Origin: Rickettsiales bacterium
GTDB taxonomy: Bacteria; Pseudomonadota; Alphaproteobacteria; Rs-D84
Direction: 5' to 3'
Length of the DNA stretch: 64,000 nt
NCBI GenBank assembly: GCA_031260805.1
Contig: JAISKV010000001.1
Coordinates: 122,600-186,599 of the forward strand
Within the stretch, counting starts at the first letter, position 1, and every line of letters starts with the position of its first letter. The notes under the pieces were generated by a model. The model was not told the origin of the DNA, did not search any database, and saw nothing but the letters and a program-made list of their open reading frames with translations. The translations under genes and the position numbers were made by a program. This document shows, one piece after another, positions 1 through 64,000 of the stretch.

Positions 1-2
1 AG

Positions 3-257
3 ACAAATGTGTACGAAACTTATTCCCAGGATCACAAAATGGCGATATCGCCGATGGGCGCGATCTCGTTCGGCTGGGAAAAGTCATTAAGCCAGAGCGT
101 CATGCTGGGCGTCGGATATAAATTATCGGTATTCAACGGGCCGACGCATGATATTGAATGGTCTGTGGATTCTACCAGCGTGCATATTGTTAGTACTAAT
201 GATATCGGAATGGTGCTGAACAACGCGTTCGAGGCAGGATTGAGATACAGTTTCTAA
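3..257 (+). CDS. C-terminal fragment of an outer-membrane beta-barrel-like protein, truncated by the window start
   Basis: Frame is open to the window edge; alternating hydrophobic pattern, ends in ...AGLRYSF (terminal Phe typical of OM barrels). Confidence 0.5.
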   Translation, partial: TNVYETYSQDHKMAISPMGAISFGWEKSLSQSVMLGVGYKLSVFNGPTHDIEWSVDSTSVHIVSTNDIGMVLNNAFEAGLRYSF

Positions 258-282
258 GGGTCGTCTGGTATAAGGGGGAGTG

Positions 283-1173
283 ATGACAAACATATACAAA
301 TTGGCATTGTATTCATTGGCTGTGGCTTTTATCGCGGGCGGCGCGGATGCCGCGCCTAGCGTGCGATCTTTCACTGCCGCGCCTTCGTCGTACCGCGCGA
401 CAACGCCTGGTGCGGCATCCGCATCAGGCGGCGCGATGACGGCCGCGCGCGCGGGCAGCGTCCGCGCCAGCAGCCCTAAATCCACGACTTTGGGCCGCGC
501 GGCTGCGACGCCGGCGACTGCGCGACTGTCGTTCGGCGGATATGTCAACAGCGTCGCGGCGGCGAACGGCGGCAGCAGCGCGAAAAAGATTAACCCTGCG
601 AAACCGAGCGCCGATCCCGGCGAACTGGAAGAATTGGGCAATGGCGTCAGCGCGTTGGAAGATATCGTAGCCGCATTGCAGGATGATGTTGCAGATATAA
701 AATCCGGAATTTCGGATAAAGCGGACAAGGCGTCCGGCGCAACAAACGGGCATTTGGCCGGATTAGACAGCGGCGGCAACTTGACGGATTCCGGAATTGC
801 ATCGGATGATGTTCTGACAATCAATGATGTCGGCACGGGCGTTGGAAATGTCGTCGCAGTCGGAACAAACGGAAAAATTGACACCGCATTGATTGACACA
901 ACCGGATTGCAAGGATCCCAGGGCGCGGATGGCAAATCCGCATACGAGGTTGCGGTTGAAGGTGGATTCCTGGGCAATCGGGACGAATGGCTGGCTTCGT
1001 TGCAGGGCGCGGTTGGACCACAAGGACCCGAAGGCCCACAAGGTGCGACAGGACCCGCCGGAACGGATGGCACAGTGCTGCCAGATGCGCCGGGCGATAA
1101 TTACGCATTACTGCGCAGCAATGACGGAACGCCATTCTGGGTTGAAATTGCAACAGAATACAGCGCGAACTGA
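283..1173 (+). CDS. Secreted protein with short collagen-like Gly-X-Y segment
   Basis: Signal peptide MTNIYKLALYSLAVAFIAGGADA; GADGKSAYEVAVEGGFLGNRDEWLASLQG followed by GPQGPEGPQGATGPAGTDG; SD AGGGGGAG upstream. Confidence 0.7.
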   Translation: MTNIYKLALYSLAVAFIAGGADAAPSVRSFTAAPSSYRATTPGAASASGGAMTAARAGSVRASSPKSTTLGRAAATPATARLSFGGYVNSVAAANGGSSAKKINPAKPSADPGELEELGNGVSALEDIVAALQDDVADIKSGISDKADKASGATNGHLAGLDSGGNLTDSGIASDDVLTINDVGTGVGNVVAVGTNGKIDTALIDTTGLQGSQGADGKSAYEVAVEGGFLGNRDEWLASLQGAVGPQGPEGPQGATGPAGTDGTVLPDAPGDNYALLRSNDGTPFWVEIATEYSAN

Positions 1174-1305
1174 AATCAGAGTGCGGGGTACAGAGTTCAG
1201 AGTGCAGTAATTTGTCCCCGTCCAAGTTTTGCGATACTCGCAAAAAGAAAACGCTTGGTTAAATAATTTCTTACTTTGCCATTCTCTGTACCGAATTATC
1301 CCTCC

Positions 1306-1438
1306 ATCGTCATCCCGCGCTCATATTTTGGTCACCCCGTGGCTTGACCACTGGGCCCAGGTGAAATAAAGCCCAATTTTGCCGTCAGCAAAATTGACAA
1401 TAATACCTGGATTGCGGGTCATAGCCCGCAATGACGAT
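1306..1438. repeat. Palindromic intergenic repeat, family A variant
   Basis: atcgtcatcccgc ... ggattgcgggtcatagcccgcaatgacgat; core aattttgccgtcagcaaaattgacaataat. Confidence 0.6.
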
Positions 1439-1620
1439 AGATTAGAAGTTTGTATACAGGACAGATACCCCTTCATCACCCCGGCCACGACCCGGGGTCC
1501 ATGGCTTAATGGATTCCGGGTTTCGCTCTGCTCCCCCGGAATGACGATGGAATGGGAATTGTTTACTTATTGTTTTTACCACTACCCCGTTCCGGCCTTC
1601 GCCGGAATGACAAAATATAT

Positions 1621-1800
1621 ACCACTACCCCGTCTCCGCCTACACTACGCTTCGGCGTGATGCCACCACTTCGCCAGGCGAAGGTGAATTGTCCCGACTT
1701 CGTTTCAATAAATGTCGTTTTATTGTGTGGTACAGGCCATCAAAATCCACTTCGCCAGGCGAAGGGGTGGGTTGCGCGCAGCGCAAGACGGGGTAGTGGT
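1621..1800. repeat. Palindromic MITE-like element, family B, full copy
   Basis: accactaccccgtc ... gacggggtagtggt terminal inverted repeats with inner cttcgccaggcgaag palindromes. Confidence 0.8.
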
Positions 1801-1822
1801 ATAATAATGGGGAACTGGCTAT

Positions 1823-1882
1823 GCAACTACTAACCACCAACTACCAAAAGGACGCGCAGCGTCCGCACCAACTACCAACTCA
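1823..1882. repeat. Family D repeat: ggacgcgcagcgtcc palindrome in a degenerate accaact heptamer array
   Basis: Same motif near 7433-7492, 21703-21752 and 57184-57235. Confidence 0.55.
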
Positions 1883-1909
1883 TCACCCCAACTAATAAAA
1901 TCTAAAACA

Positions 1910-1937
1910 TTGACAATTATTTAATTTGTGTTAATAT
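1910..1937 (+). promoter_or_regulatory. Sigma70-like promoter of the S8 protease gene
   Basis: TTGACA - 16 nt - TAATAT, 8 nt before the ATG. Confidence 0.5.
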
Positions 1938-1945
1938 TGTGGTAA

Positions 1946-3784
1946 ATGTCAATGTTGAAAAAATATATTTTTACACCATTGATTGCTTGCGCGGTTGCAC
2001 TGGCCGCAGTTTCGCGCGCGCCTGCTGCGCCGATTGCGAAAAAGTGCGACGCCCGGTATCAAAAGTGCGATTCCATAAAATCATCCTATGCGGTTTGGTT
2101 ATCGTTTTTTGGCGGCACGGCCCTTGCCGCTATTGGCACAGTTCTGGGAAATGCGACTGACGATCCGGGCGCGCCGGCCGCGGTTGGATCGTACGAAGGC
2201 GCTTCACGCGCGGTTGGAAATTTGCAAAAGATAGATCCGTTGGAAAATTTTAACGCCGCCGCCTTGAAATCAGTTCAGTCCGGTTATTATTACGCGCGAA
2301 ACTCAACGGCTTATGCCGCGGTCGGCTTGGATTACGCATTGGCGCGTGGCTTGACCGGGGCAGGGTCGCAGGTCGCAATTCTGGACAATGCGAATGACTG
2401 GCACGGGCGCGCTGTGAACGAATTGATAAAGACGGCGGCGCCCAGCGCGCAAATAAGCCAGCATAACATTACAAATCCAAACGGATCGTTTCGGACTTAT
2501 TCGGAAATTGCCGCAGTTATTCGTGATGCGGGCCGCGATGGGATAATTTACAACGGCAGTTGGGGAATTCCAGTATCGGCCCAGTATAATTCCGGCGTGA
2601 TTTCCGGGGATTCCGCAATCGCGGCGCTGGGCGCTGATTTTGTGGATTCAGTCCGCGGGGCTGCGCGCAATGACGACGCCATCTTTGTCTGGGCGGCCGG
2701 AAACGACGGCGCGATGCAGTCAAATTTTATTTCCGGATTGGCGAATGTTTTTGATAATTTGCAGGGACATTTTATAAATGTTGTCGCGTATGACTTGATA
2801 CAGGATTCATTGGCGGATTTTTCCAATGCGTGCGGCGCGACAAAATCTTACTGCCTGACCGCGCCAGGCACCGGGATAAACGCGGGCCTGCGCATTGCGG
2901 ACGGGACTTCGTTCGCCGCGCCGATTGTCAGTGCGTCCGCTGCATTGTTGAAAGAAATGTTTCCGTATTTGTCGGCGCGCGAAATTACTGAAATCATGTT
3001 TATAACGGCCCAGGATCTGGGCGATGCCGGCGTTGATGAGATTTACGGCTGGGGGATGTTGGATATGGAAAACGCAACCAGGCCGATAGGCCAGCGGCGT
3101 GTTATGACCGGCGCTGGCGGCGATGCCAAACCGTTGGCCGTCATGAATTTACCCGGCGGCGTTGGCGCGCGCGTTGCGGCAAAGAATTTGCGTTTCGTGT
3201 TCTTTGATTCTTATAACAGGGCGTTCGGCGCGAACTTGAACGATTATCTGACCGTCATGCCGGCGGCCAGATTGACCATCATGAAACTCCGCGAATTCGG
3301 CAATGACAAAAACGCGCTGTCAATCGGCGATTGGAAGTTCGGATTTTCGGCCGGCGCGGAAAATTACGGCGAAAACTTTCTGGGGCTGGACGCGCGCGAT
3401 TCGTTTGTGCAGTATCGCGCGGGCCATCGCGTGCGGCTGACGGATTCAGTCGTTATCGCGTCAAACGCGGCCATGCAGTATTCAACGGCGTACAGCACGG
3501 TTTCAACGGAACTGGGTTTCATGATTGAAAAAGCGATTCATGATAAAATGTCATTCGGACTGGGGCTGGCCAGTCCTATGGCGATCAAGCACGGAAGCAT
3601 GAATATCAAACTGCCGGTCGCGCGATCCGATTCCGGCGCGGTGGCTTATGAAGAATATAAAATCAATCTGCGTGAAAAGTCAAAATCTGAATTTGCGTTT
3701 TCATTCAAGGCCGGCGGGTTTGACTTTTACGGATCGGTCGGCGCGGACCAATTGTTCATGATGAAATACAAGACCAGTTTTTAA
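1946..3784 (+). CDS. S8 (subtilisin-like) serine protease, secreted
   Basis: Asp in QVAILDN, His in WHGRAVNELI, Ser in GTSFAAPIVSASAALL; N-terminal signal peptide. Confidence 0.85.
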   Translation: MSMLKKYIFTPLIACAVALAAVSRAPAAPIAKKCDARYQKCDSIKSSYAVWLSFFGGTALAAIGTVLGNATDDPGAPAAVGSYEGASRAVGNLQKIDPLENFNAAALKSVQSGYYYARNSTAYAAVGLDYALARGLTGAGSQVAILDNANDWHGRAVNELIKTAAPSAQISQHNITNPNGSFRTYSEIAAVIRDAGRDGIIYNGSWGIPVSAQYNSGVISGDSAIAALGADFVDSVRGAARNDDAIFVWAAGNDGAMQSNFISGLANVFDNLQGHFINVVAYDLIQDSLADFSNACGATKSYCLTAPGTGINAGLRIADGTSFAAPIVSASAALLKEMFPYLSAREITEIMFITAQDLGDAGVDEIYGWGMLDMENATRPIGQRRVMTGAGGDAKPLAVMNLPGGVGARVAAKNLRFVFFDSYNRAFGANLNDYLTVMPAARLTIMKLREFGNDKNALSIGDWKFGFSAGAENYGENFLGLDARDSFVQYRAGHRVRLTDSVVIASNAAMQYSTAYSTVSTELGFMIEKAIHDKMSFGLGLASPMAIKHGSMNIKLPVARSDSGAVAYEEYKINLREKSKSEFAFSFKAGGFDFYGSVGADQLFMMKYKTSF

Positions 3785-3798
3785 GGGTGCGCCGGTCT

Positions 3799-5016
3799 TT
3801 ATTTTTTCTCAAATTTTCTGGCGCGGTCCGTCAGTTGCGCGTGCATGTCAAAGTTGCTGGCGCGGCCCAGATCCACGATGTAATCCAGATATTCCAGATA
3901 GTCAAAGCCGAAATCTTTTTCATCAAAGATAAAATTATTGTCCTTGAAAAACTGGCGCGTGAACGGCGTGTCGCCGACCATGTGCGGGCAGAAATTCTGC
4001 TGCGTCGTGCTGTATTTCCAGACATCGCGCGATGCGGAGATGTAAGTGGCGTTGATTTTCTTTAATTGATTCAGCGCGCATTGCCGGCCGTTTCCTTCCA
4101 TATGTCCGCGCTCGAACACCAGCAGTTCCGCGCCGTCCCTCATAAACATTGAAAAGTGCAGCAGCGTTCCCTGGACGCATGCCAGGCTGTCCGCATCCAT
4201 GACGACGCGGATTTGATCTGCAAACGACATTGTTTCCGGATAGATGACAGTGTACCCGTTTTTCGCAAAAATTCCTTCCAGCGATTTTTCGCCGAAAGTC
4301 ATGATGCCTGCTTTCAGCCGGGTGCGCGACAGGTAAACTTTTTTTATCGGAAACTTTGGCTTGCCCCCCCCCGCGCGGACTTTGTCAACGATGCGGTTGT
4401 AAATGTCGCGCATCAGCGGATGGACATAGTGCGTCTTGCCGGGAAACCGATTCGCAAAGTTATAAAACTGCGCCGGCTGGATCACAAAAACAGTGTCAAA
4501 AGAAACAGGCTTGTGTATGAACAGGATTCTGTCCAGCGGGATTCCGAACAGCGCGACGATATTTGCGAATTTCCGCGCGGCTTCCGTTTCCAATAAAAAC
4601 GCGATTTTTTTATCCCTATACTTTTCATCCAGCAGCGGCCACAGGTACGACAAGACATCGGTCAGAATATGTCCGAAATGATTCGGCATTGATCCGCAGT
4701 AAATCACATCTTCGCCCATGTGCGGAATTTTTCCGCCGTTGTCGCCAACCTGCTTGTCCAGCGTCGCGCGGTCCGGCGACACCAGCAGCGTTCCGCGCGT
4801 GATGAATACCGATTCGGCGACTAGCTGCTTGTTTGCGTCAAACACGCCGCCGGCCGCGGTTTCGTTCTGCTTTAATACCGCATAAGGTGCGATGATGCCC
4901 TTTGGCACAGCCTTTATTTCCAATGGCTCGGTCCGGATATAATCAATGATTGCGTTTTTATCAAACCATTCGCGCATGTCCGGATTGTATTTGTAAAAGT
5001 CTTTTGGCAATTGCAT
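3799..5016 (-). CDS. Glycosyltransferase 61 family-like protein
   Basis: GT61-like C-terminus (SLAGIFAKNGYTVIYPETMSFADQIRVVMDADSLACVQGTLLHFSMFM-type); contains a G9 tract (coding strand) at 4364-4372. Confidence 0.65.
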   Translation of the reverse strand: MQLPKDFYKYNPDMREWFDKNAIIDYIRTEPLEIKAVPKGIIAPYAVLKQNETAAGGVFDANKQLVAESVFITRGTLLVSPDRATLDKQVGDNGGKIPHMGEDVIYCGSMPNHFGHILTDVLSYLWPLLDEKYRDKKIAFLLETEAARKFANIVALFGIPLDRILFIHKPVSFDTVFVIQPAQFYNFANRFPGKTHYVHPLMRDIYNRIVDKVRAGGGKPKFPIKKVYLSRTRLKAGIMTFGEKSLEGIFAKNGYTVIYPETMSFADQIRVVMDADSLACVQGTLLHFSMFMRDGAELLVFERGHMEGNGRQCALNQLKKINATYISASRDVWKYSTTQQNFCPHMVGDTPFTRQFFKDNNFIFDEKDFGFDYLEYLDYIVDLGRASNFDMHAQLTDRARKFEKK

Positions 5017-5032
5017 TTTCTTGCTCCTGTAC

Positions 5033-5767
5033 CTACATCTTAAAATCTTCGCCCAGATAAACCTGGCGGACCATTTTGTCCGTCACGATTTCAGGCGTTG
5101 TTCCGTGCTTTAATATTTTCCCGTCGTGCAAGACATAACTGCGGTCGGTAATGCCCAGCGTTTCCCGGACATTGTGATCCGTGATGACCACGCCCAGCCC
5201 CCGGTTCTTTAACTGCGACACCAGCGTCCGTATGTCGTTCACGGCAATCGGATCAATTCCGGCAAACGGCTCGTCCAGCAGAATGAATTTCGGATCCGTC
5301 GCCAATGCGCGCGCGATTTCGGTGCGTCGCCGCTCGCCCCCGGACAGCGCGGTCGCGGGGCTGTGCCGCAGGTGCGATATTGAAAATTCGTTCAGCAATT
5401 CGTCCAGTTTTCGTTCCCGCTTTTTTCGCGATGGTTCAACCACTTCCAGAATCGCCATGATGTTCTGTGCGACGGAGAGCCCTTGGAATATGGAATTTTC
5501 CTGGGGCAGGTATCCGATGCCCAACGCCGCCCGCTTGTAGAAAGGCAGCCGCGTGATGTCCTGGGAATTAAGCATTATTTGTCCGCCGCCCGCCATGATT
5601 TGCCCGGTTATGCAATAAAAAGCGGTCGTCTTGCCGGCGCCGTTCGGCCCCAGCAGCCCGACAGATTCGCCCTGGGCCACGGTCAGCGAGATGTCGCGCA
5701 GTATCTGCCGGCGGCCGTACGCCTTGGACAAATGATTGATGGTCAGCGTGCTGGCATTGTGTTTCAT
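5033..5767 (-). CDS. lptB: LPS export ABC transporter ATP-binding protein LptB
   Basis: Walker A GPNGAGKTT, ALSGGERRRTEIARAL signature, LptB-like throughout. Confidence 0.95.
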   Translation of the reverse strand: MKHNASTLTINHLSKAYGRRQILRDISLTVAQGESVGLLGPNGAGKTTAFYCITGQIMAGGGQIMLNSQDITRLPFYKRAALGIGYLPQENSIFQGLSVAQNIMAILEVVEPSRKKRERKLDELLNEFSISHLRHSPATALSGGERRRTEIARALATDPKFILLDEPFAGIDPIAVNDIRTLVSQLKNRGLGVVITDHNVRETLGITDRSYVLHDGKILKHGTTPEIVTDKMVRQVYLGEDFKM

Positions 5768-6243
5768 AACTGAATCTCCATGCTGTTCGTTCTGATTTTG
5801 TCGCCGTTGCTGGAATCTATGCGGACATCGCCGACCAAGTATACTTTTTTTGTCGCGGTGTTCATTGTTCCGCCATTCGCGCGAATATTGTCTGTTATTT
5901 TTTGATTTCCGGCGACGCGGACGATGCGCGCGGTCAGTCCGACAAAATTTATAACGCTGTCGCTGTCATAATTTTTTGTCGCGGACCGGGCGCGGATATG
6001 CACAGGATTTTTGTTTTGATCCAAGCCCGAAAATTCCGCGTCAGTCATCTGGAATTGATTCTGAACAATGCTGGGCAGATTGTCCAGCGACAGTGGCGTC
6101 CACAGCATGTTTTTAACGAAAAAAGGACTGGCGGCCAGCAGCGTGAAAAACACCAGCCCCCAGCCTGTGAAAATGAATTGCCACAGCCGCTGCAAACGCC
6201 GGTGCCGGTTCAGGATAAGCAAAGAACGCGAACTTTTCGCCAT
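5764..6243 (-). CDS. lptC: LptC-like LPS export periplasmic/membrane protein
   Basis: Single N-terminal TM; DSDSVINFVGLTARI..GDVRIDSSNGDKIRTNSMEIQL; overlaps lptB start; alternative start at 6279. Confidence 0.75.
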   Translation of the reverse strand: MAKSSRSLLILNRHRRLQRLWQFIFTGWGLVFFTLLAASPFFVKNMLWTPLSLDNLPSIVQNQFQMTDAEFSGLDQNKNPVHIRARSATKNYDSDSVINFVGLTARIVRVAGNQKITDNIRANGGTMNTATKKVYLVGDVRIDSSNGDKIRTNSMEIQL

Positions 6244-6390
6244 AAATCGCAGTCTAGCCCACAAAACGCTCGTTTTCAAGGATAAAGTGCAGATGAAAGT
6301 GGAAAGGTGAAGGTGCAGGTGAATGTGATGGCCTGCACCTTCACCTACACTTTCACTTTGCGCTTTCCCACTTTTATGGTATAATTAGCG

Positions 6391-7209
6391 GTGAGAGAGC
6401 ATCTGTTGAAAAAATATTTATTCTTGTTTCTTTATTCTTTTTTCCTTTGCGCGTCCGCGCAGGCTGCCGTCACTATCAAAAAGGCCGAAGCCGTTCAAGA
6501 GCAAAAATCCAGCGGCGGATCTGCAACCGATTTTCTGGGGACCGCAATAAACCTGGGTACCGGCATTATTGCGATGAACAAGGATATGAAAGCGGTCAGC
6601 GCAGAATGCTATCCGACCGCGCCCGATATAACTTTTATTGAAAACACGATGAAGGAATACGCAAAAACCGGCGCGCAGGACAAATCTGGCATTTACGGGC
6701 GGCTGTCGCCGCGAACCCAATGCGTGACCAGCAATGGATATGGCGCGTATGTGGCTGAATATGGAAAAACGGCGGGCGCGCGTCCATGCTTTAATTTCTT
6801 TTCCGGATCCGGTGATAAAGATATGGTTTGGGATGGGTATCCGCGTGTGGGCACCGGGGTTATTTGTCCCAAGGGCGGCACGGATTGCGAGGCGCGCGAC
6901 CAGGAAAAAATAACAGACGCGTACGAGATTTTTAATCTGATTGAATTTGGCCCCGGCGATTACAAAACCGGCGAATTGACCCAGGCTACCAAATTGCTGG
7001 AAAAAGTGGAAGTTTGCAGCGATGCCAAAATTTCCGAAAAAAAGCGGCAAATGTGGATGGGCATGCTGAATACGACAATATCAAATATCGGCGCGAAACA
7101 GAGCAGCGGCGATGTTATGCAAACAGTGCAGTCTGTCGTTGGCGGTGGCGGCGGTGTGAATAGTTTGGGTGGCGTTGCCAGCATGATACCGGGAATTTTT
7201 GGGAAATAA
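6391..7209 (+). CDS. Secreted protein of unknown function
   Basis: Signal peptide LLKKYLFLFLYSFFLCASAQA coded by degenerate heptamers; Cys-containing ectodomain, Gly-rich C-terminus. Confidence 0.65.
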   Translation: MREHLLKKYLFLFLYSFFLCASAQAAVTIKKAEAVQEQKSSGGSATDFLGTAINLGTGIIAMNKDMKAVSAECYPTAPDITFIENTMKEYAKTGAQDKSGIYGRLSPRTQCVTSNGYGAYVAEYGKTAGARPCFNFFSGSGDKDMVWDGYPRVGTGVICPKGGTDCEARDQEKITDAYEIFNLIEFGPGDYKTGELTQATKLLEKVEVCSDAKISEKKRQMWMGMLNTTISNIGAKQSSGDVMQTVQSVVGGGGGVNSLGGVASMIPGIFGK

Positions 7210-7220
7210 TGTGGCGCCAG

Positions 7221-7423
7221 GTTCCCCTCCCTTGGAGGGGTGGCCGCAGGCCGGGGTGGTTTACAGGGCAGTGAAAAAGTGAATAGTGAAAGTAGTGAAA
7301 AAAGTTAAATTTTGTCGTCGCGCTTTGCGCGACACATTCACTTCTTTCACTTTTTTAGTTTTTTCACTTAACTTTTGTAAACCACCCCGCCGCTGATGCG
7401 GCACCCCTCCATGGGAGGGGAAC
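7221..7423. repeat. Palindromic MITE-like element, family C
   Basis: gttcccctcccttggaggggtggccgcaggccggggtggtttac ... gtaaaccaccccgccgctgatgcggcacccctccatgggaggggaac. Confidence 0.85.
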
Positions 7424-7495
7424 TGGCCATGCAACTTACTAACTACCAAAAGGACGCGCAGCGTCCGTACCAACTGCCAACTACCAACTACTATC

Positions 7496-8557
7496 ATGAA
7501 AAAAATACTCTTTAATCTTACCCCTGACGAATTGACAGAATTTGTTGCTGGCATGGGCCAGCCAAAGTTTCGCGCGAAACAAATAACCGAGTGGCTGGAT
7601 CGCGGCGCGCCGGACTTTTCCGTCATGAAAAATCTGCCGGAACAATTGCGCGAACAATTGGCCGGTGTTGCCGAGACTCTGCCGCTGACCATCGCGGACC
7701 GCCTGGACAGCGCGGATGGCGAAACGACCAAGTTTTTATTGCGTCTGGCCGATGGCGAATTGATTGAATCGGTGCTGATGCGCACGAACTATGGAAATTC
7801 CGTCTGCGTGTCGTCCCAGGTCGGCTGCGCGATGGGGTGCAGATTTTGCGCCAGCACTCTGCTGGGGCTGCGGCGAAACCTGACAACCGCGGAAATGGCG
7901 GCCCAAGTCTTGATTGCGCAATGGACGCTGCGGGCAGGGCGGTTTGACATCGCGGCGAACGGCGACCGCAACAATGGCGATGTGTCGCATGTCGTGATTA
8001 TGGGCACGGGCGAGCCTTTGCAGAATACGGAAAATTCAATAGCGTTCATGGAATTCCTGCATGAAAAATTAAATATTTCATGGCGGAAAATCACAATATC
8101 CACATGCGGATTGGTGCCGGGGATAGAGCAGTTGACGCAGTGGGGGCGGCCTGTGAATCTGGCGATTTCGCTTCACGCGCCGACAGATGAATTGCGCCGG
8201 AAAATCATGCCGATTGCGGACCGGCACACGATTGTCCAGGTTCTGGATGCCGCATTTGCAAACGCAGGCGCACACAACCGGCAACTGATGATAGAATATA
8301 TTTTACTGGGCGGATTCAATGATTCCGTCGCCCAGGCGGATGAATTGGCGGACCTGCTGCGCGGGCGCGAAGTCATGGTGAATCTGATTCCATGGAACGC
8401 GGTCGGCGAGCGGGATTGGACGGCCCCCAGCGGCAATGCGATTCATCGGTTTAACGACGCGCTGATTAAAAAGGGAATCAACAGCCGCATCCGCCGGGAA
8501 CGCGGCGCGGATATCGCATCGGCCTGCGGCCAGTTGCGCGCGCAAAGGATTTCTTGA
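7496..8557 (+). CDS. rlmN: 23S rRNA (adenine2503-C2)-methyltransferase RlmN
   Basis: Radical SAM motif GCAMGCRFCAST, MGTGEPLQN, ISLHAPTDELR. Confidence 0.95.
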   Translation: MKKILFNLTPDELTEFVAGMGQPKFRAKQITEWLDRGAPDFSVMKNLPEQLREQLAGVAETLPLTIADRLDSADGETTKFLLRLADGELIESVLMRTNYGNSVCVSSQVGCAMGCRFCASTLLGLRRNLTTAEMAAQVLIAQWTLRAGRFDIAANGDRNNGDVSHVVIMGTGEPLQNTENSIAFMEFLHEKLNISWRKITISTCGLVPGIEQLTQWGRPVNLAISLHAPTDELRRKIMPIADRHTIVQVLDAAFANAGAHNRQLMIEYILLGGFNDSVAQADELADLLRGREVMVNLIPWNAVGERDWTAPSGNAIHRFNDALIKKGINSRIRRERGADIASACGQLRAQRIS

Positions 8558-8602
8558 AATTGCGGATGTTTTGCGATAGAATCAGGCAAAAGGAGAATTA
8601 TC

Positions 8603-8902
8603 ATGGAAATGAATGAATTAATGATGCGCGCGCGCGAAATGCAAACCAAAGTCGGCGAAGCCCAGGAATTGCTGGCCAGTTCATCGGTCAAGGGAATTTC
8701 CGGCGCTGGTCTGGTGATTGTGGAATTGTCTGGCAAATATGATTTGTTGAAATTAACATTGTCGCCGGAATTGCTGAAACAGTCTTTGGTGGAAATTACG
8801 GACTTGATTTCATTGGCGTTCAAGGATGCCAAGGAAAAAGCGGACGCGCTGATTGATAAAGTGATGGGCGCCGCAACCGAAGGCATGCCGATACCGGAAT
8901 AA
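8603..8902 (+). CDS. YbaB/EbfC family nucleoid-associated protein
   Basis: Size and pattern (MNELMMRAREMQTKVGEAQELLASSSVKGISGAGLV); conserved position in small-protein class. Confidence 0.8.
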   Translation: MEMNELMMRAREMQTKVGEAQELLASSSVKGISGAGLVIVELSGKYDLLKLTLSPELLKQSLVEITDLISLAFKDAKEKADALIDKVMGAATEGMPIPE

Positions 8903-8903
8903 T

Positions 8904-8929
8904 AAAAAACGCGCGCAGCGCGTTTTTTA
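8904..8929 (+). terminator. Rho-independent terminator
   Basis: aaaaaacgcgcgcagcgcgtttttt. Confidence 0.85.
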
Positions 8930-9047
8930 TAAAATTATTAGTTATTAATTGTTAGTTATTATACTTTTGTTTGTGGTGGCCAGTTGGAGTGGCCGCAGCC
9001 CGGGGTGGTTTACAGGATTTAATTAAGAATTATTAATTCATAATTGT

Positions 9048-9198
9048 ACAACTACCCCGTCCGCCTGCGGCGTCCACCCCTTCGCTAGGTGAAGGGGAAT
9101 TCGTTGGCCTGCGCATTTATGATTGAAACGAAGTTGAGGCAAATCCCCTTCGCTGGCGAAGGGGTGGATTGCGCATCAGCGCAAGACGGGGTAGTGGT
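9048..9198. repeat. Palindromic MITE-like element, family B, full copy
   Basis: actaccccgtc ... gacggggtagtggt TIRs, core gattgaaacgaagttgaggcaaatcc. Confidence 0.8.
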
Positions 9199-9215
9199 AA
9201 AAACAATGTAATTTT

Positions 9216-9515
9216 TTATTCTCTATCGCACAGGGACTGTCCGGGCTGGGGCGTATTCGCGTTCCAGTAATTCATGACGCCGTCCCATTCCGCCCGCGTG
9301 ATGCAGCCATCATTGTCCGGGTCCAAACACGCTATGTCTGCGATATATCCGTTTTTGACATCCTGATTCAGGCAGCCGTTTTTATCAAAAATATATTCAA
9401 TCGGCATGTGCTCGTCGCCGGATTCATCTTGTGTGCGGATTGTCCGCATGACCAAGGCCGCAACAAATCCGATAATAATTATAACGATAGCGAAAAAAAT
9501 AATTTTCTTTTTCAT
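9216..9515 (-). CDS. Small membrane-anchored EF-hand protein
   Basis: N-terminal TM; EF-hand loop DPDNDGCITRAEWD. Confidence 0.7.
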   Translation of the reverse strand: MKKKIIFFAIVIIIIGFVAALVMRTIRTQDESGDEHMPIEYIFDKNGCLNQDVKNGYIADIACLDPDNDGCITRAEWDGVMNYWNANTPQPGQSLCDRE

Positions 9516-9690
9516 GATGAATCTCTTCCTGGGGCTTGGCTGATTTCTTAAATTTTCTGCTTTGCAAAAAATTAACGAAAATTGGCGGGAGATAATTCAC
9601 AAGTTCCTAACCAGTGATTTCTCCACTTTTGAGAGTTTAACACGCAAGATACAGGGGTTCAAGAAAAAACTAAATTCTTACAATTTCATA

Positions 9691-9718
9691 TTGATAAAAC
9701 AATTTAATTTTGTATACT
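9691..9718 (+). promoter_or_regulatory. Sigma70-like promoter of the OM protein gene
   Basis: TTGATA - 16 nt - TATACT. Confidence 0.5.
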
Positions 9719-9770
9719 AGAAGCAACAAAGTAAACTTTGTAAAACCAAACTAAAAGGAAGGGGGTAATT

Positions 9771-10688
9771 ATGAAAAAAATTGTAATGACTTCACTTGTC
9801 GCCGTGTTTGCCGCAAGTGCTGCGAATGCGGGGGTGGGCGTGCTGGATGCAAACTATCGCGTTGGCGCGAACCAGTTTTCGGCTGGCGTGAATTTGGAAT
9901 TGTATAAAACGGGATTAGCCAGAGATAAAGACGAAGTGCAGACTTATTCAAGTTTCGGCGGCGGTTCGTTTGTGAATTGGTCTGCTGAACCGATTGCATA
10001 CGGCATTACCAAAGAATTGGCGGTGTCATTGAAACCCGCAAACGGCGCATTGGGTGCGGGCGTTGATTACCGCGTTTACAACAGCAATGCTATTGCGGTT
10101 GATGTTTTGGTTGACGGCGCTTTATCTTTGACAAAATTTATTGATAAATACAATGAGACTAAATTTCCGGTTGGTCAAAATTCTGTATCCGGCGGTCTGA
10201 AATTGTCTGGCGCACTTGATAAATTGGCGTATAAAGTCCAAGGCGCATACAAATACAATTTTGAACAAGATATTACTGTTTTTGACGATAATTATACCTT
10301 GGCCGCATCAAATGTAATTTCATTGTCCGCGCAAGTTCAATATCAAGTCGTCGATAAATGGGCGGTCGCATTATTTGGCGGATATGATATAACATCGTAC
10401 CCAGGCGAAAATAAGGTTGAACTTACGGCTGTAAATGCAATTACTGGCATCTTGTCTGGCTTCGTTTTTATTAAAGATGCTGGCAGTGCAAAAGATGTGA
10501 AATTTAATACCGGATATATTGCTTTGGGCGGAATATACACATTATCTGACAATGCGCAGATTATGCCGTATGTTTTGTATCAACTGAATACAGATATTTA
10601 TGTTGATGGCAAAAAAGAGTATCTGGGTAACAAAAAAGACTCCGATGCGTCCATCACACTCGGCGCGAAATTTGGAATCCAGTTCTAA
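9771..10688 (+). CDS. Outer-membrane beta-barrel protein
   Basis: Signal peptide ...FAASAANA, amphipathic strands, terminal KFGIQF; SD aaggaagggg. Confidence 0.7.
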   Translation: MKKIVMTSLVAVFAASAANAGVGVLDANYRVGANQFSAGVNLELYKTGLARDKDEVQTYSSFGGGSFVNWSAEPIAYGITKELAVSLKPANGALGAGVDYRVYNSNAIAVDVLVDGALSLTKFIDKYNETKFPVGQNSVSGGLKLSGALDKLAYKVQGAYKYNFEQDITVFDDNYTLAASNVISLSAQVQYQVVDKWAVALFGGYDITSYPGENKVELTAVNAITGILSGFVFIKDAGSAKDVKFNTGYIALGGIYTLSDNAQIMPYVLYQLNTDIYVDGKKEYLGNKKDSDASITLGAKFGIQF

Positions 10689-10701
10689 ATTTCCACTTGT
10701 C

Positions 10702-10732
10702 AAAAAAATCCCGCTTTCGCGGGATTTTTTTT
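10702..10732 (+). terminator. Rho-independent terminator
   Basis: aaaaaaatcccgctttcgcgggatttttttt. Confidence 0.9.
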
Positions 10733-10855
10733 GAGAGTTCGGAACCAGAGGCAAAACGGCAATTTTTAAGAATAATAATACTGAACAACTTCCGAACCTA
10801 TCCAGCCCGTCTTCGCATGCCTATGGCATGTCAAAAGGCAATCTTCGTATAAAAT

Positions 10856-10931
10856 TGGTGGATGTTGAGGGACTCGAACCCCCGACCTGCTGGATGTAAA
10901 CCAGACGCTCTACCAACTGAGCTAAACATCC
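10856..10931 (-). tRNA. tRNA-Val (anticodon TAC), CCA encoded
   Basis: Reverse complement GGATGTTTAGCTCAGTTGGTAGAGCGTCTGGTTTACATCCAGCAGGTCGGGGGTTCGAGTCCCTCAACATCCACCA folds as a cloverleaf. Confidence 0.95.
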
Positions 10932-11049
10932 TTTGATGCACCGGATTATACAATTAGCGGAATAATTTTGCAAATTATAATTTGTTGATATTTATTTTGC
11001 TCTGTTAAACAATTTTTACTTTATCATCCCCTGTCGTCATCCCCGCCCA

Positions 11050-11171
11050 GTCGTCATTCCCGCGCAGGCGGGAATCCACTGTTAGCGATAAAAGAAGTTA
11101 GGTATTATTAACAAATGAATAAGTTTTGAGTTTGTTAACAATGGATCCCCGCCTGCGCGGGGATGACGACT
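11050..11171. repeat. Family A MITE-like element, about 120 bp
   Basis: gtcgtcattcccgcgcaggcgggaatcca ... tggatccccgcctgcgcggggatgacgac around a conserved ttgttaacaaactcaaaacttattcatttgttaa core. Confidence 0.85.
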
Positions 11172-11269
11172 GGGGTGTTGTTCGGCGCGCGGGATGACGA
11201 TGGGGTGGTGGTTCAGTGTGCGGGAATGACGACTGTTAAAAAAGTGATAAAAAAGTATAACAGAGCGTA

Positions 11270-12073
11270 TTATTTTACACACGATTTATAGCCGGCCGGC
11301 CGCATGCTGATTGGCAATTTATCGTTTAGTTCGCACGCATCATTAATGATTTCTTCAATATCATCAAAAATTTTATGCACATCTGTATAGTTTTTGGTAT
11401 TCAATTTTTTGGCTGCTTCAATATCATTTACCAAACTGTCTCGTTTTAATAAAAGTTCATCTTTTATGCCTGCTTCATCTTCATAATATTGTTTAATAAC
11501 TTCATTAAAACGGTTATATGAATCGGTATTTTCATTTATTTTGGCGGATGCCTTGTCCAGATTATCATAAAGCGCGTCGGCACTGTTAAACACAATATTA
11601 TAACGATCAAACAGAGAATTATTTTGCTGTTCCAGGATTTCGTTGTTCATTGCCAGAACATCGGCAGGACACAGGGCTCCATATTTGCCTAGATCAGCGT
11701 TTTTCTGTTTCAGCGCGGCACATTGCGCCACACGATTGCGGGTTGTGTTAATGTTTTTCTGCAAACCCTGCAACAACTGCCCGCCATTACGATAATTATC
11801 ATAAATTATGCTATAATTTTCATTATTAAGCATATGGGTTGTGACGACCAGATTATCATAAGCCCGTATTATAATCGCGATATTATATATGTCTTTATCA
11901 TTATCCCCCAAGACATCCGTGTCCTTGTATCTCTCATACGAAGCGGGTGTCGTATAACGCGAAACATCTGTTATTGTCATATTGTTGAAATCAGAAATAC
12001 TGACAGTGTCGTCGGCACGCGCAACCGGTAAAATTAAAAGATAAAAGATAAAAGATAAAAATATTTTCTTCAT
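11270..12073 (-). CDS. Secreted helical protein of unknown function
   Basis: Signal peptide MKKIFLSFIFYLLILPVARA, then mostly helical sequence. Confidence 0.7.
   Translation of the reverse strand: MKKIFLSFIFYLLILPVARADDTVSISDFNNMTITDVSRYTTPASYERYKDTDVLGDNDKDIYNIAIIIRAYDNLVVTTHMLNNENYSIIYDNYRNGGQLLQGLQKNINTTRNRVAQCAALKQKNADLGKYGALCPADVLAMNNEILEQQNNSLFDRYNIVFNSADALYDNLDKASAKINENTDSYNRFNEVIKQYYEDEAGIKDELLLKRDSLVNDIEAAKKLNTKNYTDVHKIFDDIEEIINDACELNDKLPISMRPAGYKSCVK
12037..12062 (-). repeat. (TTTTATC)n heptamer array inside signal-peptide codons
   Basis: aaaagataaaagataaaagataaaaa; encodes FIFYLL. Confidence 0.85.
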
Positions 12074-12138
12074 AATGTTTTGTTTTGTATGAATTGCGGG
12101 CGGGGCCCGCAATGACGATTGGCGGCGCCATGGTTTAT

Positions 12139-12846
12139 TTATGCCAGATTCAGAAAATCTTTCAATACTGCATCCGGACGATCAATATTTTGGTTGATTT
12201 CCAGATTAGAATCAACAATCGGGGCAGCGGATTGCGCTGTATCGCCGCAGTATGCGGCCAGGTCGGGTTTTATCGTATCTTCGCTGACGCCGTCTATTAA
12301 TCCATTTGTGCAACCCAATGATTGTGAAGCAGAGTTATTTTGCAGTTCGCAATTAATCGCGCCGTGTCCGCCAACACAATATTTGGCGAGCAATGCCCCC
12401 CCCTGATCCAAGGTGTTGGTAAATTCGGCAGACCGCTTGTTAATTTGTCCCCGTTCTGTTTCAGTCAAAGCGGCGGATACGGGTTGCTGTGTATTGGTCT
12501 GGACTGGTGTGTGGGCAACCGTGGTGGTGGTTGGCGTTGTGGCGACCCCTTTTTTCCGGGCATCGTACGCATTGTCAATCTGCTTTAATTCAGCGCAGAA
12601 TGTTTTATTGTTATCTTTGCCAGCGCCTTCGTTATCGCAGGTATCCTTGGTCAACAGGTCTTTTGCACCGCCGCCAACAGTCTTGGCAGCATTGCTAATC
12701 GCGCCGCCGGCTGTTTTGGCCGCGCCGCCAAGTCCCGACATAGCCCGTTGAATCAGGTTTGGTTTTTGGGCTGGCGTGGTGTCTTCGGCACGCGCAACCG
12801 GTAAAATTAAAAGATAAAAGATAAAAGATAAAAATATTTTCTTCAT
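12139..12846 (-). CDS. Secreted protein of unknown function with the same signal peptide as the upstream neighbour
   Basis: MKKIFLSFIFYLLILPVARAED; low-complexity Thr/Ala region; G8 tract at 12396-12403. Confidence 0.65.
   Translation of the reverse strand: MKKIFLSFIFYLLILPVARAEDTTPAQKPNLIQRAMSGLGGAAKTAGGAISNAAKTVGGGAKDLLTKDTCDNEGAGKDNNKTFCAELKQIDNAYDARKKGVATTPTTTTVAHTPVQTNTQQPVSAALTETERGQINKRSAEFTNTLDQGGALLAKYCVGGHGAINCELQNNSASQSLGCTNGLIDGVSEDTIKPDLAAYCGDTAQSAAPIVDSNLEINQNIDRPDAVLKDFLNLA
12809..12835 (-). repeat. (TTTTATC)n heptamer array inside signal-peptide codons
   Basis: Near-identical block to 12002-12075. Confidence 0.85.
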
Positions 12847-12859
12847 AATGTTTTGTTTT

Positions 12860-14359
12860 CTAAAACACCCGGTGCCATGTTTTTACTGTGAAATCACCGA
12901 CCCAATGCGCGCCGGAAATAACCGCATTCCAGAACGCATCAGTCCATTCGCCCAGTGTTATCCATGACCCGCCAATCCATTCGCCCAGTCCGTGCCAGAT
13001 ACCACTGACCACATTTGCGGCGCAGTGCCATGCGCATGCAACCCCGGAAATAACCGCATTCCAGAACGCATCAGTCCATTCGCCCAGCGTTGTCCATGAT
13101 CCGCCGATCCATTCGCCCAGACCTGTCCAGATTCCATTTGCAACCCATGCTGTCCAATGCCATGCAATCGCCAAGTATTTATATACCCAGACCGCAGCAT
13201 CCGCGGTTGCGTACCCGGCAATGACCAGTCCGCTGGCCGTCCAATCCCATGCTGCGTCGCCCCAGGCAACCAGTTTGCTGCCCAATCTGTTTAGAAAAGA
13301 TGGCGTTTGTGGTTCATCGGTTGCCGCTGGCCCCGCCGCGTCAGGCAAATATTCATGCGCCACGCTGTCGGCCGGGACGGTTATGGTTTCACGGACTTCT
13401 ACAATTTCAGCGTCATCCGCCGGGTAAGTCGTCGCGATCGCATGGGTTTCCATTACGACAATTTCATCAGGCGCGGCGACCGGCGCGATAACATCTTCCC
13501 TTTCCATCGCGATTTCAATAACCGGCTTGTCCGATTGCAATGATGGCGCGCGCGCTTCATACACATCTTCTTCGCCGCAATCCAGCACGCAGTTCATGTT
13601 GCGCCCGACGATTTCGCATTTGGAAATGCACTTGTTCGGCTGAGATGCGGAACTTTCAGAGTTCAGAACGCATTCGTTCTTTTTATAATTGTCATGCACG
13701 CGCGCGGCGAACCCGTTCACGCACTCAAAGTTCCGATCGCCGCCATAGCATTTCGCGTTGTCGGGACAGGTTCCGCTGCACCAGCCCTGGGGCGTGCCGT
13801 TCGCGCTGTGCACCATGTACGCGCCCAGCCGGCACAGATGCGCGACGCAGCGCCGTTCAATTTCTTTCCCGGTTTTGACATCCTGGCAGGTTGCAATTTT
13901 CGCGTTTGTCAGTTTGCATGCATCGCCGACGCCGCGGCCGATGCACTGGGGATCAGATTTGTTTATTTTTTTGGAACAAATCCGCAGGCTCATGTCATAC
14001 TCAAACCCGTCCGCACATTCCCAGCCCCAGAACGAAGTATTTGTCGCGCTGTTGGAATATTTTACGATTTTTGTATTTGATGGAATAACCGTGCCGTCAA
14101 AATAATCGGCATGATAAATGTTGTAATAACTCTTGCCGCTGGCCAGACAGGATGAAAATTTGCCATTATTTCCACAGTACCGGTAATTGCCGGATGAACA
14201 GTCAAAAATGCTGCCCAATGATTCCTGGACCAAGACGCCTTTGTCATCCGCGGCGCCGCAGCATAAATTCTTTTCCAAAAAGTTGTCGTAAATGCATTGC
14301 GAAAACGCTGCTGGCGAAAACAGCAGGACCCCGGCCAAGGCAATATATATTCTTTTCAT
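12860..14359 (-). CDS. Large secreted Cys-rich protein with Trp-rich C-terminal tandem repeat
   Basis: Signal peptide; many Cys; two copies of GLGEWIGGSWxTLGEWTDAFWNAVISG. Confidence 0.7.
   Translation of the reverse strand: MKRIYIALAGVLLFSPAAFSQCIYDNFLEKNLCCGAADDKGVLVQESLGSIFDCSSGNYRYCGNNGKFSSCLASGKSYYNIYHADYFDGTVIPSNTKIVKYSNSATNTSFWGWECADGFEYDMSLRICSKKINKSDPQCIGRGVGDACKLTNAKIATCQDVKTGKEIERRCVAHLCRLGAYMVHSANGTPQGWCSGTCPDNAKCYGGDRNFECVNGFAARVHDNYKKNECVLNSESSASQPNKCISKCEIVGRNMNCVLDCGEEDVYEARAPSLQSDKPVIEIAMEREDVIAPVAAPDEIVVMETHAIATTYPADDAEIVEVRETITVPADSVAHEYLPDAAGPAATDEPQTPSFLNRLGSKLVAWGDAAWDWTASGLVIAGYATADAAVWVYKYLAIAWHWTAWVANGIWTGLGEWIGGSWTTLGEWTDAFWNAVISGVACAWHCAANVVSGIWHGLGEWIGGSWITLGEWTDAFWNAVISGAHWVGDFTVKTWHRVF
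12913..13138. repeat. 135-bp-period direct repeat (two copies) coding the Trp-rich module
   Basis: gaaataaccgcattccagaacgcatcagtccattcgcccag...catccattcgcccag duplicated. Confidence 0.8.
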
Positions 14360-14384
14360 TCTCTCTCCTATACAACCCTTAACC

Positions 14385-14702
14385 CTATTTGATCGCGTTC
14401 ACCTTGACCCGGAACAAAGTTTCTTTGCCGGCCAAATTCGCCGCGGGATAATCCGCAGGGAACTTAACCGTGATATTCCGTTCTTCGCCAACCTTGGCCC
14501 CGATCAACTGTTCCTCGAACCCGGGAATAAACGAATGGCTGCCCAGTTTCAGCGGGACATTTTGGGCGGTTCCGCCCTCGAACTGTTCGGGTCCCAAGAA
14601 TCCGGCAAAGTCAATGACGACCGTATCGCCATTTTTCGCCGATTTGTCGCAACCCGTCAGCACCGCCAATCCCAATACCGCAACCGATAATACTTTTTTC
14701 AT
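14385..14702 (-). CDS. Lipoprotein FKBP-type peptidyl-prolyl isomerase, trigger-factor-like PPIase domain
   Basis: Lipobox LAVLTGC; VPLKLGSHSFIPGFEEQLIGAKVGEERNITVKFPADYPAANLAGKETLFRVKV. Confidence 0.8.
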   Translation of the reverse strand: MKKVLSVAVLGLAVLTGCDKSAKNGDTVVIDFAGFLGPEQFEGGTAQNVPLKLGSHSFIPGFEEQLIGAKVGEERNITVKFPADYPAANLAGKETLFRVKVNAIK

Positions 14703-14728
14703 GTTCGCATCCCTTTTTTAGTTATTTT

Positions 14729-14787
14729 ACCACTACCCCGTCTTGCGCTGCGCGCAATCCACCCCTTCGCCAAGCGAAGGGGATTTT
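14729..14787. repeat. Family B half element
   Basis: accactaccccgtcttgcgctgcgcgcaatccaccccttcgccaagcgaagggg. Confidence 0.75.
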
Positions 14788-15347
14788 TATTTCTGATAAA
14801 TGCAGCGGAATCCGTATTCGCGCATGGTGCTGCCCTCGGCCTCGATCCTGTAATCAAAGTACGGCGTCGGGCGCATTGAATCAAAAGACGGATTGTCATA
14901 CACAATGACGAAAGAATCCGCATTGCGGCCGCAGACCCTTTTCATCTCAAACTCTGCCACCTTGCCCAGCACGGTGCGGTTGTCGCCGTCAACATCCGTG
15001 CCGTTCGCGTTCTGCATCAGGCGGAGCCGCATTTCGCGCAAGTCCGTGTTTCCCAGCAAAATCTGGACCCTGACCATCGCGCCCTTGTATTCCTGCCACC
15101 GGGTTTCCATGCGCGCGGTGTTCCAGCGGTTATTGTTTTCCGCTTTTTCCGCCTGGGTTTTCGGCTTGTAAGAATCAATATTGGAATATTGATTTTCCGG
15201 CGTCATAAAATTTTCAACCCGTTCGTTCATGTACGGCGCGTCGGGGCCGCCGTTCGCAAAATCATCCTGGTTATAAGGCGCGTCCGTCCCGCTGTCCGCG
15301 CAGGCGGCCAGCAAAAACAATGGCAGGACAAGGAATTTTAGTTTCAT
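14787..15347 (-). CDS. Lipoprotein of unknown function
   Basis: Lipobox LFLLAAC. Confidence 0.65.
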   Translation of the reverse strand: MKLKFLVLPLFLLAACADSGTDAPYNQDDFANGGPDAPYMNERVENFMTPENQYSNIDSYKPKTQAEKAENNNRWNTARMETRWQEYKGAMVRVQILLGNTDLREMRLRLMQNANGTDVDGDNRTVLGKVAEFEMKRVCGRNADSFVIVYDNPSFDSMRPTPYFDYRIEAEGSTMREYGFRCIYQK

Positions 15348-15425
15348 GGCAAACTCTCTTTGCTGAAATTATAACACAAATGCCGCGTTGATTGAAAGTG
15401 TTTTTTATGATAAACTTCCGATGAA

Positions 15426-16391
15426 ATGCCGGATATTGTCCTTGATACTTTAATCCGCCCGCTGGAAGAATTCTGGCGGCCCGGTTTTGTGGAAGAAATC
15501 GCCGTCAATCGCGCCGGCGAAGTGTGGTTGCGCCTGCACGGCGCGCGCGTGCCATGGGTTTCGTATCCCGCGCCGCAACTGACCCAGTCTTACCTGGTGG
15601 ATTTAATCAGCGTTGTCGCGAATGTGTACGAGCAGCCGTTTGATCCATACCACGGCGTGCCGGTCGTGTTTGCATCGCTTCCCGGCAATCACAGATTTTC
15701 CGCAATCGCCGGCCCCAATGTGAACTATGACGACAACGATATCACGGGCGGCGTCGCGTTAAGCGTTCGCGGCCAGTCTGCGAACGACACCAGTTTCGCG
15801 AATTATCATTTGTCGCGCGGCGCGCCATTGTTAAAGGTAAAGCCGCGCGATAAAAGCAAGTCCGACGACCCGTACGACCGGCTGATAGAAATTATTAATG
15901 AAGGCAGCCCGCTGTTAATAAGCGGCGCGACCAGCACTGGAAAAACGACTTTCCTGAATCACATCATGAAACAGATTGACCAGTCCGCCCGCGTGATAAC
16001 CGTGGAAGACGCGCGCGAACTGCATGTGCCGCAGAAAAACCATGTGCATTTGGTTTTGTCCCGCACAGAGCAAAATAATAAATTCAGTTATAAAAGCCTG
16101 CTGGACCTGGTCGTTCGCATGACGCCTGATGTCTTGATCGGCGGCGAAATCTCAACGGGGAACGCCGGGGTGCTGTGGGAAATCATGCGGACCGGACACG
16201 ATCACTTCTATACAACAATCCATGCGAACAGCGCGGCCGAGGCGTATGACCGGTTTGCCGGATTGATTTTGGAAACGAAAAATTCAGGATACGATGTGGA
16301 AGTCTTGCTGCGCGAAATGCGAGAGAAGTTGCATGTCGTGCAATTGTCGCGCGACGGGGTAGTGGTAAAAAAACTAAAAAAGTTTTACCTA

Positions 16392-16415
<24 letters not shown>
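15426..16415 (+). CDS. VirB11-family secretion/conjugation ATPase
   Basis: GATSTGKTTFLNHIM (Walker A), RVITVEDARELHVPQKNHVHLVLS, MTPDVLIGGEISTGNAGVLWEIMRTGHDHFYTTIHANSA. Confidence 0.85.
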
Positions 16416-18111
<1,696 letters not shown>

Positions 18112-18120
<9 letters not shown>

Positions 18121-18151
18121 CTGTGCCCGGCAACAGAAACAGGGAACTTTT
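18112..18151 (+). terminator. Rho-independent terminator after tmRNA
   Basis: gtttccctgt...aacagggaactttta hairpin. Confidence 0.7.
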
Positions 18152-18174
18152 ATTTATGCGATGATTTCGTTCTC

Positions 18175-18283
18175 CGTCGTCATTCCGGCGAAGGCCGGAA
18201 TCCATTGCGTTAATAATGCGCAATTTTGCAATGCAAAATTGACAATAATTTAATGGATGCCGGGTCAAGCCCGGCATGACGAC
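18175..18283. repeat. Family A variant palindromic element
   Basis: cgtcgtcattccggcgaaggccggaatccatt ... aatggatgccgggtcaagcccggcatgacgac. Confidence 0.8.
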
Positions 18284-18301
18284 CTAGGGAGAAAATACAC
18301 A

Positions 18302-18529
18302 ATGAACAAAATCAAGAAAATATTCTTTGGCGGCGTGTTTGGGGTAATCTATATTTCTTTTGTCGCGCAGTTGGTTTATGTCATCGGATGGGCCAGCGGA
18401 TTTGATCAGATTGCAATCGGATTGGGCCTGCTGTCGGTTGAATGGCTGGTAATTGTCGCGGCGCGGTACTTGTCCAAAAAGTCTTCATCTGGTTCGCGGC
18501 CGGAATTTCGGCGCGATTTCCGCAGATAA
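18302..18529 (+). CDS. Small two-TM membrane protein
   Basis: Hydrophobic segments; followed by a terminator. Confidence 0.6.
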   Translation: MNKIKKIFFGGVFGVIYISFVAQLVYVIGWASGFDQIAIGLGLLSVEWLVIVAARYLSKKSSSGSRPEFRRDFRR

Positions 18530-18552
18530 GAAATCAGATAAAAAATAAAAAT

Positions 18553-18580
18553 AAAAAACGGCGCGGCGCGCCGTTTTTTT
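18553..18580 (+). terminator. Rho-independent terminator
   Basis: aaaaaacggcgcggcgcgccgttttttt. Confidence 0.85.
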
Positions 18581-18710
18581 AACGCTTTTTTGACGCCGTC
18601 AAATGTGATATAATATGCAGTGAAAAGAAAGAAAAACACAAAGAAAATCAATATAAACAACAGGTCTGAACGAATCGGAATTATTAAAACAAAAAAAACG
18701 GAGAGATAAA

Positions 18711-19457
18711 ATGAAACTTCAAGTAAAATCTTTGGTAATTGCGGGAACTTTGCTGGTTTTGCCTGTTATGGCGAACGCGGCTGTTACACCGGCATCGGCG
18801 CCGCTGGCGTCAAAATCGTATGTGGACAGCGCGGTTGAATCTATCGCCGGCGACATTGCGGACACACTGTCAAACTATTCAACAACAACCCAAGTGAATA
18901 CCGCAATATCCACTGCTGTTTCCGACAAATTGACGGCGGCTGATATCTCCGATTTGGCGACCAAGACATATGCCGATGGTGTCAGCACTGCCGAACAGGC
19001 TGCAATTGACGCGGCGGTTTCCAATCGTTTAGTTGCATCAGATATCGCTGGCAAAGCAGATGCGTCCAATGTTTACACAAAAACAGAAACAAATACTTTG
19101 GTATCTGATTTCATAACGGCCGCCGATATTTCCAATAAAGCGAATGCGTCTGATGTTTATACCAAGGCTGCGGCGGATGCTGAATTTATTGACTCAACGG
19201 AATTGAGTACAGCAATTTCCAACAAAGCGGATAAAGCGACAACTCTGGCTGGCTATGGAATCAGCGATGCGGCTGCGGCGGTGCATACCCATGCGTCCAC
19301 AGATATTTCTGATTCTACCGCGACAGGGCGCAGTGTCTTGACTGCATCTGATGCGGCTGCGGCGCGCGCAGCGATCGCAGCGGTCGGCGCATGTCCGGCG
19401 GATCAAGCAATGGTCGGCAGCACATGTACGGCAGTTGCAACGACTTATGTTCCGTAA
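18711..19457 (+). CDS. Secreted coiled-coil protein with phage-tail-fibre-like segment
   Basis: Signal peptide ...LPVMANA; TLAGYGISDAAAAVHTHASTDISDSTATGRSVLTASDAAAARAAI. Confidence 0.7.
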   Translation: MKLQVKSLVIAGTLLVLPVMANAAVTPASAPLASKSYVDSAVESIAGDIADTLSNYSTTTQVNTAISTAVSDKLTAADISDLATKTYADGVSTAEQAAIDAAVSNRLVASDIAGKADASNVYTKTETNTLVSDFITAADISNKANASDVYTKAAADAEFIDSTELSTAISNKADKATTLAGYGISDAAAAVHTHASTDISDSTATGRSVLTASDAAAARAAIAAVGACPADQAMVGSTCTAVATTYVP

Positions 19458-19470
19458 TCAGCGTTATGTA

Positions 19471-19497
19471 AAAAAACGGCCTTCGGGCCGTTTTTTT
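19471..19497 (+). terminator. Rho-independent terminator
   Basis: aaaaaacggccttcgggccgttttttt. Confidence 0.9.
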
Positions 19498-19526
19498 AAG
19501 GTTTAAGGTTTAAGGTTTAAGGTTTG
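19496..19526. repeat. (GGTTTAA)n heptamer tandem repeat, intergenic
   Basis: aaggtttaaggtttaaggtttaaggttt. Confidence 0.85.
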
Positions 19527-19577
19527 AGAGTGGTCAGTTCATATTCCATCGTCATTCCCGTATAGAATCACCGCTCC

Positions 19578-19655
19578 TTCGTCACCCCGGGCCACGACCC
19601 GGGGGCCATGCCGAATAGATTCCGGGTTTCGCTGCGCTCCCCCGGAATGACGATG
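19578..19655. repeat. Family A variant
   Basis: ttcgtcaccccgggccacgacccggg ... cccccggaatgacgatgg. Confidence 0.65.
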
Positions 19656-19789
19656 GCGTTTTGTGGTGGGGGGCGCAGAGCGGCTGCGTCGTGATGCTGG
19701 GAAGGGGACTGGCTGCGTCAGCCACAAGAGTATAATAGTTAACAATTAATAACTGATAATTATTAAAAAACGGCCTTTCGGCCGTTTTT

Positions 19790-21061
19790 TTAAGCAACTT
19801 TCTTTTCTGTGGCAAACACAAACAGCGGTTTCGCCGCGCTGTTCACGACATCCGCATTAATTACAATCTCGTCCAGATTTTCTGCATCCGGCGCGTCAAA
19901 CATAGGCGTCAGCAGCACCCGTTCCAGAATAGACCGCAGCCCGCGCGCACCGGTTTTTCGTTTCAACGCCAATGCCGCAATCGCATCCAGCGCGTCATCC
20001 GTGATTTTCAGTTTGACGCCTTCCATGTCAAACAGAGCCTCGTATTGCCGGACTATCGCATTTTTCGGCTTGGTCAATATTTGCACCAGCGCGCTTTTAT
20101 CCAAATCGGTCAGCGCGGTTATAATCGGCAGACGGCCGATTAATTCCGGGATAAGTCCGAATTTAACCAGGTCTTCGGGCCGCACATCTGTCAAGTCTGT
20201 CGTTATTTCAGACTTTTCACGCACAGTCGCGCCGAACCCGATTTCAGATCGGGCATTTGATCGCGCCGCAATGATTTTGTTCAGCCCGTCAAACGCGCCG
20301 CCGCATATAAACAAGATTTTCCCGGTATCAATTTTCAGCATTGCTTCGCCGGGATGCTTGCGCCCGCCGCCCTGGGGCGATACATTTGCGGTCGTGCCTT
20401 CTATTAATTTCAGCAGCGCCTGCTGGACCCCTTCGCCAGAAACATCGCGGGTCAGGCTCGGGTTTTCGGACTTGCGCGCTATCTTGTCAATTTCGTCAAT
20501 GTAGATAATTCCGCGCTGGGCCCGTTCAATGTCATAATTCGCGTTCTGATACAGCCGCGTCAAAATACTTTCCACATCTTCGCCGACATAACCAGCCTCG
20601 GTCAAAGTTGTCGCGTCCGCAATCGCGAACGGCACATCCAGAATTTTCGCCAGCGTTTGCGCGAACAAAGTCTTGCCGGTCCCCGTCGACCCAATCATCA
20701 GAATATTTGATTTCTGAATTTCAACATTGGATTTCGCGCCCGCGCCATGCCGCTTGTAATGATTGTAAACCGCCACGGCCAGCGTTCGTTTCGCGTCATC
20801 CTGGCCGATTATATATTCGTTCAGAATGTCGTAAATCTGCTTTGGCGTCGGCGTTTTGGAAGAATCGCTGACAACTTGCTCGCGCTGCTGATCGGTCAGA
20901 ATATCGTTGCACAAACTGATGCATTCGTTGCAGATGCAGGTGCTGCGCCCTGTAATCATGCGGCGAACTTCATGCACTTTCTTTCCGCAAAAACTGCATG
21001 TCTGGCCGGAAGATTCCGACGCGGGCTTGTGTGTTATTATGATGTCGTTTTCATCTGACAT
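19790..21061 (-). CDS. clpX: ATP-dependent Clp protease ATP-binding subunit ClpX
   Basis: Zinc finger [47 protein letters not shown]. Confidence 0.97.
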
Positions 21062-21063
21062 GA

Positions 21064-21648
21064 TTATTTCTTCTCCAATACTGCGTCTATCAGGCCGTAT
21101 TTGACGGCGCTCGGCGCGGACATGTAATTATCGCGCTCCATGTCTTCGGCCAGCGTCTTGGCCGGCTTGCCTGTGTAATCTGCCAGCAATTTTTGCAACA
21201 GTTCCTTGGCTTTCTGAATTTCAGCGGCTTGTATCAAAATATCAGTCGTCTGGCCTTGGGCGCCGCCGTGCGGCTGGTGGATCATAACGCGCGTATTCGG
21301 CAGGGCGAATCGCTGGCCGCGTTCGCCGGCTGCCAGCAACACGGATGCCATAGAAGCGACCATGCCGATGCCGATTGTTGAAACCGGCGATTTGATATAA
21401 TTCATGGTATCCAGTATCGCCATTCCGGCATCAATGCTGCCGCCGGGGCTCTGGATATACAAAGATATCGGCTTGTTTGGATTTTCGGATTCCAGCAGCA
21501 GCATTTGGGCGATAATTACATTCGCCATTTCAGATTCAATATCGCCCTGCAACATTATGATGCGATCGCGCAACAGCCGCGAAAAAATATCAAAGCCGCG
21601 CTCGCCGCGGGGTGTTTCTTCAACAACATGCGGTATCAGGTAAGACAT
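21064..21648 (-). CDS. clpP: ATP-dependent Clp protease proteolytic subunit ClpP
   Basis: [32 protein letters not shown]. Confidence 0.97.
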
Positions 21649-21758
21649 AGTATAATCCTTTGTTTACAGGATTATACCACCCGTTTGACCGATTCGCAAT
21701 TTTAGTAGTCGGCGGTTGGTACGGCGGGCGATGCCGCCTTTTGGTAGTTGTTGAGCCA

Positions 21759-21990
21759 GTTCCCCTCCCTTGGAGGGGTGCCGCGTAGCGGCGGGGTGGT
21801 TTACAGGATTTATGATTTATGAAGTATGATGGATGGAATGACAAACTTGTTGTGAAACAAGGTTTAATGCCCTATGGCGGACTAAATCCGCCATGACAAA
21901 TTTTCTGACGAAAATTTGTAAAAATTGTACTCTGAACTTTACTTTTGTAAACCACCCCGGCCTTCGGCCACCCCTCCAAGGGAGGGGAAC
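21759..21990. repeat. Family C MITE-like element
   Basis: gttcccctcccttggaggggtgccgcgtagcggcggggtggtttacagg ... gtaaaccaccccggccttcggccacccctccaagggaggggaac. Confidence 0.85.
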
Positions 21991-21999
21991 TACCAATTA

Positions 22000-23193
22000 C
22001 TAACCGCCAACAGCAATTGCTTCTATCCCCGGCAATTTCTTTCCTTCTATGAACTCCAAGAATGCGCCGCCGCCCGTGCTGACATAAGTCATGTCGTTCT
22101 TGGTTCCGGTCGCTTCCAATGCCGCGACCGTATCGCCGCCGCCGATTATGGATTTTAACAGTCCTTGTTTTGTGCGATTTGCGATGTACCGTGCCAGCGC
22201 GAAACTGCCTTGCGACCAAGTTGGTTGCCACTCGGCCATTCCAACCGTCCCGTTCCAGAGCACTGTTTTAACCGTATCAATCAATTCTTCATAATTTGCG
22301 ATTGATTGCGGGCCGGCGTCCATTATGACATCGTCCGTCTGGATTTCCGAAAAAGGCTTGTTTGTGCGCGTTGCCTTGGGCGAGAATGATTTTCCGACGC
22401 CCTTGTCTATCGGCAGCATTATCTCGCAGCCCTTGGCGGCCGCATAGTTCAGAATTTCAAGCGCGGCGCCGATCAATTCCGGTTCTGCCAGGGAATTTCC
22501 AATATTTTCCCCCTGGGCCAGGATAAATGTGTTTGCAATCGCGCCGCCGATAATCAATTTGTCGCACAGGTTTATCAAGGACTTTAACAATGTCAGTTTG
22601 CTGGATACTTTCGCGCCCGCGACAATCCCCAGCAGCGGCCGGTCCGGATTCATCATCAGATTCGTGATTTCCGTTATTTCATGACCCAGCAATTGCCCCG
22701 CGTACGAAGGCAGAAGTTTTGCAACCCCGACGGTTGATGCATGCGCGCGGTGCGATACGGCAAACGCATCATTTACGAAAATGTCAAAGCCTCCCGCCAA
22801 TTTCCGGGAAAATTCAGTATCATTTTCTTCTTCGGCCGCGTAAAAGCGCACATTTTCCAACAAGACCACGCTGCCGTCCGCCATTGTCGGCAAAATGGTT
22901 TTATTCAGGCAGTCCGGGACAAACACAACCGGATGCTCTAACAATTCGGCCAGCAATTGCGCGACCGGCGCCAGCGAGTATTTTGGAGCGCGCTGGCCAT
23001 CCGGCCGCCCCAGATGCGATACGATTGCGATTCGCGCGCCCATTTCCATCAATCGGCGAATCGTCGGCAGCGATTGTTCAATGCGAAAGGCATCCATGAT
23101 TTCGCCATCAACAATCTGCACATTGAAGTCGTCGCGCAGCAGCACATATTTGCCGCGGATATCTGTTAATTCATCTATTGTTCTGATTTGCAT
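22000..23193 (-). CDS. pgk: Phosphoglycerate kinase
   Basis: VLLRDDFNVQ, VSHLGRPDG, STGGGAFLEFIEGKKLPGIEA. Confidence 0.97.
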   Translation of the reverse strand: MQIRTIDELTDIRGKYVLLRDDFNVQIVDGEIMDAFRIEQSLPTIRRLMEMGARIAIVSHLGRPDGQRAPKYSLAPVAQLLAELLEHPVVFVPDCLNKTILPTMADGSVVLLENVRFYAAEEENDTEFSRKLAGGFDIFVNDAFAVSHRAHASTVGVAKLLPSYAGQLLGHEITEITNLMMNPDRPLLGIVAGAKVSSKLTLLKSLINLCDKLIIGGAIANTFILAQGENIGNSLAEPELIGAALEILNYAAAKGCEIMLPIDKGVGKSFSPKATRTNKPFSEIQTDDVIMDAGPQSIANYEELIDTVKTVLWNGTVGMAEWQPTWSQGSFALARYIANRTKQGLLKSIIGGGDTVAALEATGTKNDMTYVSTGGGAFLEFIEGKKLPGIEAIAVGG

Positions 23194-23783
23194 AACGCTT
23201 CCTTTACTGGTTTATATGTTTTCCGATAATGACTATTTATACCATATTCCGCGATTGCCGCCAAGTGCGATTTTGTCGGGTACCCTGCATTTTTATCCCA
23301 TCCGTATTGCGGAAATTGCCGCGCCAAATCCGCCATGTAATTATCCCTGGTTTCCTTGGCGATTATTGATGCCGCCGCGATGGACAAACTTTTTGCATCC
23401 CCGCCGACCACCGCGCGCCCGACAACGCCGTCCGGCAGCCGGTTCCCGTCAACCAGGATAAAATCCGGCGGCTGGGGCAGGTTCGCAATCGCGCGCTTCA
23501 TGGCCGTCAATGAAGCCTGCAAAATATTCATCCCGTCAATTTCAGCCGCGCTGCATTGCCCGATTCCAACCGCGCAATTTTTCATAATCCAGTCATATGC
23601 GGCCGCCCGCGCCGCGCGCGTCATCTTTTTGCTGTCGTTGATGGCGCAGCCCGCCGCGCGCGCCGGAATGACGACCGCGGCGGCGACGACAGGACCGCAC
23701 AGCGGGCCGCGGCCGGCTTCGTCCACGCCGGCGACAATTCCGCCGGTTTCATTTTCAATGTCAAATGTTGGAAATGTCTTCAT
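23175..23783 (-). CDS. rnhB: Ribonuclease HII
   Basis: VAGVDEAGRGPLCGPVVAAAVV; NDSKKMTRAAR; YPTKSHLAAIAEYG. Confidence 0.95.
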   Translation of the reverse strand: MKTFPTFDIENETGGIVAGVDEAGRGPLCGPVVAAAVVIPARAAGCAINDSKKMTRAARAAAYDWIMKNCAVGIGQCSAAEIDGMNILQASLTAMKRAIANLPQPPDFILVDGNRLPDGVVGRAVVGGDAKSLSIAAASIIAKETRDNYMADLARQFPQYGWDKNAGYPTKSHLAAIAEYGINSHYRKTYKPVKEALCKSEQ

Positions 23784-24058
23784 GTTCGCTTGATATCGCG
23801 ATAAAAATTTTCATGACTGCCCAATGCCGCAAGTGTCAAAATAATTTCATCGTCCCCGGATACGCAATATCCCAATAAAACAAGTTGAGCATTTATCTTG
23901 AATTTGTAAACGCGCAGCCAATCAAGGTCGCCCCGTTTCAATTCGCCCGCTTCTGGATTATCGCAAATGAATTTGATGGCGGCATTCACCGCCGGCAGTT
24001 GATTAGAGTGTAATTTCTTGTAAATTTTATTAAAAGAACTTGTTTGCGTCAGTTGCAT
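23780..24058 (-). CDS. RelE/StbE-like type II toxin
   Basis: FNKIYKKLHSNQLPAVNAAIKFICDNPEAGELKRGDLDWLRVYKFKINAQLVLLGY...HENFYRD. Confidence 0.75.
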   Translation of the reverse strand: MQLTQTSSFNKIYKKLHSNQLPAVNAAIKFICDNPEAGELKRGDLDWLRVYKFKINAQLVLLGYCVSGDDEIILTLAALGSHENFYRDIKRT

Positions 24059-24061
24059 TAT

Positions 24062-24295
24062 TCAGGCAGTTCTGAAATTAAATTTTGATGTTTTCTTATT
24101 ATCAATCTCGGCCCGGGCGGAAATCGCATCGCGTATAAAGGCCAGCGGCAAGTCCGGATTTTCCGCGGCTATTTTCCCCAGTGTGTAAAAATATTCTATT
24201 TGTTTCGGCACGCTGCGCATTTCCAAGGCGGCGTATTTTGACGCGTCGGCGATGATGTTTTGCGAAAGTCTGACAGACTGAAAACTATTAAGCAT
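24062..24295 (-). CDS. ParD-like type II antitoxin
   Basis: SVRLSQNIIADASKYAALEMRSVPKQIEYFYTLGKIAAENPDLPLAFIRD; immediately upstream of RelE-like ORF. Confidence 0.7.
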   Translation of the reverse strand: MLNSFQSVRLSQNIIADASKYAALEMRSVPKQIEYFYTLGKIAAENPDLPLAFIRDAISARAEIDNKKTSKFNFRTA

Positions 24296-24351
24296 TTTAT
24301 ATCCTTTTATTGCATTATGCGATAAAACGCGACAAAAGTCAAGTTCTTAAT

Positions 24352-26064
24352 TTATACCGGTTTAATTTCACCACGACGCAATACAAAGTCGTCCTGGGAT
24401 TCGTACATTGGCCATTTGCCTTCGGTCAATTCTGTTATTCCGCGCAATGGCTGGCCCAATCTGGCCCGGTACAGCCACAGGTTGGACAAGACTTTTTTCA
24501 CATAAGTTCGTGTTTCCGTGTTTGGAAAACTTTCAATAAACAGCAGCGGATCATCGGTCTGAAATGTCTTCTCGAACTTGGCCAGGGCCCCGTTTCCGGC
24601 ATTATAACTGATAAGCATTTTTATAATATTTCCGTCAACATTCGGCAGTTGCAGCAAATCAACAATGTGCTGCTGGCCGACGGACATGTTATGATTCGGA
24701 TTCGCCATGTCCAGTTCGCGGATATTCGGCGCGGTCAGTTTGGCGGTTTTCGGCATGATTTGCATGACGCCGTTCGCGCCTTTGACAGACTTGGCGGCGG
24801 TCTTGAATCCTGATTCCTGGCGGACGATTGCGAACAGCAATGCGCGGTCCAGGCTCCACCCGCCCAATGGCTCCCAGTCGGGCATAGGGTACTGGGCCGC
24901 CGAAATGACATCGTCGTCAATTTCCAAAATTCCGCGCGTCCGCACGACGCCCGCAACCTGCATCGCGGTCCGCGGCAGTTCAGCGGTCGTGGCCAGCGCG
25001 TGCACCGCGTGCAGTTGCTTGTCGCTGGCGTCCGCCGTTATCAGCAGGCGCAAGTATTGCTCGGCCAGCGCCGGCTGGCCCGCCTGCAAAGCGGCGACCG
25101 CATGCCGCCCGTATTTCGTGTTCATCAGTTTTTCAATGTCTTCGTCCGTCAATTCGTCTTCGTAAAAGTCATAACTGGTGGTCCAGCCCAGCGATGAATT
25201 TGACAGCGCGCCATAGAATGAAGCCGGACTGGCCGCGGCCGCGATTTTCCAATAATCGCGCGCAATGCCATAGTTGTCGTTCGCCTCGGCCGCGCGCGCC
25301 GCCCAGAACAAGACTTCGTTCTTGCGCAAATTGTTGATTTGCGGCAGGGCCAGCATTTGCTTGAAATATTGTTCCGCTGCCGGATACTCGCCATTTTTCC
25401 AAGACATCAGCCCCATGGTCCACAGCCCGTATTCAGATTTCGCGTCCGCCGCGATTGTCCCCCAATGCCGCGCAAAGTCAAAGTACCCGCCGCAGTAATA
25501 AATAAACGCCAGCCGTCCGGACAAGCGGCCGTAATCTTCCGCGGTCAGCGCTGCCGCGATTTTTTTATCCTGCAAAATATCCTTGGCATTTTTGGTGTTG
25601 CCGCGCCGCAGGGCATTCTTGAATTTCGTTATATTCTGCTCTGTCCCGGGTGAGTATTTTTTCGCGGTCCACGATTCGGATCTGGTGTTCTGCGCGGCCG
25701 CGCCGGATATGGTCGCGGGCAGTTTCGGCGCGCGCGCGCGGTCTGCGACCTTTTTGCGATGCGCCATTTTCATCATGTTGTCCGCGCCGGGCAGGGTATT
25801 GTTGACATACAGCCAGTTGATTATTTCCTGGCCGGTGGACCGGTAAGACCGGGACATGTATTTGTTGTACTGGACATCCGGGATTAAAATCCGATCGCTG
25901 ATGCGCGGTTCCAGTTTGGTTGCCGCGTCAATCTTTTCCTGCCGCTGCAACTCAAAAATCTGGGCGTATGTCTCGGCGTCCGATTCGGACAGCACAGTCG
26001 GCAACTGCGCCGCCAGAGCAGGCAAAGATAAAAGATAAAAGATAAAAGATAAAAATTTTTTCAC
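24352..26064 (-). CDS. Soluble lytic murein transglycosylase (SLT family)
   Basis: LDRALLFAIVRQESGFKTAAKSVKGANGVMQIMPKTAKLTA; GTG start overlapping nrdR stop; heptamer-coded signal peptide. Confidence 0.9.
   Translation of the reverse strand: MKKFLSFIFYLLSLPALAAQLPTVLSESDAETYAQIFELQRQEKIDAATKLEPRISDRILIPDVQYNKYMSRSYRSTGQEIINWLYVNNTLPGADNMMKMAHRKKVADRARAPKLPATISGAAAQNTRSESWTAKKYSPGTEQNITKFKNALRRGNTKNAKDILQDKKIAAALTAEDYGRLSGRLAFIYYCGGYFDFARHWGTIAADAKSEYGLWTMGLMSWKNGEYPAAEQYFKQMLALPQINNLRKNEVLFWAARAAEANDNYGIARDYWKIAAAASPASFYGALSNSSLGWTTSYDFYEDELTDEDIEKLMNTKYGRHAVAALQAGQPALAEQYLRLLITADASDKQLHAVHALATTAELPRTAMQVAGVVRTRGILEIDDDVISAAQYPMPDWEPLGGWSLDRALLFAIVRQESGFKTAAKSVKGANGVMQIMPKTAKLTAPNIRELDMANPNHNMSVGQQHIVDLLQLPNVDGNIIKMLISYNAGNGALAKFEKTFQTDDPLLFIESFPNTETRTYVKKVLSNLWLYRARLGQPLRGITELTEGKWPMYESQDDFVLRRGEIKPV
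26024..26055 (-). repeat. (TTTTATC)n heptamer array inside signal-peptide codons
   Basis: aaagataaaagataaaagataaaagataaaaa. Confidence 0.9.
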
Positions 26065-26567
26065 AACAACCGCCCGGTGTGTTTTGGCAATTCGCATGCA
26101 GAATCGACGGCGTCCGTTTCTGGAATGGTGTTCAGCAGTTTCTTGAAGTCCGAAATCCGGCTGAATTTGTTATACACCGACGCGAACCGCACGAACGCGA
26201 TTGCATCCAGGTTCAGCAAGGATTCCAGGACCATCTGCCCGATTGTTTCACTTGGAATGACTGAATCGGAATTTTCCGTTTCCAGGCGGCGGTGAATGGA
26301 ATTGACCAATTTTTCAATCTGTTCTTCGCTGATGTTCCGCTTGCGGCACGAGATTTTGATGGATTTCTTTAACTTTTCCCGGTCAAAAGGTTCCAGCGAG
26401 CCGTTGCTTTTATGGACAGAAAAATCGCGCAGGATTATCCGTTCAATGGTTATGAATTTAGCGCCGCAAGCACTGCAAATCCGTCGGCGGCGAATGGTGG
26501 AATCATCAATGTCAGGACGGCTGTCTTTGACTTGTGATTCAGTATTATTGCAATAAGGGCATCTCAA
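26061..26567 (-). CDS. nrdR: Transcriptional repressor NrdR
   Basis: MRCPYCNNTESQVKDSRPDIDDSTIRRRRICSACGAKFITIER. Confidence 0.97.
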   Translation of the reverse strand: MRCPYCNNTESQVKDSRPDIDDSTIRRRRICSACGAKFITIERIILRDFSVHKSNGSLEPFDREKLKKSIKISCRKRNISEEQIEKLVNSIHRRLETENSDSVIPSETIGQMVLESLLNLDAIAFVRFASVYNKFSRISDFKKLLNTIPETDAVDSACELPKHTGRLL

Positions 26568-26590
26568 TTTATTTATCTCTGATCTGATGG

Positions 26591-26696
26591 TTTTTATGAT
26601 AATGCGTCAAATCGGCACAAACCCGACCCTCGTCGTGTATGTCAAATACACTCGGGGTCGGTTTTGCACCACCTTGACGCATTCTGATAAAAACTC
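26591..26696. other. Nested inverted-repeat element or structured RNA candidate between nrdR and ccrM
   Basis: TTTTTATGATAATGCGTCAA ... TTGACGCATTCTGATAAAAA outer arms; aaacccgaccc/gggtcggttt; gtgtat/atacac inner arms. Confidence 0.6.
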
Positions 26697-26805
26697 AGTG
26701 TCTGTTGAAACAAAAGTTAGCAAAAAAAATAAAATCAAGCAATTTATTTTTTGCGGCGGGCCACGGCCGCTTTTTCCGGGGGGCGATTTGTGATAAAATA
26801 AGTGC

Positions 26806-27903
26806 GTGAGAGAATGGTTGAATAAAATCATTAATGGGGATTGTATAGAACAAATGCGTTTGATGCCGGACGCATCTGTTGACTGCGTCTTTGCCGATCC
26901 GCCGTACAACCTGCAACTGGGGAATAAAACGCTTTACCGACCCGAAGACGGGACCGCCGCCCGCGCCGTGCGCGACGAATGGGACAGTTTTGCATCCGCG
27001 GCCGCATACGACAAATTTACGCGCGACTGGCTGGCCCAGTGCCGGCGCGTGCTGAAACCAAACGGTTGCATCTGGGTCATCGGCTCTTACCACAATATTT
27101 ACCGCATCGGGGCGGCCATGCAGGATGCGGGGTTCTGGTTCCTGAACGATATTGTCTGGGTGAAAACAAATCCCATGCCGAATTTTCGTGGCACGCGGTT
27201 TACGAACGCGCATGAAACTATGATTTGGGCGACGCCGACCAAAACGGGCGGTTATACTTTCAATTACGACACGATGAAGAAGTTGAATAATGGCAAGCAG
27301 ATGCGCAGCGATTGGAATCTGGACATCTGTCTGGGTGGCGAGCGGTTAAAGGGCACGGATGGGAAATCATTGCATAACACCCAAAAGCCGGAAAGTTTGT
27401 TGCAGCGGATAATCTTGGCCAGCACGCGCGCCGGGGATGTTATTTTGGATCCGTTTATGGGCAGCGGCACAACCGGCGCGGTGGCGCGTGCGCTGGGACG
27501 GAATTTCATAGGGATAGAGCAGGACGCGGGCTATGTCGCCGCCGCACTGGAACGAATTGCCGCAATTATGCCGGTTGATTTGACAGAGTGGGAGGTTGCG
27601 CCCAAACGGGAAGAGGCCAAAGTCGCATTCCGGGAATTGATCGCGGGCGGATTGCTGCATGTCGGGCAAACGCTGGTCGGGCCGCGCGGGGACCGCGTGA
27701 TTATAACGCACGATTGCCAATTGGCGCATACGACATTGGGCAAGTCATCCATACATGTAATGGCGGCCAAGATACAAAGATGCGTTTCTTTTAACGGCTG
27801 GGATTATTGGTCTGCGGTGCGCAACGATGGGACGATGGTGCCGATTGATGACTTGCGAAAAATCGTCCGTGAAACCAGAACGGAACTGGCCAAGGCGGCA
27901 TAA
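26806..27903 (+). CDS. ccrM: CcrM-type adenine DNA methyltransferase (GANTC-type expected)
   Basis: FADPPYNLQL; DPFMGSGTTGAVA; C-terminal extension typical of CcrM. Confidence 0.92.
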   Translation: MREWLNKIINGDCIEQMRLMPDASVDCVFADPPYNLQLGNKTLYRPEDGTAARAVRDEWDSFASAAAYDKFTRDWLAQCRRVLKPNGCIWVIGSYHNIYRIGAAMQDAGFWFLNDIVWVKTNPMPNFRGTRFTNAHETMIWATPTKTGGYTFNYDTMKKLNNGKQMRSDWNLDICLGGERLKGTDGKSLHNTQKPESLLQRIILASTRAGDVILDPFMGSGTTGAVARALGRNFIGIEQDAGYVAAALERIAAIMPVDLTEWEVAPKREEAKVAFRELIAGGLLHVGQTLVGPRGDRVIITHDCQLAHTTLGKSSIHVMAAKIQRCVSFNGWDYWSAVRNDGTMVPIDDLRKIVRETRTELAKAA

Positions 27904-27925
27904 AAAAACGGCCGCAACCGTTTTT
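27902..27925 (+). terminator. Rho-independent terminator
   Basis: aaaaaaacggccgcaaccgttttt. Confidence 0.6.
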
Positions 27926-27990
27926 AGTTATTAAGTATTAGTTGTTAGTGATTATACCATTGTGGCTGACGCAGCCAGCCCCCCCCCCCC

Positions 27991-28111
27991 GTCGTCATTC
28001 CCGCGCAGGCGGTGATCCATTGTTAACAAACTCAAAACTTATTCATTTGTTAACAATACTTAATTTCTTTTATTGCTAACAGTGGATTCCCGCCTGCGCG
28101 GGAATGACGAC
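27991..28111. repeat. Family A MITE-like element
   Basis: gtcgtcattcccgcgcaggcggtgatccattgttaacaaactcaaaacttattcatttgttaac...gattcccgcctgcgcgggaatgacgac. Confidence 0.85.
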
Positions 28112-28170
28112 GGGGGGGATGACCAGAATGTGTAAATCTGCACAAAGTTTACTAATCCTAGTGCCTAACC

Positions 28171-28710
28171 TTAAAACTTTACATTGAAATCTGCGCGGAC
28201 GCCGCCGTCCAGCGTTGGCGAAACCATGACCGCAGGCGCTTCCATTCGCCCGACCAGCAGCCATGTATACAATCCGGCGACTGCCGCGCCGCCAGCCACC
28301 TGGTAAAAATAGTGCCAATCGGAATGAATCCGGCTGTATCCGGTCCATGCGGCCAATGCGTATGGCGCGATCGCCTGTTTCCAGCCGTATCTTTTATGAA
28401 TGAATGTCGCGGCGGAAAAAGCGCTGCTGGCATGCCCTGATGGGAATCCGTTTTTGCCGCCGTTCGGCCGCGGCGCATGGGTCAATTTTTGCAGTTCGCT
28501 GGTTGAAATAACAGTGGCCAGGTAAGCCCCGCCAAACTGCATCGTTCCGGTCCAGCCGTCTTCGCGAACCGCCATGCCCAACGCGTATGCGGGCAGGGCC
28601 AGTGTCAGAACATCGCCGGATTTCTCAATAAATCCCCCCCCCCCCCGCGCAACCACCGGCAAGACCGGTAAGATAATAATTAAAAGATAAAAGAGAATTT
28701 TTTTCATCAT
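28171..28710 (-). CDS. PAP2 superfamily membrane-associated phosphatase
   Basis: KNGFPSGHASSAFSAATFIHKRYGW...SRIHSDWHYFYQVAGG; G13 tract (28634-28646) codes RGGGG after the signal peptide. Confidence 0.8.
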   Translation of the reverse strand: MMKKILFYLLIIILPVLPVVARGGGGFIEKSGDVLTLALPAYALGMAVREDGWTGTMQFGGAYLATVISTSELQKLTHAPRPNGGKNGFPSGHASSAFSAATFIHKRYGWKQAIAPYALAAWTGYSRIHSDWHYFYQVAGGAAVAGLYTWLLVGRMEAPAVMVSPTLDGGVRADFNVKF

Positions 28711-28746
28711 GCCCCTCGTCGTCATTCCCGCCTCAAACCATCCCCA

Positions 28747-28904
28747 GTCGTCATTCCCGCACTGAATTTGGAAAAACATTTGATAACTGTTTTTCCAAAG
28801 AACGGGAATCCATTGTTAACAAACTCAAAATTTATTTATTTGTTAACAGTACTTAACTTCTTTTATCGCTAACAGTGGATTCCCGCCTGCGCGGGAATGA
28901 CGAC
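28747..28904. repeat. Family A MITE-like element with altered left hairpin
   Basis: Same core; left arm contains extra ggaaaaacatttgataactgtttttcc. Confidence 0.8.
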
Positions 28905-29010
28905 TGTGTTATATTCGTTTATTTTACCACACCGCCATCTTGCGCCCGGAATGACGATGGAAAGGAAAGCACTGGTCCCGAATCACGAGTTCCGAGTACG
29001 AATAACGAAT

Positions 29011-30231
29011 TTACAACTGCAATGTCAGTTTCGGATTATTGCGCAGCATTTCCGCGGCGTTGTCAATCTTGGTCTTTAATTCCATGAATGCCGGCCTGTC
29101 CGCATCCGGCAGGTTATTTATCGCGGGCAGTTTAACCGTCATCGGATTTACATGCCGCCCGTTCTGGATGACTTCGTAATGCAAATGCGGCCCGGTGGAA
29201 AGTCCCGTTGACCCGACATAGCCGATAATCTGTCCCTGGCGCACGGCGGTTCCGACGACCACGCCTTTTTGGAATTTTGACATGTGCGCGTACAGCGTTT
29301 CATAACTGCCGTTGTGCCGGACCCGTATAAAGTTCCCATGCCCGCTGTTGTATCCGCGCGCCGCGATGCGCCCCGCGCCGGCGGACGGAATCGGCGTGCC
29401 GGATGCCGCGCGAAAGTCAACGCCTTTGTGCGCGCGCGTGTACCCCAGGACCGGATGCTTGCGATTCATGGAAAAACTGCTGGAAACGCGCGCGTTGTTA
29501 ATCGGCGTGCGCTTTAATGATTTTATCGCGCCGTTGCCGCGTTCATCATAGTATCCGACTGTATTATCCGATTTCTTGAACCGGTACATATTCACATTGC
29601 CGCGCAACGCGTCAAACGAGACCCGTATGATGCTGCCCGTGTTTACGAAATCGCCGCTGGCATAATTTTCTTCGTACAGCACGGAAAACTGCTGGCCTGC
29701 GCGGATGTCGCGCTCGAAATCCATCTCGAACGCCAGCAGGTCGTATACTTCCAGAATTACGCCGGCCGGGATATCGGCGCGCTGGGCGGCCAGATAAAAA
29801 CTGTCGCCGTCCTTGATTTCGCCGAATTTGTGAACTATGCGGACTTCCTTTTCAACATCAATTGTTTTCGCGGACCAAACGCCGTCCGCGCAGTTAAGTT
29901 CAACCTGGCGCCACGGGCCGTTGATTAACAAGATTTTTTCAACTGGGGCCTCTTCGGTTTTTTTCGTCAAGACCAGTTTGTCGCTGTCCGCGCGCAGGTT
30001 CCGCACCCCGGCAGTTTCGCGCAGCAGCCCGTCAATTGAATGAATTTCCGCCATGGTCAGGTTTTGCGCGGTCAGAACGGATGACAGCGTGTCGCCGCTT
30101 TTGATTGGAACGGAAATCTCGCACTTTCCGATGTTCAGAATGCGCCCGGCGCGCCGGCCGAATACAGCGATGCATGCGGCCGCCAAAACAACGGCGGCGA
30201 CAGCGATGATTATAATTTTTTTGTATTTCAT
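29011..30231 (-). CDS. M23 family metallopeptidase
   Basis: RAHKGVDFRAASGTPIPSAGAGRI...HGNFIRVRH...GLSTGPHLHYEV. Confidence 0.9.
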   Translation of the reverse strand: MKYKKIIIIAVAAVVLAAACIAVFGRRAGRILNIGKCEISVPIKSGDTLSSVLTAQNLTMAEIHSIDGLLRETAGVRNLRADSDKLVLTKKTEEAPVEKILLINGPWRQVELNCADGVWSAKTIDVEKEVRIVHKFGEIKDGDSFYLAAQRADIPAGVILEVYDLLAFEMDFERDIRAGQQFSVLYEENYASGDFVNTGSIIRVSFDALRGNVNMYRFKKSDNTVGYYDERGNGAIKSLKRTPINNARVSSSFSMNRKHPVLGYTRAHKGVDFRAASGTPIPSAGAGRIAARGYNSGHGNFIRVRHNGSYETLYAHMSKFQKGVVVGTAVRQGQIIGYVGSTGLSTGPHLHYEVIQNGRHVNPMTVKLPAINNLPDADRPAFMELKTKIDNAAEMLRNNPKLTLQL

Positions 30232-30255
30232 GTCGGGCCGGATTATAATTGACGC

Positions 30256-31086
30256 GTGAATAAAAAACAAGCGTTTAATTTTTTATCAAAAAATCGTCAT
30301 TCCGGGCAAGCGCGTCAGCGCGCGACCCGGAATCCATGGGCCCCTGGCGGGGCCCGGGGTGACGAAATTAAAAATATCAAATATCTCTTGGACGAATTGC
30401 CCGAACGGGTGCCTTTGTGGAAATTATGGCTTATCCGGCGGCAGTTGCGGCGCGGGATGCCTGTATCCAAAATCATCGGACGCAAGTGGTTTTACGGGCT
30501 GGAATTTTCAACTGGCGCCGCGACGCTGGATCCGCGCCCAGATTCCGAGACCTTGGTAGAGGCAGCCATCCGCGCCGCGCGCCCCGGCGTCAGGATTTTG
30601 GATTTGGGAACCGGCACGGGCGCGTTGATCTGCGCGCTGGTTAAAAATATTCCCGGCGCATCAGGGGTCGGGATAGACCGGTCCCGCGCCGCATTGCGCG
30701 TCGCGCGGAAAAATGTTCATCGGCTGGGATTGGATGACAATGTCAGTATTTGCAAAGGCTCTTTCATAAATCATAAAATAAATCAGAAATTTGACATCAT
30801 TGTTTCTAATCCGCCGTACATCGCGACCGGCGATGCCCGGGTTGACCGGTCGGCGAAATTTGACCCAAAGATCGCGCTGTATGCCGGGGCGGACGGGTTG
30901 AAGTTTTATCGTGAAATCGCGATTGCCGCGCGCGGATTGATGGCTGAAAACGGAAAAATATTTTTGGAAATCGGCGCGGACGCGGGCGCGGCCGTGCGGG
31001 AAATCTTTGCCGCCGCCGGCTGGCGGTTCGTGTCCGGTTCCAACGACCTGGCCGGTCTGGAAAGGGTTCTGGAATTTATGCAATAA
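30256..31086 (+). CDS. prmC: PrmC/HemK peptide chain release factor N5-glutamine methyltransferase
   Basis: LDLGTGTGALICAL; SNPPYIATGDA; N-terminal region contains an in-frame family A remnant. Confidence 0.9.
   Translation: MNKKQAFNFLSKNRHSGQARQRATRNPWAPGGARGDEIKNIKYLLDELPERVPLWKLWLIRRQLRRGMPVSKIIGRKWFYGLEFSTGAATLDPRPDSETLVEAAIRAARPGVRILDLGTGTGALICALVKNIPGASGVGIDRSRAALRVARKNVHRLGLDDNVSICKGSFINHKINQKFDIIVSNPPYIATGDARVDRSAKFDPKIALYAGADGLKFYREIAIAARGLMAENGKIFLEIGADAGAAVREIFAAAGWRFVSGSNDLAGLERVLEFMQ
30293..30366. repeat. Family A variant lying inside prmC coding sequence
   Basis: atcgtcattccgggcaagcgcgtcagcgcgcgacccggaatccatgggcccctggcggggcccggggtgacgaa; compare 45884-45960. Confidence 0.8.
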
Positions 31087-31136
31087 ATGGTGCGAAATCT
31101 CCGCCATTCGGCAGCGGTTGCGCACCATTTATTGCA
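31079..31136. other. Perfect 16-bp inverted repeat at the prmC/infA convergent junction
   Basis: tgcaataaatggtgcg - 26 nt - cgcaccatttattgca. Confidence 0.75.
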
Positions 31137-31181
31137 ATTATATATAATTTATCTACAAAATTCAAGGGTTTTACATGCTGA

Positions 31182-31448
31182 CTATGCGGCCGGGGTGTCG
31201 GTTGTCGCTGCTGCGGCCGCGGGACCGCGGTTGCGCTCTACAAAACTGATACGCCCCTTGTCCAGGTCATAAGGCGTCATTTCAACGCGGACTTTATCAT
31301 TTACATTCACCCAGATACGCATCTTGTGCATTTTGCCAGAAATCGTGGCCAGGATTTCATGCCCGTTTTCCAGTTTTACGCGAAACATCGTGTTGGGCAG
31401 TTTGTCCAACACCACGCCGTTGAAAGTCATTACTTCGTCTTTTGCCAT
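31182..31448 (-). CDS. infA: Translation initiation factor IF-1
   Basis: [66 protein letters not shown]. Confidence 0.95.
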
Positions 31449-31552
31449 TTTTATCCGCTTTTCATTGCAGGCAGGTTAAATTAAAAAATGATGGAAATCA
31501 AGATAAATTTACTTGCGCCGGGGCGCGGAATTTTACTACACTTTTACATAAG

Positions 31553-33736
31553 GTGAGAAAGTCTTTTATCTTTTATCTTTTAATTTGCATTTTTATGCAG
31601 GCTGCGCCTGCAAATGCCGCCACGCGCGGCGATTCAACAGTTTCCAGGTCCGGCGTCGCCACCACGGTGGTCAATCGCGCCGCGGCCGCGCCCGTTTCCG
31701 CATCGCGTGCGAACGCGTCTGCGGTTTCGGCGCGCGTCGCGGCCGCGCCGCGAATTTCAACGGCGCCCGTCCAATCGCGCGCGGGGATTGTTCCGCGATC
31801 CGCGCAGATTTCGCGCGCGGTGCTGCCGTCCGCTTCTATCGCGCTGGGCGACGGGTACAATGTCTGCCGCGATTCATATTTCACCTGCATGGATCAGTTT
31901 TGCGCGACCGCGGATGATGACTATCGCCGGTGCATTTGTTCCAGCCGCCTGGATGCGATTAAAAAGAAAGAACTGGCCCTTGCCAACACCACGGGCAGTC
32001 TGAAAGATTTCCAAGACCTGAACATGGATGTTATTTCCAAATCCACGGCCGATGTCAAGGCGATGCTGAAAGCATCCGATGGTGAAAAAATCGCGACGAC
32101 CAAAAAAGACACCAGCGAATCCGCGCAGAAACTGGCCGGGATTTCCAGCGTGCTGAACTCTGCCAAGAACACCGCGCTGTCCACCGGGGGCAAGTTGGAT
32201 ATCGCGGGCAGCATAAACCAGATTTTCAACGCATCCGATTTAATCGGCGGCGTTGATATTTCCGGATTGTCCGGCGCGCGGCTGTACAACGCGGTGCACG
32301 GGCAATGCGCTGAATTTGCAAAAAATGCCTGCGCGACGAATTCAATCATGAACATGGCGGTGTCGGCGTACGGAATGTATATTGAAAACGATTGCAGCCT
32401 GATGTCAAACAATCTGGCCGCGAAACAGATCGCGGCCGCGGGCGCGATACGGCAACAGGAAGCCGCGATGCACGAAGAACGGCTGGCCAACTATGATTCG
32501 CATAATTCGTCGGGAATCAACGACTGCGTGGCCGCGGTGCGCAAGGATATAACCGGTGAATCGGCGTGCGGGCCGAACTTTGTGCATTGTCTGGATGTAA
32601 CAGGGCGGTTCCTGAACAAGGACACCGGCGAACCTATTTATACCGCCGATTTTTACAAGTTGGAACGGGCGACCACGCTGGATGCGAACGATGTCTTGAT
32701 TGCCCAAGAAAACCGTCTGCTGGTGTCGCAGTTGCAAAAGCAAAAGGATTTTGCGAAAAAAAGCCTGGACACTTGCCGCGATTTATCAAAAGATGTCTGG
32801 GAAGAGTTTTTGCGCCAAGCCGTGACAGAAATTTATCAGGCCCAGCAGGCCCGCATCGCCCAGGTCAAAGACGAATGCATGGTCGTCATCAACGAATGCT
32901 ATAACACGCAGCTCAGCCAATTAAAGGATTTTAGCAATGTGGATAAAAACAAACTGCTGGGGATGCGGATTGAATTATCCGAAGATTTGTGCCAGACGCG
33001 GCTGGACACTTGCGCGCTGGTCTATACCGGCGGCGCGCCAGGACTGACGGAATTGCGCGACGCGCTGTACAATTATAATTCGCTGCAAATCGCGGACACT
33101 TGCAAAACGACCGTGGGGAACTATGCGTCAGAGTTGTGCAGGCCGCTGTCATCGGATACTTTGCACAAATATCCGTACGGGTGCCGTATGTATCGGCGCG
33201 GAATGTATAGCAAGGCGAACGGGTGCAGGGGTAAAACTGTGGTAATCACCCAATCCCAGTCAGGTGACGGCGGCAGCGGTGGGGCCACCCCGCCGGTTGA
33301 TCCTGTACCGCCCCCCAGCGGCGGATATCAATGCACGATGTGCTATACCAGTTGTAATCCGGGGTATCAGTTTGCTGACGCAAGTGCGGCTTGCAAGCAA
33401 TGCGTTCCGGCCGATGTTATGGCGCAATTGGAAGAATGTTCGGATTATTCGGGCAGTCTGTACGAGATGCTGGTCAACTATGCGGTGAATATGTGCGTGC
33501 GGCCGTCATTGCAGACAGACCTGGAAACTGTTCCGGAAAATATTCTGGCCGATATCAACAGCGTTATGGACTCTCTGTCTGTCAATATGACAGTGATATT
33601 GCGCACGGAATGCGAAGGCATGGGCGGCACTTGGAAAGATAACAAGAGTTCGGCGACGCCGGAACCCGCCAGATTGAATTCGTATGAAAAGAATGTAAAT
33701 TCCAATGACGATTGGGGATATTGCTATAATCCGTAA
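31553..33736 (+). CDS. Large secreted Cys-rich protein, paralogue of 34762-36915
   Basis: GTG start; signal peptide RKSFIFYLLICIFMQAAPANA; CRDSYFTCMDQFCATADDDYRRCICSSRL. Confidence 0.75.
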   Translation: MRKSFIFYLLICIFMQAAPANAATRGDSTVSRSGVATTVVNRAAAAPVSASRANASAVSARVAAAPRISTAPVQSRAGIVPRSAQISRAVLPSASIALGDGYNVCRDSYFTCMDQFCATADDDYRRCICSSRLDAIKKKELALANTTGSLKDFQDLNMDVISKSTADVKAMLKASDGEKIATTKKDTSESAQKLAGISSVLNSAKNTALSTGGKLDIAGSINQIFNASDLIGGVDISGLSGARLYNAVHGQCAEFAKNACATNSIMNMAVSAYGMYIENDCSLMSNNLAAKQIAAAGAIRQQEAAMHEERLANYDSHNSSGINDCVAAVRKDITGESACGPNFVHCLDVTGRFLNKDTGEPIYTADFYKLERATTLDANDVLIAQENRLLVSQLQKQKDFAKKSLDTCRDLSKDVWEEFLRQAVTEIYQAQQARIAQVKDECMVVINECYNTQLSQLKDFSNVDKNKLLGMRIELSEDLCQTRLDTCALVYTGGAPGLTELRDALYNYNSLQIADTCKTTVGNYASELCRPLSSDTLHKYPYGCRMYRRGMYSKANGCRGKTVVITQSQSGDGGSGGATPPVDPVPPPSGGYQCTMCYTSCNPGYQFADASAACKQCVPADVMAQLEECSDYSGSLYEMLVNYAVNMCVRPSLQTDLETVPENILADINSVMDSLSVNMTVILRTECEGMGGTWKDNKSSATPEPARLNSYEKNVNSNDDWGYCYNP
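31563..31583 (+). repeat. (TTTTATC)n heptamer array inside signal-peptide codons
   Basis: cttttatcttttatcttttaa. Confidence 0.85.
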
Positions 33737-33740
33737 GTGA

Positions 33741-33776
33741 AAAAAGATAAAAATTAAAAGATAAAAGATAAAAAAT
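33741..33776. repeat. Intergenic copy of the agataaa/tttatct heptamer array
   Basis: aaaaagataaaaattaaaagataaaagataaaaaa. Confidence 0.75.
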
Positions 33777-34019
33777 GTGGTAAAATAATAACCAAAAGGT
33801 GAAATTGATAATAATGACCTGGATTCCGGGTCGCGCGCTGACACGCTTGCCCGGAATGACGATGGGGATGGTTTGGACTGTGATGGGGCGGGGTATTTAT
33901 TTTGTAATGAGAGTATCAAGGCCTTTGTCACCCCGGGCCACGCCCCGGGGCCATTCCGAATGGAATACGGCGGCAAAGTTGCAGAAATAACGATAAGGAC
34001 CGGTTTTTATAAATAAAAA

Positions 34020-34721
34020 ATGAAACGGATATTATTCATTATTCATTATTCATTATTAATTGCGCTTTGCACGCATGGCGTGCAGGGCGCGTCGTGGTGG
34101 GACCAGGAAACGATTTGCAAAATCAATCCGGCGCAATGCTATGTCAGCATGGGGGCCGGATTTAACAATCAATTGTGGGATTCCATCGGCAAATGCTGGG
34201 GGATGAAATTGATTTGTCCGGATGCGTTGGTTGCGGCGTCCGGCCAGCCGATCGCCTTGGAAAAGCGCAAGATTGAAACGAACACCGGAATCCGCGAAGA
34301 TTATGATACTGGAATTTTGGGCGATGACGGCGATTGCTTTGGCGCGCGCAAGACCAGCGGCGGCGGATACGCGACCGTGAACGGCAGCCAGGTCAAGATC
34401 TGGTGCGATGGAATTTTAAGCAATGCGACGGAATCGGTATCCGGCGGCGAAATCACCACAGGGGTTCAGCCGACCTGCGCGGCCCTGGCGGCGGACGGAT
34501 ATGTTTCTGTGCTGAATGGCGGATGCTGGGGAAAATCTTATCCGGCGTCGCAGTATTATATTGAATGCGGGGCAGGGGAAACGCCGCTGCGCATCATAGC
34601 ATTGAACGGGACGAACGATTACGGTGCGACTGGGACGGCAATGACGCCGGATGCCGCGCAGAACCTGATGCAAACGATGTTCGAGACCAGCCAGGTAAAG
34701 CGCAAAGAGCGCTTTAAGTAG
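34020..34721 (+). CDS. Secreted protein of unknown function
   Basis: Signal peptide MKRILFIIHYSLLIALCTHGVQG; several Cys. Confidence 0.7.
   Translation: MKRILFIIHYSLLIALCTHGVQGASWWDQETICKINPAQCYVSMGAGFNNQLWDSIGKCWGMKLICPDALVAASGQPIALEKRKIETNTGIREDYDTGILGDDGDCFGARKTSGGGYATVNGSQVKIWCDGILSNATESVSGGEITTGVQPTCAALAADGYVSVLNGGCWGKSYPASQYYIECGAGETPLRIIALNGTNDYGATGTAMTPDAAQNLMQTMFETSQVKRKERFK
34031..34058 (+). repeat. (ATTATTC)n heptamer array inside signal-peptide codons
   Basis: attattcattattcattattcattatta. Confidence 0.9.
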
Positions 34722-34726
34722 GTCTA

Positions 34727-34747
34727 GGGTTTAAGGTTTAAGGTTGT
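34727..34747. repeat. (GGTTTAA)n heptamer repeat, intergenic
   Basis: gggtttaaggtttaaggttg. Confidence 0.75.
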
Positions 34748-34761
34748 AGGGGGAGAGGGTT

Positions 34762-36915
34762 ATGAAAAAAATATTATTCATTATTCATTATTCATTATTC
34801 ATTGCATTTGCGGCATTCGCCGCAAATGCGGATGATCGCGCGACCGCGCAGCCTTATGATGAAACGCGCGTCGGGGTGCGCGCGAATGCCGCCGCGCGGA
34901 TGCCTTCGGTTTCCGGCATAAATCTGACAGCAGGCGTGAATCTGTCCGCCCCGGATGAAGGCGGCGGAATCATACGATCGTCGCCTGTTCCGAAATCCAA
35001 GCCGGATGACAAGCCCGGTGATAAAAAGCCTGACGACAAGCCGGCCGAACCAGTTATTGACGAAGCCGCGTGTCGCGAAAACTATCGTTCATGCATGGAT
35101 GACTTCTGCTTGCTGGGCGAAGGAGAGGGCGGCCGTTGCGCGTGCAGCGCGAACATAAACGCGTCGCAATCCAAGATAAAGGAAATTTCCGATATCCAGG
35201 CCAAGGCGGAAAAGGCTTTTGGCGCTGGTGTTGAATACGAAAAATTAGGGGCCAAGGCGATGCTGGTATTCGGGGCGTCCGGCGCGGCGAAATCCAAGCG
35301 GATTGACTGGGCCGCATGGATGAACGGCCAATTGGGGACCAGCGGCGGATTGGACAGCGACGAAATGCTGGGCGACGATTTGTATGCGGCCGCGGTGGAA
35401 AATTGCGCGACGAAATTAAAAGCCTGCGGACCTATTGCCGGGATGGAAGAAATCCTGTACGGCCGCATGGTTACCGCGGATTGCAAGAGTTTTGATTCGT
35501 TGCTGAAAAATCAAAAGAAAATCGCCGAAGACAACTTGGCTATTGCTGAAAAGGCCGTCCGCACCGCGCGCCTGGAAATGCTGGACAACACGAACAAATA
35601 CAATCGCGGCGAATGCTTGCTGGCGTACCGTTCGTGCATCGCGGACAAGGGCGGATGCGGCGCGAATTTTGAGAATTGCTTGGATGAAGATCTGCTGGGC
35701 CGCCGCGCGAACGCATGCGGCGATGTTTTGGATCAGTGCATGGCGGTGAAAACCTATGTGCTGAAAGACTGGCAAGACGAATCGGAAATGATATTAAAGG
35801 AAGCCGCCAAATACGCCGACAAAAACATGCGGTCAACATGCCTGGCCAAGACGCAGCTCTGCCTGGAAGATTCATGCCAGAAGTCAACCGATTCGCTGTG
35901 TCTGGACAATGTTTCCACGGCGGCCGGAATCTGCCCGATTATTGACGAATGCAACGGCAAGATTTCCGGATTCAAGAGCGGTATCAATGACAAACTGGGA
36001 TTCCTGCGCGTAAAATTCTGCGAGAATGATATTGACAAATGCTTGCAGGACAAATGCGGCGCGAACTATGACAAGCCGGAATGCGTCGGAAGAAAGACCA
36101 GCGAAATCGTCGCGATGTGCCCGCAAAACATGTTCCCGTCCTGCAAAGGGCAAGAGCAATTTGATGTTATCGTGTCCGCTGCGCTGCTGCAAATGGATTA
36201 CCAGATGATGCGCGGGTGCATCAACTATTTCAGCGAGCAGTTGGGGCGCGCATGCGGAACGGACATGTCTTGCCTGCCCGAAGACGATGCGATTCTGAAC
36301 ATGGCCAGCAGCACGCAGAAAATAGACTGGCGCGCGAATGCGGACAAGACCGTGAACGAGTTTTTCAAGCAGTTCGAGAAAGATCAGACCATTGCGGCCT
36401 GCAACGATGCCAAGAAACCCGCGGGCCGGTCCTCGTTGGGCGCCAGCGTGTTCAATACCGCGAAACTTATCGCGCAGATAAACGCCGAATCGCGCGCGTT
36501 CCGCCAATATGTTTCCAAGCGCGCGGAATTGTCGCGCCGGGAAGATACCGACAGCGCGCGCAAAACCTGCGAAGCGATGAAGGCCGAAGATCCTTGCAAG
36601 GACGGCAAGTGCGACAAAGACGGCGGCCTGCGCGTGGTCAGCGTCGTGTTTGAGCCGTCATTGCGCAACTGCCACATCTGCCGCGCGCAGAAAGTATGCG
36701 AGGTTGGGGGCGAGTCCAAGGCGGCATCAGCGGCGAAAATGGCGGCCGGGGCTGGCGTTGCGGGCGCTTCAATCGGAACCCAGGTCTCGCCGGGATGGGG
36801 AACAGCCATCGGCGGCGCGGTTGGAATTGTCGGCGGCATAATCGGGGGAATGTCCACCGGGGGTGAAAAAGAATTCTGCCAGGATGTGGAATCCTGTGAA
36901 GATGTAAATATGTAA
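34762..36915 (+). CDS. Large secreted Cys-rich protein with glycine-zipper-like C-terminus
   Basis: MKKILFIIHYSLFIAFAAFAANA; CRENYRSCMDDFCLLGEGEGGRCACSANI; C-terminal GWGTAIGGAVGIVGGIIGGMSTGG. Confidence 0.75.
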   Translation: MKKILFIIHYSLFIAFAAFAANADDRATAQPYDETRVGVRANAAARMPSVSGINLTAGVNLSAPDEGGGIIRSSPVPKSKPDDKPGDKKPDDKPAEPVIDEAACRENYRSCMDDFCLLGEGEGGRCACSANINASQSKIKEISDIQAKAEKAFGAGVEYEKLGAKAMLVFGASGAAKSKRIDWAAWMNGQLGTSGGLDSDEMLGDDLYAAAVENCATKLKACGPIAGMEEILYGRMVTADCKSFDSLLKNQKKIAEDNLAIAEKAVRTARLEMLDNTNKYNRGECLLAYRSCIADKGGCGANFENCLDEDLLGRRANACGDVLDQCMAVKTYVLKDWQDESEMILKEAAKYADKNMRSTCLAKTQLCLEDSCQKSTDSLCLDNVSTAAGICPIIDECNGKISGFKSGINDKLGFLRVKFCENDIDKCLQDKCGANYDKPECVGRKTSEIVAMCPQNMFPSCKGQEQFDVIVSAALLQMDYQMMRGCINYFSEQLGRACGTDMSCLPEDDAILNMASSTQKIDWRANADKTVNEFFKQFEKDQTIAACNDAKKPAGRSSLGASVFNTAKLIAQINAESRAFRQYVSKRAELSRREDTDSARKTCEAMKAEDPCKDGKCDKDGGLRVVSVVFEPSLRNCHICRAQKVCEVGGESKAASAAKMAAGAGVAGASIGTQVSPGWGTAIGGAVGIVGGIIGGMSTGGEKEFCQDVESCEDVNM
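34773..34803 (+). repeat. (ATTATTC)n heptamer array inside signal-peptide codons
   Basis: attattcattattcattattcattattcatt. Confidence 0.92.
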
Positions 36916-36918
36916 TAA

Positions 36919-37019
36919 GTTCCCCTCCCTTGGAGGGGTGGCACGAAGTGCCGGGGTGGTTTACATAGCCGCTCTGTAAATCACCCCGCCCTGCGGGCAC
37001 CCCTCCAAGGGAGGGGAAC
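36919..37019. repeat. Family C MITE-like element, short form
   Basis: gttcccctcccttggaggggtggcacgaagtgccggggtggtttac...gtaaatcaccccgccctgcgggcacccctccaagggaggggaac. Confidence 0.85.
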
Positions 37020-37034
37020 AGAGATTAGAACAAA

Positions 37035-38807
37035 ATGAGAAAAATAATATTCATTATTCATTATTCATTATTCATTGTATTTGCGGCGAATGCCGCAAAT
37101 GCCGCCCCCCAGGTCATGTCAAACTATGGCAAGATTCAGAATGTCCAGAATTATTCCAATAATCCTTTCTATAACATGAACGGGCCGTACAACCAGGGCG
37201 TGCCGATTGTCGTGAACGCCAAGGGGACGGAAGTCAAGACAAACGAATGTCAGATTATTGTCGGCGGCTTGGTTGCGGCGGAATGCTCGCGCATGAACAA
37301 CTGCGCCGGCAAAATGGCAAGCGATATTCGCCCCGGCGTCATGGTTGCGCTGTCGCAGATGAACGGGCATAATTACGCCGGATCCTGCGGCGGATACATT
37401 GACACGGCGTTTAATGATTATGTGAAAAACCGCGGCGGGGGCAATTTTGGCGCGAATGCTTTTCCGGGGCAATTTCCAGCCGCGGCCGCGCGCAATGAAA
37501 TAGTGTACGCCGACGCGTCGCCTGCGGCTGCGCCGAAATGGATACAAGATTACATTGCGAAATCTGTGGAATTGTCCGGGTTAAAGGCTGAAAATGCCGA
37601 AGACACGACGCTGCACGCAACAAAAATGCCGAAAACGATAAACGATGTTTCATTTGCGGATCGGGTCGCGAATATGAAGGCCGGGTACGCGCCGTACAAA
37701 GATGCGTCCGCGTATGTCCCGATTAAAATAGAAACTGATGAAAATTATGCCGGCCGCATGTCAGATATCGCCAAGACCAAAGCCAAGGCTGCGGAAGATG
37801 TCGCCAAGGCCCAGATAGCGCAGATTGCCGCGGAAGACGCGCTGGAACAAAAAATGAATCCTTGCGGCTGGTGCGAAAAGAATGACCAGGCTTGCCGCGC
37901 CAACATAGAAAAGACAAAAATCTCACGCAATAAGGATAATATACTGGATTATTGCAATCGCGGCGATATGACCGCCGCGGCGCCGCAGTTCAAGGAGTTA
38001 AAATGCATGGCCGCCAGCCAGGAGCCAGAATGCAATGGCCAGACTGGGTGTTATGTCCTGGTGAATGATGCGGATAATCCGGCCAGTTTGACGGCGGATA
38101 ATTGCGCGGAATTAAAACGCCAAAAACAGAAGCAAGAACAAGATAGAAATCGCGCAACAGCGGAAAAACAACAGAAAATCGCCCAGTGCCGTATAATTTT
38201 GGAACAGTTGAACAAGGCAAAATTAGACGCGGCGTGCGTGGACGCATCTGATCCTGCGAATATAAAATACTTGGCAAAAGCGACCATACAAAGATGGATT
38301 TTATATGAAGATGGTTTGACAGATGATAAATTGATCGCATGCTTGAATAAAGATGACGCTAATTTTGGTACTAGTGATGATGCCAAAGGCATAGATTTGG
38401 CCGCTGAGCGTGAAGAAGTCTGTCCATCTTATATCGGAATAACATCAGCATCGTCAACTACTCCATCAAGTACAACGCCGCCCCCCCCCACCACCAATGA
38501 AAGTTATGCGTTTTGCGTTACATATACCAGCGATAATTGCATAAATCAGATAATAGCAAGTCAACCGACTATAACATTTACTGAAAATGATGTTGAATCG
38601 GGCAGTGGAAGAAAGTGCATCAGTTTCACAGGGATGGATCGCGCTGCGGCTTTATCATTATTCAGCACAGTTAGGGAAGACAATCATGATGATAACGGCG
38701 GCGGCAATTGCGATGGGAATCCTTGGCATAATATGGATTTGGAATTGTATGTGCAGCAAGCATCAGGTTCCTGGACAAGAATAGCAAAGAAAGTTCTGGA
38801 CGATTAA
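37035..38807 (+). CDS. Secreted protein of unknown function
   Basis: MRKIIFIIHYSLFIVFAANAANA; Cys-containing; C9 tract at 38481-38489. Confidence 0.72.
   Translation: MRKIIFIIHYSLFIVFAANAANAAPQVMSNYGKIQNVQNYSNNPFYNMNGPYNQGVPIVVNAKGTEVKTNECQIIVGGLVAAECSRMNNCAGKMASDIRPGVMVALSQMNGHNYAGSCGGYIDTAFNDYVKNRGGGNFGANAFPGQFPAAAARNEIVYADASPAAAPKWIQDYIAKSVELSGLKAENAEDTTLHATKMPKTINDVSFADRVANMKAGYAPYKDASAYVPIKIETDENYAGRMSDIAKTKAKAAEDVAKAQIAQIAAEDALEQKMNPCGWCEKNDQACRANIEKTKISRNKDNILDYCNRGDMTAAAPQFKELKCMAASQEPECNGQTGCYVLVNDADNPASLTADNCAELKRQKQKQEQDRNRATAEKQQKIAQCRIILEQLNKAKLDAACVDASDPANIKYLAKATIQRWILYEDGLTDDKLIACLNKDDANFGTSDDAKGIDLAAEREEVCPSYIGITSASSTTPSSTTPPPPTTNESYAFCVTYTSDNCINQIIASQPTITFTENDVESGSGRKCISFTGMDRAAALSLFSTVREDNHDDNGGGNCDGNPWHNMDLELYVQQASGSWTRIAKKVLDD
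37047..37076 (+). repeat. (ATTATTC)n heptamer array inside signal-peptide codons
   Basis: atattcattattcattattcattattcatt. Confidence 0.9.
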
Positions 38808-38830
38808 AAATGCGGCGCAGCCGCGTTTTT
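38806..38830 (+). terminator. Rho-independent terminator
   Basis: aaaaatgcggcgcagccgcgttttt. Confidence 0.75.
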
Positions 38831-38859
38831 AGTTTTCAGAGTGCAGAGTTCGGTTTTTT

Positions 38860-39017
38860 ACCACTACCCCGCCGCTACGCGGCACCCCTTCGCCAGCGAA
38901 GGGGAATTCGTTGGCCTGCGCCACACAATAAAACGATATTTATTGAAACGAAGTCGGGACAAATCCCCTTCGCTGGCGAAGGGGTGGATTGCGCGCAGCG
39001 CAAGACGGGGTAGTGGT
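38860..39017. repeat. Family B MITE-like element, full copy
   Basis: accactaccccgccgctacgcggcaccccttcgccagcgaagggg ... ccccttcgctggcgaaggggtggattgcgcgcagcgcaagacggggtagtggt. Confidence 0.85.
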
Positions 39018-39025
39018 AAAAATAA

Positions 39026-39394
39026 TTATTGATAATCCGCATTCGCTGTATATTGACGCACGCGGTTCAATGCTAATTCCATATTTGTTTTTACTTCCAA
39101 ATCACTGATATGCAATACTTGCAGGCCCAGTTTGGTCAGATAATCGTGCCGTTCTTTATCATAATCATATTTGTTATCATGCGACAATCCGTCAATTTCA
39201 ATAACCAGTTCATATTGCGAACAATAGAAATCAACGATATATCGGTTGTTGATTACTTTTTGTCTGTCAAAGTCAATGCCTGAAAATCTTTGATTTTTTA
39301 ATTTATTCCACAACAGAACTTCGGATAATGTGCTGTGGTTGCGTAATTCACAAGCGCGCGATCTGAAAGTTTTATTTGGTTTGTCAAATTTCAT
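39026..39394 (-). CDS. DUF559 / Vsr-like endonuclease-domain protein
   Basis: ARELRNHSTLSEVLLWNKLKNQRFSGIDFDRQKVINNRYIVDFYCSQYELVIEIDGLSH; flanked by inverted family B copies. Confidence 0.85.
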   Translation of the reverse strand: MKFDKPNKTFRSRACELRNHSTLSEVLLWNKLKNQRFSGIDFDRQKVINNRYIVDFYCSQYELVIEIDGLSHDNKYDYDKERHDYLTKLGLQVLHISDLEVKTNMELALNRVRQYTANADYQ

Positions 39395-39398
39395 GATC

Positions 39399-39453
39399 AC
39401 CACTACCCCGTCAGCGGCCATGCCGCTGCCACCCCTTCGCCAGCGAAGGGGAT
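39399..39453. repeat. Family B half element on the other side of the DUF559 ORF
   Basis: accactaccccgtcagcggccatgccgctgccaccccttcgccagcgaagggg. Confidence 0.8.
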
Positions 39454-39462
39454 TTATTGGAT

Positions 39463-40023
39463 TTACTTTGTGCGGGCCAGAGTGCCCTGAATTTCGGCGA
39501 ATATTTTTGCCGGCGTTCCGGTTGCGTCAATTTCTGTAAAGTTCCCGCCCTGATGTCCGCGCAGAAAATCCACAGCAGGCAGAGTTTTTGTTCTGAACGA
39601 ATCCAGCCGTTTGCGCACCGCGGCCGCATCCGCGTCATCATTTCGCCCGCCGCCCTGTTTCAGCCTGTTTGCAATTCTTTCAATCATAACGGTTTCCGGA
39701 ACTTGGAAGTAAAATGTCATAATATCCCTGTCGTGATACGAGCGGACCAGCCACTGCGCCTGGGGCAAGGTGCGCGGAAATCCATCCAGCAAAATATCAT
39801 ATTCGCCGACCATTTTGGTTTGCATCAAGTCAAACAACAACTCGTCCGAAACCAGTTCGCCGCGCGCTATGGTTTTTTATATAACATGATCCGCAGGCAG
39901 ACCACGGAATATCGCGCCCGTTTCAATATAATTGTATTTCGCATCGGACGCATCCAGCAGCATTTTTGCCTGGGTTCCTTTGCCGCTGCCCTGGCCGCCC
40001 ATAAAATTTATAATTCTGTTCAT
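39463..40023 (-). pseudogene. Adenylate kinase-like gene interrupted by one in-frame TAA
   Basis: MNRIINFMGGQGSGKGTQAKMLL...FRGLPADHVI-stop-KTIARGELVSDELLFDLMQTKMVGEYDILLDGFPRTLPQAQWL; both parts in the same frame. Confidence 0.7.
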
Positions 40024-40026
40024 TTT

Positions 40027-40875
40027 TCATATCCCCAATTTCTTGAATCGCGCCGGCAGTTTCACAACCAGGCGCAGGCCCATCATGCTTGGCTTGGCCC
40101 AGCAATACACCGGATGAAACACCCGCTGAATCAGCCGCGCCAGCCAGAAAACGCCATCGCCATTTATAGCATATTTTTTCGTAATGTCCAGGACAACCCG
40201 CATGCGCGCGCGCTTGAAATGCTTTTGCTCGCCACGGGCAATGATGTCGGGATGCATATATTTCGCGTGCAGAGCGTTCCAGTCCGTATTCCCCATATGC
40301 AGCAGGTACAAATTGTTGTCAATGTGATAGCCGTGTTTGCGAATCCTGTGAAACCCGCGCCCCCAGCGCAGCGGCCGGCTGATAACGCTGGTTTTTGTGA
40401 ATCGCGAATTTATCAATGCGTATTCCCGTTGCCGCAAAAATGGGATCGTTTTATCAAAGTTTTTTTCGCGATTCAGATGCTGGCCCACATCCAAACCCAA
40501 TCCGGATACAGAATTCCTTACCCGCAGTCCGGACAGATATTCGGGCAAATTCTTTCCCGTCTTGGGATCCGCAATCAAAAACTCATCCGAATCAACCCCG
40601 ATGATTATTTCGTATCCGGCGGCAAACAATTCAGCCGCGCGGTCGGACAAAAAGTTCAGCCGGCGGTTTTCGGCATCAACAACGCGGATGCCCTGCTTTT
40701 CAACCAGACTGACATTCGCGCGTCCCGCCCCGCCGGGCGCGCGCTGATCCAGCCCGTCCAGATAAATATACAGGTTTTCTTCACCCAGCAATCTGCCATA
40801 GTACGCGATCCAGCGATTCAGATTAAATTCGTCATTTCGGGCCATTGTAATCGCGGCAATTTTTTTTATTTTCAT
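40027..40875 (-). CDS. Glycosyltransferase (GT2/GT92-like)
   Basis: AAITMARNDEFNLNRWIAYYGRLLG...IIIGVDSDEFLI. Confidence 0.8.
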   Translation of the reverse strand: MKIKKIAAITMARNDEFNLNRWIAYYGRLLGEENLYIYLDGLDQRAPGGAGRANVSLVEKQGIRVVDAENRRLNFLSDRAAELFAAGYEIIIGVDSDEFLIADPKTGKNLPEYLSGLRVRNSVSGLGLDVGQHLNREKNFDKTIPFLRQREYALINSRFTKTSVISRPLRWGRGFHRIRKHGYHIDNNLYLLHMGNTDWNALHAKYMHPDIIARGEQKHFKRARMRVVLDITKKYAINGDGVFWLARLIQRVFHPVYCWAKPSMMGLRLVVKLPARFKKLGI

Positions 40876-41618
40876 TTTATCGCACCGTTGTTCGGGTAAA
40901 ATGTCAGGCGGATGTTCTTCCAATTTTCATACTCGGATTCGGGCAGCATCTTGAAAGGGCTGCATGCCGCGACCGCGCTGCGAATCGTTTCCAGCACATA
41001 CGCGAATCCTGCATCAATCGCCGCGTTGTCAGCCTCCTCGAACCACAGGTCCGCCACGCCGCCGCTTGGCCGCATGGACAGGTGCGCGACTGCGCGGACA
41101 TCCGCGATGTCGCTGCGATTGCGGTCAATGACCCAGCATCGCGTCAGTGCCACGCGCAGCGCGTCAATCACTGAAATCGTCATCGTCCGATTCAGGCTGG
41201 TCGTATTGCGATTCACCCGGACCAGAGTCTTGGATTTCGGCGCGTCAATCGGTTTGGTTTCTGATTTTTTGTCTGTTTTCTTGGGCTTTGGCTTTTCAGT
41301 CTTGGCGTCGTCAACCAGCGTCGGCTGCAATATTTCGCGCGCGGCGTCTGAAATTTCTTTGGTCTCGGCCTTTATCTCGCGAACCTCCGGCTCTGGCACG
41401 GCAACCTGATCCGGCAGGTCGGTATTCCACAAAACGGTCTCGCTGGTGATCTGCACCTGGGTCAAATCAATCTCGGAAATTTCAATAACATCCGGCGCGA
41501 TAATGCGCACGCGCTCTATCACAAAGTACGCCCCGACAAAAAACAGGCACAGCACCGCCAGATGCCCCGCGATGGAGATAAAAGCGTTTTCCATTGAAAA
41601 TACATTTTCAGTTTTCAA
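40872..41618 (-). CDS. TolA-like protein
   Basis: N-terminal TM, Lys/Pro-rich middle, C-terminal domain; directly follows tolR. Confidence 0.7.
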   Translation of the reverse strand: MKTENVFSMENAFISIAGHLAVLCLFFVGAYFVIERVRIIAPDVIEISEIDLTQVQITSETVLWNTDLPDQVAVPEPEVREIKAETKEISDAAREILQPTLVDDAKTEKPKPKKTDKKSETKPIDAPKSKTLVRVNRNTTSLNRTMTISVIDALRVALTRCWVIDRNRSDIADVRAVAHLSMRPSGGVADLWFEEADNAAIDAGFAYVLETIRSAVAACSPFKMLPESEYENWKNIRLTFYPNNGAIK

Positions 41619-42012
41619 TTTTCGTTCGCAGGCCGACCTTTTGCACGCCAGCGTCTTTCAGCGCGCCCATAATCGCCATGATCGCGCCGTACGAAGTCTG
41701 CCGGTCGCCGTTCAGCATGATTGTTATTTTTGGATTTTCGCCGCGCACGGCCAGGACTTTCTTCACGATTTCTTCTTTGGACATCTGCTCCTTGCCAAAG
41801 TAATACCGGCCCTGGAAATCAATGCCGATCTGCACCGCATGATCGTCGCCGGTCAGCGCCGAATGCCCCCCGCGCGGCAGGTCCATGTCTATGCCCGATG
41901 TCAGCATCGGCGCCGTCACGATGAACACTGCCAGCAGGACCGTCATGACATCAATCATCGGCGTCATGACGATAAGCGAATTGGAATCAAGTGATTTTCT
42001 GCGTCGCGTCAT
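41608..42012 (-). CDS. tolR: TolR / ExbD family protein
   Basis: NSLIVMTPMIDVMTVLLAVFIVTAPMLTSGIDMDLPR. Confidence 0.92.
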   Translation of the reverse strand: MTRRRKSLDSNSLIVMTPMIDVMTVLLAVFIVTAPMLTSGIDMDLPRGGHSALTGDDHAVQIGIDFQGRYYFGKEQMSKEEIVKKVLAVRGENPKITIMLNGDRQTSYGAIMAIMGALKDAGVQKVGLRTKIEN

Positions 42013-42013
42013 T

Positions 42014-42517
42014 TTACTTCCGTTTCATTTCTGCGGCGGCCGTGTCCAATTTATTGTACAGCGCGTCCGCCCGTTTGGAAAAGTACTGATAAAATATTGC
42101 CGCCGGAATCGCCACGAACAGCCCCAGCGCAGTTTCGCCCAACGCCACGGCCAGACCCGGCGCGACCACTGCCAGCGAAGTTGACTGACTGGTCCCGATT
42201 GCCGCAAATAATTGGATGATTCCCCAGATGGTTCCGAACAGTCCGACAAAAGGTGCGACCGCCGATGCCATGGATAAAAACCACAGATTGCTTTCATACG
42301 GCGCGATTAACTTGTCCGCGATGGTATCGGGATTGTCATCGCGCGAAATTTTGCTGGGGCGGATTTTTTCCACATTCCACAGGCGGAATTTGCCAACGAT
42401 AATCGCCCATGACGCGACGCTTCCGGCCAGCAATAAAATTGATGTCAGAAACACCACGATATCCCGCGGCGAAAATATTGATAAAAATGTAAAGTTGTTT
42501 TGCATTGTTTGCTCCAT
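42014..42517 (-). CDS. tolQ: TolQ / MotA-ExbB family protein, short form
   Basis: ASAVAPFVGLFGTIWGIIQLFAAIG...GLAVALGETALGLFVAIPAAIFYQYF. Confidence 0.9.
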   Translation of the reverse strand: MEQTMQNNFTFLSIFSPRDIVVFLTSILLLAGSVASWAIIVGKFRLWNVEKIRPSKISRDDNPDTIADKLIAPYESNLWFLSMASAVAPFVGLFGTIWGIIQLFAAIGTSQSTSLAVVAPGLAVALGETALGLFVAIPAAIFYQYFSKRADALYNKLDTAAAEMKRK

Positions 42518-42540
42518 TTGTTAAGTTATAATTAACACCC

Positions 42541-42662
42541 CGTCGTCATCCCCGCGCAGGCGGGGATCCATTGTTAACAAACTCAAAACTTATTCATTTG
42601 TTAACAATGCTTAACTTCTTTTATCGCTAGCAGTGGATTCCCGCCTGCGCGGGAATGACGAC
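42541..42662. repeat. Family A MITE-like element
   Basis: cgtcgtcatccccgcgcaggcggggatccattgttaacaaactcaaaacttattcatttgttaacaatgcttaac...gattcccgcctgcgcgggaatgacgac. Confidence 0.88.
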
Positions 42663-42711
42663 GGGCGACGACCTTCACTTACACTTACACCCCCACCTAC
42701 ACCCTCACTTT

Positions 42712-43080
42712 CTAATCCGGCAGGTATCCGTCCGGAATTTTTTTCGGCCGCCCGTCCGCGCCGACATACGCGGCCCGCCCAGTCAGCACGGCATAAACTT
42801 CGCCGTCCTTTACGAATTTCTGCACCGCGGTCAGACTGGCCGCGCCGCGGCCAATCTCTGTTTCAACGACAAACTCGTCGCACAGCCGCAGCGGTTTGAT
42901 GTACCCCACTTCCAAGTCGCGTATCACCAGGCCGATATCGCCGTCCGGCGGCACGCGCCCGCGCAGCCAGTTCATGCGGGCGCGTTCCGCAATTTCAATG
43001 TACCGCGCGTGATAAACGATTCCGCCGGCATCGGTATCGGCGTATGCGATTGCAAATGGAAATTTATGGCAATTTGGCAT
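42712..43080 (-). CDS. ybgC: YbgC-like acyl-CoA thioesterase
   Basis: YADTDAGGIVYHARYIEIAERARMNWL. Confidence 0.92.
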   Translation of the reverse strand: MPNCHKFPFAIAYADTDAGGIVYHARYIEIAERARMNWLRGRVPPDGDIGLVIRDLEVGYIKPLRLCDEFVVETEIGRGAASLTAVQKFVKDGEVYAVLTGRAAYVGADGRPKKIPDGYLPD

Positions 43081-43144
43081 TCAACACTTCCTTGATATAT
43101 TTTTCTGCCGGGCATTTTGATTTTATTTTCTTAATGTAATACAT

Positions 43145-44140
43145 TTATTTCCCCATTTCCAAGTGTTTGTATCCGTCATCGGTCAGCACGCGTCCGCGCG
43201 GCGTCCGCTGAATAAATCCGCGCTGCATCAAGTACGGCTCTATAACATCTTCCAGCGTGTCCGACGGCTCGGACAAAATCGCGGCCAGATTTTCAATTCC
43301 GACCGGGCCGCCGGAAAAGTTCCGCGCAATCGCGTTCATATATCCGCGGTCAATCGCGTCCAGCCCGCATCCGTCCACGCCCAGCTGGGCCAGCGCGGTT
43401 TCAACAGATTTTTGATTGATGACTTCCGACCGCTGGTTCTGGGCAAAGTCGCGCGCGCGCTTTAACAGCCGATTCGCAATCCGCGGCGTTCCGCGCGCCG
43501 ACCGCGCCAAAATTCCGGCGGCGCCCATGTCAATCGCGATGCCCAGAATTTTCGCGCTGCGCGTGATGATTTTCGCCAGGTCTTCCGTTTCGTAAAAGTT
43601 CAGCCGCAAGTCAATTCCGAATCGGTCGCGCAGCGGATTTGACAGCAGCCCCGTGCGCGTCGTCGCCCCGACCAGCGTGAACCGCGGCAGGTCAATCCGC
43701 ACGCTTTTTGCGGACGGCCCTTCGCCCAGCATGATGTCCAGCTTAAAGTCTTCCATCGCGCTGTACAGCACTTCTTCAATTGCGGTCGGCAGACGATGAA
43801 TTTCATCAATAAACAAAACATCGTTCTGTTCCAGCGATGTCAGAATCGCGGCCAGATCGCCCTGCTTGGTCAGCATTGGCGCAGCCGTCGCGCGGAAATT
43901 CGTCCCCATTTCATTCGCGATAATGTGCGCCAGCGTCGTCTTGCCCAGTCCCGGCGGCCCGTATAACAGCGCGTGATCCATAGGCTCGCCCCGGGCGCGC
44001 GCCGCGGAAATAAAGACGGCCAGGTTCTGCTTTAACGATTCCTGGCCCACAAAATCGGCCAGCATCTTTGGCCGGATAGTGGCCGGACTGTCATCAGGCG
44101 CCGTCGCATCTAAAAATCGTTTTTGTTCGTTTTGCATCAC
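43145..44140 (-). CDS. ruvB: Holliday junction DNA helicase RuvB
   Basis: [46 protein letters not shown]. Confidence 0.97.
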
Positions 44141-44796
44141 AACAACTTGTTTTCTTCGTTTTCGCGGCCGATGTACGCCTTGGCCTCATTGTATAATTTT
44201 TTAATGTCGGCCGGCGTCGCATACTGCGCGTCGCTGTCTTTGATTAACAGGATTTCCGTTGAAATCTGCGCCTGCTTGCGTAGCAACTGCACCATGTATT
44301 GCCCGAAATCAAGGGCTTCCTTTGGCTCTCCCGCGCCTTGAATCATCAGCCCGCGGTTCGGACGCGGAGACAGGAACGAAAAATCGCTGACATTGTTATC
44401 CGGTGATACCAGCACGAATCCGCTGACTTCCGGCCGCCGCATCATAACCTGGGACGCGTACCACGCGCCGGTATGATTGCCGGCCAGCCACAGTTTGTCG
44501 CTGTCTTCGTTTTGATTCTGAATCCAGTCAATGACAGTCGCGATGTCAATCATGTTGTCCTGGGTCGTGCCCAGTGTCCCGTCTGAATCCCCGACGCCGC
44601 GGTAATCAAAGCGCACGACCGAAAAGCCGGCATCCATGAACGCGCGGAACAGCGCATAACTGACGCGATCGTTCATGTGGAATCCGGCGCGCGGGTTGCC
44701 TGAAAACACAACGGCCAGCGGGGTCGCCTCGCCATCAGCCTTGTTATATACGGCATGCAGTTTTCCAACCTCGCCGTTTATGATTACATCTACCAT
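44137..44796 (-). CDS. Alpha/beta hydrolase
   Basis: [16 protein letters not shown]; overall alpha/beta-hydrolase pattern. Confidence 0.8.
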
Positions 44797-44861
44797 GAAA
44801 AGTCTCCGTTGCATTGGTTATACACCATCGGCAATACGAATTTCAATATAAATTTTTCTCT

Positions 44862-44891
44862 TTGACATGGTTTGTCAAATTGTTTTACACT
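44862..44891 (+). promoter_or_regulatory. Promoter with palindromic -35 region
   Basis: TTGACAtggttTGTCAA, then TACACT after 18 nt. Confidence 0.4.
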
Positions 44892-44911
44892 TCTGTTAAA
44901 GAGAGCGCTGC

Positions 44912-45856
44912 ATGAGAAAATTATCTTTAATCTTTTACCTTTTGATTTTTGTCTGCCCGGCATGGGCCGCGGGCCTGAACGACGCGTATTACGGCGGCGG
45001 CGATGTGTATACCGAATACACGGAAACGCCGGTCGCGTCATACTATGCGGTGCCGAACGACCCGAACTTTGTTCCGGAATCAGACTTTTCCGCGCGCGAA
45101 GACTCGTTGAACTATGACGAAAATATCATCGCGGCGCGCGATGCGGAATCCGCGCGGCATCCCGGCGTCATTTTTGCCGAACGCCCGGCGGTCGTGTGCC
45201 GCAGCGGCGGGTGCACCAAATTGAACGAGAAAATGACGCGGACATTCCTGTTTAATTCGCTGGCGAATATCTTTATGATTAACAGCCATTCCAGTGTCCA
45301 GATTTGCGAGGCGGACCCGTTCAGCCGCAATTGCCTGCAATCAGGGATTTCTTTTCCGACGCGCATCGGGGTAGCGAACGCGATGCTGAAAATATCCAAA
45401 GCGTCCGTGTCCAGTGTGAACATTTCTACAGGGTTGTCCAAGGCGACCATTGGAACGACTTTCGAGATTCTGGTGAATGGGATTTCGTCCCGGTGCGAGC
45501 CAACCGCGCTGGATATCATAGTGCCGATAAATTCCCAGGCAACATTAACTGCGCGGGAATTTGCGTGCAAAATGACTGCGGACGGATTGACAAATGTCTC
45601 AATGATGCTGAATCTGGATTATATTGATTTGGATTATGGGATTCTGGGCGGGTATTACTCGTTCGGATTGCAAGGGACCAGCGCGGGCGGCGGCACTGGA
45701 TACGCATTGTTCAGATTGGAATATACAAATACTGGAATGAAAATGAATGCGGTTGAAACGGGATATAACCGTGGCGGCCGAACTGCGAAAAGCGTGGAAC
45801 AGGCAGGATTGCAAACGATCCAGCCCGGCGAATACGCCGTGGAACCAGTAAAATAA
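44912..45856 (+). CDS. Secreted protein of unknown function
   Basis: Signal peptide MRKLSLIFYLLIFVCPAWA with degenerate heptamer coding (tttaatcttttaccttttgattttt). Confidence 0.7.
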   Translation: MRKLSLIFYLLIFVCPAWAAGLNDAYYGGGDVYTEYTETPVASYYAVPNDPNFVPESDFSAREDSLNYDENIIAARDAESARHPGVIFAERPAVVCRSGGCTKLNEKMTRTFLFNSLANIFMINSHSSVQICEADPFSRNCLQSGISFPTRIGVANAMLKISKASVSSVNISTGLSKATIGTTFEILVNGISSRCEPTALDIIVPINSQATLTAREFACKMTADGLTNVSMMLNLDYIDLDYGILGGYYSFGLQGTSAGGGTGYALFRLEYTNTGMKMNAVETGYNRGGRTAKSVEQAGLQTIQPGEYAVEPVK

Positions 45857-45883
45857 TCATACTGCGCAAACAATTCCCGTTCC

Positions 45884-45960
45884 ATCGTCATTCCGGGCAA
45901 GTGCAGCGCGACCCGGAATCCATTCAGCATGGACCCCGGGTCGTGGCCCGGGGTGACGAA
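45884..45960. repeat. Family A variant
   Basis: atcgtcattccgggcaagtgcagcgcgacccggaatccattcagcatggaccccgggtcgtggcccggggtgacgaa. Confidence 0.75.
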
Positions 45961-46061
45961 TGGGGGTAGTTTATTGCGAAAATGGTAATTCTTCGTCAGA
46001 AGGGAACTGGCCGCGCCAATCCAACTGAACACTAGAAACCGAACTCTGAACTCTGAAAACT

Positions 46062-46088
46062 AAAAAATCCGCCGACGGCGGATTTTTT
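46062..46088. terminator. Bidirectional-type rho-independent terminator
   Basis: aaaaaatccgccgacggcggatttttt. Confidence 0.8.
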
Positions 46089-46557
46089 ACCCACGGCGCA
46101 GGACGCGCGATTTTTCACGGTCCCATTCGCGCGCCCGTATCGTTTTTCTTTTATCCGTTCTGGTTTTTCCAAACCCAATCCCCAGCAGGACTTTCACCAG
46201 ACCGCGGCGGTTAAAGTACAATTTCAACGGGAATACCGTCGCGCCTTTTTCTTCCAATTTCCCAACCAGGCGGTTGATTTGATTTTGATGCAGCAGCAGA
46301 ATCCGCGCGCGCCGCTCGTCAAAATTAATGACTTTGTTCGCGGTCGGCAGCGGCATTATCGCGACATTTTTCAGGTATAAATTACGGTTTTTCACGGAAA
46401 CAAATCCATCGGAAAGATTAACCATGCCGTACCGCAGCGATTTTACTTCCGCGCCCAGCAGCGACACCCCGGCTTCTATTGTGTCGTCAATAGAATACTC
46501 AAACCGGGCTTTGCGGTTTTCGCCTATCTGTCCTGATTTTATGATTTGTCGCGCCAT
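46087..46557 (-). CDS. smpB: SsrA-binding protein SmpB
   Basis: ARFEYSIDDTIEAGVSLLGAEVKSLRYGMVNLSDGFVSVKN...KTRTDKRKTIRAREWDREKSR. Confidence 0.95.
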   Translation of the reverse strand: MARQIIKSGQIGENRKARFEYSIDDTIEAGVSLLGAEVKSLRYGMVNLSDGFVSVKNRNLYLKNVAIMPLPTANKVINFDERRARILLLHQNQINRLVGKLEEKGATVFPLKLYFNRRGLVKVLLGIGFGKTRTDKRKTIRAREWDREKSRVLRRG

Positions 46558-46569
46558 AATGCGGCGATT

Positions 46570-47649
46570 TTACACTTTCAATATGTCTTTTGCAATTATT
46601 TCTGCGGCCGGTTTTGATTTATGCCAGATTGAATCCGCGCGCCGCAGATCCGTAATCATTTTTTTCGCATCCAATCCGCGCATGGTTTTAATAATATTTT
46701 CCGCGGTGCAATCCCCGCCCAGCAATTCCGGATAAATCGTTTTGTTCATCAGGATATTTACCAATGAAACCCACTTTAATTTCACAATGCGCCGCGCAAT
46801 CCAAGTCGTAATCGGATTCATTTTATAGACGACGATAGCAGGGACATGCATGATGGCCAGTTCAACGGAAATCGTGCCGCTGGCGGCGATTGCCATATCT
46901 GTCCGCGCGAACAAATCGTATCTGTTCTTGAAAGGAATCAGCGTCGGTTGAATCGGCCAGTCCTTGATTTCATTGCGGATGAACGAATCGGTCGTTTCGG
47001 TCGTGGGGATATAAAAACGAGCGGCGCGCAGCGAGCAACGGGCAACGACTTGCCTGAATATCGGCAGCAATCGCTTGACTTCGGAAATTCGCGAACCAGG
47101 CATCAGCGCGATATTTTTTTCATGTTTTGCCGCGGATGGATGCAGCCCATCTGCAATCGGATGTCCGACTGCGATTGTTTCCAGCCCGTATTTCGTGAAA
47201 AATGGTTTCTCGAAATCAAAAAACGAATACAGCCGGTCAAACACCGCCGCATATTTTTTCGCGCGATGCGCCCCCCATGCCCAAACCTGGGGCGCGACAA
47301 CATGGTAAAAAGTTGGAGTTAGGGTTGCGAGTTTCACTTTTTTGACAACCCGGATTGCAAAGGACGGGGCGTCAATGGTCAGCACTATGTCCGGTTGAAA
47401 TTTTATTATCGCGGCAGCGGCGTCATTGATTCGCTGCGTCAATGTTTTCGCGCGCATGATAACTTCCCAAAATCCCATGACCGACAAGTCCGAGATTGGA
47501 AACAGCGATTTCAATCCTGAGGCCCGCATTTCCACGCCGCCGATGCCGGCCCATTGGACGCCCGGCATCGCGCGCATGATTTTCGCGCCCAGCACATCAC
47601 CGGAAACTTCCCCCGCGATGATGAAAATTTTAAGTTTTTTTTCAGGCAT
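46570..47649 (-). CDS. lpxB: Lipid-A-disaccharide synthase
   Basis: IIAGEVSGDVLGAKIMRAM; HVVAPQVWAWGAHRAKK; LMPGSRISEVKRLLP. Confidence 0.95.
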   Translation of the reverse strand: MPEKKLKIFIIAGEVSGDVLGAKIMRAMPGVQWAGIGGVEMRASGLKSLFPISDLSVMGFWEVIMRAKTLTQRINDAAAAIIKFQPDIVLTIDAPSFAIRVVKKVKLATLTPTFYHVVAPQVWAWGAHRAKKYAAVFDRLYSFFDFEKPFFTKYGLETIAVGHPIADGLHPSAAKHEKNIALMPGSRISEVKRLLPIFRQVVARCSLRAARFYIPTTETTDSFIRNEIKDWPIQPTLIPFKNRYDLFARTDMAIAASGTISVELAIMHVPAIVVYKMNPITTWIARRIVKLKWVSLVNILMNKTIYPELLGGDCTAENIIKTMRGLDAKKMITDLRRADSIWHKSKPAAEIIAKDILKV

Positions 47650-48433
47650 TATTCGCCACGCCGCGCGTGCTGCGGTTTTCAATAAAGTCCAATGCGTCCA
47701 GCGCGTATTTGTTGCCGCCGACTTCCCTGCGGATTTTTTTCAGCCGGTCCGTCATGTTGTCGCCGTATTTGTCGTCGCGCATTCCGGCATAGACCGTATG
47801 AACCGCATGCAAATCTTCATTTGTAAATCCGTGGCGGACCAGCCCGACCTTGTTTATCGTTCTGTATTTCGCCGGGGTTCCGTCGTAAATGGCGTAAGGC
47901 ATCATGTCGGTTGATGTCGCTGAAAACGCGCCCAAGAACGCGTTGCGTCCCACGCGGCAGAACTGATGCACCGCGCTGTTTGCGGAAATTATGACAAAAT
48001 CTTCCAATTCAACATGCCCGCCCGCCATTGACGAGTTTGACATAATAACATTGTTGCCGACATGCGCGTCATGGCCGACATGCGCGTGAATCATAATCTG
48101 GCAATCGTCGCCGATAACCGTTCCGCCGGCCGATGCGGGCGTTCCCTGGTTGATGGTCGCGAATTCGCGAATCTTGCACCGCTTGCCGATTTTGACGCCG
48201 GACATGTCCGCATCGTCCTGGTACTTCAAGTCCTGGCCTTTGGATCCCAAAACGGCGAAAGGATACACGATTGTGTCGTCCCCGATTTCAGTATGGTTTT
48301 CAATAATGACATTGGATATCAGGCGGACGCGGTCGCCCAGCACGGCACCCGCGCTGACAATGCAATTCGGACCGATTTCGCAATCCGTCCCGATTTTCGC
48401 GCCGTCATGAATAATTGCAGTCGGATGTATCAT
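47642..48433 (-). CDS. lpxA: UDP-N-acetylglucosamine acyltransferase
   Basis: MIHPTAIIHDGAKIGTDCEIGPNCIV hexapeptide repeats; HAHVGHDAHVGNNVIMSNSSMAGGHVELEDFVIIS. Confidence 0.95.
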   Translation of the reverse strand: MIHPTAIIHDGAKIGTDCEIGPNCIVSAGAVLGDRVRLISNVIIENHTEIGDDTIVYPFAVLGSKGQDLKYQDDADMSGVKIGKRCKIREFATINQGTPASAGGTVIGDDCQIMIHAHVGHDAHVGNNVIMSNSSMAGGHVELEDFVIISANSAVHQFCRVGRNAFLGAFSATSTDMMPYAIYDGTPAKYRTINKVGLVRHGFTNEDLHAVHTVYAGMRDDKYGDNMTDRLKKIRREVGGNKYALDALDFIENRSTRGVANNA

Positions 48434-48476
48434 GGTACGATTATAAATTAAAAGCGCCGCGCAGAAAACTCAAAAT

Positions 48477-49409
48477 TTATAACAAATTATAACAATCGCG
48501 GAGATGCATTTTTTTCCAATTTATGATGCTGATGCAGGTCAGCGCCGGGATGCCTGTCAAGATTCCGAACGCCCCGACGGTCAAGTTGGCAATCTGTCCG
48601 GCGTCATGCTTTTCGCTGTGGCGGATTGCGAACCATGCGGTTGCCGCCGCGATTGCAAAGAACGCCCCCAGCACCAGCGCGCTTTCAGTATATATGAACA
48701 GCACTGCGCTGAAAGATTCCATAACGCGCAGCCCCAGATTTAATTTCGCATAAAACCTGTCGCCCAGCCGCTTGCCTGGTTTGGCAAAAAATCCGGCCAG
48801 CGCGGCGGAAGACACTTTCGCGAACGCCAGCGCGGCTGCGATATGGATGATTGTCAACTGGCCCAGCTGTCCCCAGCGAAAAAATTCCGGCTGCATGGCG
48901 ATTCCAAAGCCCAGCGCGATGCAGATGCAGGTTATGACCAGCGACGGATTGTAATCGCGGTCCCGCAGCAGCAATGAAAAAGCAATTCCGGCCGCAACCG
49001 CGCCGCCGCCGATTGCCAGCCCCCAGACGGTATGCTGGCCGCAGAATGCGCCGACCGCGATCGCGCCGGCAATCGCGGCCCATTTCCAGCGCTGGTTTTT
49101 AATATGCGTCCGCTTGGCGACAAAAACAGTTATCACGAAAATGCACAGCGCGGACAGCACGCCGACCCATGAAGTATCGCGCAGGGCGTCAAACGCGCCG
49201 TGGGAAAGCGTCCAGATTCCCAAGATTGCGATGATCAGTCCGGATAGGATTTTATGCGGAATCTTTGCCGCGATTTCCCGGCGCATTTTCCATGCGATGT
49301 AAAAGACGGGCAGGGCCATGACCGCCGCCCAAAAAAAATCCGGCGAATAAACTGCGGCGTTGTTAAAGGAACTGACCGCGGACTGAACAATCAAACTGGT
49401 ATCAAACAT
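48477..49409 (-). CDS. Polytopic membrane protein of unknown function
   Basis: Multiple hydrophobic segments; start MFDTSLIVQS. Confidence 0.6.
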   Translation of the reverse strand: MFDTSLIVQSAVSSFNNAAVYSPDFFWAAVMALPVFYIAWKMRREIAAKIPHKILSGLIIAILGIWTLSHGAFDALRDTSWVGVLSALCIFVITVFVAKRTHIKNQRWKWAAIAGAIAVGAFCGQHTVWGLAIGGGAVAAGIAFSLLLRDRDYNPSLVITCICIALGFGIAMQPEFFRWGQLGQLTIIHIAAALAFAKVSSAALAGFFAKPGKRLGDRFYAKLNLGLRVMESFSAVLFIYTESALVLGAFFAIAAATAWFAIRHSEKHDAGQIANLTVGAFGILTGIPALTCISIINWKKMHLRDCYNLL

Positions 49410-49418
49410 AACTTGCTC

Positions 49419-49477
49419 CGTCGTCGCCCCGGCGCAGGCCGGGGTCCATAGATGCCGGGTCAAGCCCGGCATGACGA
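49419..49477. repeat. Family A variant
   Basis: cgtcgtcgccccggcgcaggccggggtccatagatgccgggtcaagcccggcatgacgat. Confidence 0.7.
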
Positions 49478-49519
49478 TTTTCTTTGATTAAACGATATTT
49501 TTATATATTATATAGGCTG

Positions 49520-50221
49520 GTGAATAAAAAACAAGAATTTTTAACGCAACTCGGCGGGCGGGTGAAATTTCGCGCTGGAATTTACAATCCGACCAGCGAC
49601 GCGGTGTGGCTGGCCGCATTTTTTAATATAAAAGAGAAAAATGAAAAGACAAAGGTTCTGGACGCAGGGGTTGGGACCGGCGCGGTCGCCCTTCATATTC
49701 TGGCGCGCAGTCCGGATCTGGAAATAACCGGGATTGACAACAATCCTGAAATGCTGGCGGCGGCTGCGGAAAATTCCGCGCTGAACGGCCGCGGATTGGA
49801 ACTGATAAACGCGGATATTTTAACTTGGAAAACAGCGCGGACATTTGACGCGGTTGTTTCCAATCCGCCGTACTTTAACGGGACGGCAGCCGCGCACCGC
49901 GCGCATCACTCTGCGAATATAGCGGAATGGACTGCGGCCTGCATCCGTCGCCTTTGCCCTGGCGGCACGGTTTTCATGATTGCGGACGCCGGCGCGGCGG
50001 CGCATATAATTGCGGCAATGAAAACCGGCAAGTGCGGCGGGATAAGCATTGTGCCGCTGAATTCAATCCGCGAATCAGCCGAACGGGTTTTAATCAGCGG
50101 AAAATTAAACAGCAAATCGCCGGCCCGGATATTCGCCCCGCTGAACATGAATGACGACAGGGTGTTAAAGGGCGGCTTGACACTTTGCGAAATATTTACT
50201 AGCCTTTATCGCAAATGTTAA
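49520..50221 (+). CDS. TrmN6-like SAM-dependent methyltransferase
   Basis: LDAGVGTGAVALHIL; VVSNPPYF; GTG start VNKKQEF. Confidence 0.8.
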   Translation: MNKKQEFLTQLGGRVKFRAGIYNPTSDAVWLAAFFNIKEKNEKTKVLDAGVGTGAVALHILARSPDLEITGIDNNPEMLAAAAENSALNGRGLELINADILTWKTARTFDAVVSNPPYFNGTAAAHRAHHSANIAEWTAACIRRLCPGGTVFMIADAGAAAHIIAAMKTGKCGGISIVPLNSIRESAERVLISGKLNSKSPARIFAPLNMNDDRVLKGGLTLCEIFTSLYRKC

Positions 50222-51492
50222 ACTTTATAACACGATATTTTTCATCGCTGATTTCAATGCTGCTGTCGCCGTTCCGGGCGGTATGGCGTCTGATAGTGCG
50301 CTGGTTTCCGGAACGGGATTTTTTAATCATGGACACGCCGACAGGCCGGCATTACGCGTTTCATCAGACTTCGTTTTGGCGCGCGGCCAAGGGCTTTGGA
50401 AAACTGGGCCTGGTCGTGTGGGCGGTGTGGGCGACATATGTCTTTGTGTATACCCAGCCGATGGTCGCGGAAAAAACGAACGAATTGAACGAATTGCGCA
50501 TCCAGCACGCGCGGCAGTTAAGCGATCTGGTCGTGTACCAGCAGGAATTCAACGACTTGACCAAGCAATTGAATCTGATGGGCGAACAGTTGAACAATAA
50601 AAAGTTAAAAGACAAGGAAATCAAGAATTTGCAGAGCCGGCGCGCAGGAATACTCGGCCAGCTGGACTTTCTGCAAGGCAAATTAAAACTGCTGTACACG
50701 GAAGAAAATTATTCGCCTGATTTCTTCAAGGTTTCAGAACTGTCGCTGGAATATGAAATCACGCGCGCGGAAAACGAGAGGCTGCGGTCTGAAAACACCG
50801 CGATGACCGAGGCGATGCTGCACATCAACGACGCGGACTATCAGATTGTAGAGCGGGTGTCGGCGCTGTCGTCCGCGAACGCTGACGCGCTGTCCAAGAA
50901 CTTAAAGCGGATTTCCGGAACGCTGGCGTCGCTGGGGCTGTCCGAAAAAACGCTGGTGGCCAAGGCGATGCAGATCAGCAATCCGATTGTCGGCAGCGCG
51001 ATTGCGCCGATGAACATTGACGGAAACCTGGATGAAAAATATCAGAAACTGGCCAATGCGGTGGAACTGTGGCAGGGGCTGGACCGCATATCAAAAATAA
51101 TTCCGATGGGCGCGCCGGTTGACAAAATACAGATAACTTCGCAGTATGGAACGCGGACGGATCCTTTTACCAAGCAGCCCACCCAGCACAACGGGATTGA
51201 TTTCGCCGGGACGATTGGGACGCCGCTGATGGCGGTCGCTCCGGGCAAGGTTGTTTTCGCGGGCGACCGGTTCGGATACGGCAAAGTGGTTGAAATTGAC
51301 CACGGGCTGGGCTTTACGACGCTGTACGCGCATCTGTCGCGGATAAATGTCAAGCGCGGCGAGACGGTGCGCGCGCACGATATTGTCGGGCTTGGCGGTT
51401 CAACCGGACGATCAACCGGGCCGCATCTGCACTATGAGATAAGGTACAATGACAATCCGTTCAATCCGTATAATTTTGTAAAGGATAAATAA
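50215..51492 (+). CDS. M23 family metallopeptidase with coiled coil
   Basis: QHNGIDFAGTIGTPLMAVAPGKVVFAGDRFGYGKVVEIDHGLGFTTLYAHLSRI...GRSTGPHLHYEIRY. Confidence 0.92.
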   Translation: MLNFITRYFSSLISMLLSPFRAVWRLIVRWFPERDFLIMDTPTGRHYAFHQTSFWRAAKGFGKLGLVVWAVWATYVFVYTQPMVAEKTNELNELRIQHARQLSDLVVYQQEFNDLTKQLNLMGEQLNNKKLKDKEIKNLQSRRAGILGQLDFLQGKLKLLYTEENYSPDFFKVSELSLEYEITRAENERLRSENTAMTEAMLHINDADYQIVERVSALSSANADALSKNLKRISGTLASLGLSEKTLVAKAMQISNPIVGSAIAPMNIDGNLDEKYQKLANAVELWQGLDRISKIIPMGAPVDKIQITSQYGTRTDPFTKQPTQHNGIDFAGTIGTPLMAVAPGKVVFAGDRFGYGKVVEIDHGLGFTTLYAHLSRINVKRGETVRAHDIVGLGGSTGRSTGPHLHYEIRYNDNPFNPYNFVKDK

Positions 51493-51831
51493 ATGTTCGT
51501 GTTTTCTAACTCTAATGGAAAAGTTTCCCCTACGATAATCGGCGCTGGCGCCGAGATTGCCGGAAACATCCGGACAGAGCATACCGTCCAAATCCATGGC
51601 CGCGTCAACGGTGATGTTTCCGCGGACATCGTCGTAGTGGGCAAGGGCGGCAGCGTGGCAGGCAAGGTGAACGCCAATATCTTGTTCCTGCATGGCGAGA
51701 TAAGCGGCCCCGTGCGCGCGGATACCGCGAATATTTATGCGAACGCCATTCTGACGGGAACGCTGTACTATGACAAATTAAACATCATGAACAACAGCAA
51801 ACTGGAATGCAAACTGGTTAAAAAGGCATAA
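51493..51831 (+). CDS. Bactofilin family cytoskeletal protein
   Basis: PTIIGAGAEIAGNIRTEHTVQIHGRVNGDVSADIVVVGKGGSVAGKVNANILFLHGEISGPVRADTANIYANAILTGTLYYDKLNI. Confidence 0.9.
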   Translation: MFVFSNSNGKVSPTIIGAGAEIAGNIRTEHTVQIHGRVNGDVSADIVVVGKGGSVAGKVNANILFLHGEISGPVRADTANIYANAILTGTLYYDKLNIMNNSKLECKLVKKA

Positions 51832-51834
51832 GGA

Positions 51835-52284
51835 ATGTTTAACAAAAAGAAAGATAAGGTTTATATTTCCGCGGATCACCGCGGCGTCGCGTTAAAGCTG
51901 TACTTGACCGAAATGCTGAACGCGCTGGGATACAGGGTTGTGAATCTGGGGATTGACAACCCGAACGAAATGGCGGATTTTCCGGTTATCACGAAACTGG
52001 TGACGGATGCGATGCTGGCCGATGCTGATTCGCGCGGAATTATCGTGTGCGGCACTGGCGCGGGCGTCCAGATTGCCGCGAACAGATTCCGGCATATTCG
52101 GGCATCCCGGTGCGAGCGGCCGCAGCAGGCGCTGGATGACCGCAATCATGACGATATAAATGTCCTGACGCTGTCGGCGGACGATTTGGATCTGGAAATT
52201 GCGTTCCAGTGCGCGGAAACTTTTCTGGAAGCGCCGTTTGACAATGCCGAGCGCCGCGTGCGCAGATTGGAAATGATATCGTAA
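51835..52284 (+). CDS. rpiB: RpiB/LacAB family ribose-5-phosphate isomerase
   Basis: YISADHRGVALKLYLTEML; GIIVCGTGAGVQIAANRFRHIRASRC. Confidence 0.92.
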   Translation: MFNKKKDKVYISADHRGVALKLYLTEMLNALGYRVVNLGIDNPNEMADFPVITKLVTDAMLADADSRGIIVCGTGAGVQIAANRFRHIRASRCERPQQALDDRNHDDINVLTLSADDLDLEIAFQCAETFLEAPFDNAERRVRRLEMIS

Positions 52285-52287
52285 AAA

Positions 52288-52839
52288 ATGTTTATGGAAA
52301 AACTGGGTTTTAATTTGGAAAAACCGATCGTTCTGGTCGGGCTGATGGGCGCGGGCAAAACGACGGTCGGCCGCGCGCTGGCAAAAAAGTTAAACATCCC
52401 GTTCGTTGATTCAGATACGGAAATAGAGGCCGCGGCCGGCGCGTCCGTCGTTGATATTTTCAGCATGTACGGAGAATCCGAATTTCGCCGCGCCGAAGAA
52501 AAAGTCATCGCGCGGATACTGGATTCGCTGCCGGCGGTGAAAATTGTTTCAACTGGCGAAGGCGCGTTCATCACGCCGGGCGCGCGGGAAAATATCTTGG
52601 AAAACGCGATTTCAATCTGGCTGCGCGCGGATCTGGATTTATTGGTCAAGCGGACCAGCCCGCGCGACACGCGGCCGCAATTGCTGAACGCGGACAGCAG
52701 GGAAATCTTGGAAAAACTGATGGCCCAGCGGTACAGGATTTACGAGCAGGCGGACATTTGCGTTGAAACGGCGGACGAAGATTTGCAAAAAACCCTGCGC
52801 AAGGTTATCGCCGCGCTGCGCAAATTCCTTAATTCTTGA
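52288..52839 (+). CDS. aroK: Shikimate kinase
   Basis: PIVLVGLMGAGKTTVGRALAKKLNIPFVDSDTEIEAAAGASVVDIF..GESEFRRAEE. Confidence 0.92.
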   Translation: MFMEKLGFNLEKPIVLVGLMGAGKTTVGRALAKKLNIPFVDSDTEIEAAAGASVVDIFSMYGESEFRRAEEKVIARILDSLPAVKIVSTGEGAFITPGARENILENAISIWLRADLDLLVKRTSPRDTRPQLLNADSREILEKLMAQRYRIYEQADICVETADEDLQKTLRKVIAALRKFLNS

Positions 52840-53006
52840 CAATCCTGGAAAAATGTTCCATAATTGCGGCACGCGAAAGCAATTTCGTGAAGAACGCAGC
52901 CAGATGCGCAGTTTATGTGCCCGACGGGTATTTCAGCATTTGGCCAGGATTAACATAAACGCAAATAATTTCATATTATTTAGCATTTTTTAACAGGAGC
53001 AAAACA

Positions 53007-53861
53007 ATGGCATTGCCAACATTCACCATGAAACAATTGATGGAGGCCGGCGCGCATTTCGGCCACCACACCCGCCGCTGGAACCCGCAGATGACGCCTT
53101 ATGTCTATGGGGTCAAGGACAAAATCCACATTATCAATCTGAACAAGACCGCGCCGCTGCTGCACCGCGCGCTGACCGCGCTGGAAACAATCGCGGCTGC
53201 CGGCGGTAAAATACTGTTTGTGGCGACCAAGCATCAGGCCAAGGATATCATCCGCGATGCGGCGCAGCGCAGCGGCCAGTTCTTTGTGAACAACCGCTGG
53301 CTGGGCGGCATGATGACGAACTGGAACACGATATCCCAGTCAATCCGCCGCATGAAAAAAATGGAAGCGGACATCGCGAATGCTGAAAAATTGGGGCTGA
53401 CGAAAAAAGAAGTCGGCGTCATGACCAAGCAGGTTGAAAAACTGCGCGACATTTTCGGCGGAATCGTTGACATGCACGGCACGCCCCAGGCGGTCGTCAT
53501 AATTGATGTTCCGCGCGAATACAATGCGGTGCTGGAAGCGCGCACTCTGGAAATCCCGACAATCGCGATTTGCGACACCAACGCGGATCCGGCTGGGATT
53601 GACTATGTCATTCCGGCGAATGACGACGCGACGCGCGCCATCGGGCTGTACTGCGACTTGTTCGTCGGCGCGATTCTGTCCGGAATTGAAAAAAGACTGG
53701 GCGGCGCGGCCGCGTCCAAGAAATTAGATGCGCCGATTGCGGCGATGACGGCGGACAAACTGGAAGACGAAGTCAAAGAAAAAGCCTTGGAAAAGAAATC
53801 AAAAATCAGCGAAGCAAAAAACGAACGCAAAGAAAAATTGGCTGAAAAAATAGGAGAGTAA
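53007..53861 (+). CDS. rpsB: 30S ribosomal protein S2
   Basis: MKQLMEAGAHFGHHTRRWNPQMTPYVYGVKDKIHIINLNKT; FVNNRWLGGMMTNW. Confidence 0.97.
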   Translation: MALPTFTMKQLMEAGAHFGHHTRRWNPQMTPYVYGVKDKIHIINLNKTAPLLHRALTALETIAAAGGKILFVATKHQAKDIIRDAAQRSGQFFVNNRWLGGMMTNWNTISQSIRRMKKMEADIANAEKLGLTKKEVGVMTKQVEKLRDIFGGIVDMHGTPQAVVIIDVPREYNAVLEARTLEIPTIAICDTNADPAGIDYVIPANDDATRAIGLYCDLFVGAILSGIEKRLGGAAASKKLDAPIAAMTADKLEDEVKEKALEKKSKISEAKNERKEKLAEKIGE

Positions 53862-53862
53862 T

Positions 53863-54732
53863 ATGGCTGAAATAACGGCGAAAATGATTACCGAACTGCG
53901 CGAGCGGACCAGCGCGGGCATGATGGACTGCAAAAACGCATTGGTTGAAAACAATGGCGATATTGAAGCGGCGTCAGATTGGCTGCGCCAGAAGGGAATT
54001 GTCAAAGCGGCGAAAAAATCCGACCGCGCGACAACCAGCGGATTGGTGTCGGTGCGGGCCTGCAACGGATTCGCCTGCGTTTTGGAAGTGAATGCGGAAA
54101 CGGATTTCGTTGCGAAAAACGAAAAATTCCAAAACTTGGTAGACGCGATTGCGGACAAGGCATTGGCGGCCCAGGGTGATTTCGAGTCCGTGTCCAACGC
54201 AACCAAAGACGACATTGCGAACGGCATCGCGACGATTGGCGAAAACATGAACCTGCGCCGGATTAAATCCGTGCGCGGCGACAATGTTTATACTTATGTG
54301 CATAACGCGATTCGCGGCGGCATGGGTCAAATTGGCGTCGTTGTCGCAATCAACGGGCCGCTGGCGGCTGTGGATTTGATTGGCGGAAAAATCGCAATGC
54401 ACATCGCGGCGAACAAGCCTGAATTCATGAACATCGGCGAAGTTGACGCGGCATCTGTTGAACGCGAGAAGAAAATCTTTATTGAATCCGGGAAAACGGA
54501 TGGCAAGCCGGAAGCGATTGTTGAGAAAATGATTTCCGGACGGATTGCGGCATACTATGCCGAATCGGTCTTGGAAGAACAGCCTTTCGTCATGGATCCG
54601 ACGAAAACGGTGAAACAGGTCGTCGCGGAAGCGGGCGGCTCGCTGGCCGGGTTCGCGTATTTCCTGCTGGGCGAAGGGATAGAGAAAGCCGAAGACAATC
54701 TGGCGGACGAAGTCGCAAAAATGTTGGGATAA
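53863..54732 (+). CDS. tsf: Elongation factor Ts
   Basis: ITAKMITELRERTSAGMMDCKNALVENNGDIEAASDWLRQKG. Confidence 0.97.
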   Translation: MAEITAKMITELRERTSAGMMDCKNALVENNGDIEAASDWLRQKGIVKAAKKSDRATTSGLVSVRACNGFACVLEVNAETDFVAKNEKFQNLVDAIADKALAAQGDFESVSNATKDDIANGIATIGENMNLRRIKSVRGDNVYTYVHNAIRGGMGQIGVVVAINGPLAAVDLIGGKIAMHIAANKPEFMNIGEVDAASVEREKKIFIESGKTDGKPEAIVEKMISGRIAAYYAESVLEEQPFVMDPTKTVKQVVAEAGGSLAGFAYFLLGEGIEKAEDNLADEVAKMLG

Positions 54733-54736
54733 TGAA

Positions 54737-54906
54737 GTTCCCCTCCTATGGAGGGGTGGCCGCAGGCCGGGGTGGTTTACAGGATTTATGATTTATGAAG
54801 TATGATTTAAGGATGTGATGCATTTTTGTATTTCTTAATTAAACTTTGGTAAACCACCCCGTCTTTTTTGTTTCACAAAAAATCCACCCCTCCACAGGAG
54901 GGGAAT
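54737..54906. repeat. Family C MITE-like element abutting recO
   Basis: gttcccctcctatggaggggtggccgcaggccggggtggtttacagg ... gtaaaccaccccgtc...ccacccctccacaggaggggaat. Confidence 0.82.
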
Positions 54907-54910
54907 TTAT

Positions 54911-55531
54911 ATGAAACTGGAAAGCATCGGGATTTTAATAGAACGGCGCGAATTTGGCGAACGGGATTTAATAGCGTCTTTTTTCACGCGTGATTTCGGG
55001 GTGCTGACGGGAATGCTGCGCGGCGGCGCGGTCGCGCGCGATAAAAAATTGGTCGGACAGTTCGGCGCGGTTTCATGGAACGCGCGGCTGGACAGCGATC
55101 TGGGCAGCATTCATTTCGAGCCGCAAAAAAATCTGATTGCCGCCGCAATGGCGGACTTTGATAAGTTGAAATACTTCTCCGCAATGTTCGGAATATTGAA
55201 ATCCTTTCTGCCGGAACGGGAATCGTATCCGGAATTATTTGCCCAAACTGTAAATTTTCTTGATTGTGGCGATTATCTTCAATGGGAATTGGTTTTGATG
55301 CGGGAACTGGGATATTCGTTGGACACCGCGAAATGCGCCGGTTGCGGGTGCGCGGACAATTTGGAATTCTTGTCGCCGAAAACAGGCCGCGCGGTTTGCG
55401 GCGATTGCGCCGGCGCGTGGGCGCCGCAGATGCACAAGTTGCCGTTGAATTTGGAAATCACAAAAAAATTCTTGAATAAAATCGCGGATGTACAAGGCAT
55501 CAAATTGCCGACAGCGCGCGATATTTTATGA
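54911..55531 (+). CDS. recO: DNA repair protein RecO
   Basis: SIGILIERREFGERDLIASFFTRDFGVLTGMLRGG; zinc motif CAGCGCADNLEFLSPKTGRAVCGDC. Confidence 0.88.
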   Translation: MKLESIGILIERREFGERDLIASFFTRDFGVLTGMLRGGAVARDKKLVGQFGAVSWNARLDSDLGSIHFEPQKNLIAAAMADFDKLKYFSAMFGILKSFLPERESYPELFAQTVNFLDCGDYLQWELVLMRELGYSLDTAKCAGCGCADNLEFLSPKTGRAVCGDCAGAWAPQMHKLPLNLEITKKFLNKIADVQGIKLPTARDIL

Positions 55532-55597
55532 TTTTTTTTCACTGGACAAAAACTTGAAATTTGGTACAATCGGTCCGTTCAACACAAGGAGAAAATA

Positions 55598-56434
55598 ATG
55601 ATTTGGACAATCTTGATACTGTTGGTTGCCATTGCTTTGTTCGTGTTCGGGGGTTCATTCTTTCCGCACGATGCAAAGAAGCCGGTCGCCAGCAAAATCG
55701 TTATCGCCAAAATCGTCAAATTGATTTCGGTCATTTTGCTGATTGTCGGCGTGAATCGTCTGGGACTGGGCACAACCCATTACCTGACGCAATCCAATCC
55801 TGCGATTTTGCAGGAAATGGCAAACAACATGCAGGCGCAGCAGGCTGAAATCGCAAGCCGCGTTACGAAAAAGTATGTTCGCGAACATGCGGCGGAAATG
55901 ATTGCGGATGCCCCGATTGTTGCCGGCGATGTCAATGCCAAGAAAACAATCTTTATGTTCAGCGATCACTTCTGCCCGTACTGCGTCAGAATGCACGGCA
56001 TTCTGGATCAGATCGTCGCAACGAATCCTGATGTCCGGGTTGTCTTAAAAAACATGCCGCTGCCGATGCACGGACCCCAGGCCCAGTTCACTGCGCGTGC
56101 GACAATCGCTGCAAAAATCCAAGACAATGCCAAGGCGGCCGCTTTGGACAAGTGGATTATGGAAGATCGCGAAGCCTTGAACAAGGGCGGAAAAGACGGT
56201 CAGGCGGAAGTGGAACAGGTTAAAAAGAATGTGTTCGCGCATGCCGCCAAAATCGGTCTGGATGTCAAGAAATTGGAATCCGATATCAATGGCGAAGTCG
56301 TGAACCGTGAAATGAACCAGGTCCAGGCATTGGCCGGAGAATTCCAAGTCCGCGGCACGCCGTACCTGATTGTGGAAGGTCAAGTATCCGAACGGGGATA
56401 CGATTACCAGACAATACTGGAAGCGTTGAAATAA
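55598..56434 (+). CDS. DsbA-family disulfide oxidoreductase, membrane anchored
   Basis: IFMFSDHFCPYCVRMHGILDQIVATNPDVRVVLKNMPL; QALAGEFQVRGTPYLIVEG. Confidence 0.85.
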   Translation: MIWTILILLVAIALFVFGGSFFPHDAKKPVASKIVIAKIVKLISVILLIVGVNRLGLGTTHYLTQSNPAILQEMANNMQAQQAEIASRVTKKYVREHAAEMIADAPIVAGDVNAKKTIFMFSDHFCPYCVRMHGILDQIVATNPDVRVVLKNMPLPMHGPQAQFTARATIAAKIQDNAKAAALDKWIMEDREALNKGGKDGQAEVEQVKKNVFAHAAKIGLDVKKLESDINGEVVNREMNQVQALAGEFQVRGTPYLIVEGQVSERGYDYQTILEALK

Positions 56435-56458
56435 AAAACGGCCCACGGGCCGTTTTTT
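56433..56458 (+). terminator. Rho-independent terminator
   Basis: aaaaaacggcccacgggccgtttttt. Confidence 0.9.
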
Positions 56459-56461
56459 ACA

Positions 56462-56540
56462 GTCGTCACCCCGGGCCCCGACCCGGGGTCCGTGGCTCTA
56501 TTGATTCCGGGTTTCGCGCCGCTCCCCCGGAATGACGATG
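56462..56540. repeat. Family A variant
   Basis: gtcgtcaccccgggccccgacccggggtccgtgg...cccccggaatgacgatg. Confidence 0.7.
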
Positions 56541-56571
56541 GGGTATTTGTCCTGTATATGTCCCCCCCCCA

Positions 56572-56957
56572 ATCGTCATTGCGGGCTTGACCCGCAATCC
56601 ATAAATGTATAAACTAAAAAACATGAAAAATTTCTATCAATGCGATTACGGTGGTTATATTTACATTATGGCCAGCAAGAAAAATGGAACTATTTATACC
56701 GGTGTTACATCAAACTTGGTTGTTCGCGTTTTTGAGCATAAAAACAAAATTTATCCAGACTCTTTTACAGCAAAATATAATTGCAATAAATTGGTGTATT
56801 ATGAAGTATTTTCTACTATCACTGGCGCAATCGCACGGGAAAAACAATTAAAAAATTGGGAACGCGGTTGGAAAATACAATTGATAATTAAAGATAATCC
56901 GAATTGGGACGATTTGAGTACTATGGGTTGCGGGTCAAGCCCGCAATGACGATGGAG
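56572..56957. mobile_element. Candidate element: GIY-YIG ORF bracketed by inverted family A arms
   Basis: Left atcgtcattgcgggcttgacccgcaatccat; right atgggttgcgggtcaagcccgcaatgacgatgg. Confidence 0.6.
56605..56949 (+). CDS. GIY-YIG family nuclease
   Basis: GGYIYIMASKKNGTIYTGVTSNLVVRVFEHKNK...LVYYEVFSTITGAIAREKQLKNWERGWKIQLI. Confidence 0.93.
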   Translation: MYKLKNMKNFYQCDYGGYIYIMASKKNGTIYTGVTSNLVVRVFEHKNKIYPDSFTAKYNCNKLVYYEVFSTITGAIAREKQLKNWERGWKIQLIIKDNPNWDDLSTMGCGSSPQ

Positions 56958-57375
56958 TTGATATTCTCAATAATAAACAATTTCGATTCCGTCGGCGTTG
57001 CGGGGGAGCACAGCGAAACCCGGAATATAGGTCAAATTCCCCTTCATCACCCCGTGGCGGTTCACGGCTGTGCGTGGTACAGACGGATGACCCGGGGTCT
57101 ATTACTCTGTCGTCATTCCGGCGAAAGCCGGAATCCATGCCGCCAATGGATTGCGGGTCGCGGCCCGCAATGACGATGGAGTTAATAAAGGACGCGCGGC
57201 GTCCGTACCAACTATCAACTACCAACTGACCATCATCCCAACCAAATAATTGTATATACACGAATTTTTCAAGATTTTATTCTTGATTATACTGCTATAA
57301 TGTTGTACTGGTGTACTTGGTGGTTGAGAATATTTCTCTGTAATTTATCAAATTTTATAAACAAAAGGGTAAGGA

Positions 57376-58986
57376 ATGTACAAAAAAATTAATAAATCTG
57401 CCTTGTCGGTCTTGGTCGCTGTCGGGGTTTTCAGTGTATGCGGGGGGGGGGCGTGGGCCGCAATTACTGCGCCAACAGTTGGTGATGATACGACTTATGA
57501 TGGTCAAGCGACGGCAATCAGCGGAATAATTTCCGGCAGTGTGAATTTTGATGCTGGTCAGCAGCAGGATCTGGGTGATATGATGAACCAGGCCGCTTCC
57601 ATCGTTGACGGCGTTGTGTCCAGCACAAACACAGCATTATCAAATCTGACAAGTGATATAAATGCCGCAGATACGGCATTGTCAGATGCAATAACAAGTA
57701 ATGCATCTGACATCTCAGATTTGAGCGACGCGGTTTCAGATTTGAGTGATGCGGTTGACGCAAATACTTCTGACATTTCTAATTTGAGCGATGCAGTTGA
57801 TGCAAATACTTCTGACATTTCTAATTTGAGCGATGCGATTGACGCAAATACTTCTGACATTTCTAATTTGAGCGATGCAGTTGATGCAAATACTTCCGAT
57901 ATTTCTAACCTGAGCGATGCGGTTGATACAAATACTTCCAACATTGCACAAAATACATCTGACATTTCTAATTTGAGCGATGCGGTTGATACAAATACAT
58001 CTGACATTTCTAACCTGAGCGATGCGGTTGCTTCTAATACAACTGACATTTCAGATTTGAGTGATGCGGTTGACGCAAATACTTCTGACATTTCTAATCT
58101 GCAATCTGATATGAGTGATGCACAAACAGACATCTCTAACTTGCAGAGCGATATGAGTGATGCACAGACAGATATTTCTAATCTGCAATCTGACATGACC
58201 ACTGCACAGACAGATATTTCTAACTTGCAGAGCGATATGGTGCAGGCACAATCCGATATTTTACAAAATGCATCAGACATTGCCACGGTTTCCAATAACT
58301 TGACCACGGTTTCCAATGATTTGGATGCACTGGAAACAATTGTTGGCGACGGTAATTTGGCCGCGGCCACGAACGCCAGCGTTTCATCGGCGGCTGACCT
58401 GACCGGCGGCTTGCTGGCGCTGGACAGCGTTGTCGGAAACAAGGCTGATCTGTCCAACGCGGTTAATGCTAATGTGAAGACAGCCGGAACTTTGACAGAC
58501 GCGATTGCAGCGGTTGACAGCAATGTTGGCACGATTTCCAACTTGTCCGGCCAGAACAACGGCTTGGGCAACCTGGTTGCCGCGGTTAACGCGAACGAAG
58601 CCCGCATCACCATCAACGAGGCCGATATCCTGTCGCTGAACAACTATACCGGAATCGGAACACCGTTGGCTAACGGCGCGCTGAATCTGGCGGATGGAAT
58701 CAACGCAAACTACTATGCAATCGGCGCGGTGAACAACCGAGTCAACAAGTTGGAAAAGGAATTCCAGGGCGGAATGGCGTCAATGGCGGCTATGTCGGCA
58801 TTGGTTCCGAACGCGCGCGCGAACGGCGATACTTCTCTGTCGTTCGGCACGGGAACTTACCAGAGCCAGTATGGTATTGCGGCAGGCGTGTTCCACTATG
58901 TCAGCGATAATGTCTTGCTGAATGCAGGCGCTTCGTACAGCCGTGATAACTTTGCCGGCCGCGCAGGTATAACATTCAGCTGGTAA
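57376..58986 (+). CDS. Trimeric autotransporter adhesin-like (YadA-type) protein
   Basis: Signal peptide; 14-residue stalk repeats LSDAVDANTSDISN / LQSDMSDAQTDISN; YadA-like anchor ending NAGASYSRDNFAGRAGITFSW; G10 tract at 57442-57451. Confidence 0.88.
   Translation: MYKKINKSALSVLVAVGVFSVCGGGAWAAITAPTVGDDTTYDGQATAISGIISGSVNFDAGQQQDLGDMMNQAASIVDGVVSSTNTALSNLTSDINAADTALSDAITSNASDISDLSDAVSDLSDAVDANTSDISNLSDAVDANTSDISNLSDAIDANTSDISNLSDAVDANTSDISNLSDAVDTNTSNIAQNTSDISNLSDAVDTNTSDISNLSDAVASNTTDISDLSDAVDANTSDISNLQSDMSDAQTDISNLQSDMSDAQTDISNLQSDMTTAQTDISNLQSDMVQAQSDILQNASDIATVSNNLTTVSNDLDALETIVGDGNLAAATNASVSSAADLTGGLLALDSVVGNKADLSNAVNANVKTAGTLTDAIAAVDSNVGTISNLSGQNNGLGNLVAAVNANEARITINEADILSLNNYTGIGTPLANGALNLADGINANYYAIGAVNNRVNKLEKEFQGGMASMAAMSALVPNARANGDTSLSFGTGTYQSQYGIAAGVFHYVSDNVLLNAGASYSRDNFAGRAGITFSW
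57717..58245 (+). repeat. 42-bp tandem repeats coding the adhesin stalk
   Basis: ttgagcgatgcggttgatgcaaatacttctgacatttctaat and ctgcaatctgatatgagtgatgcacagacagatatttctaa units. Confidence 0.88.
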
Positions 58987-58997
58987 AGATATGGCCA

Positions 58998-59099
58998 GTT
59001 CCCCTCCCATGGAGGGATGGCCGCAGGCCGGGGTGGTTTACTTGGATATCTTGTAAACCACCCCAGCGCATTCGCGCCACCCATCCAAGGGAGGGGAAC
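58998..59099. repeat. Family C MITE-like element, short form
   Basis: gttcccctcccatggagggatggccgcaggccggggtggtttac...gtaaaccaccccagcgcattcgcgccacccatccaagggaggggaac. Confidence 0.85.
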
Positions 59100-59115
59100 C
59101 AGAAAGGAGAATTTC

Positions 59116-59538
59116 ATGCTTAAAAAAATATTAGTCGCGTTGTTCATTGCTGTTCCGTTCGCGGCGCGCGCCGAGTTGCACATTGGAAATGTAATTTTCA
59201 AGTTTGACAGCGCGTCGGAATTCATCAACTATGAAGAATTGGCTGCGGAATTGGAAACAATTCAATACCCGCAGTGCGAGCGCTTTATAATTCGCGGCCA
59301 CGCCAGTTTCAAGGGCGATGCCGGATACAATCAGGACTTGTCGGGCCAGCGCGCGCGCAGCATCGTCAAGATACTGCAAAATCTGGGCGTTCCGAGTGAA
59401 AACATCACGATCGTTGCGCGCGGAATTGAAGAGTGCGATGACGATCAGTGCATAAACAATCGTCGCGCCGAAGTCGTTCTGCACGAACGCACATCTTGGT
59501 GGGACCGGTATAAATGTCAGAAACAGTACAAGAAATAA
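59116..59538 (+). CDS. OmpA-family peptidoglycan-binding domain protein
   Basis: NVIFKFDSASEFINYEELAAELE...IIRGHASFKGDAGYNQDLSGQRARSIVKILQNLGV...NNRRAEVVL. Confidence 0.85.
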   Translation: MLKKILVALFIAVPFAARAELHIGNVIFKFDSASEFINYEELAAELETIQYPQCERFIIRGHASFKGDAGYNQDLSGQRARSIVKILQNLGVPSENITIVARGIEECDDDQCINNRRAEVVLHERTSWWDRYKCQKQYKK

Positions 59539-59563
59539 AAAACGGCGCGCAGCGCCGTTTTTT
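59537..59563 (+). terminator. Rho-independent terminator
   Basis: aaaaaacggcgcgcagcgccgtttttt. Confidence 0.85.
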
Positions 59564-59676
59564 GTTAGAGTTCAGAGTTCAGTAATTTGCCATCCATCGT
59601 CATTTTTATCTTTCGCTCTGTTATGCTGTTTATCACTTTTTTGACAGTCGTCATTTTCGCTCTAAACTATCCCCCC

Positions 59677-59772
59677 TTCGTCACCCCGGGCCCCGACCCG
59701 GGGTCCATGGCTCTATGGATTCCGGGTCATTCGTCTGTGCTACGCACAGCCGTGAACCGCCCGGAATGACGA
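59677..59772. repeat. Family A variant
   Basis: cgtcaccccgggccccgacccggggtccatggctctatggattccgggtc...cccggaatgacgac. Confidence 0.7.
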
Positions 59773-59832
59773 CGGAGTGAATCTTGATGAGGAGCAAATT
59801 ACTGAACTCTGCACTCTGAACTCTGAAAATTA

Positions 59833-60876
59833 TTAAAAATATTTCAGCCCCATCGCGTTAATGACGCGGTCGCGGGTTGCCGCCGCAGTTTCGCGCGCCG
59901 CGATTGTTCCCAGTCTTAAAATTTCTATGACTGCGGCCGGATCGCGCGCCAATTGTTCGCGCCGATTCCGAATCGGTTCCAGCACAGTCTGCATGACTGC
60001 CGCCAGGAATTTTTTCACCGGGACATCGCCCAATCCGCCGCGCTTGTAATGCGCCGCCAATTCATCATAATTCTTGTATTCAGGCATAAAAGCCGCAAAG
60101 TGTTCCGGCGTCGCGAACACTGACAGATAAATGAACACCGGATTATTGTCCGTATGCCCGCGATCCGACACCCGCAGGTGCGTCGGGTCCGTAAACATAT
60201 TTTTTATTTTTTCCGCGATTGTATCCGCGCTGTCCGCCAGATAAATTCCGTTGCCCAGCGACTTGCCCATTTTCGCGCCGCCGTCCGTTCCCGGCAGACG
60301 CGCCGCGTGTTTGGAATCAGGAATCATTGCGTTCGGCATGGTCAGCGTTTCACCGTACATTGAATTGAATTTGTGGACGATTTCTTGGGCCTGTTCAATC
60401 ATCGGCAACTGGTCCGCGCCGACAGGGACCAAGTCCGCGTTGAACGCGGTTATGTCCGCTGTCTGGGAAATCGGGTAAGTAAAGAATCCGACCGGCACCG
60501 CGCCGCGGAATTTATCCTTTTGCGCGATTTCAGTCTTGACCGTCGGGTTGCGCTGCAACCGCGCGACGCTGACCAGATTCTGATAGTAAAACGCCAGTTC
60601 GGTCAGTTCCGGGACCTGGGATTGGATGAACAGCGTTGACAGGCTTGGGTTAATTCCAACAGCCAGATTGTCCAGCGCGACCTGCAAAACATTAGTGTGA
60701 ACTTTGCCCGGATCGTCAAAGTTGTCGGTCAGCGCCTGGGCGTCCGCGATTAAAATGTATGTCTTGTAATCGCCGCTGTTTTGCAGACGCACGCGGTTGC
60801 GCAGCGCGCCGACAAAATGCCCGATGTGCAGTTGCCCCGTCGGCCGTTCGCCGGTCAGAATTATTTTTTGCTTCAT
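59833..60876 (-). CDS. trpS: Tryptophanyl-tRNA synthetase
   Basis: TGERPTGQLHIGHFVGALRN; GGAKMGKSLGN. Confidence 0.96.
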   Translation of the reverse strand: MKQKIILTGERPTGQLHIGHFVGALRNRVRLQNSGDYKTYILIADAQALTDNFDDPGKVHTNVLQVALDNLAVGINPSLSTLFIQSQVPELTELAFYYQNLVSVARLQRNPTVKTEIAQKDKFRGAVPVGFFTYPISQTADITAFNADLVPVGADQLPMIEQAQEIVHKFNSMYGETLTMPNAMIPDSKHAARLPGTDGGAKMGKSLGNGIYLADSADTIAEKIKNMFTDPTHLRVSDRGHTDNNPVFIYLSVFATPEHFAAFMPEYKNYDELAAHYKRGGLGDVPVKKFLAAVMQTVLEPIRNRREQLARDPAAVIEILRLGTIAARETAAATRDRVINAMGLKYF

Positions 60877-62495
60877 ATCCCCGTTTCCTTTATCAATGTT
60901 TTTGCGGTTGCCAGCGATTGCGCGGTAATTTCCGCGCCGCTGATGATTCGCGCGATTTCGCCCAGCCGTTCGTCGCTGCGAATTTCGCGGACATGCGTTG
61001 TCGTCGCCGCGCCGTCCACAATCTTTTCTATCTTGAAATGATGATCGCCGAATCCCGCGACCTGGGCCGAGTGCGTGATGACCAGCAGTTGCCCGCGCAT
61101 CCCCAGCCGGTTCAGCCGCATGCCGACGGCCGCCGCGGTCGCGCCGCTGATGCCCGTGTCAATTTCGTCAAAAATCATCGTCTGGTCGCCGCGCGCCAAG
61201 ACCACCCGCAATGCCAGCATCAATCTCGCCAATTCGCCCCCGCTGGCTGTTTTATGCAGCGGCGCGAAAGGAGTGCCGGGATTGGTCTTGATCATGAATA
61301 CGACGCCGTCGCTGCCGCGCGGCCCCGGCGCCGACTCGGTTATCTCAATCATGAAATCCGCCGCGCCCAGTTTCAAGTCCGGCAATTCCGCCAGGATTGC
61401 GGCGCGCAATTTTTCGGCCGCCGCAACGCGCGCATCGTGCAGCCGCGCCGCTGCCGCGGCATAATTTTTCTTTGCCGCTGAAAAATCTGCTTCCGCGGTT
61501 TTCAATTGCGCGTCCGAATTTTCAATCGCATTCAGCCGTTCGTTCAGTTCGGAAAATTTCTGTGCCAGTTCGTCGCAGGAACATCTGTGCTTGCGCGCGG
61601 CGGCGCGCAGCGCGAACAATCGTTCTTCCACCGATTCCAGATTCTGCGCGTCCGTCTGGGCGGGCAGGGTCGCCGCGGATACTTCGCCGACCGCCGCGCC
61701 CAGGTCGTACAATTTGTCTATCTGCGGCTGGTAAGGATTCGCGTCGTCCGATTTTATCCGCTGCAAAATATGCGCGGCCGCGAATAACTTTTCATCCAAT
61801 CCGTGCAGTGTCTGCGACGCTTCGTCCAGCACGGATGCGTTTTTTTCGGCATTCATCATCGCGCCGCGCGCAGCGGACAATTCTTCTTCTTCGCCGGTCG
61901 CGGGATTCAGTTTTTTCAGTTCGGCGACATTGTGTTCCAGAAATTCCCGTTCCGCCCCGGCGCGTGCGATTATCTCGCGCAGTTCCCGCAATTGCTTTTC
62001 CGCGCGGTGCAATTCGCCGTAAGTGTTTTTAATCCTGATCAAATCGTATCCGCCGAATTCATCCAGCGCGCCGCAATGCGTCGCCGAATCCAGCAGGGAA
62101 TGATTTTGGAATTGCCCGTGAATTTCCGCCAGTTCGTCGCCGACCGCCTTTAATACCTTTAATGAAACCGGCGTGTCGTTCACAAAGGCGCGCGATTTTC
62201 CGTCCGCGCCCAATGTCCGCCGCAAAATGACGGCGTCCGTGTCCGCGTCTATGCCGTTTTCAACCAGGATTGATTTGTCCGCAGGCATGCAAAATTCAGC
62301 CGCGACGGACGCGGATTCCGCGCCGTGGCGGATAAGCCCTGCATCGCCGCGCGCACCCAGCGCCAATGCCAGCGCGTCCAGCATAATGCTCTTGCCGGCG
62401 CCGGTTTCGCCGGTCATCACGGTCAGCCCGCCGCCGAATTCAAGATTCAGTTTGTCAATCAAAACGATGTTGGAAATATGCAGGCTGTTCAACAT
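60873..62495 (-). CDS. recN: DNA repair protein RecN
   Basis: MLNSLHISNIVLIDKLNLEFGGGLTVMTGETGAGKSIMLDALALALG; DEIDTGISGATAAAVGMRL. Confidence 0.95.
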   Translation of the reverse strand: MLNSLHISNIVLIDKLNLEFGGGLTVMTGETGAGKSIMLDALALALGARGDAGLIRHGAESASVAAEFCMPADKSILVENGIDADTDAVILRRTLGADGKSRAFVNDTPVSLKVLKAVGDELAEIHGQFQNHSLLDSATHCGALDEFGGYDLIRIKNTYGELHRAEKQLRELREIIARAGAEREFLEHNVAELKKLNPATGEEEELSAARGAMMNAEKNASVLDEASQTLHGLDEKLFAAAHILQRIKSDDANPYQPQIDKLYDLGAAVGEVSAATLPAQTDAQNLESVEERLFALRAAARKHRCSCDELAQKFSELNERLNAIENSDAQLKTAEADFSAAKKNYAAAAARLHDARVAAAEKLRAAILAELPDLKLGAADFMIEITESAPGPRGSDGVVFMIKTNPGTPFAPLHKTASGGELARLMLALRVVLARGDQTMIFDEIDTGISGATAAAVGMRLNRLGMRGQLLVITHSAQVAGFGDHHFKIEKIVDGAATTTHVREIRSDERLGEIARIISGAEITAQSLATAKTLIKETGI

Positions 62496-62549
62496 GATGC
62501 AAAGTATAGAGTTTTTAATAAAAAATGTCAATTTCGTCGTTATTCCCGC

Positions 62550-63746
62550 CTACGCGGGAATGACGACGGAGATAGTCCCGTCGCCGAATTCAATGCTGGC
62601 CGGGCGGTCGGCGACAGAAGAAATAATTTTCTTGTCTGCGTCGCGGACAATCGCGAATCCGCGGTTCAAGGTGTTCTTGTACGACAAACTGTTCAGCAGT
62701 TTTCCGAGATTGTCAACGGACTGCCCCGTGAATTTCATTTTGTTATCCATTAAAATTGACATGGTTTTCGCAATGTCATCCAATCGCTGTGATCTCTCTA
62801 AAATCATTTGCCGCGGCGATTTAATCTGCATCGCGTCAATCCGCGCGCGCGCGTTTTGCAGCCGCGTCGTAAAGTTCTGATTGATGCGGTGGGCCAGGTT
62901 CGCAATTTCCTGGCTCATGACCAATCTGGTCGGAACTGCGATTTCCGCCGCGCCGGTCGGCGTAGGCGCGCGGACATCCGCGGCAAAGTCCACCAGCGTC
63001 CAGTCTGGTTCATGCCCGACGCCGGTTATGACCGGAACGGCGCAGTTTGCAACCGCGCGGACAACCATTTCTTCGCTGAACGGCAGCAGGTCTTCCAGCG
63101 ATCCGCCGCCGCGCGCCACGATTATGACATCGGGCATGGTCAGTTCCCCTCCACAGGATGGGGAATTCTTAACCATGGAACTGAAATAATTTATCCCGGC
63201 GGCGATTTCCGCGGCGGCCGCCGCGCCCTGGACCTGGGCCGGATACAGCAGCACCGTCGCGGGCAGCCTGTCGCGCAGTTTGTTGCAGATGTCCTGGAAC
63301 GCCGCGCCCGTCGGACTGGTAACCACGCCGATGACGGCCGGAAACCGAGGCAAGGGCCGCTTGCGCGACGCGTCAAACAATCCTTCGGCCGCCAGTTTGC
63401 GCTTGCGGTCTTCCAGCATTTTAAGCAGCGCGCCGGCGCCCGCGATTTCCATTTCATTGACAATCAATTGATAATTGCTGCGCGCCGGGTAAGTCGTAAA
63501 TTTTCCGCTGGCTATGACTTCCACCCCGTCGGCCAGATCAAATTTCACAGGCGTTCCGCGCCATATGATGCAGTTTATGACCGCGCCGGAATCTTTGATA
63601 GACAGGTAAATATGGCCGCTGGCCGCGCGCGTGATTCCAGATAATTCGCCGCGGACTTTGATGCCGGCGAACGCGCCTTCAACCACGGATTTCAATAATC
63701 CGGCCGCTTCGGATACTGTAAAAATGTTATCTGTATTCTGTTGCAT
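62550..63746 (-). CDS. xseA: Exodeoxyribonuclease VII large subunit
   Basis: VRGELSGITRAASGHIYLSIKDSGAVINCIIW; VIIVARGGGSLEDLLPFSEE; GVGHEPDWTLVDFAADVRAPTPTGAAE. Confidence 0.94.
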   Translation of the reverse strand: MQQNTDNIFTVSEAAGLLKSVVEGAFAGIKVRGELSGITRAASGHIYLSIKDSGAVINCIIWRGTPVKFDLADGVEVIASGKFTTYPARSNYQLIVNEMEIAGAGALLKMLEDRKRKLAAEGLFDASRKRPLPRFPAVIGVVTSPTGAAFQDICNKLRDRLPATVLLYPAQVQGAAAAAEIAAGINYFSSMVKNSPSCGGELTMPDVIIVARGGGSLEDLLPFSEEMVVRAVANCAVPVITGVGHEPDWTLVDFAADVRAPTPTGAAEIAVPTRLVMSQEIANLAHRINQNFTTRLQNARARIDAMQIKSPRQMILERSQRLDDIAKTMSILMDNKMKFTGQSVDNLGKLLNSLSYKNTLNRGFAIVRDADKKIISSVADRPASIEFGDGTISVVIPA

Positions 63747-64000
63747 TTATAAAATTGTCGTATCCCAGTTCTTTTGCGAATTTTATCGCAGTATCCATTT
63801 CATCCGGCAAAGGATTGACAATATGTCCCAATTCATACGGTATTTCCAAATTATAGTACGCGTATTGATCAAATGTCAGGTCATAAATTGTCTTTGATGC
63901 GCGCAGGCGCAGAAAATGATGCGGGCCGTATGTCCAGATGTCGGGACTGTACCTCAGATCCCATACGGGCTGCGGGGGGGGGGGGGGGGGGGGGGGGGGG
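63727..64000 (-). CDS. C-terminal part of an unidentified protein running off the window end
   Basis: Open frame to the edge: QPVWDLRYSPDIWTYGPHHFLRLRASKTIYDLTFDQYAYYNLEIPYELGHIVNPLPDEMDTAIKFAKELGYDNFINATEYR-stop; overlaps xseA start. Confidence 0.55.
   Translation of the reverse strand, partial: PPPPPPPPPQPVWDLRYSPDIWTYGPHHFLRLRASKTIYDLTFDQYAYYNLEIPYELGHIVNPLPDEMDTAIKFAKELGYDNFINATEYR

Follow-up and report, generated by a model that had tools for sequence, protein, structure and literature searches.

Heptanucleotide tandem arrays in the signal peptides of a Rickettsiales bacterium look like repeat DNA settled where its translation is useful

Introduction

Tandem repeats with a 7-nucleotide unit have been described in several bacteria, with the words GGGAATC in Xanthomonas and GGGGAYT in Nostoc (PMC4692102), TAACTGA in Beggiatoaceae (PMC4679880), and the STRR of Calothrix. 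The studies of these heptanucleotide long simple sequence repeats (LSSR; Mrazek et al. 2007) and STRR elements, which are scattered over distant phyla, deal with arrays located in intergenic regions or near gene starts. Repeats are also known within the coding region of signal peptides. Neisseria carries (CTCTT)n in opa and (AAGC)n in autA and autB, one repeat per surface-adhesin family, with counts that vary among isolates and with both ON and OFF alleles (PMC5354566, PMC3960869, PMC5118866). Free slippage without selection is expected to leave about one third of the copies in frame, as for autA (PMC5118866). In Haemophilus influenzae, 13 to 24 units of the heptamer ATCTTTC in the promoter of hmw1A exert graded transcriptional control (PMC8262952).

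An earlier note on a 64-kb stretch of Rickettsiales DNA, referred to here as the window, proposed that exact tandem copies of TTTTATC and ATTATTC encode the hydrophobic core (h-region) of signal peptides in many unrelated secreted proteins and act as ON/OFF switches. Here, we report a computational analysis of such arrays in the window, in the genome that contains it, and in related bacteria.

Results

Gene starts and signal peptides were predicted with our own heuristic scripts, not with SignalP. The exact TTTTATC and ATTATTC arrays of the window were found at each of the seven loci announced by the earlier note, all at codons 3 to 14 of a good predicted signal peptide. On the minus strand, (TTTTATC)3.7 occupies the h-region of the signal peptide of ORF 11270-12073 (positions 12035 to 12060; MKKIFLSFIFYLLILPVARA) and that of ORF 12139-12846 (12808 to 12833), and (TTTTATC)4.4 lies in the signal peptide of a soluble lytic transglycosylase (26024 to 26054; ORF 24352-26097, SLT domain with E = 1.8e-19). 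On the plus strand, (TTTTATC)3.0 is located in the signal peptide of a Cys-rich protein with a GTG start (31562 to 31582; ORF 31553-33736), followed by three ATTATTC arrays of 3.9 units (34031 to 34057; signal peptide of ORF 34020-34721), 4.4 units (34773 to 34803; signal peptide of the Cys-rich protein encoded by ORF 34762-36915), and 4.1 units (37048 to 37076; signal peptide of ORF 37035-38807). Degenerate TTTTATC arrays had been assigned to three additional signal peptides. This assignment held for ORF 44912-45856 (plus strand, 44921 to 44943) and for a PAP2-family protein with its ATG at 28710 (minus strand, approximate limits 28668 to 28695) but not for ORF 6391-7209, since the degenerate array of the latter (plus strand, 6417 to 6444) is made of a TTTATTC-type word belonging to another family. 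The secreted proteins are many, as proposed, but not all unrelated, since those encoded at 31553 and 34762 have a common Cys-rich domain (E = 1e-15), yet bear different words. Two-unit arrays with at most one mismatch were found 11 times in the window for TTTTATC and 9 times for ATTATTC, versus 0.03 and 0.04 expected from shuffles, respectively.

The signal peptide arrays are short (16 to 31 nt, 2.3 to 4.4 units), and the peptides combine a positive n-region, a hydrophobic h-region, and an A-x-A or lipobox cleavage site according to the heuristic predictor. In addition to the SLT transglycosylase, the corresponding genes encode BamA (POTRA/Omp85), LolA, TolB, DacA (S11), a BamB-like protein, and LpoB; several others are uncharacterized. 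The genes for BamA, LolA, TolB, and DacA are core genes, in part essential. ORFs 11270-12073 and 12139-12846 have the same signal peptide preceding unrelated mature proteins, since a 75-nt cassette extending on the minus strand from 13 nt upstream of the ATG through the signal peptide (12012 to 12086) is identical to a second copy (12785 to 12859). Near-identical signal peptide segments were also found in two neighboring genes at C6:22.4 and 23.2 kb. Identity over at least 30 nt was limited to 3 pairs of array-containing signal peptides in this genome, most of them sharing just the array.

The array census was performed on a 411-kb sample (56% of the genome), and the main words were additionally searched as patterns genome-wide. 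In the sample, 7 was the sole overrepresented tandem period: 62 arrays reached 2 units or more and 19 reached 3 or more, whereas no other period exceeded 11 and 2 such arrays, respectively. The array sites (n = 89) were intergenic in 56 cases, in signal peptides in 19, and in other coding sequences (~348 kb) in 14, in agreement with the claim that these repeats form a recurring signal peptide module and are far more frequent there than in the remaining coding sequence. The flanks of the arrays are dispersed through the genome. In the whole-genome search, the long perfect arrays of TTTTATC and ATTATTC all encoded signal peptides, as did 5 of the 6 long perfect TTTTCAC arrays. Dominant words are few per genome: TTTTATC accounts for 7 of the 19 signal peptide arrays, and two words account for 12 of 13 in the relative G045. 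The dominant signal peptide words also occur in intergenic arrays. The arrays do not mark only genes for secreted or surface proteins, since they are also found inside mature proteins and between ribosomal-protein genes, a cluster of which has four intergenic array copies forming inverted pairs.

Intergenic arrays of the window include a TAAAAGA array of the TTTTATC word family (plus strand, 33755 to 33773); (TTTAAGG)4.4, with a stop on both strands (19495 to 19525); (GGTTTAA)2.6, from the same word family as the latter (34728 to 34745); (GAACTCT)2.4 (46041 to 46057); (GATTTAT)2.3 at 21807 to 21822 and again at 54783 to 54798, the flanks of the second copy being dispersed elsewhere too; and (AGAGTTC)2.3 (59567 to 59582), which faces a CTGAACT array (59802 to 59827).

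An h-region was scored as array positive if it had a lag-7 run 9 nt or longer. This was the case for 18 of the 105 signal peptide h-regions of the 411-kb sample (about one in six), versus null means of 0.81 (maximum, 3) for synonymous codons and 0.12 for codon permutation. Lags 4 to 6 and 8 to 11 gave no such runs in the same 105 h-regions. None of the 186 internal transmembrane segments of the sample contained an array (P = 4e-9 for the comparison with signal peptides). The codon nulls and the array-free transmembrane segments thus exclude codon or hydrophobicity bias as the sole cause. The density of arrays was also higher in signal peptides (18 in 4.4 kb) than in intergenic regions (~1 per kb), so that tolerance alone may not suffice, and positive selection or an insertion preference may operate at signal peptides. 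Relative G045, in which the words are CTTATGC and CTATGCT, provided an independent replicate (12/48 signal peptides versus 0/83 transmembrane segments), and the proportions were 5/102 and 0/218 in G041. In G052, G011, and G017, which have few intergenic arrays, no signal peptide h-region contained a run of at least 9 nt.

As anticipated by the earlier note, computed translations of both words are stop-free in all registers, TTTTATC reading IFYLLSF and ATTATTC reading HYSLFII. Because a T-rich heptamer of this type is stop-free and hydrophobic in any register of entry, 2 to 4.4 units supply most or all of an h-region. Classification of the words of this genome by translation separated their locations. 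Closed words, with stops on both strands, were found at 29 intergenic sites, 1 coding site, and 1 signal peptide. The corresponding numbers were 10, 8, and 0 for open polar words and 17, 5, and 18 for open hydrophobic words.

Other genera of the family have signal peptide arrays made of other words (CTTATGC/CTATGCT, TTGTTCA, TTTTGCC, TTTATTC, and CTGTTAT). A single word acting as a family-wide module was excluded, since (TTTTATC)3 is absent in 40 relatives, in which other words take its role. The signal peptide of DacA is based on TTTTCAC, TTGTCAC, TTGTTCA, CTGTTAT, TTTTGCC, TTTATTC, or CTATGCT, depending on the genome, and has no array in those members of g11, a large genus, that were sampled. 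Signal peptides of this genus are, by eye, hydrophobic and T-rich, yet array-free, indicating that such peptides are not sufficient for arrays to be present. The transglycosylase signal peptide likewise varies in its word from genus to genus and in some has no array, and orthologues in related genera often have ordinary repeat-free signal peptides. Between orthologues of G041 and G045, arrays were swapped or lost with conservation of the frame. In G045, reverse-oriented CTTATGC arrays are located directly upstream of two CTTATGC signal peptides. Signal peptides made of the ATTATTC word occur in Bacteroidales too, where other arrays of this word are mostly intergenic.

OFF copies were sought beside genes with a usable upstream start in four genomes, one per species (the genome under study, G045, G041, and G013). 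There were 45 ON calls, in which the array was in frame, and nothing that could convincingly be called an OFF copy. Six other-frame candidates, three of them upstream of genes of the ribosomal-protein region in the genome under study, were rejected because they rest on TTG or GTG codons only.

Discussion

We consider it probable that this genome harbors a proliferating pool of short heptanucleotide arrays, with few dominant words per lineage, that is filtered by translation. The arrays would last where their sequence is tolerated, the h-region of Sec signal peptides being the main tolerant site within genes. Translation would sort the words, leaving stop-bearing words in intergenic regions and directing hydrophobic words to signal peptides and polar words to loops of mature proteins. 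The arrays would form constitutive signal peptides, presumably functioning as ordinary ones, in which selection keeps the frame. Words would turn over rapidly, being gained, lost, or exchanged at orthologous signal peptides between genera. Slippage-like duplication may generate the arrays, recombination or template switching may disperse them, and copying of signal peptide cassettes accounts for at least part of the spread within the genome.

Cassettes could also be the main vehicle. Under this explanation, which we find doubtful, gene conversion or template switching acts at the common start ATGAAAAAA to move ribosome-binding regions and signal peptides as units between genes, and the repeats are mainly hitchhikers or homology handles. 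The 75-nt duplication, the neighboring genes of C6, and the different words borne by the related proteins encoded at 31553 and 34762 are consistent with shuffling. However, the array alone is common to most array signal peptides, same-word arrays also stand alone between genes, and words that differ at one signal peptide between genera require a source of arrays. Local slippage, by which a T-rich h-region would duplicate its own 7-mers in place without dispersal, is unlikely. T accounts for 42% of signal peptides versus 31% of transmembrane segments, and 7 nt has been proposed as the step favored in slippage (Mrazek et al. 2007, cited in both PMC4679880 and PMC4692102), but local slippage accounts poorly for the few dominant words of each genome, which are also used between genes, and for the array-free signal peptides of g11.

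Selection for a nucleic acid function, such as hairpins formed over the start codon by inverted copies or U-rich mRNA aiding membrane targeting, is improbable: inverted pairs exist in the ribosomal-protein cluster and upstream of two signal peptides of G045, but most signal peptide arrays had no inverted partner, and many relatives with the same genes have no arrays. Phase variation, in which slipped-strand mispairing would add or remove a 7-nt unit, shift the frame after the signal peptide, and so switch each secreted protein ON or OFF, appears very improbable. The length of the unit is not divisible by 3 and the arrays lie in the 5' coding region, a change of one unit would cause early truncation (6 to 123 codons) in all 19 examined genes, and the repeats of opa, autA, and autB act in this manner. 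However, the 45 ON calls depart from the one third expected without selection, the 2.3 to 4.4 units are far below the 13 to 24 heptamers of hmw1A (PMC8262952), the genes include those for BamA, LolA, TolB, and DacA rather than dispensable surface or adaptive factors, and array-free orthologues are common. The switch put forward by the earlier note is therefore not retained, and the arrays look instead like repeat DNA that has settled at sites where its translation is of use.

Beyond a pool of arrays filtered by translation, it is possible, although we advance this tentatively, that heptamer arrays are a frame-indifferent generator of new signal peptides, by which active lineages rebuild the signal peptides of their secretome from few words, convergently across phyla. 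In this generator, any array of ~3 units after a lysine-rich start would become an h-region, since successive copies of a 7-nt word are read in each of the three frames in turn. The arrays reported here show a class of "junk" tandem repeat that was repeatedly adopted as probably functional coding sequence at one type of site, independently in lineages that use different words, and they provide a testable rule: the translation of a word decides where it can live. This would account for the odd N termini FIIHYSLFI, FYLLSF, LFTFHFSL, and LMPYALCL that recur across unrelated bacteria. It also provides a warning that the presence of such arrays within genes does not on its own count as evidence for phase variation.

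The arrays resemble LSSR/STRR elements in their 7-nt unit, their low copy numbers (in Maribeggiatoa, two to six), the use of few words by each genome, several of them at once, and their dispersed, mostly intergenic location. Unlike in the LSSR/STRR studies, a substantial proportion of the arrays in coding sequence lies in signal peptide h-regions, and translation predicts the choice of the word. As in opa, autA, and autB, a tandem unit that is not a multiple of 3 lies in the signal peptide coding region, but here the arrays are short, belong to many core envelope genes, are all ON, and have different words in orthologues. The hmw1A repeat, likewise a heptamer, resembles these words in composition and precedes a gene for a secreted protein but differs in its promoter location, length, and mode of action. 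The claim that a signal peptide module of this kind is undescribed appeared to stand for heptamer arrays, no description of which was found in a literature search that covered a minority of subscription journals; it did not stand for repeats in signal peptide coding regions in general, given the CTCTT and AAGC repeats of Neisseria. Heptamer arrays and signal peptide repeats are each known, and it is their systematic, convergent combination that appears to be new.

Heptamer arrays coincide with signal-peptide cores

The heptanucleotide arrays described in the earlier note were recovered where it had placed them, and both repeat units (words), TTTTATC (translated as IFYLLSF) and ATTATTC (HYSLFII), are open in every register. 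The array of ORF 6391 (ORFs are designated by their start coordinate) had been assigned to the TTTTATC type and is of the TTTATTC type instead. The claim that the arrays are carried by unrelated proteins held for ORFs 11270 and 12139 but not for ORFs 31553 and 34762, which have a Cys-rich domain in common. The latter two ORFs (31553-33736 and 34762-36915) encode members of a Cys-rich protein family without a Pfam match; when 96 genomes were sampled from the bacterial family, the 34762 protein had 6 to 19 matches in every one.

An array census was performed on a 411-kb sample representing 56% of the genome. With minimum lengths of 2 and 3 units, period 7 accounted for 62 and 19 arrays, respectively; each of the other periods, in the range 2 to 30, yielded at most 11 and 2. 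Gene and signal peptide (SP) calls were heuristic, the hydrophobic cores (h-regions) of SPs being predicted with a simple rule, and a run of lag-7 identity was counted if it spanned 9 nt or more. Such runs were present in 18 of the 105 predicted SP h-regions, compared with a mean of 0.81 (maximum of 3 in 200 runs) under a synonymous-codon null and 0.12 under a codon-permutation null. No run was detected in SP h-regions at lags 4 to 6 and 8 to 11, and none of the 186 internal transmembrane segments contained a lag-7 run (18/105 versus 0/186; Fisher p = 4e-9). In the whole genome, SPs accounted for 3 of 3 (TTTTATC)3 loci, 4 of 4 ATTATTC-pattern loci, and 5 of 6 TTTTCAC loci.

Array location tracks the translation of the word

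The genome-wide pool comprised 89 arrays, located in intergenic DNA (n = 56), SPs (n = 19), or other coding sequences (n = 14). This location tracks the translation of the word. Words with stops on both strands (e.g., AAACCTT, AACTAAT, and AAGAATT) were intergenic in 29 cases, with a single array in a coding sequence and another in an SP. Open polar words formed 10 intergenic and 8 coding arrays and were absent from SPs; open hydrophobic words were found in intergenic DNA (n = 17), coding sequences (n = 5), and SPs (n = 18). The earlier note had named an equal frequency of arrays in non-SP coding DNA as an argument against its reading, and this was not observed (19 SP arrays versus 14 elsewhere in coding DNA; none in transmembrane segments). 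Coding arrays outside SPs look like insertions, e.g., VKSEKLKVKSEK, NSELCTLN, and FRVQGSEFR.

Probable constitutive signal peptides rather than a switch

The earlier note proposed that gain or loss of a unit acts as an ON/OFF switch by shifting the reading frame. ON/OFF switching is expected to involve OFF alleles, high unit numbers, and dispensable genes. In a search of four genomes for OFF copies, 45 calls were ON, and none of the OFF candidates was convincing. SP arrays are short (16 to 31 nt), and the genes carrying them include members of the core envelope machinery, namely BamA-like POTRA/Omp85, LolA, TolB, BamB-like, DacA, SLT, and LpoB genes. The switch was therefore not retained; because of these three features, the SP arrays most likely function as constitutive signal peptides, as judged from sequence comparisons.

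Arrays in related genomes and in other phyla

The comparison involved one genome per species. (TTTTATC)3 was found in none of 40 relatives. G045, which belongs to a different genus, uses two words of its own (CTTATGC and CTATGCT), and arrays were present in 12/48 of its SPs versus 0/83 transmembrane segments; the corresponding numbers for its congener G041 were 5/102 and 0/218. Between orthologous SPs of these two genomes, arrays were kept, swapped, or lost, and the frame was preserved every time. In G011 and in G052, from the large genus g11 of the same family, arrays were nearly absent and SPs were ordinary.

The SP of DacA orthologues contains TTTTCAC in the genome under study, TTGTCAC in G001, TTGTTCA in G013, CTGTTAT in G002, TTTTGCC in G017, TTTATTC in G004, and CTATGCT in G045. 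In the sampled g11 genomes, this SP is devoid of repeats. The transglycosylase SP likewise has different words depending on the genome or is repeat-free. Beyond the family, ATTATTC-type SPs (MKKIFIIHYSLFI...) were detected in Bacteroidales and in one Moranbacteria metagenome-assembled genome; the remaining arrays of that word in these Bacteroidales genomes are mostly intergenic.

Spread and origin of the arrays

Copying contributes to array spread: ORFs 11270 and 12139 are identical over 75 nt, from 13 nt upstream of the ATG through the end of the SP, and encode unrelated mature parts. New arrays would arise through slippage, a step drawn from passages of two publications that discuss a 7-nt step for repeats (PMC4679880, PMC4692102).

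Four near-identical intergenic segments of the ribosomal-protein gene cluster (L018:18253-18330, L018:19511-19590, L019:810-890, and L019:3572-3650) contain TTTTATC/GATAAAA arrays facing each other, which could form hairpins immediately upstream of ribosomal genes. Two CTTATGC SPs of G045 (on L180 and L181) are preceded by reverse-oriented copies of their own heptamer, located between ~42 and 12 nt upstream and thus before the start codon; the SP array and the reversed array could pair across the start.

Genome context and other repeats

The window (51% GC) is the terminal part of a contig that is 186.6 kb long and belongs to a draft genome of 729 kb; a permuted tmRNA of the alphaproteobacterial kind was found with it. 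A run of 27 G residues at the extreme contig end (63974-64000) looks like a sequencing or assembly artefact. A dispersed palindromic element of the GTCATTCCGGGCAAGCG...CGCTGACGCGCTTGCCCGGAATGACG type is located at 30290-30340, at 33820-33960, and in further places, partly within the predicted N-termini of ORFs 30256 and 28171. In a surface-protein-like ORF (57376-58986), 42-nt tandem repeats give rise to 14-residue repeats (NTSDISNLSDAVDA) in the protein, and ORF 12860-14359 contains two copies of an in-frame 132-nt tandem repeat (12912-13165).

Comparison with known systems

Our literature search did not retrieve a description of the systematic, convergent use of heptamer arrays in SP h-regions with words sorted by translation. 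Heptameric simple sequence repeats are an established class (PMC4692102, PMC4679880). Precedents for repeats within the DNA that encodes SPs are opa and autA/autB (PMC5354566, PMC3960869, PMC5118866).
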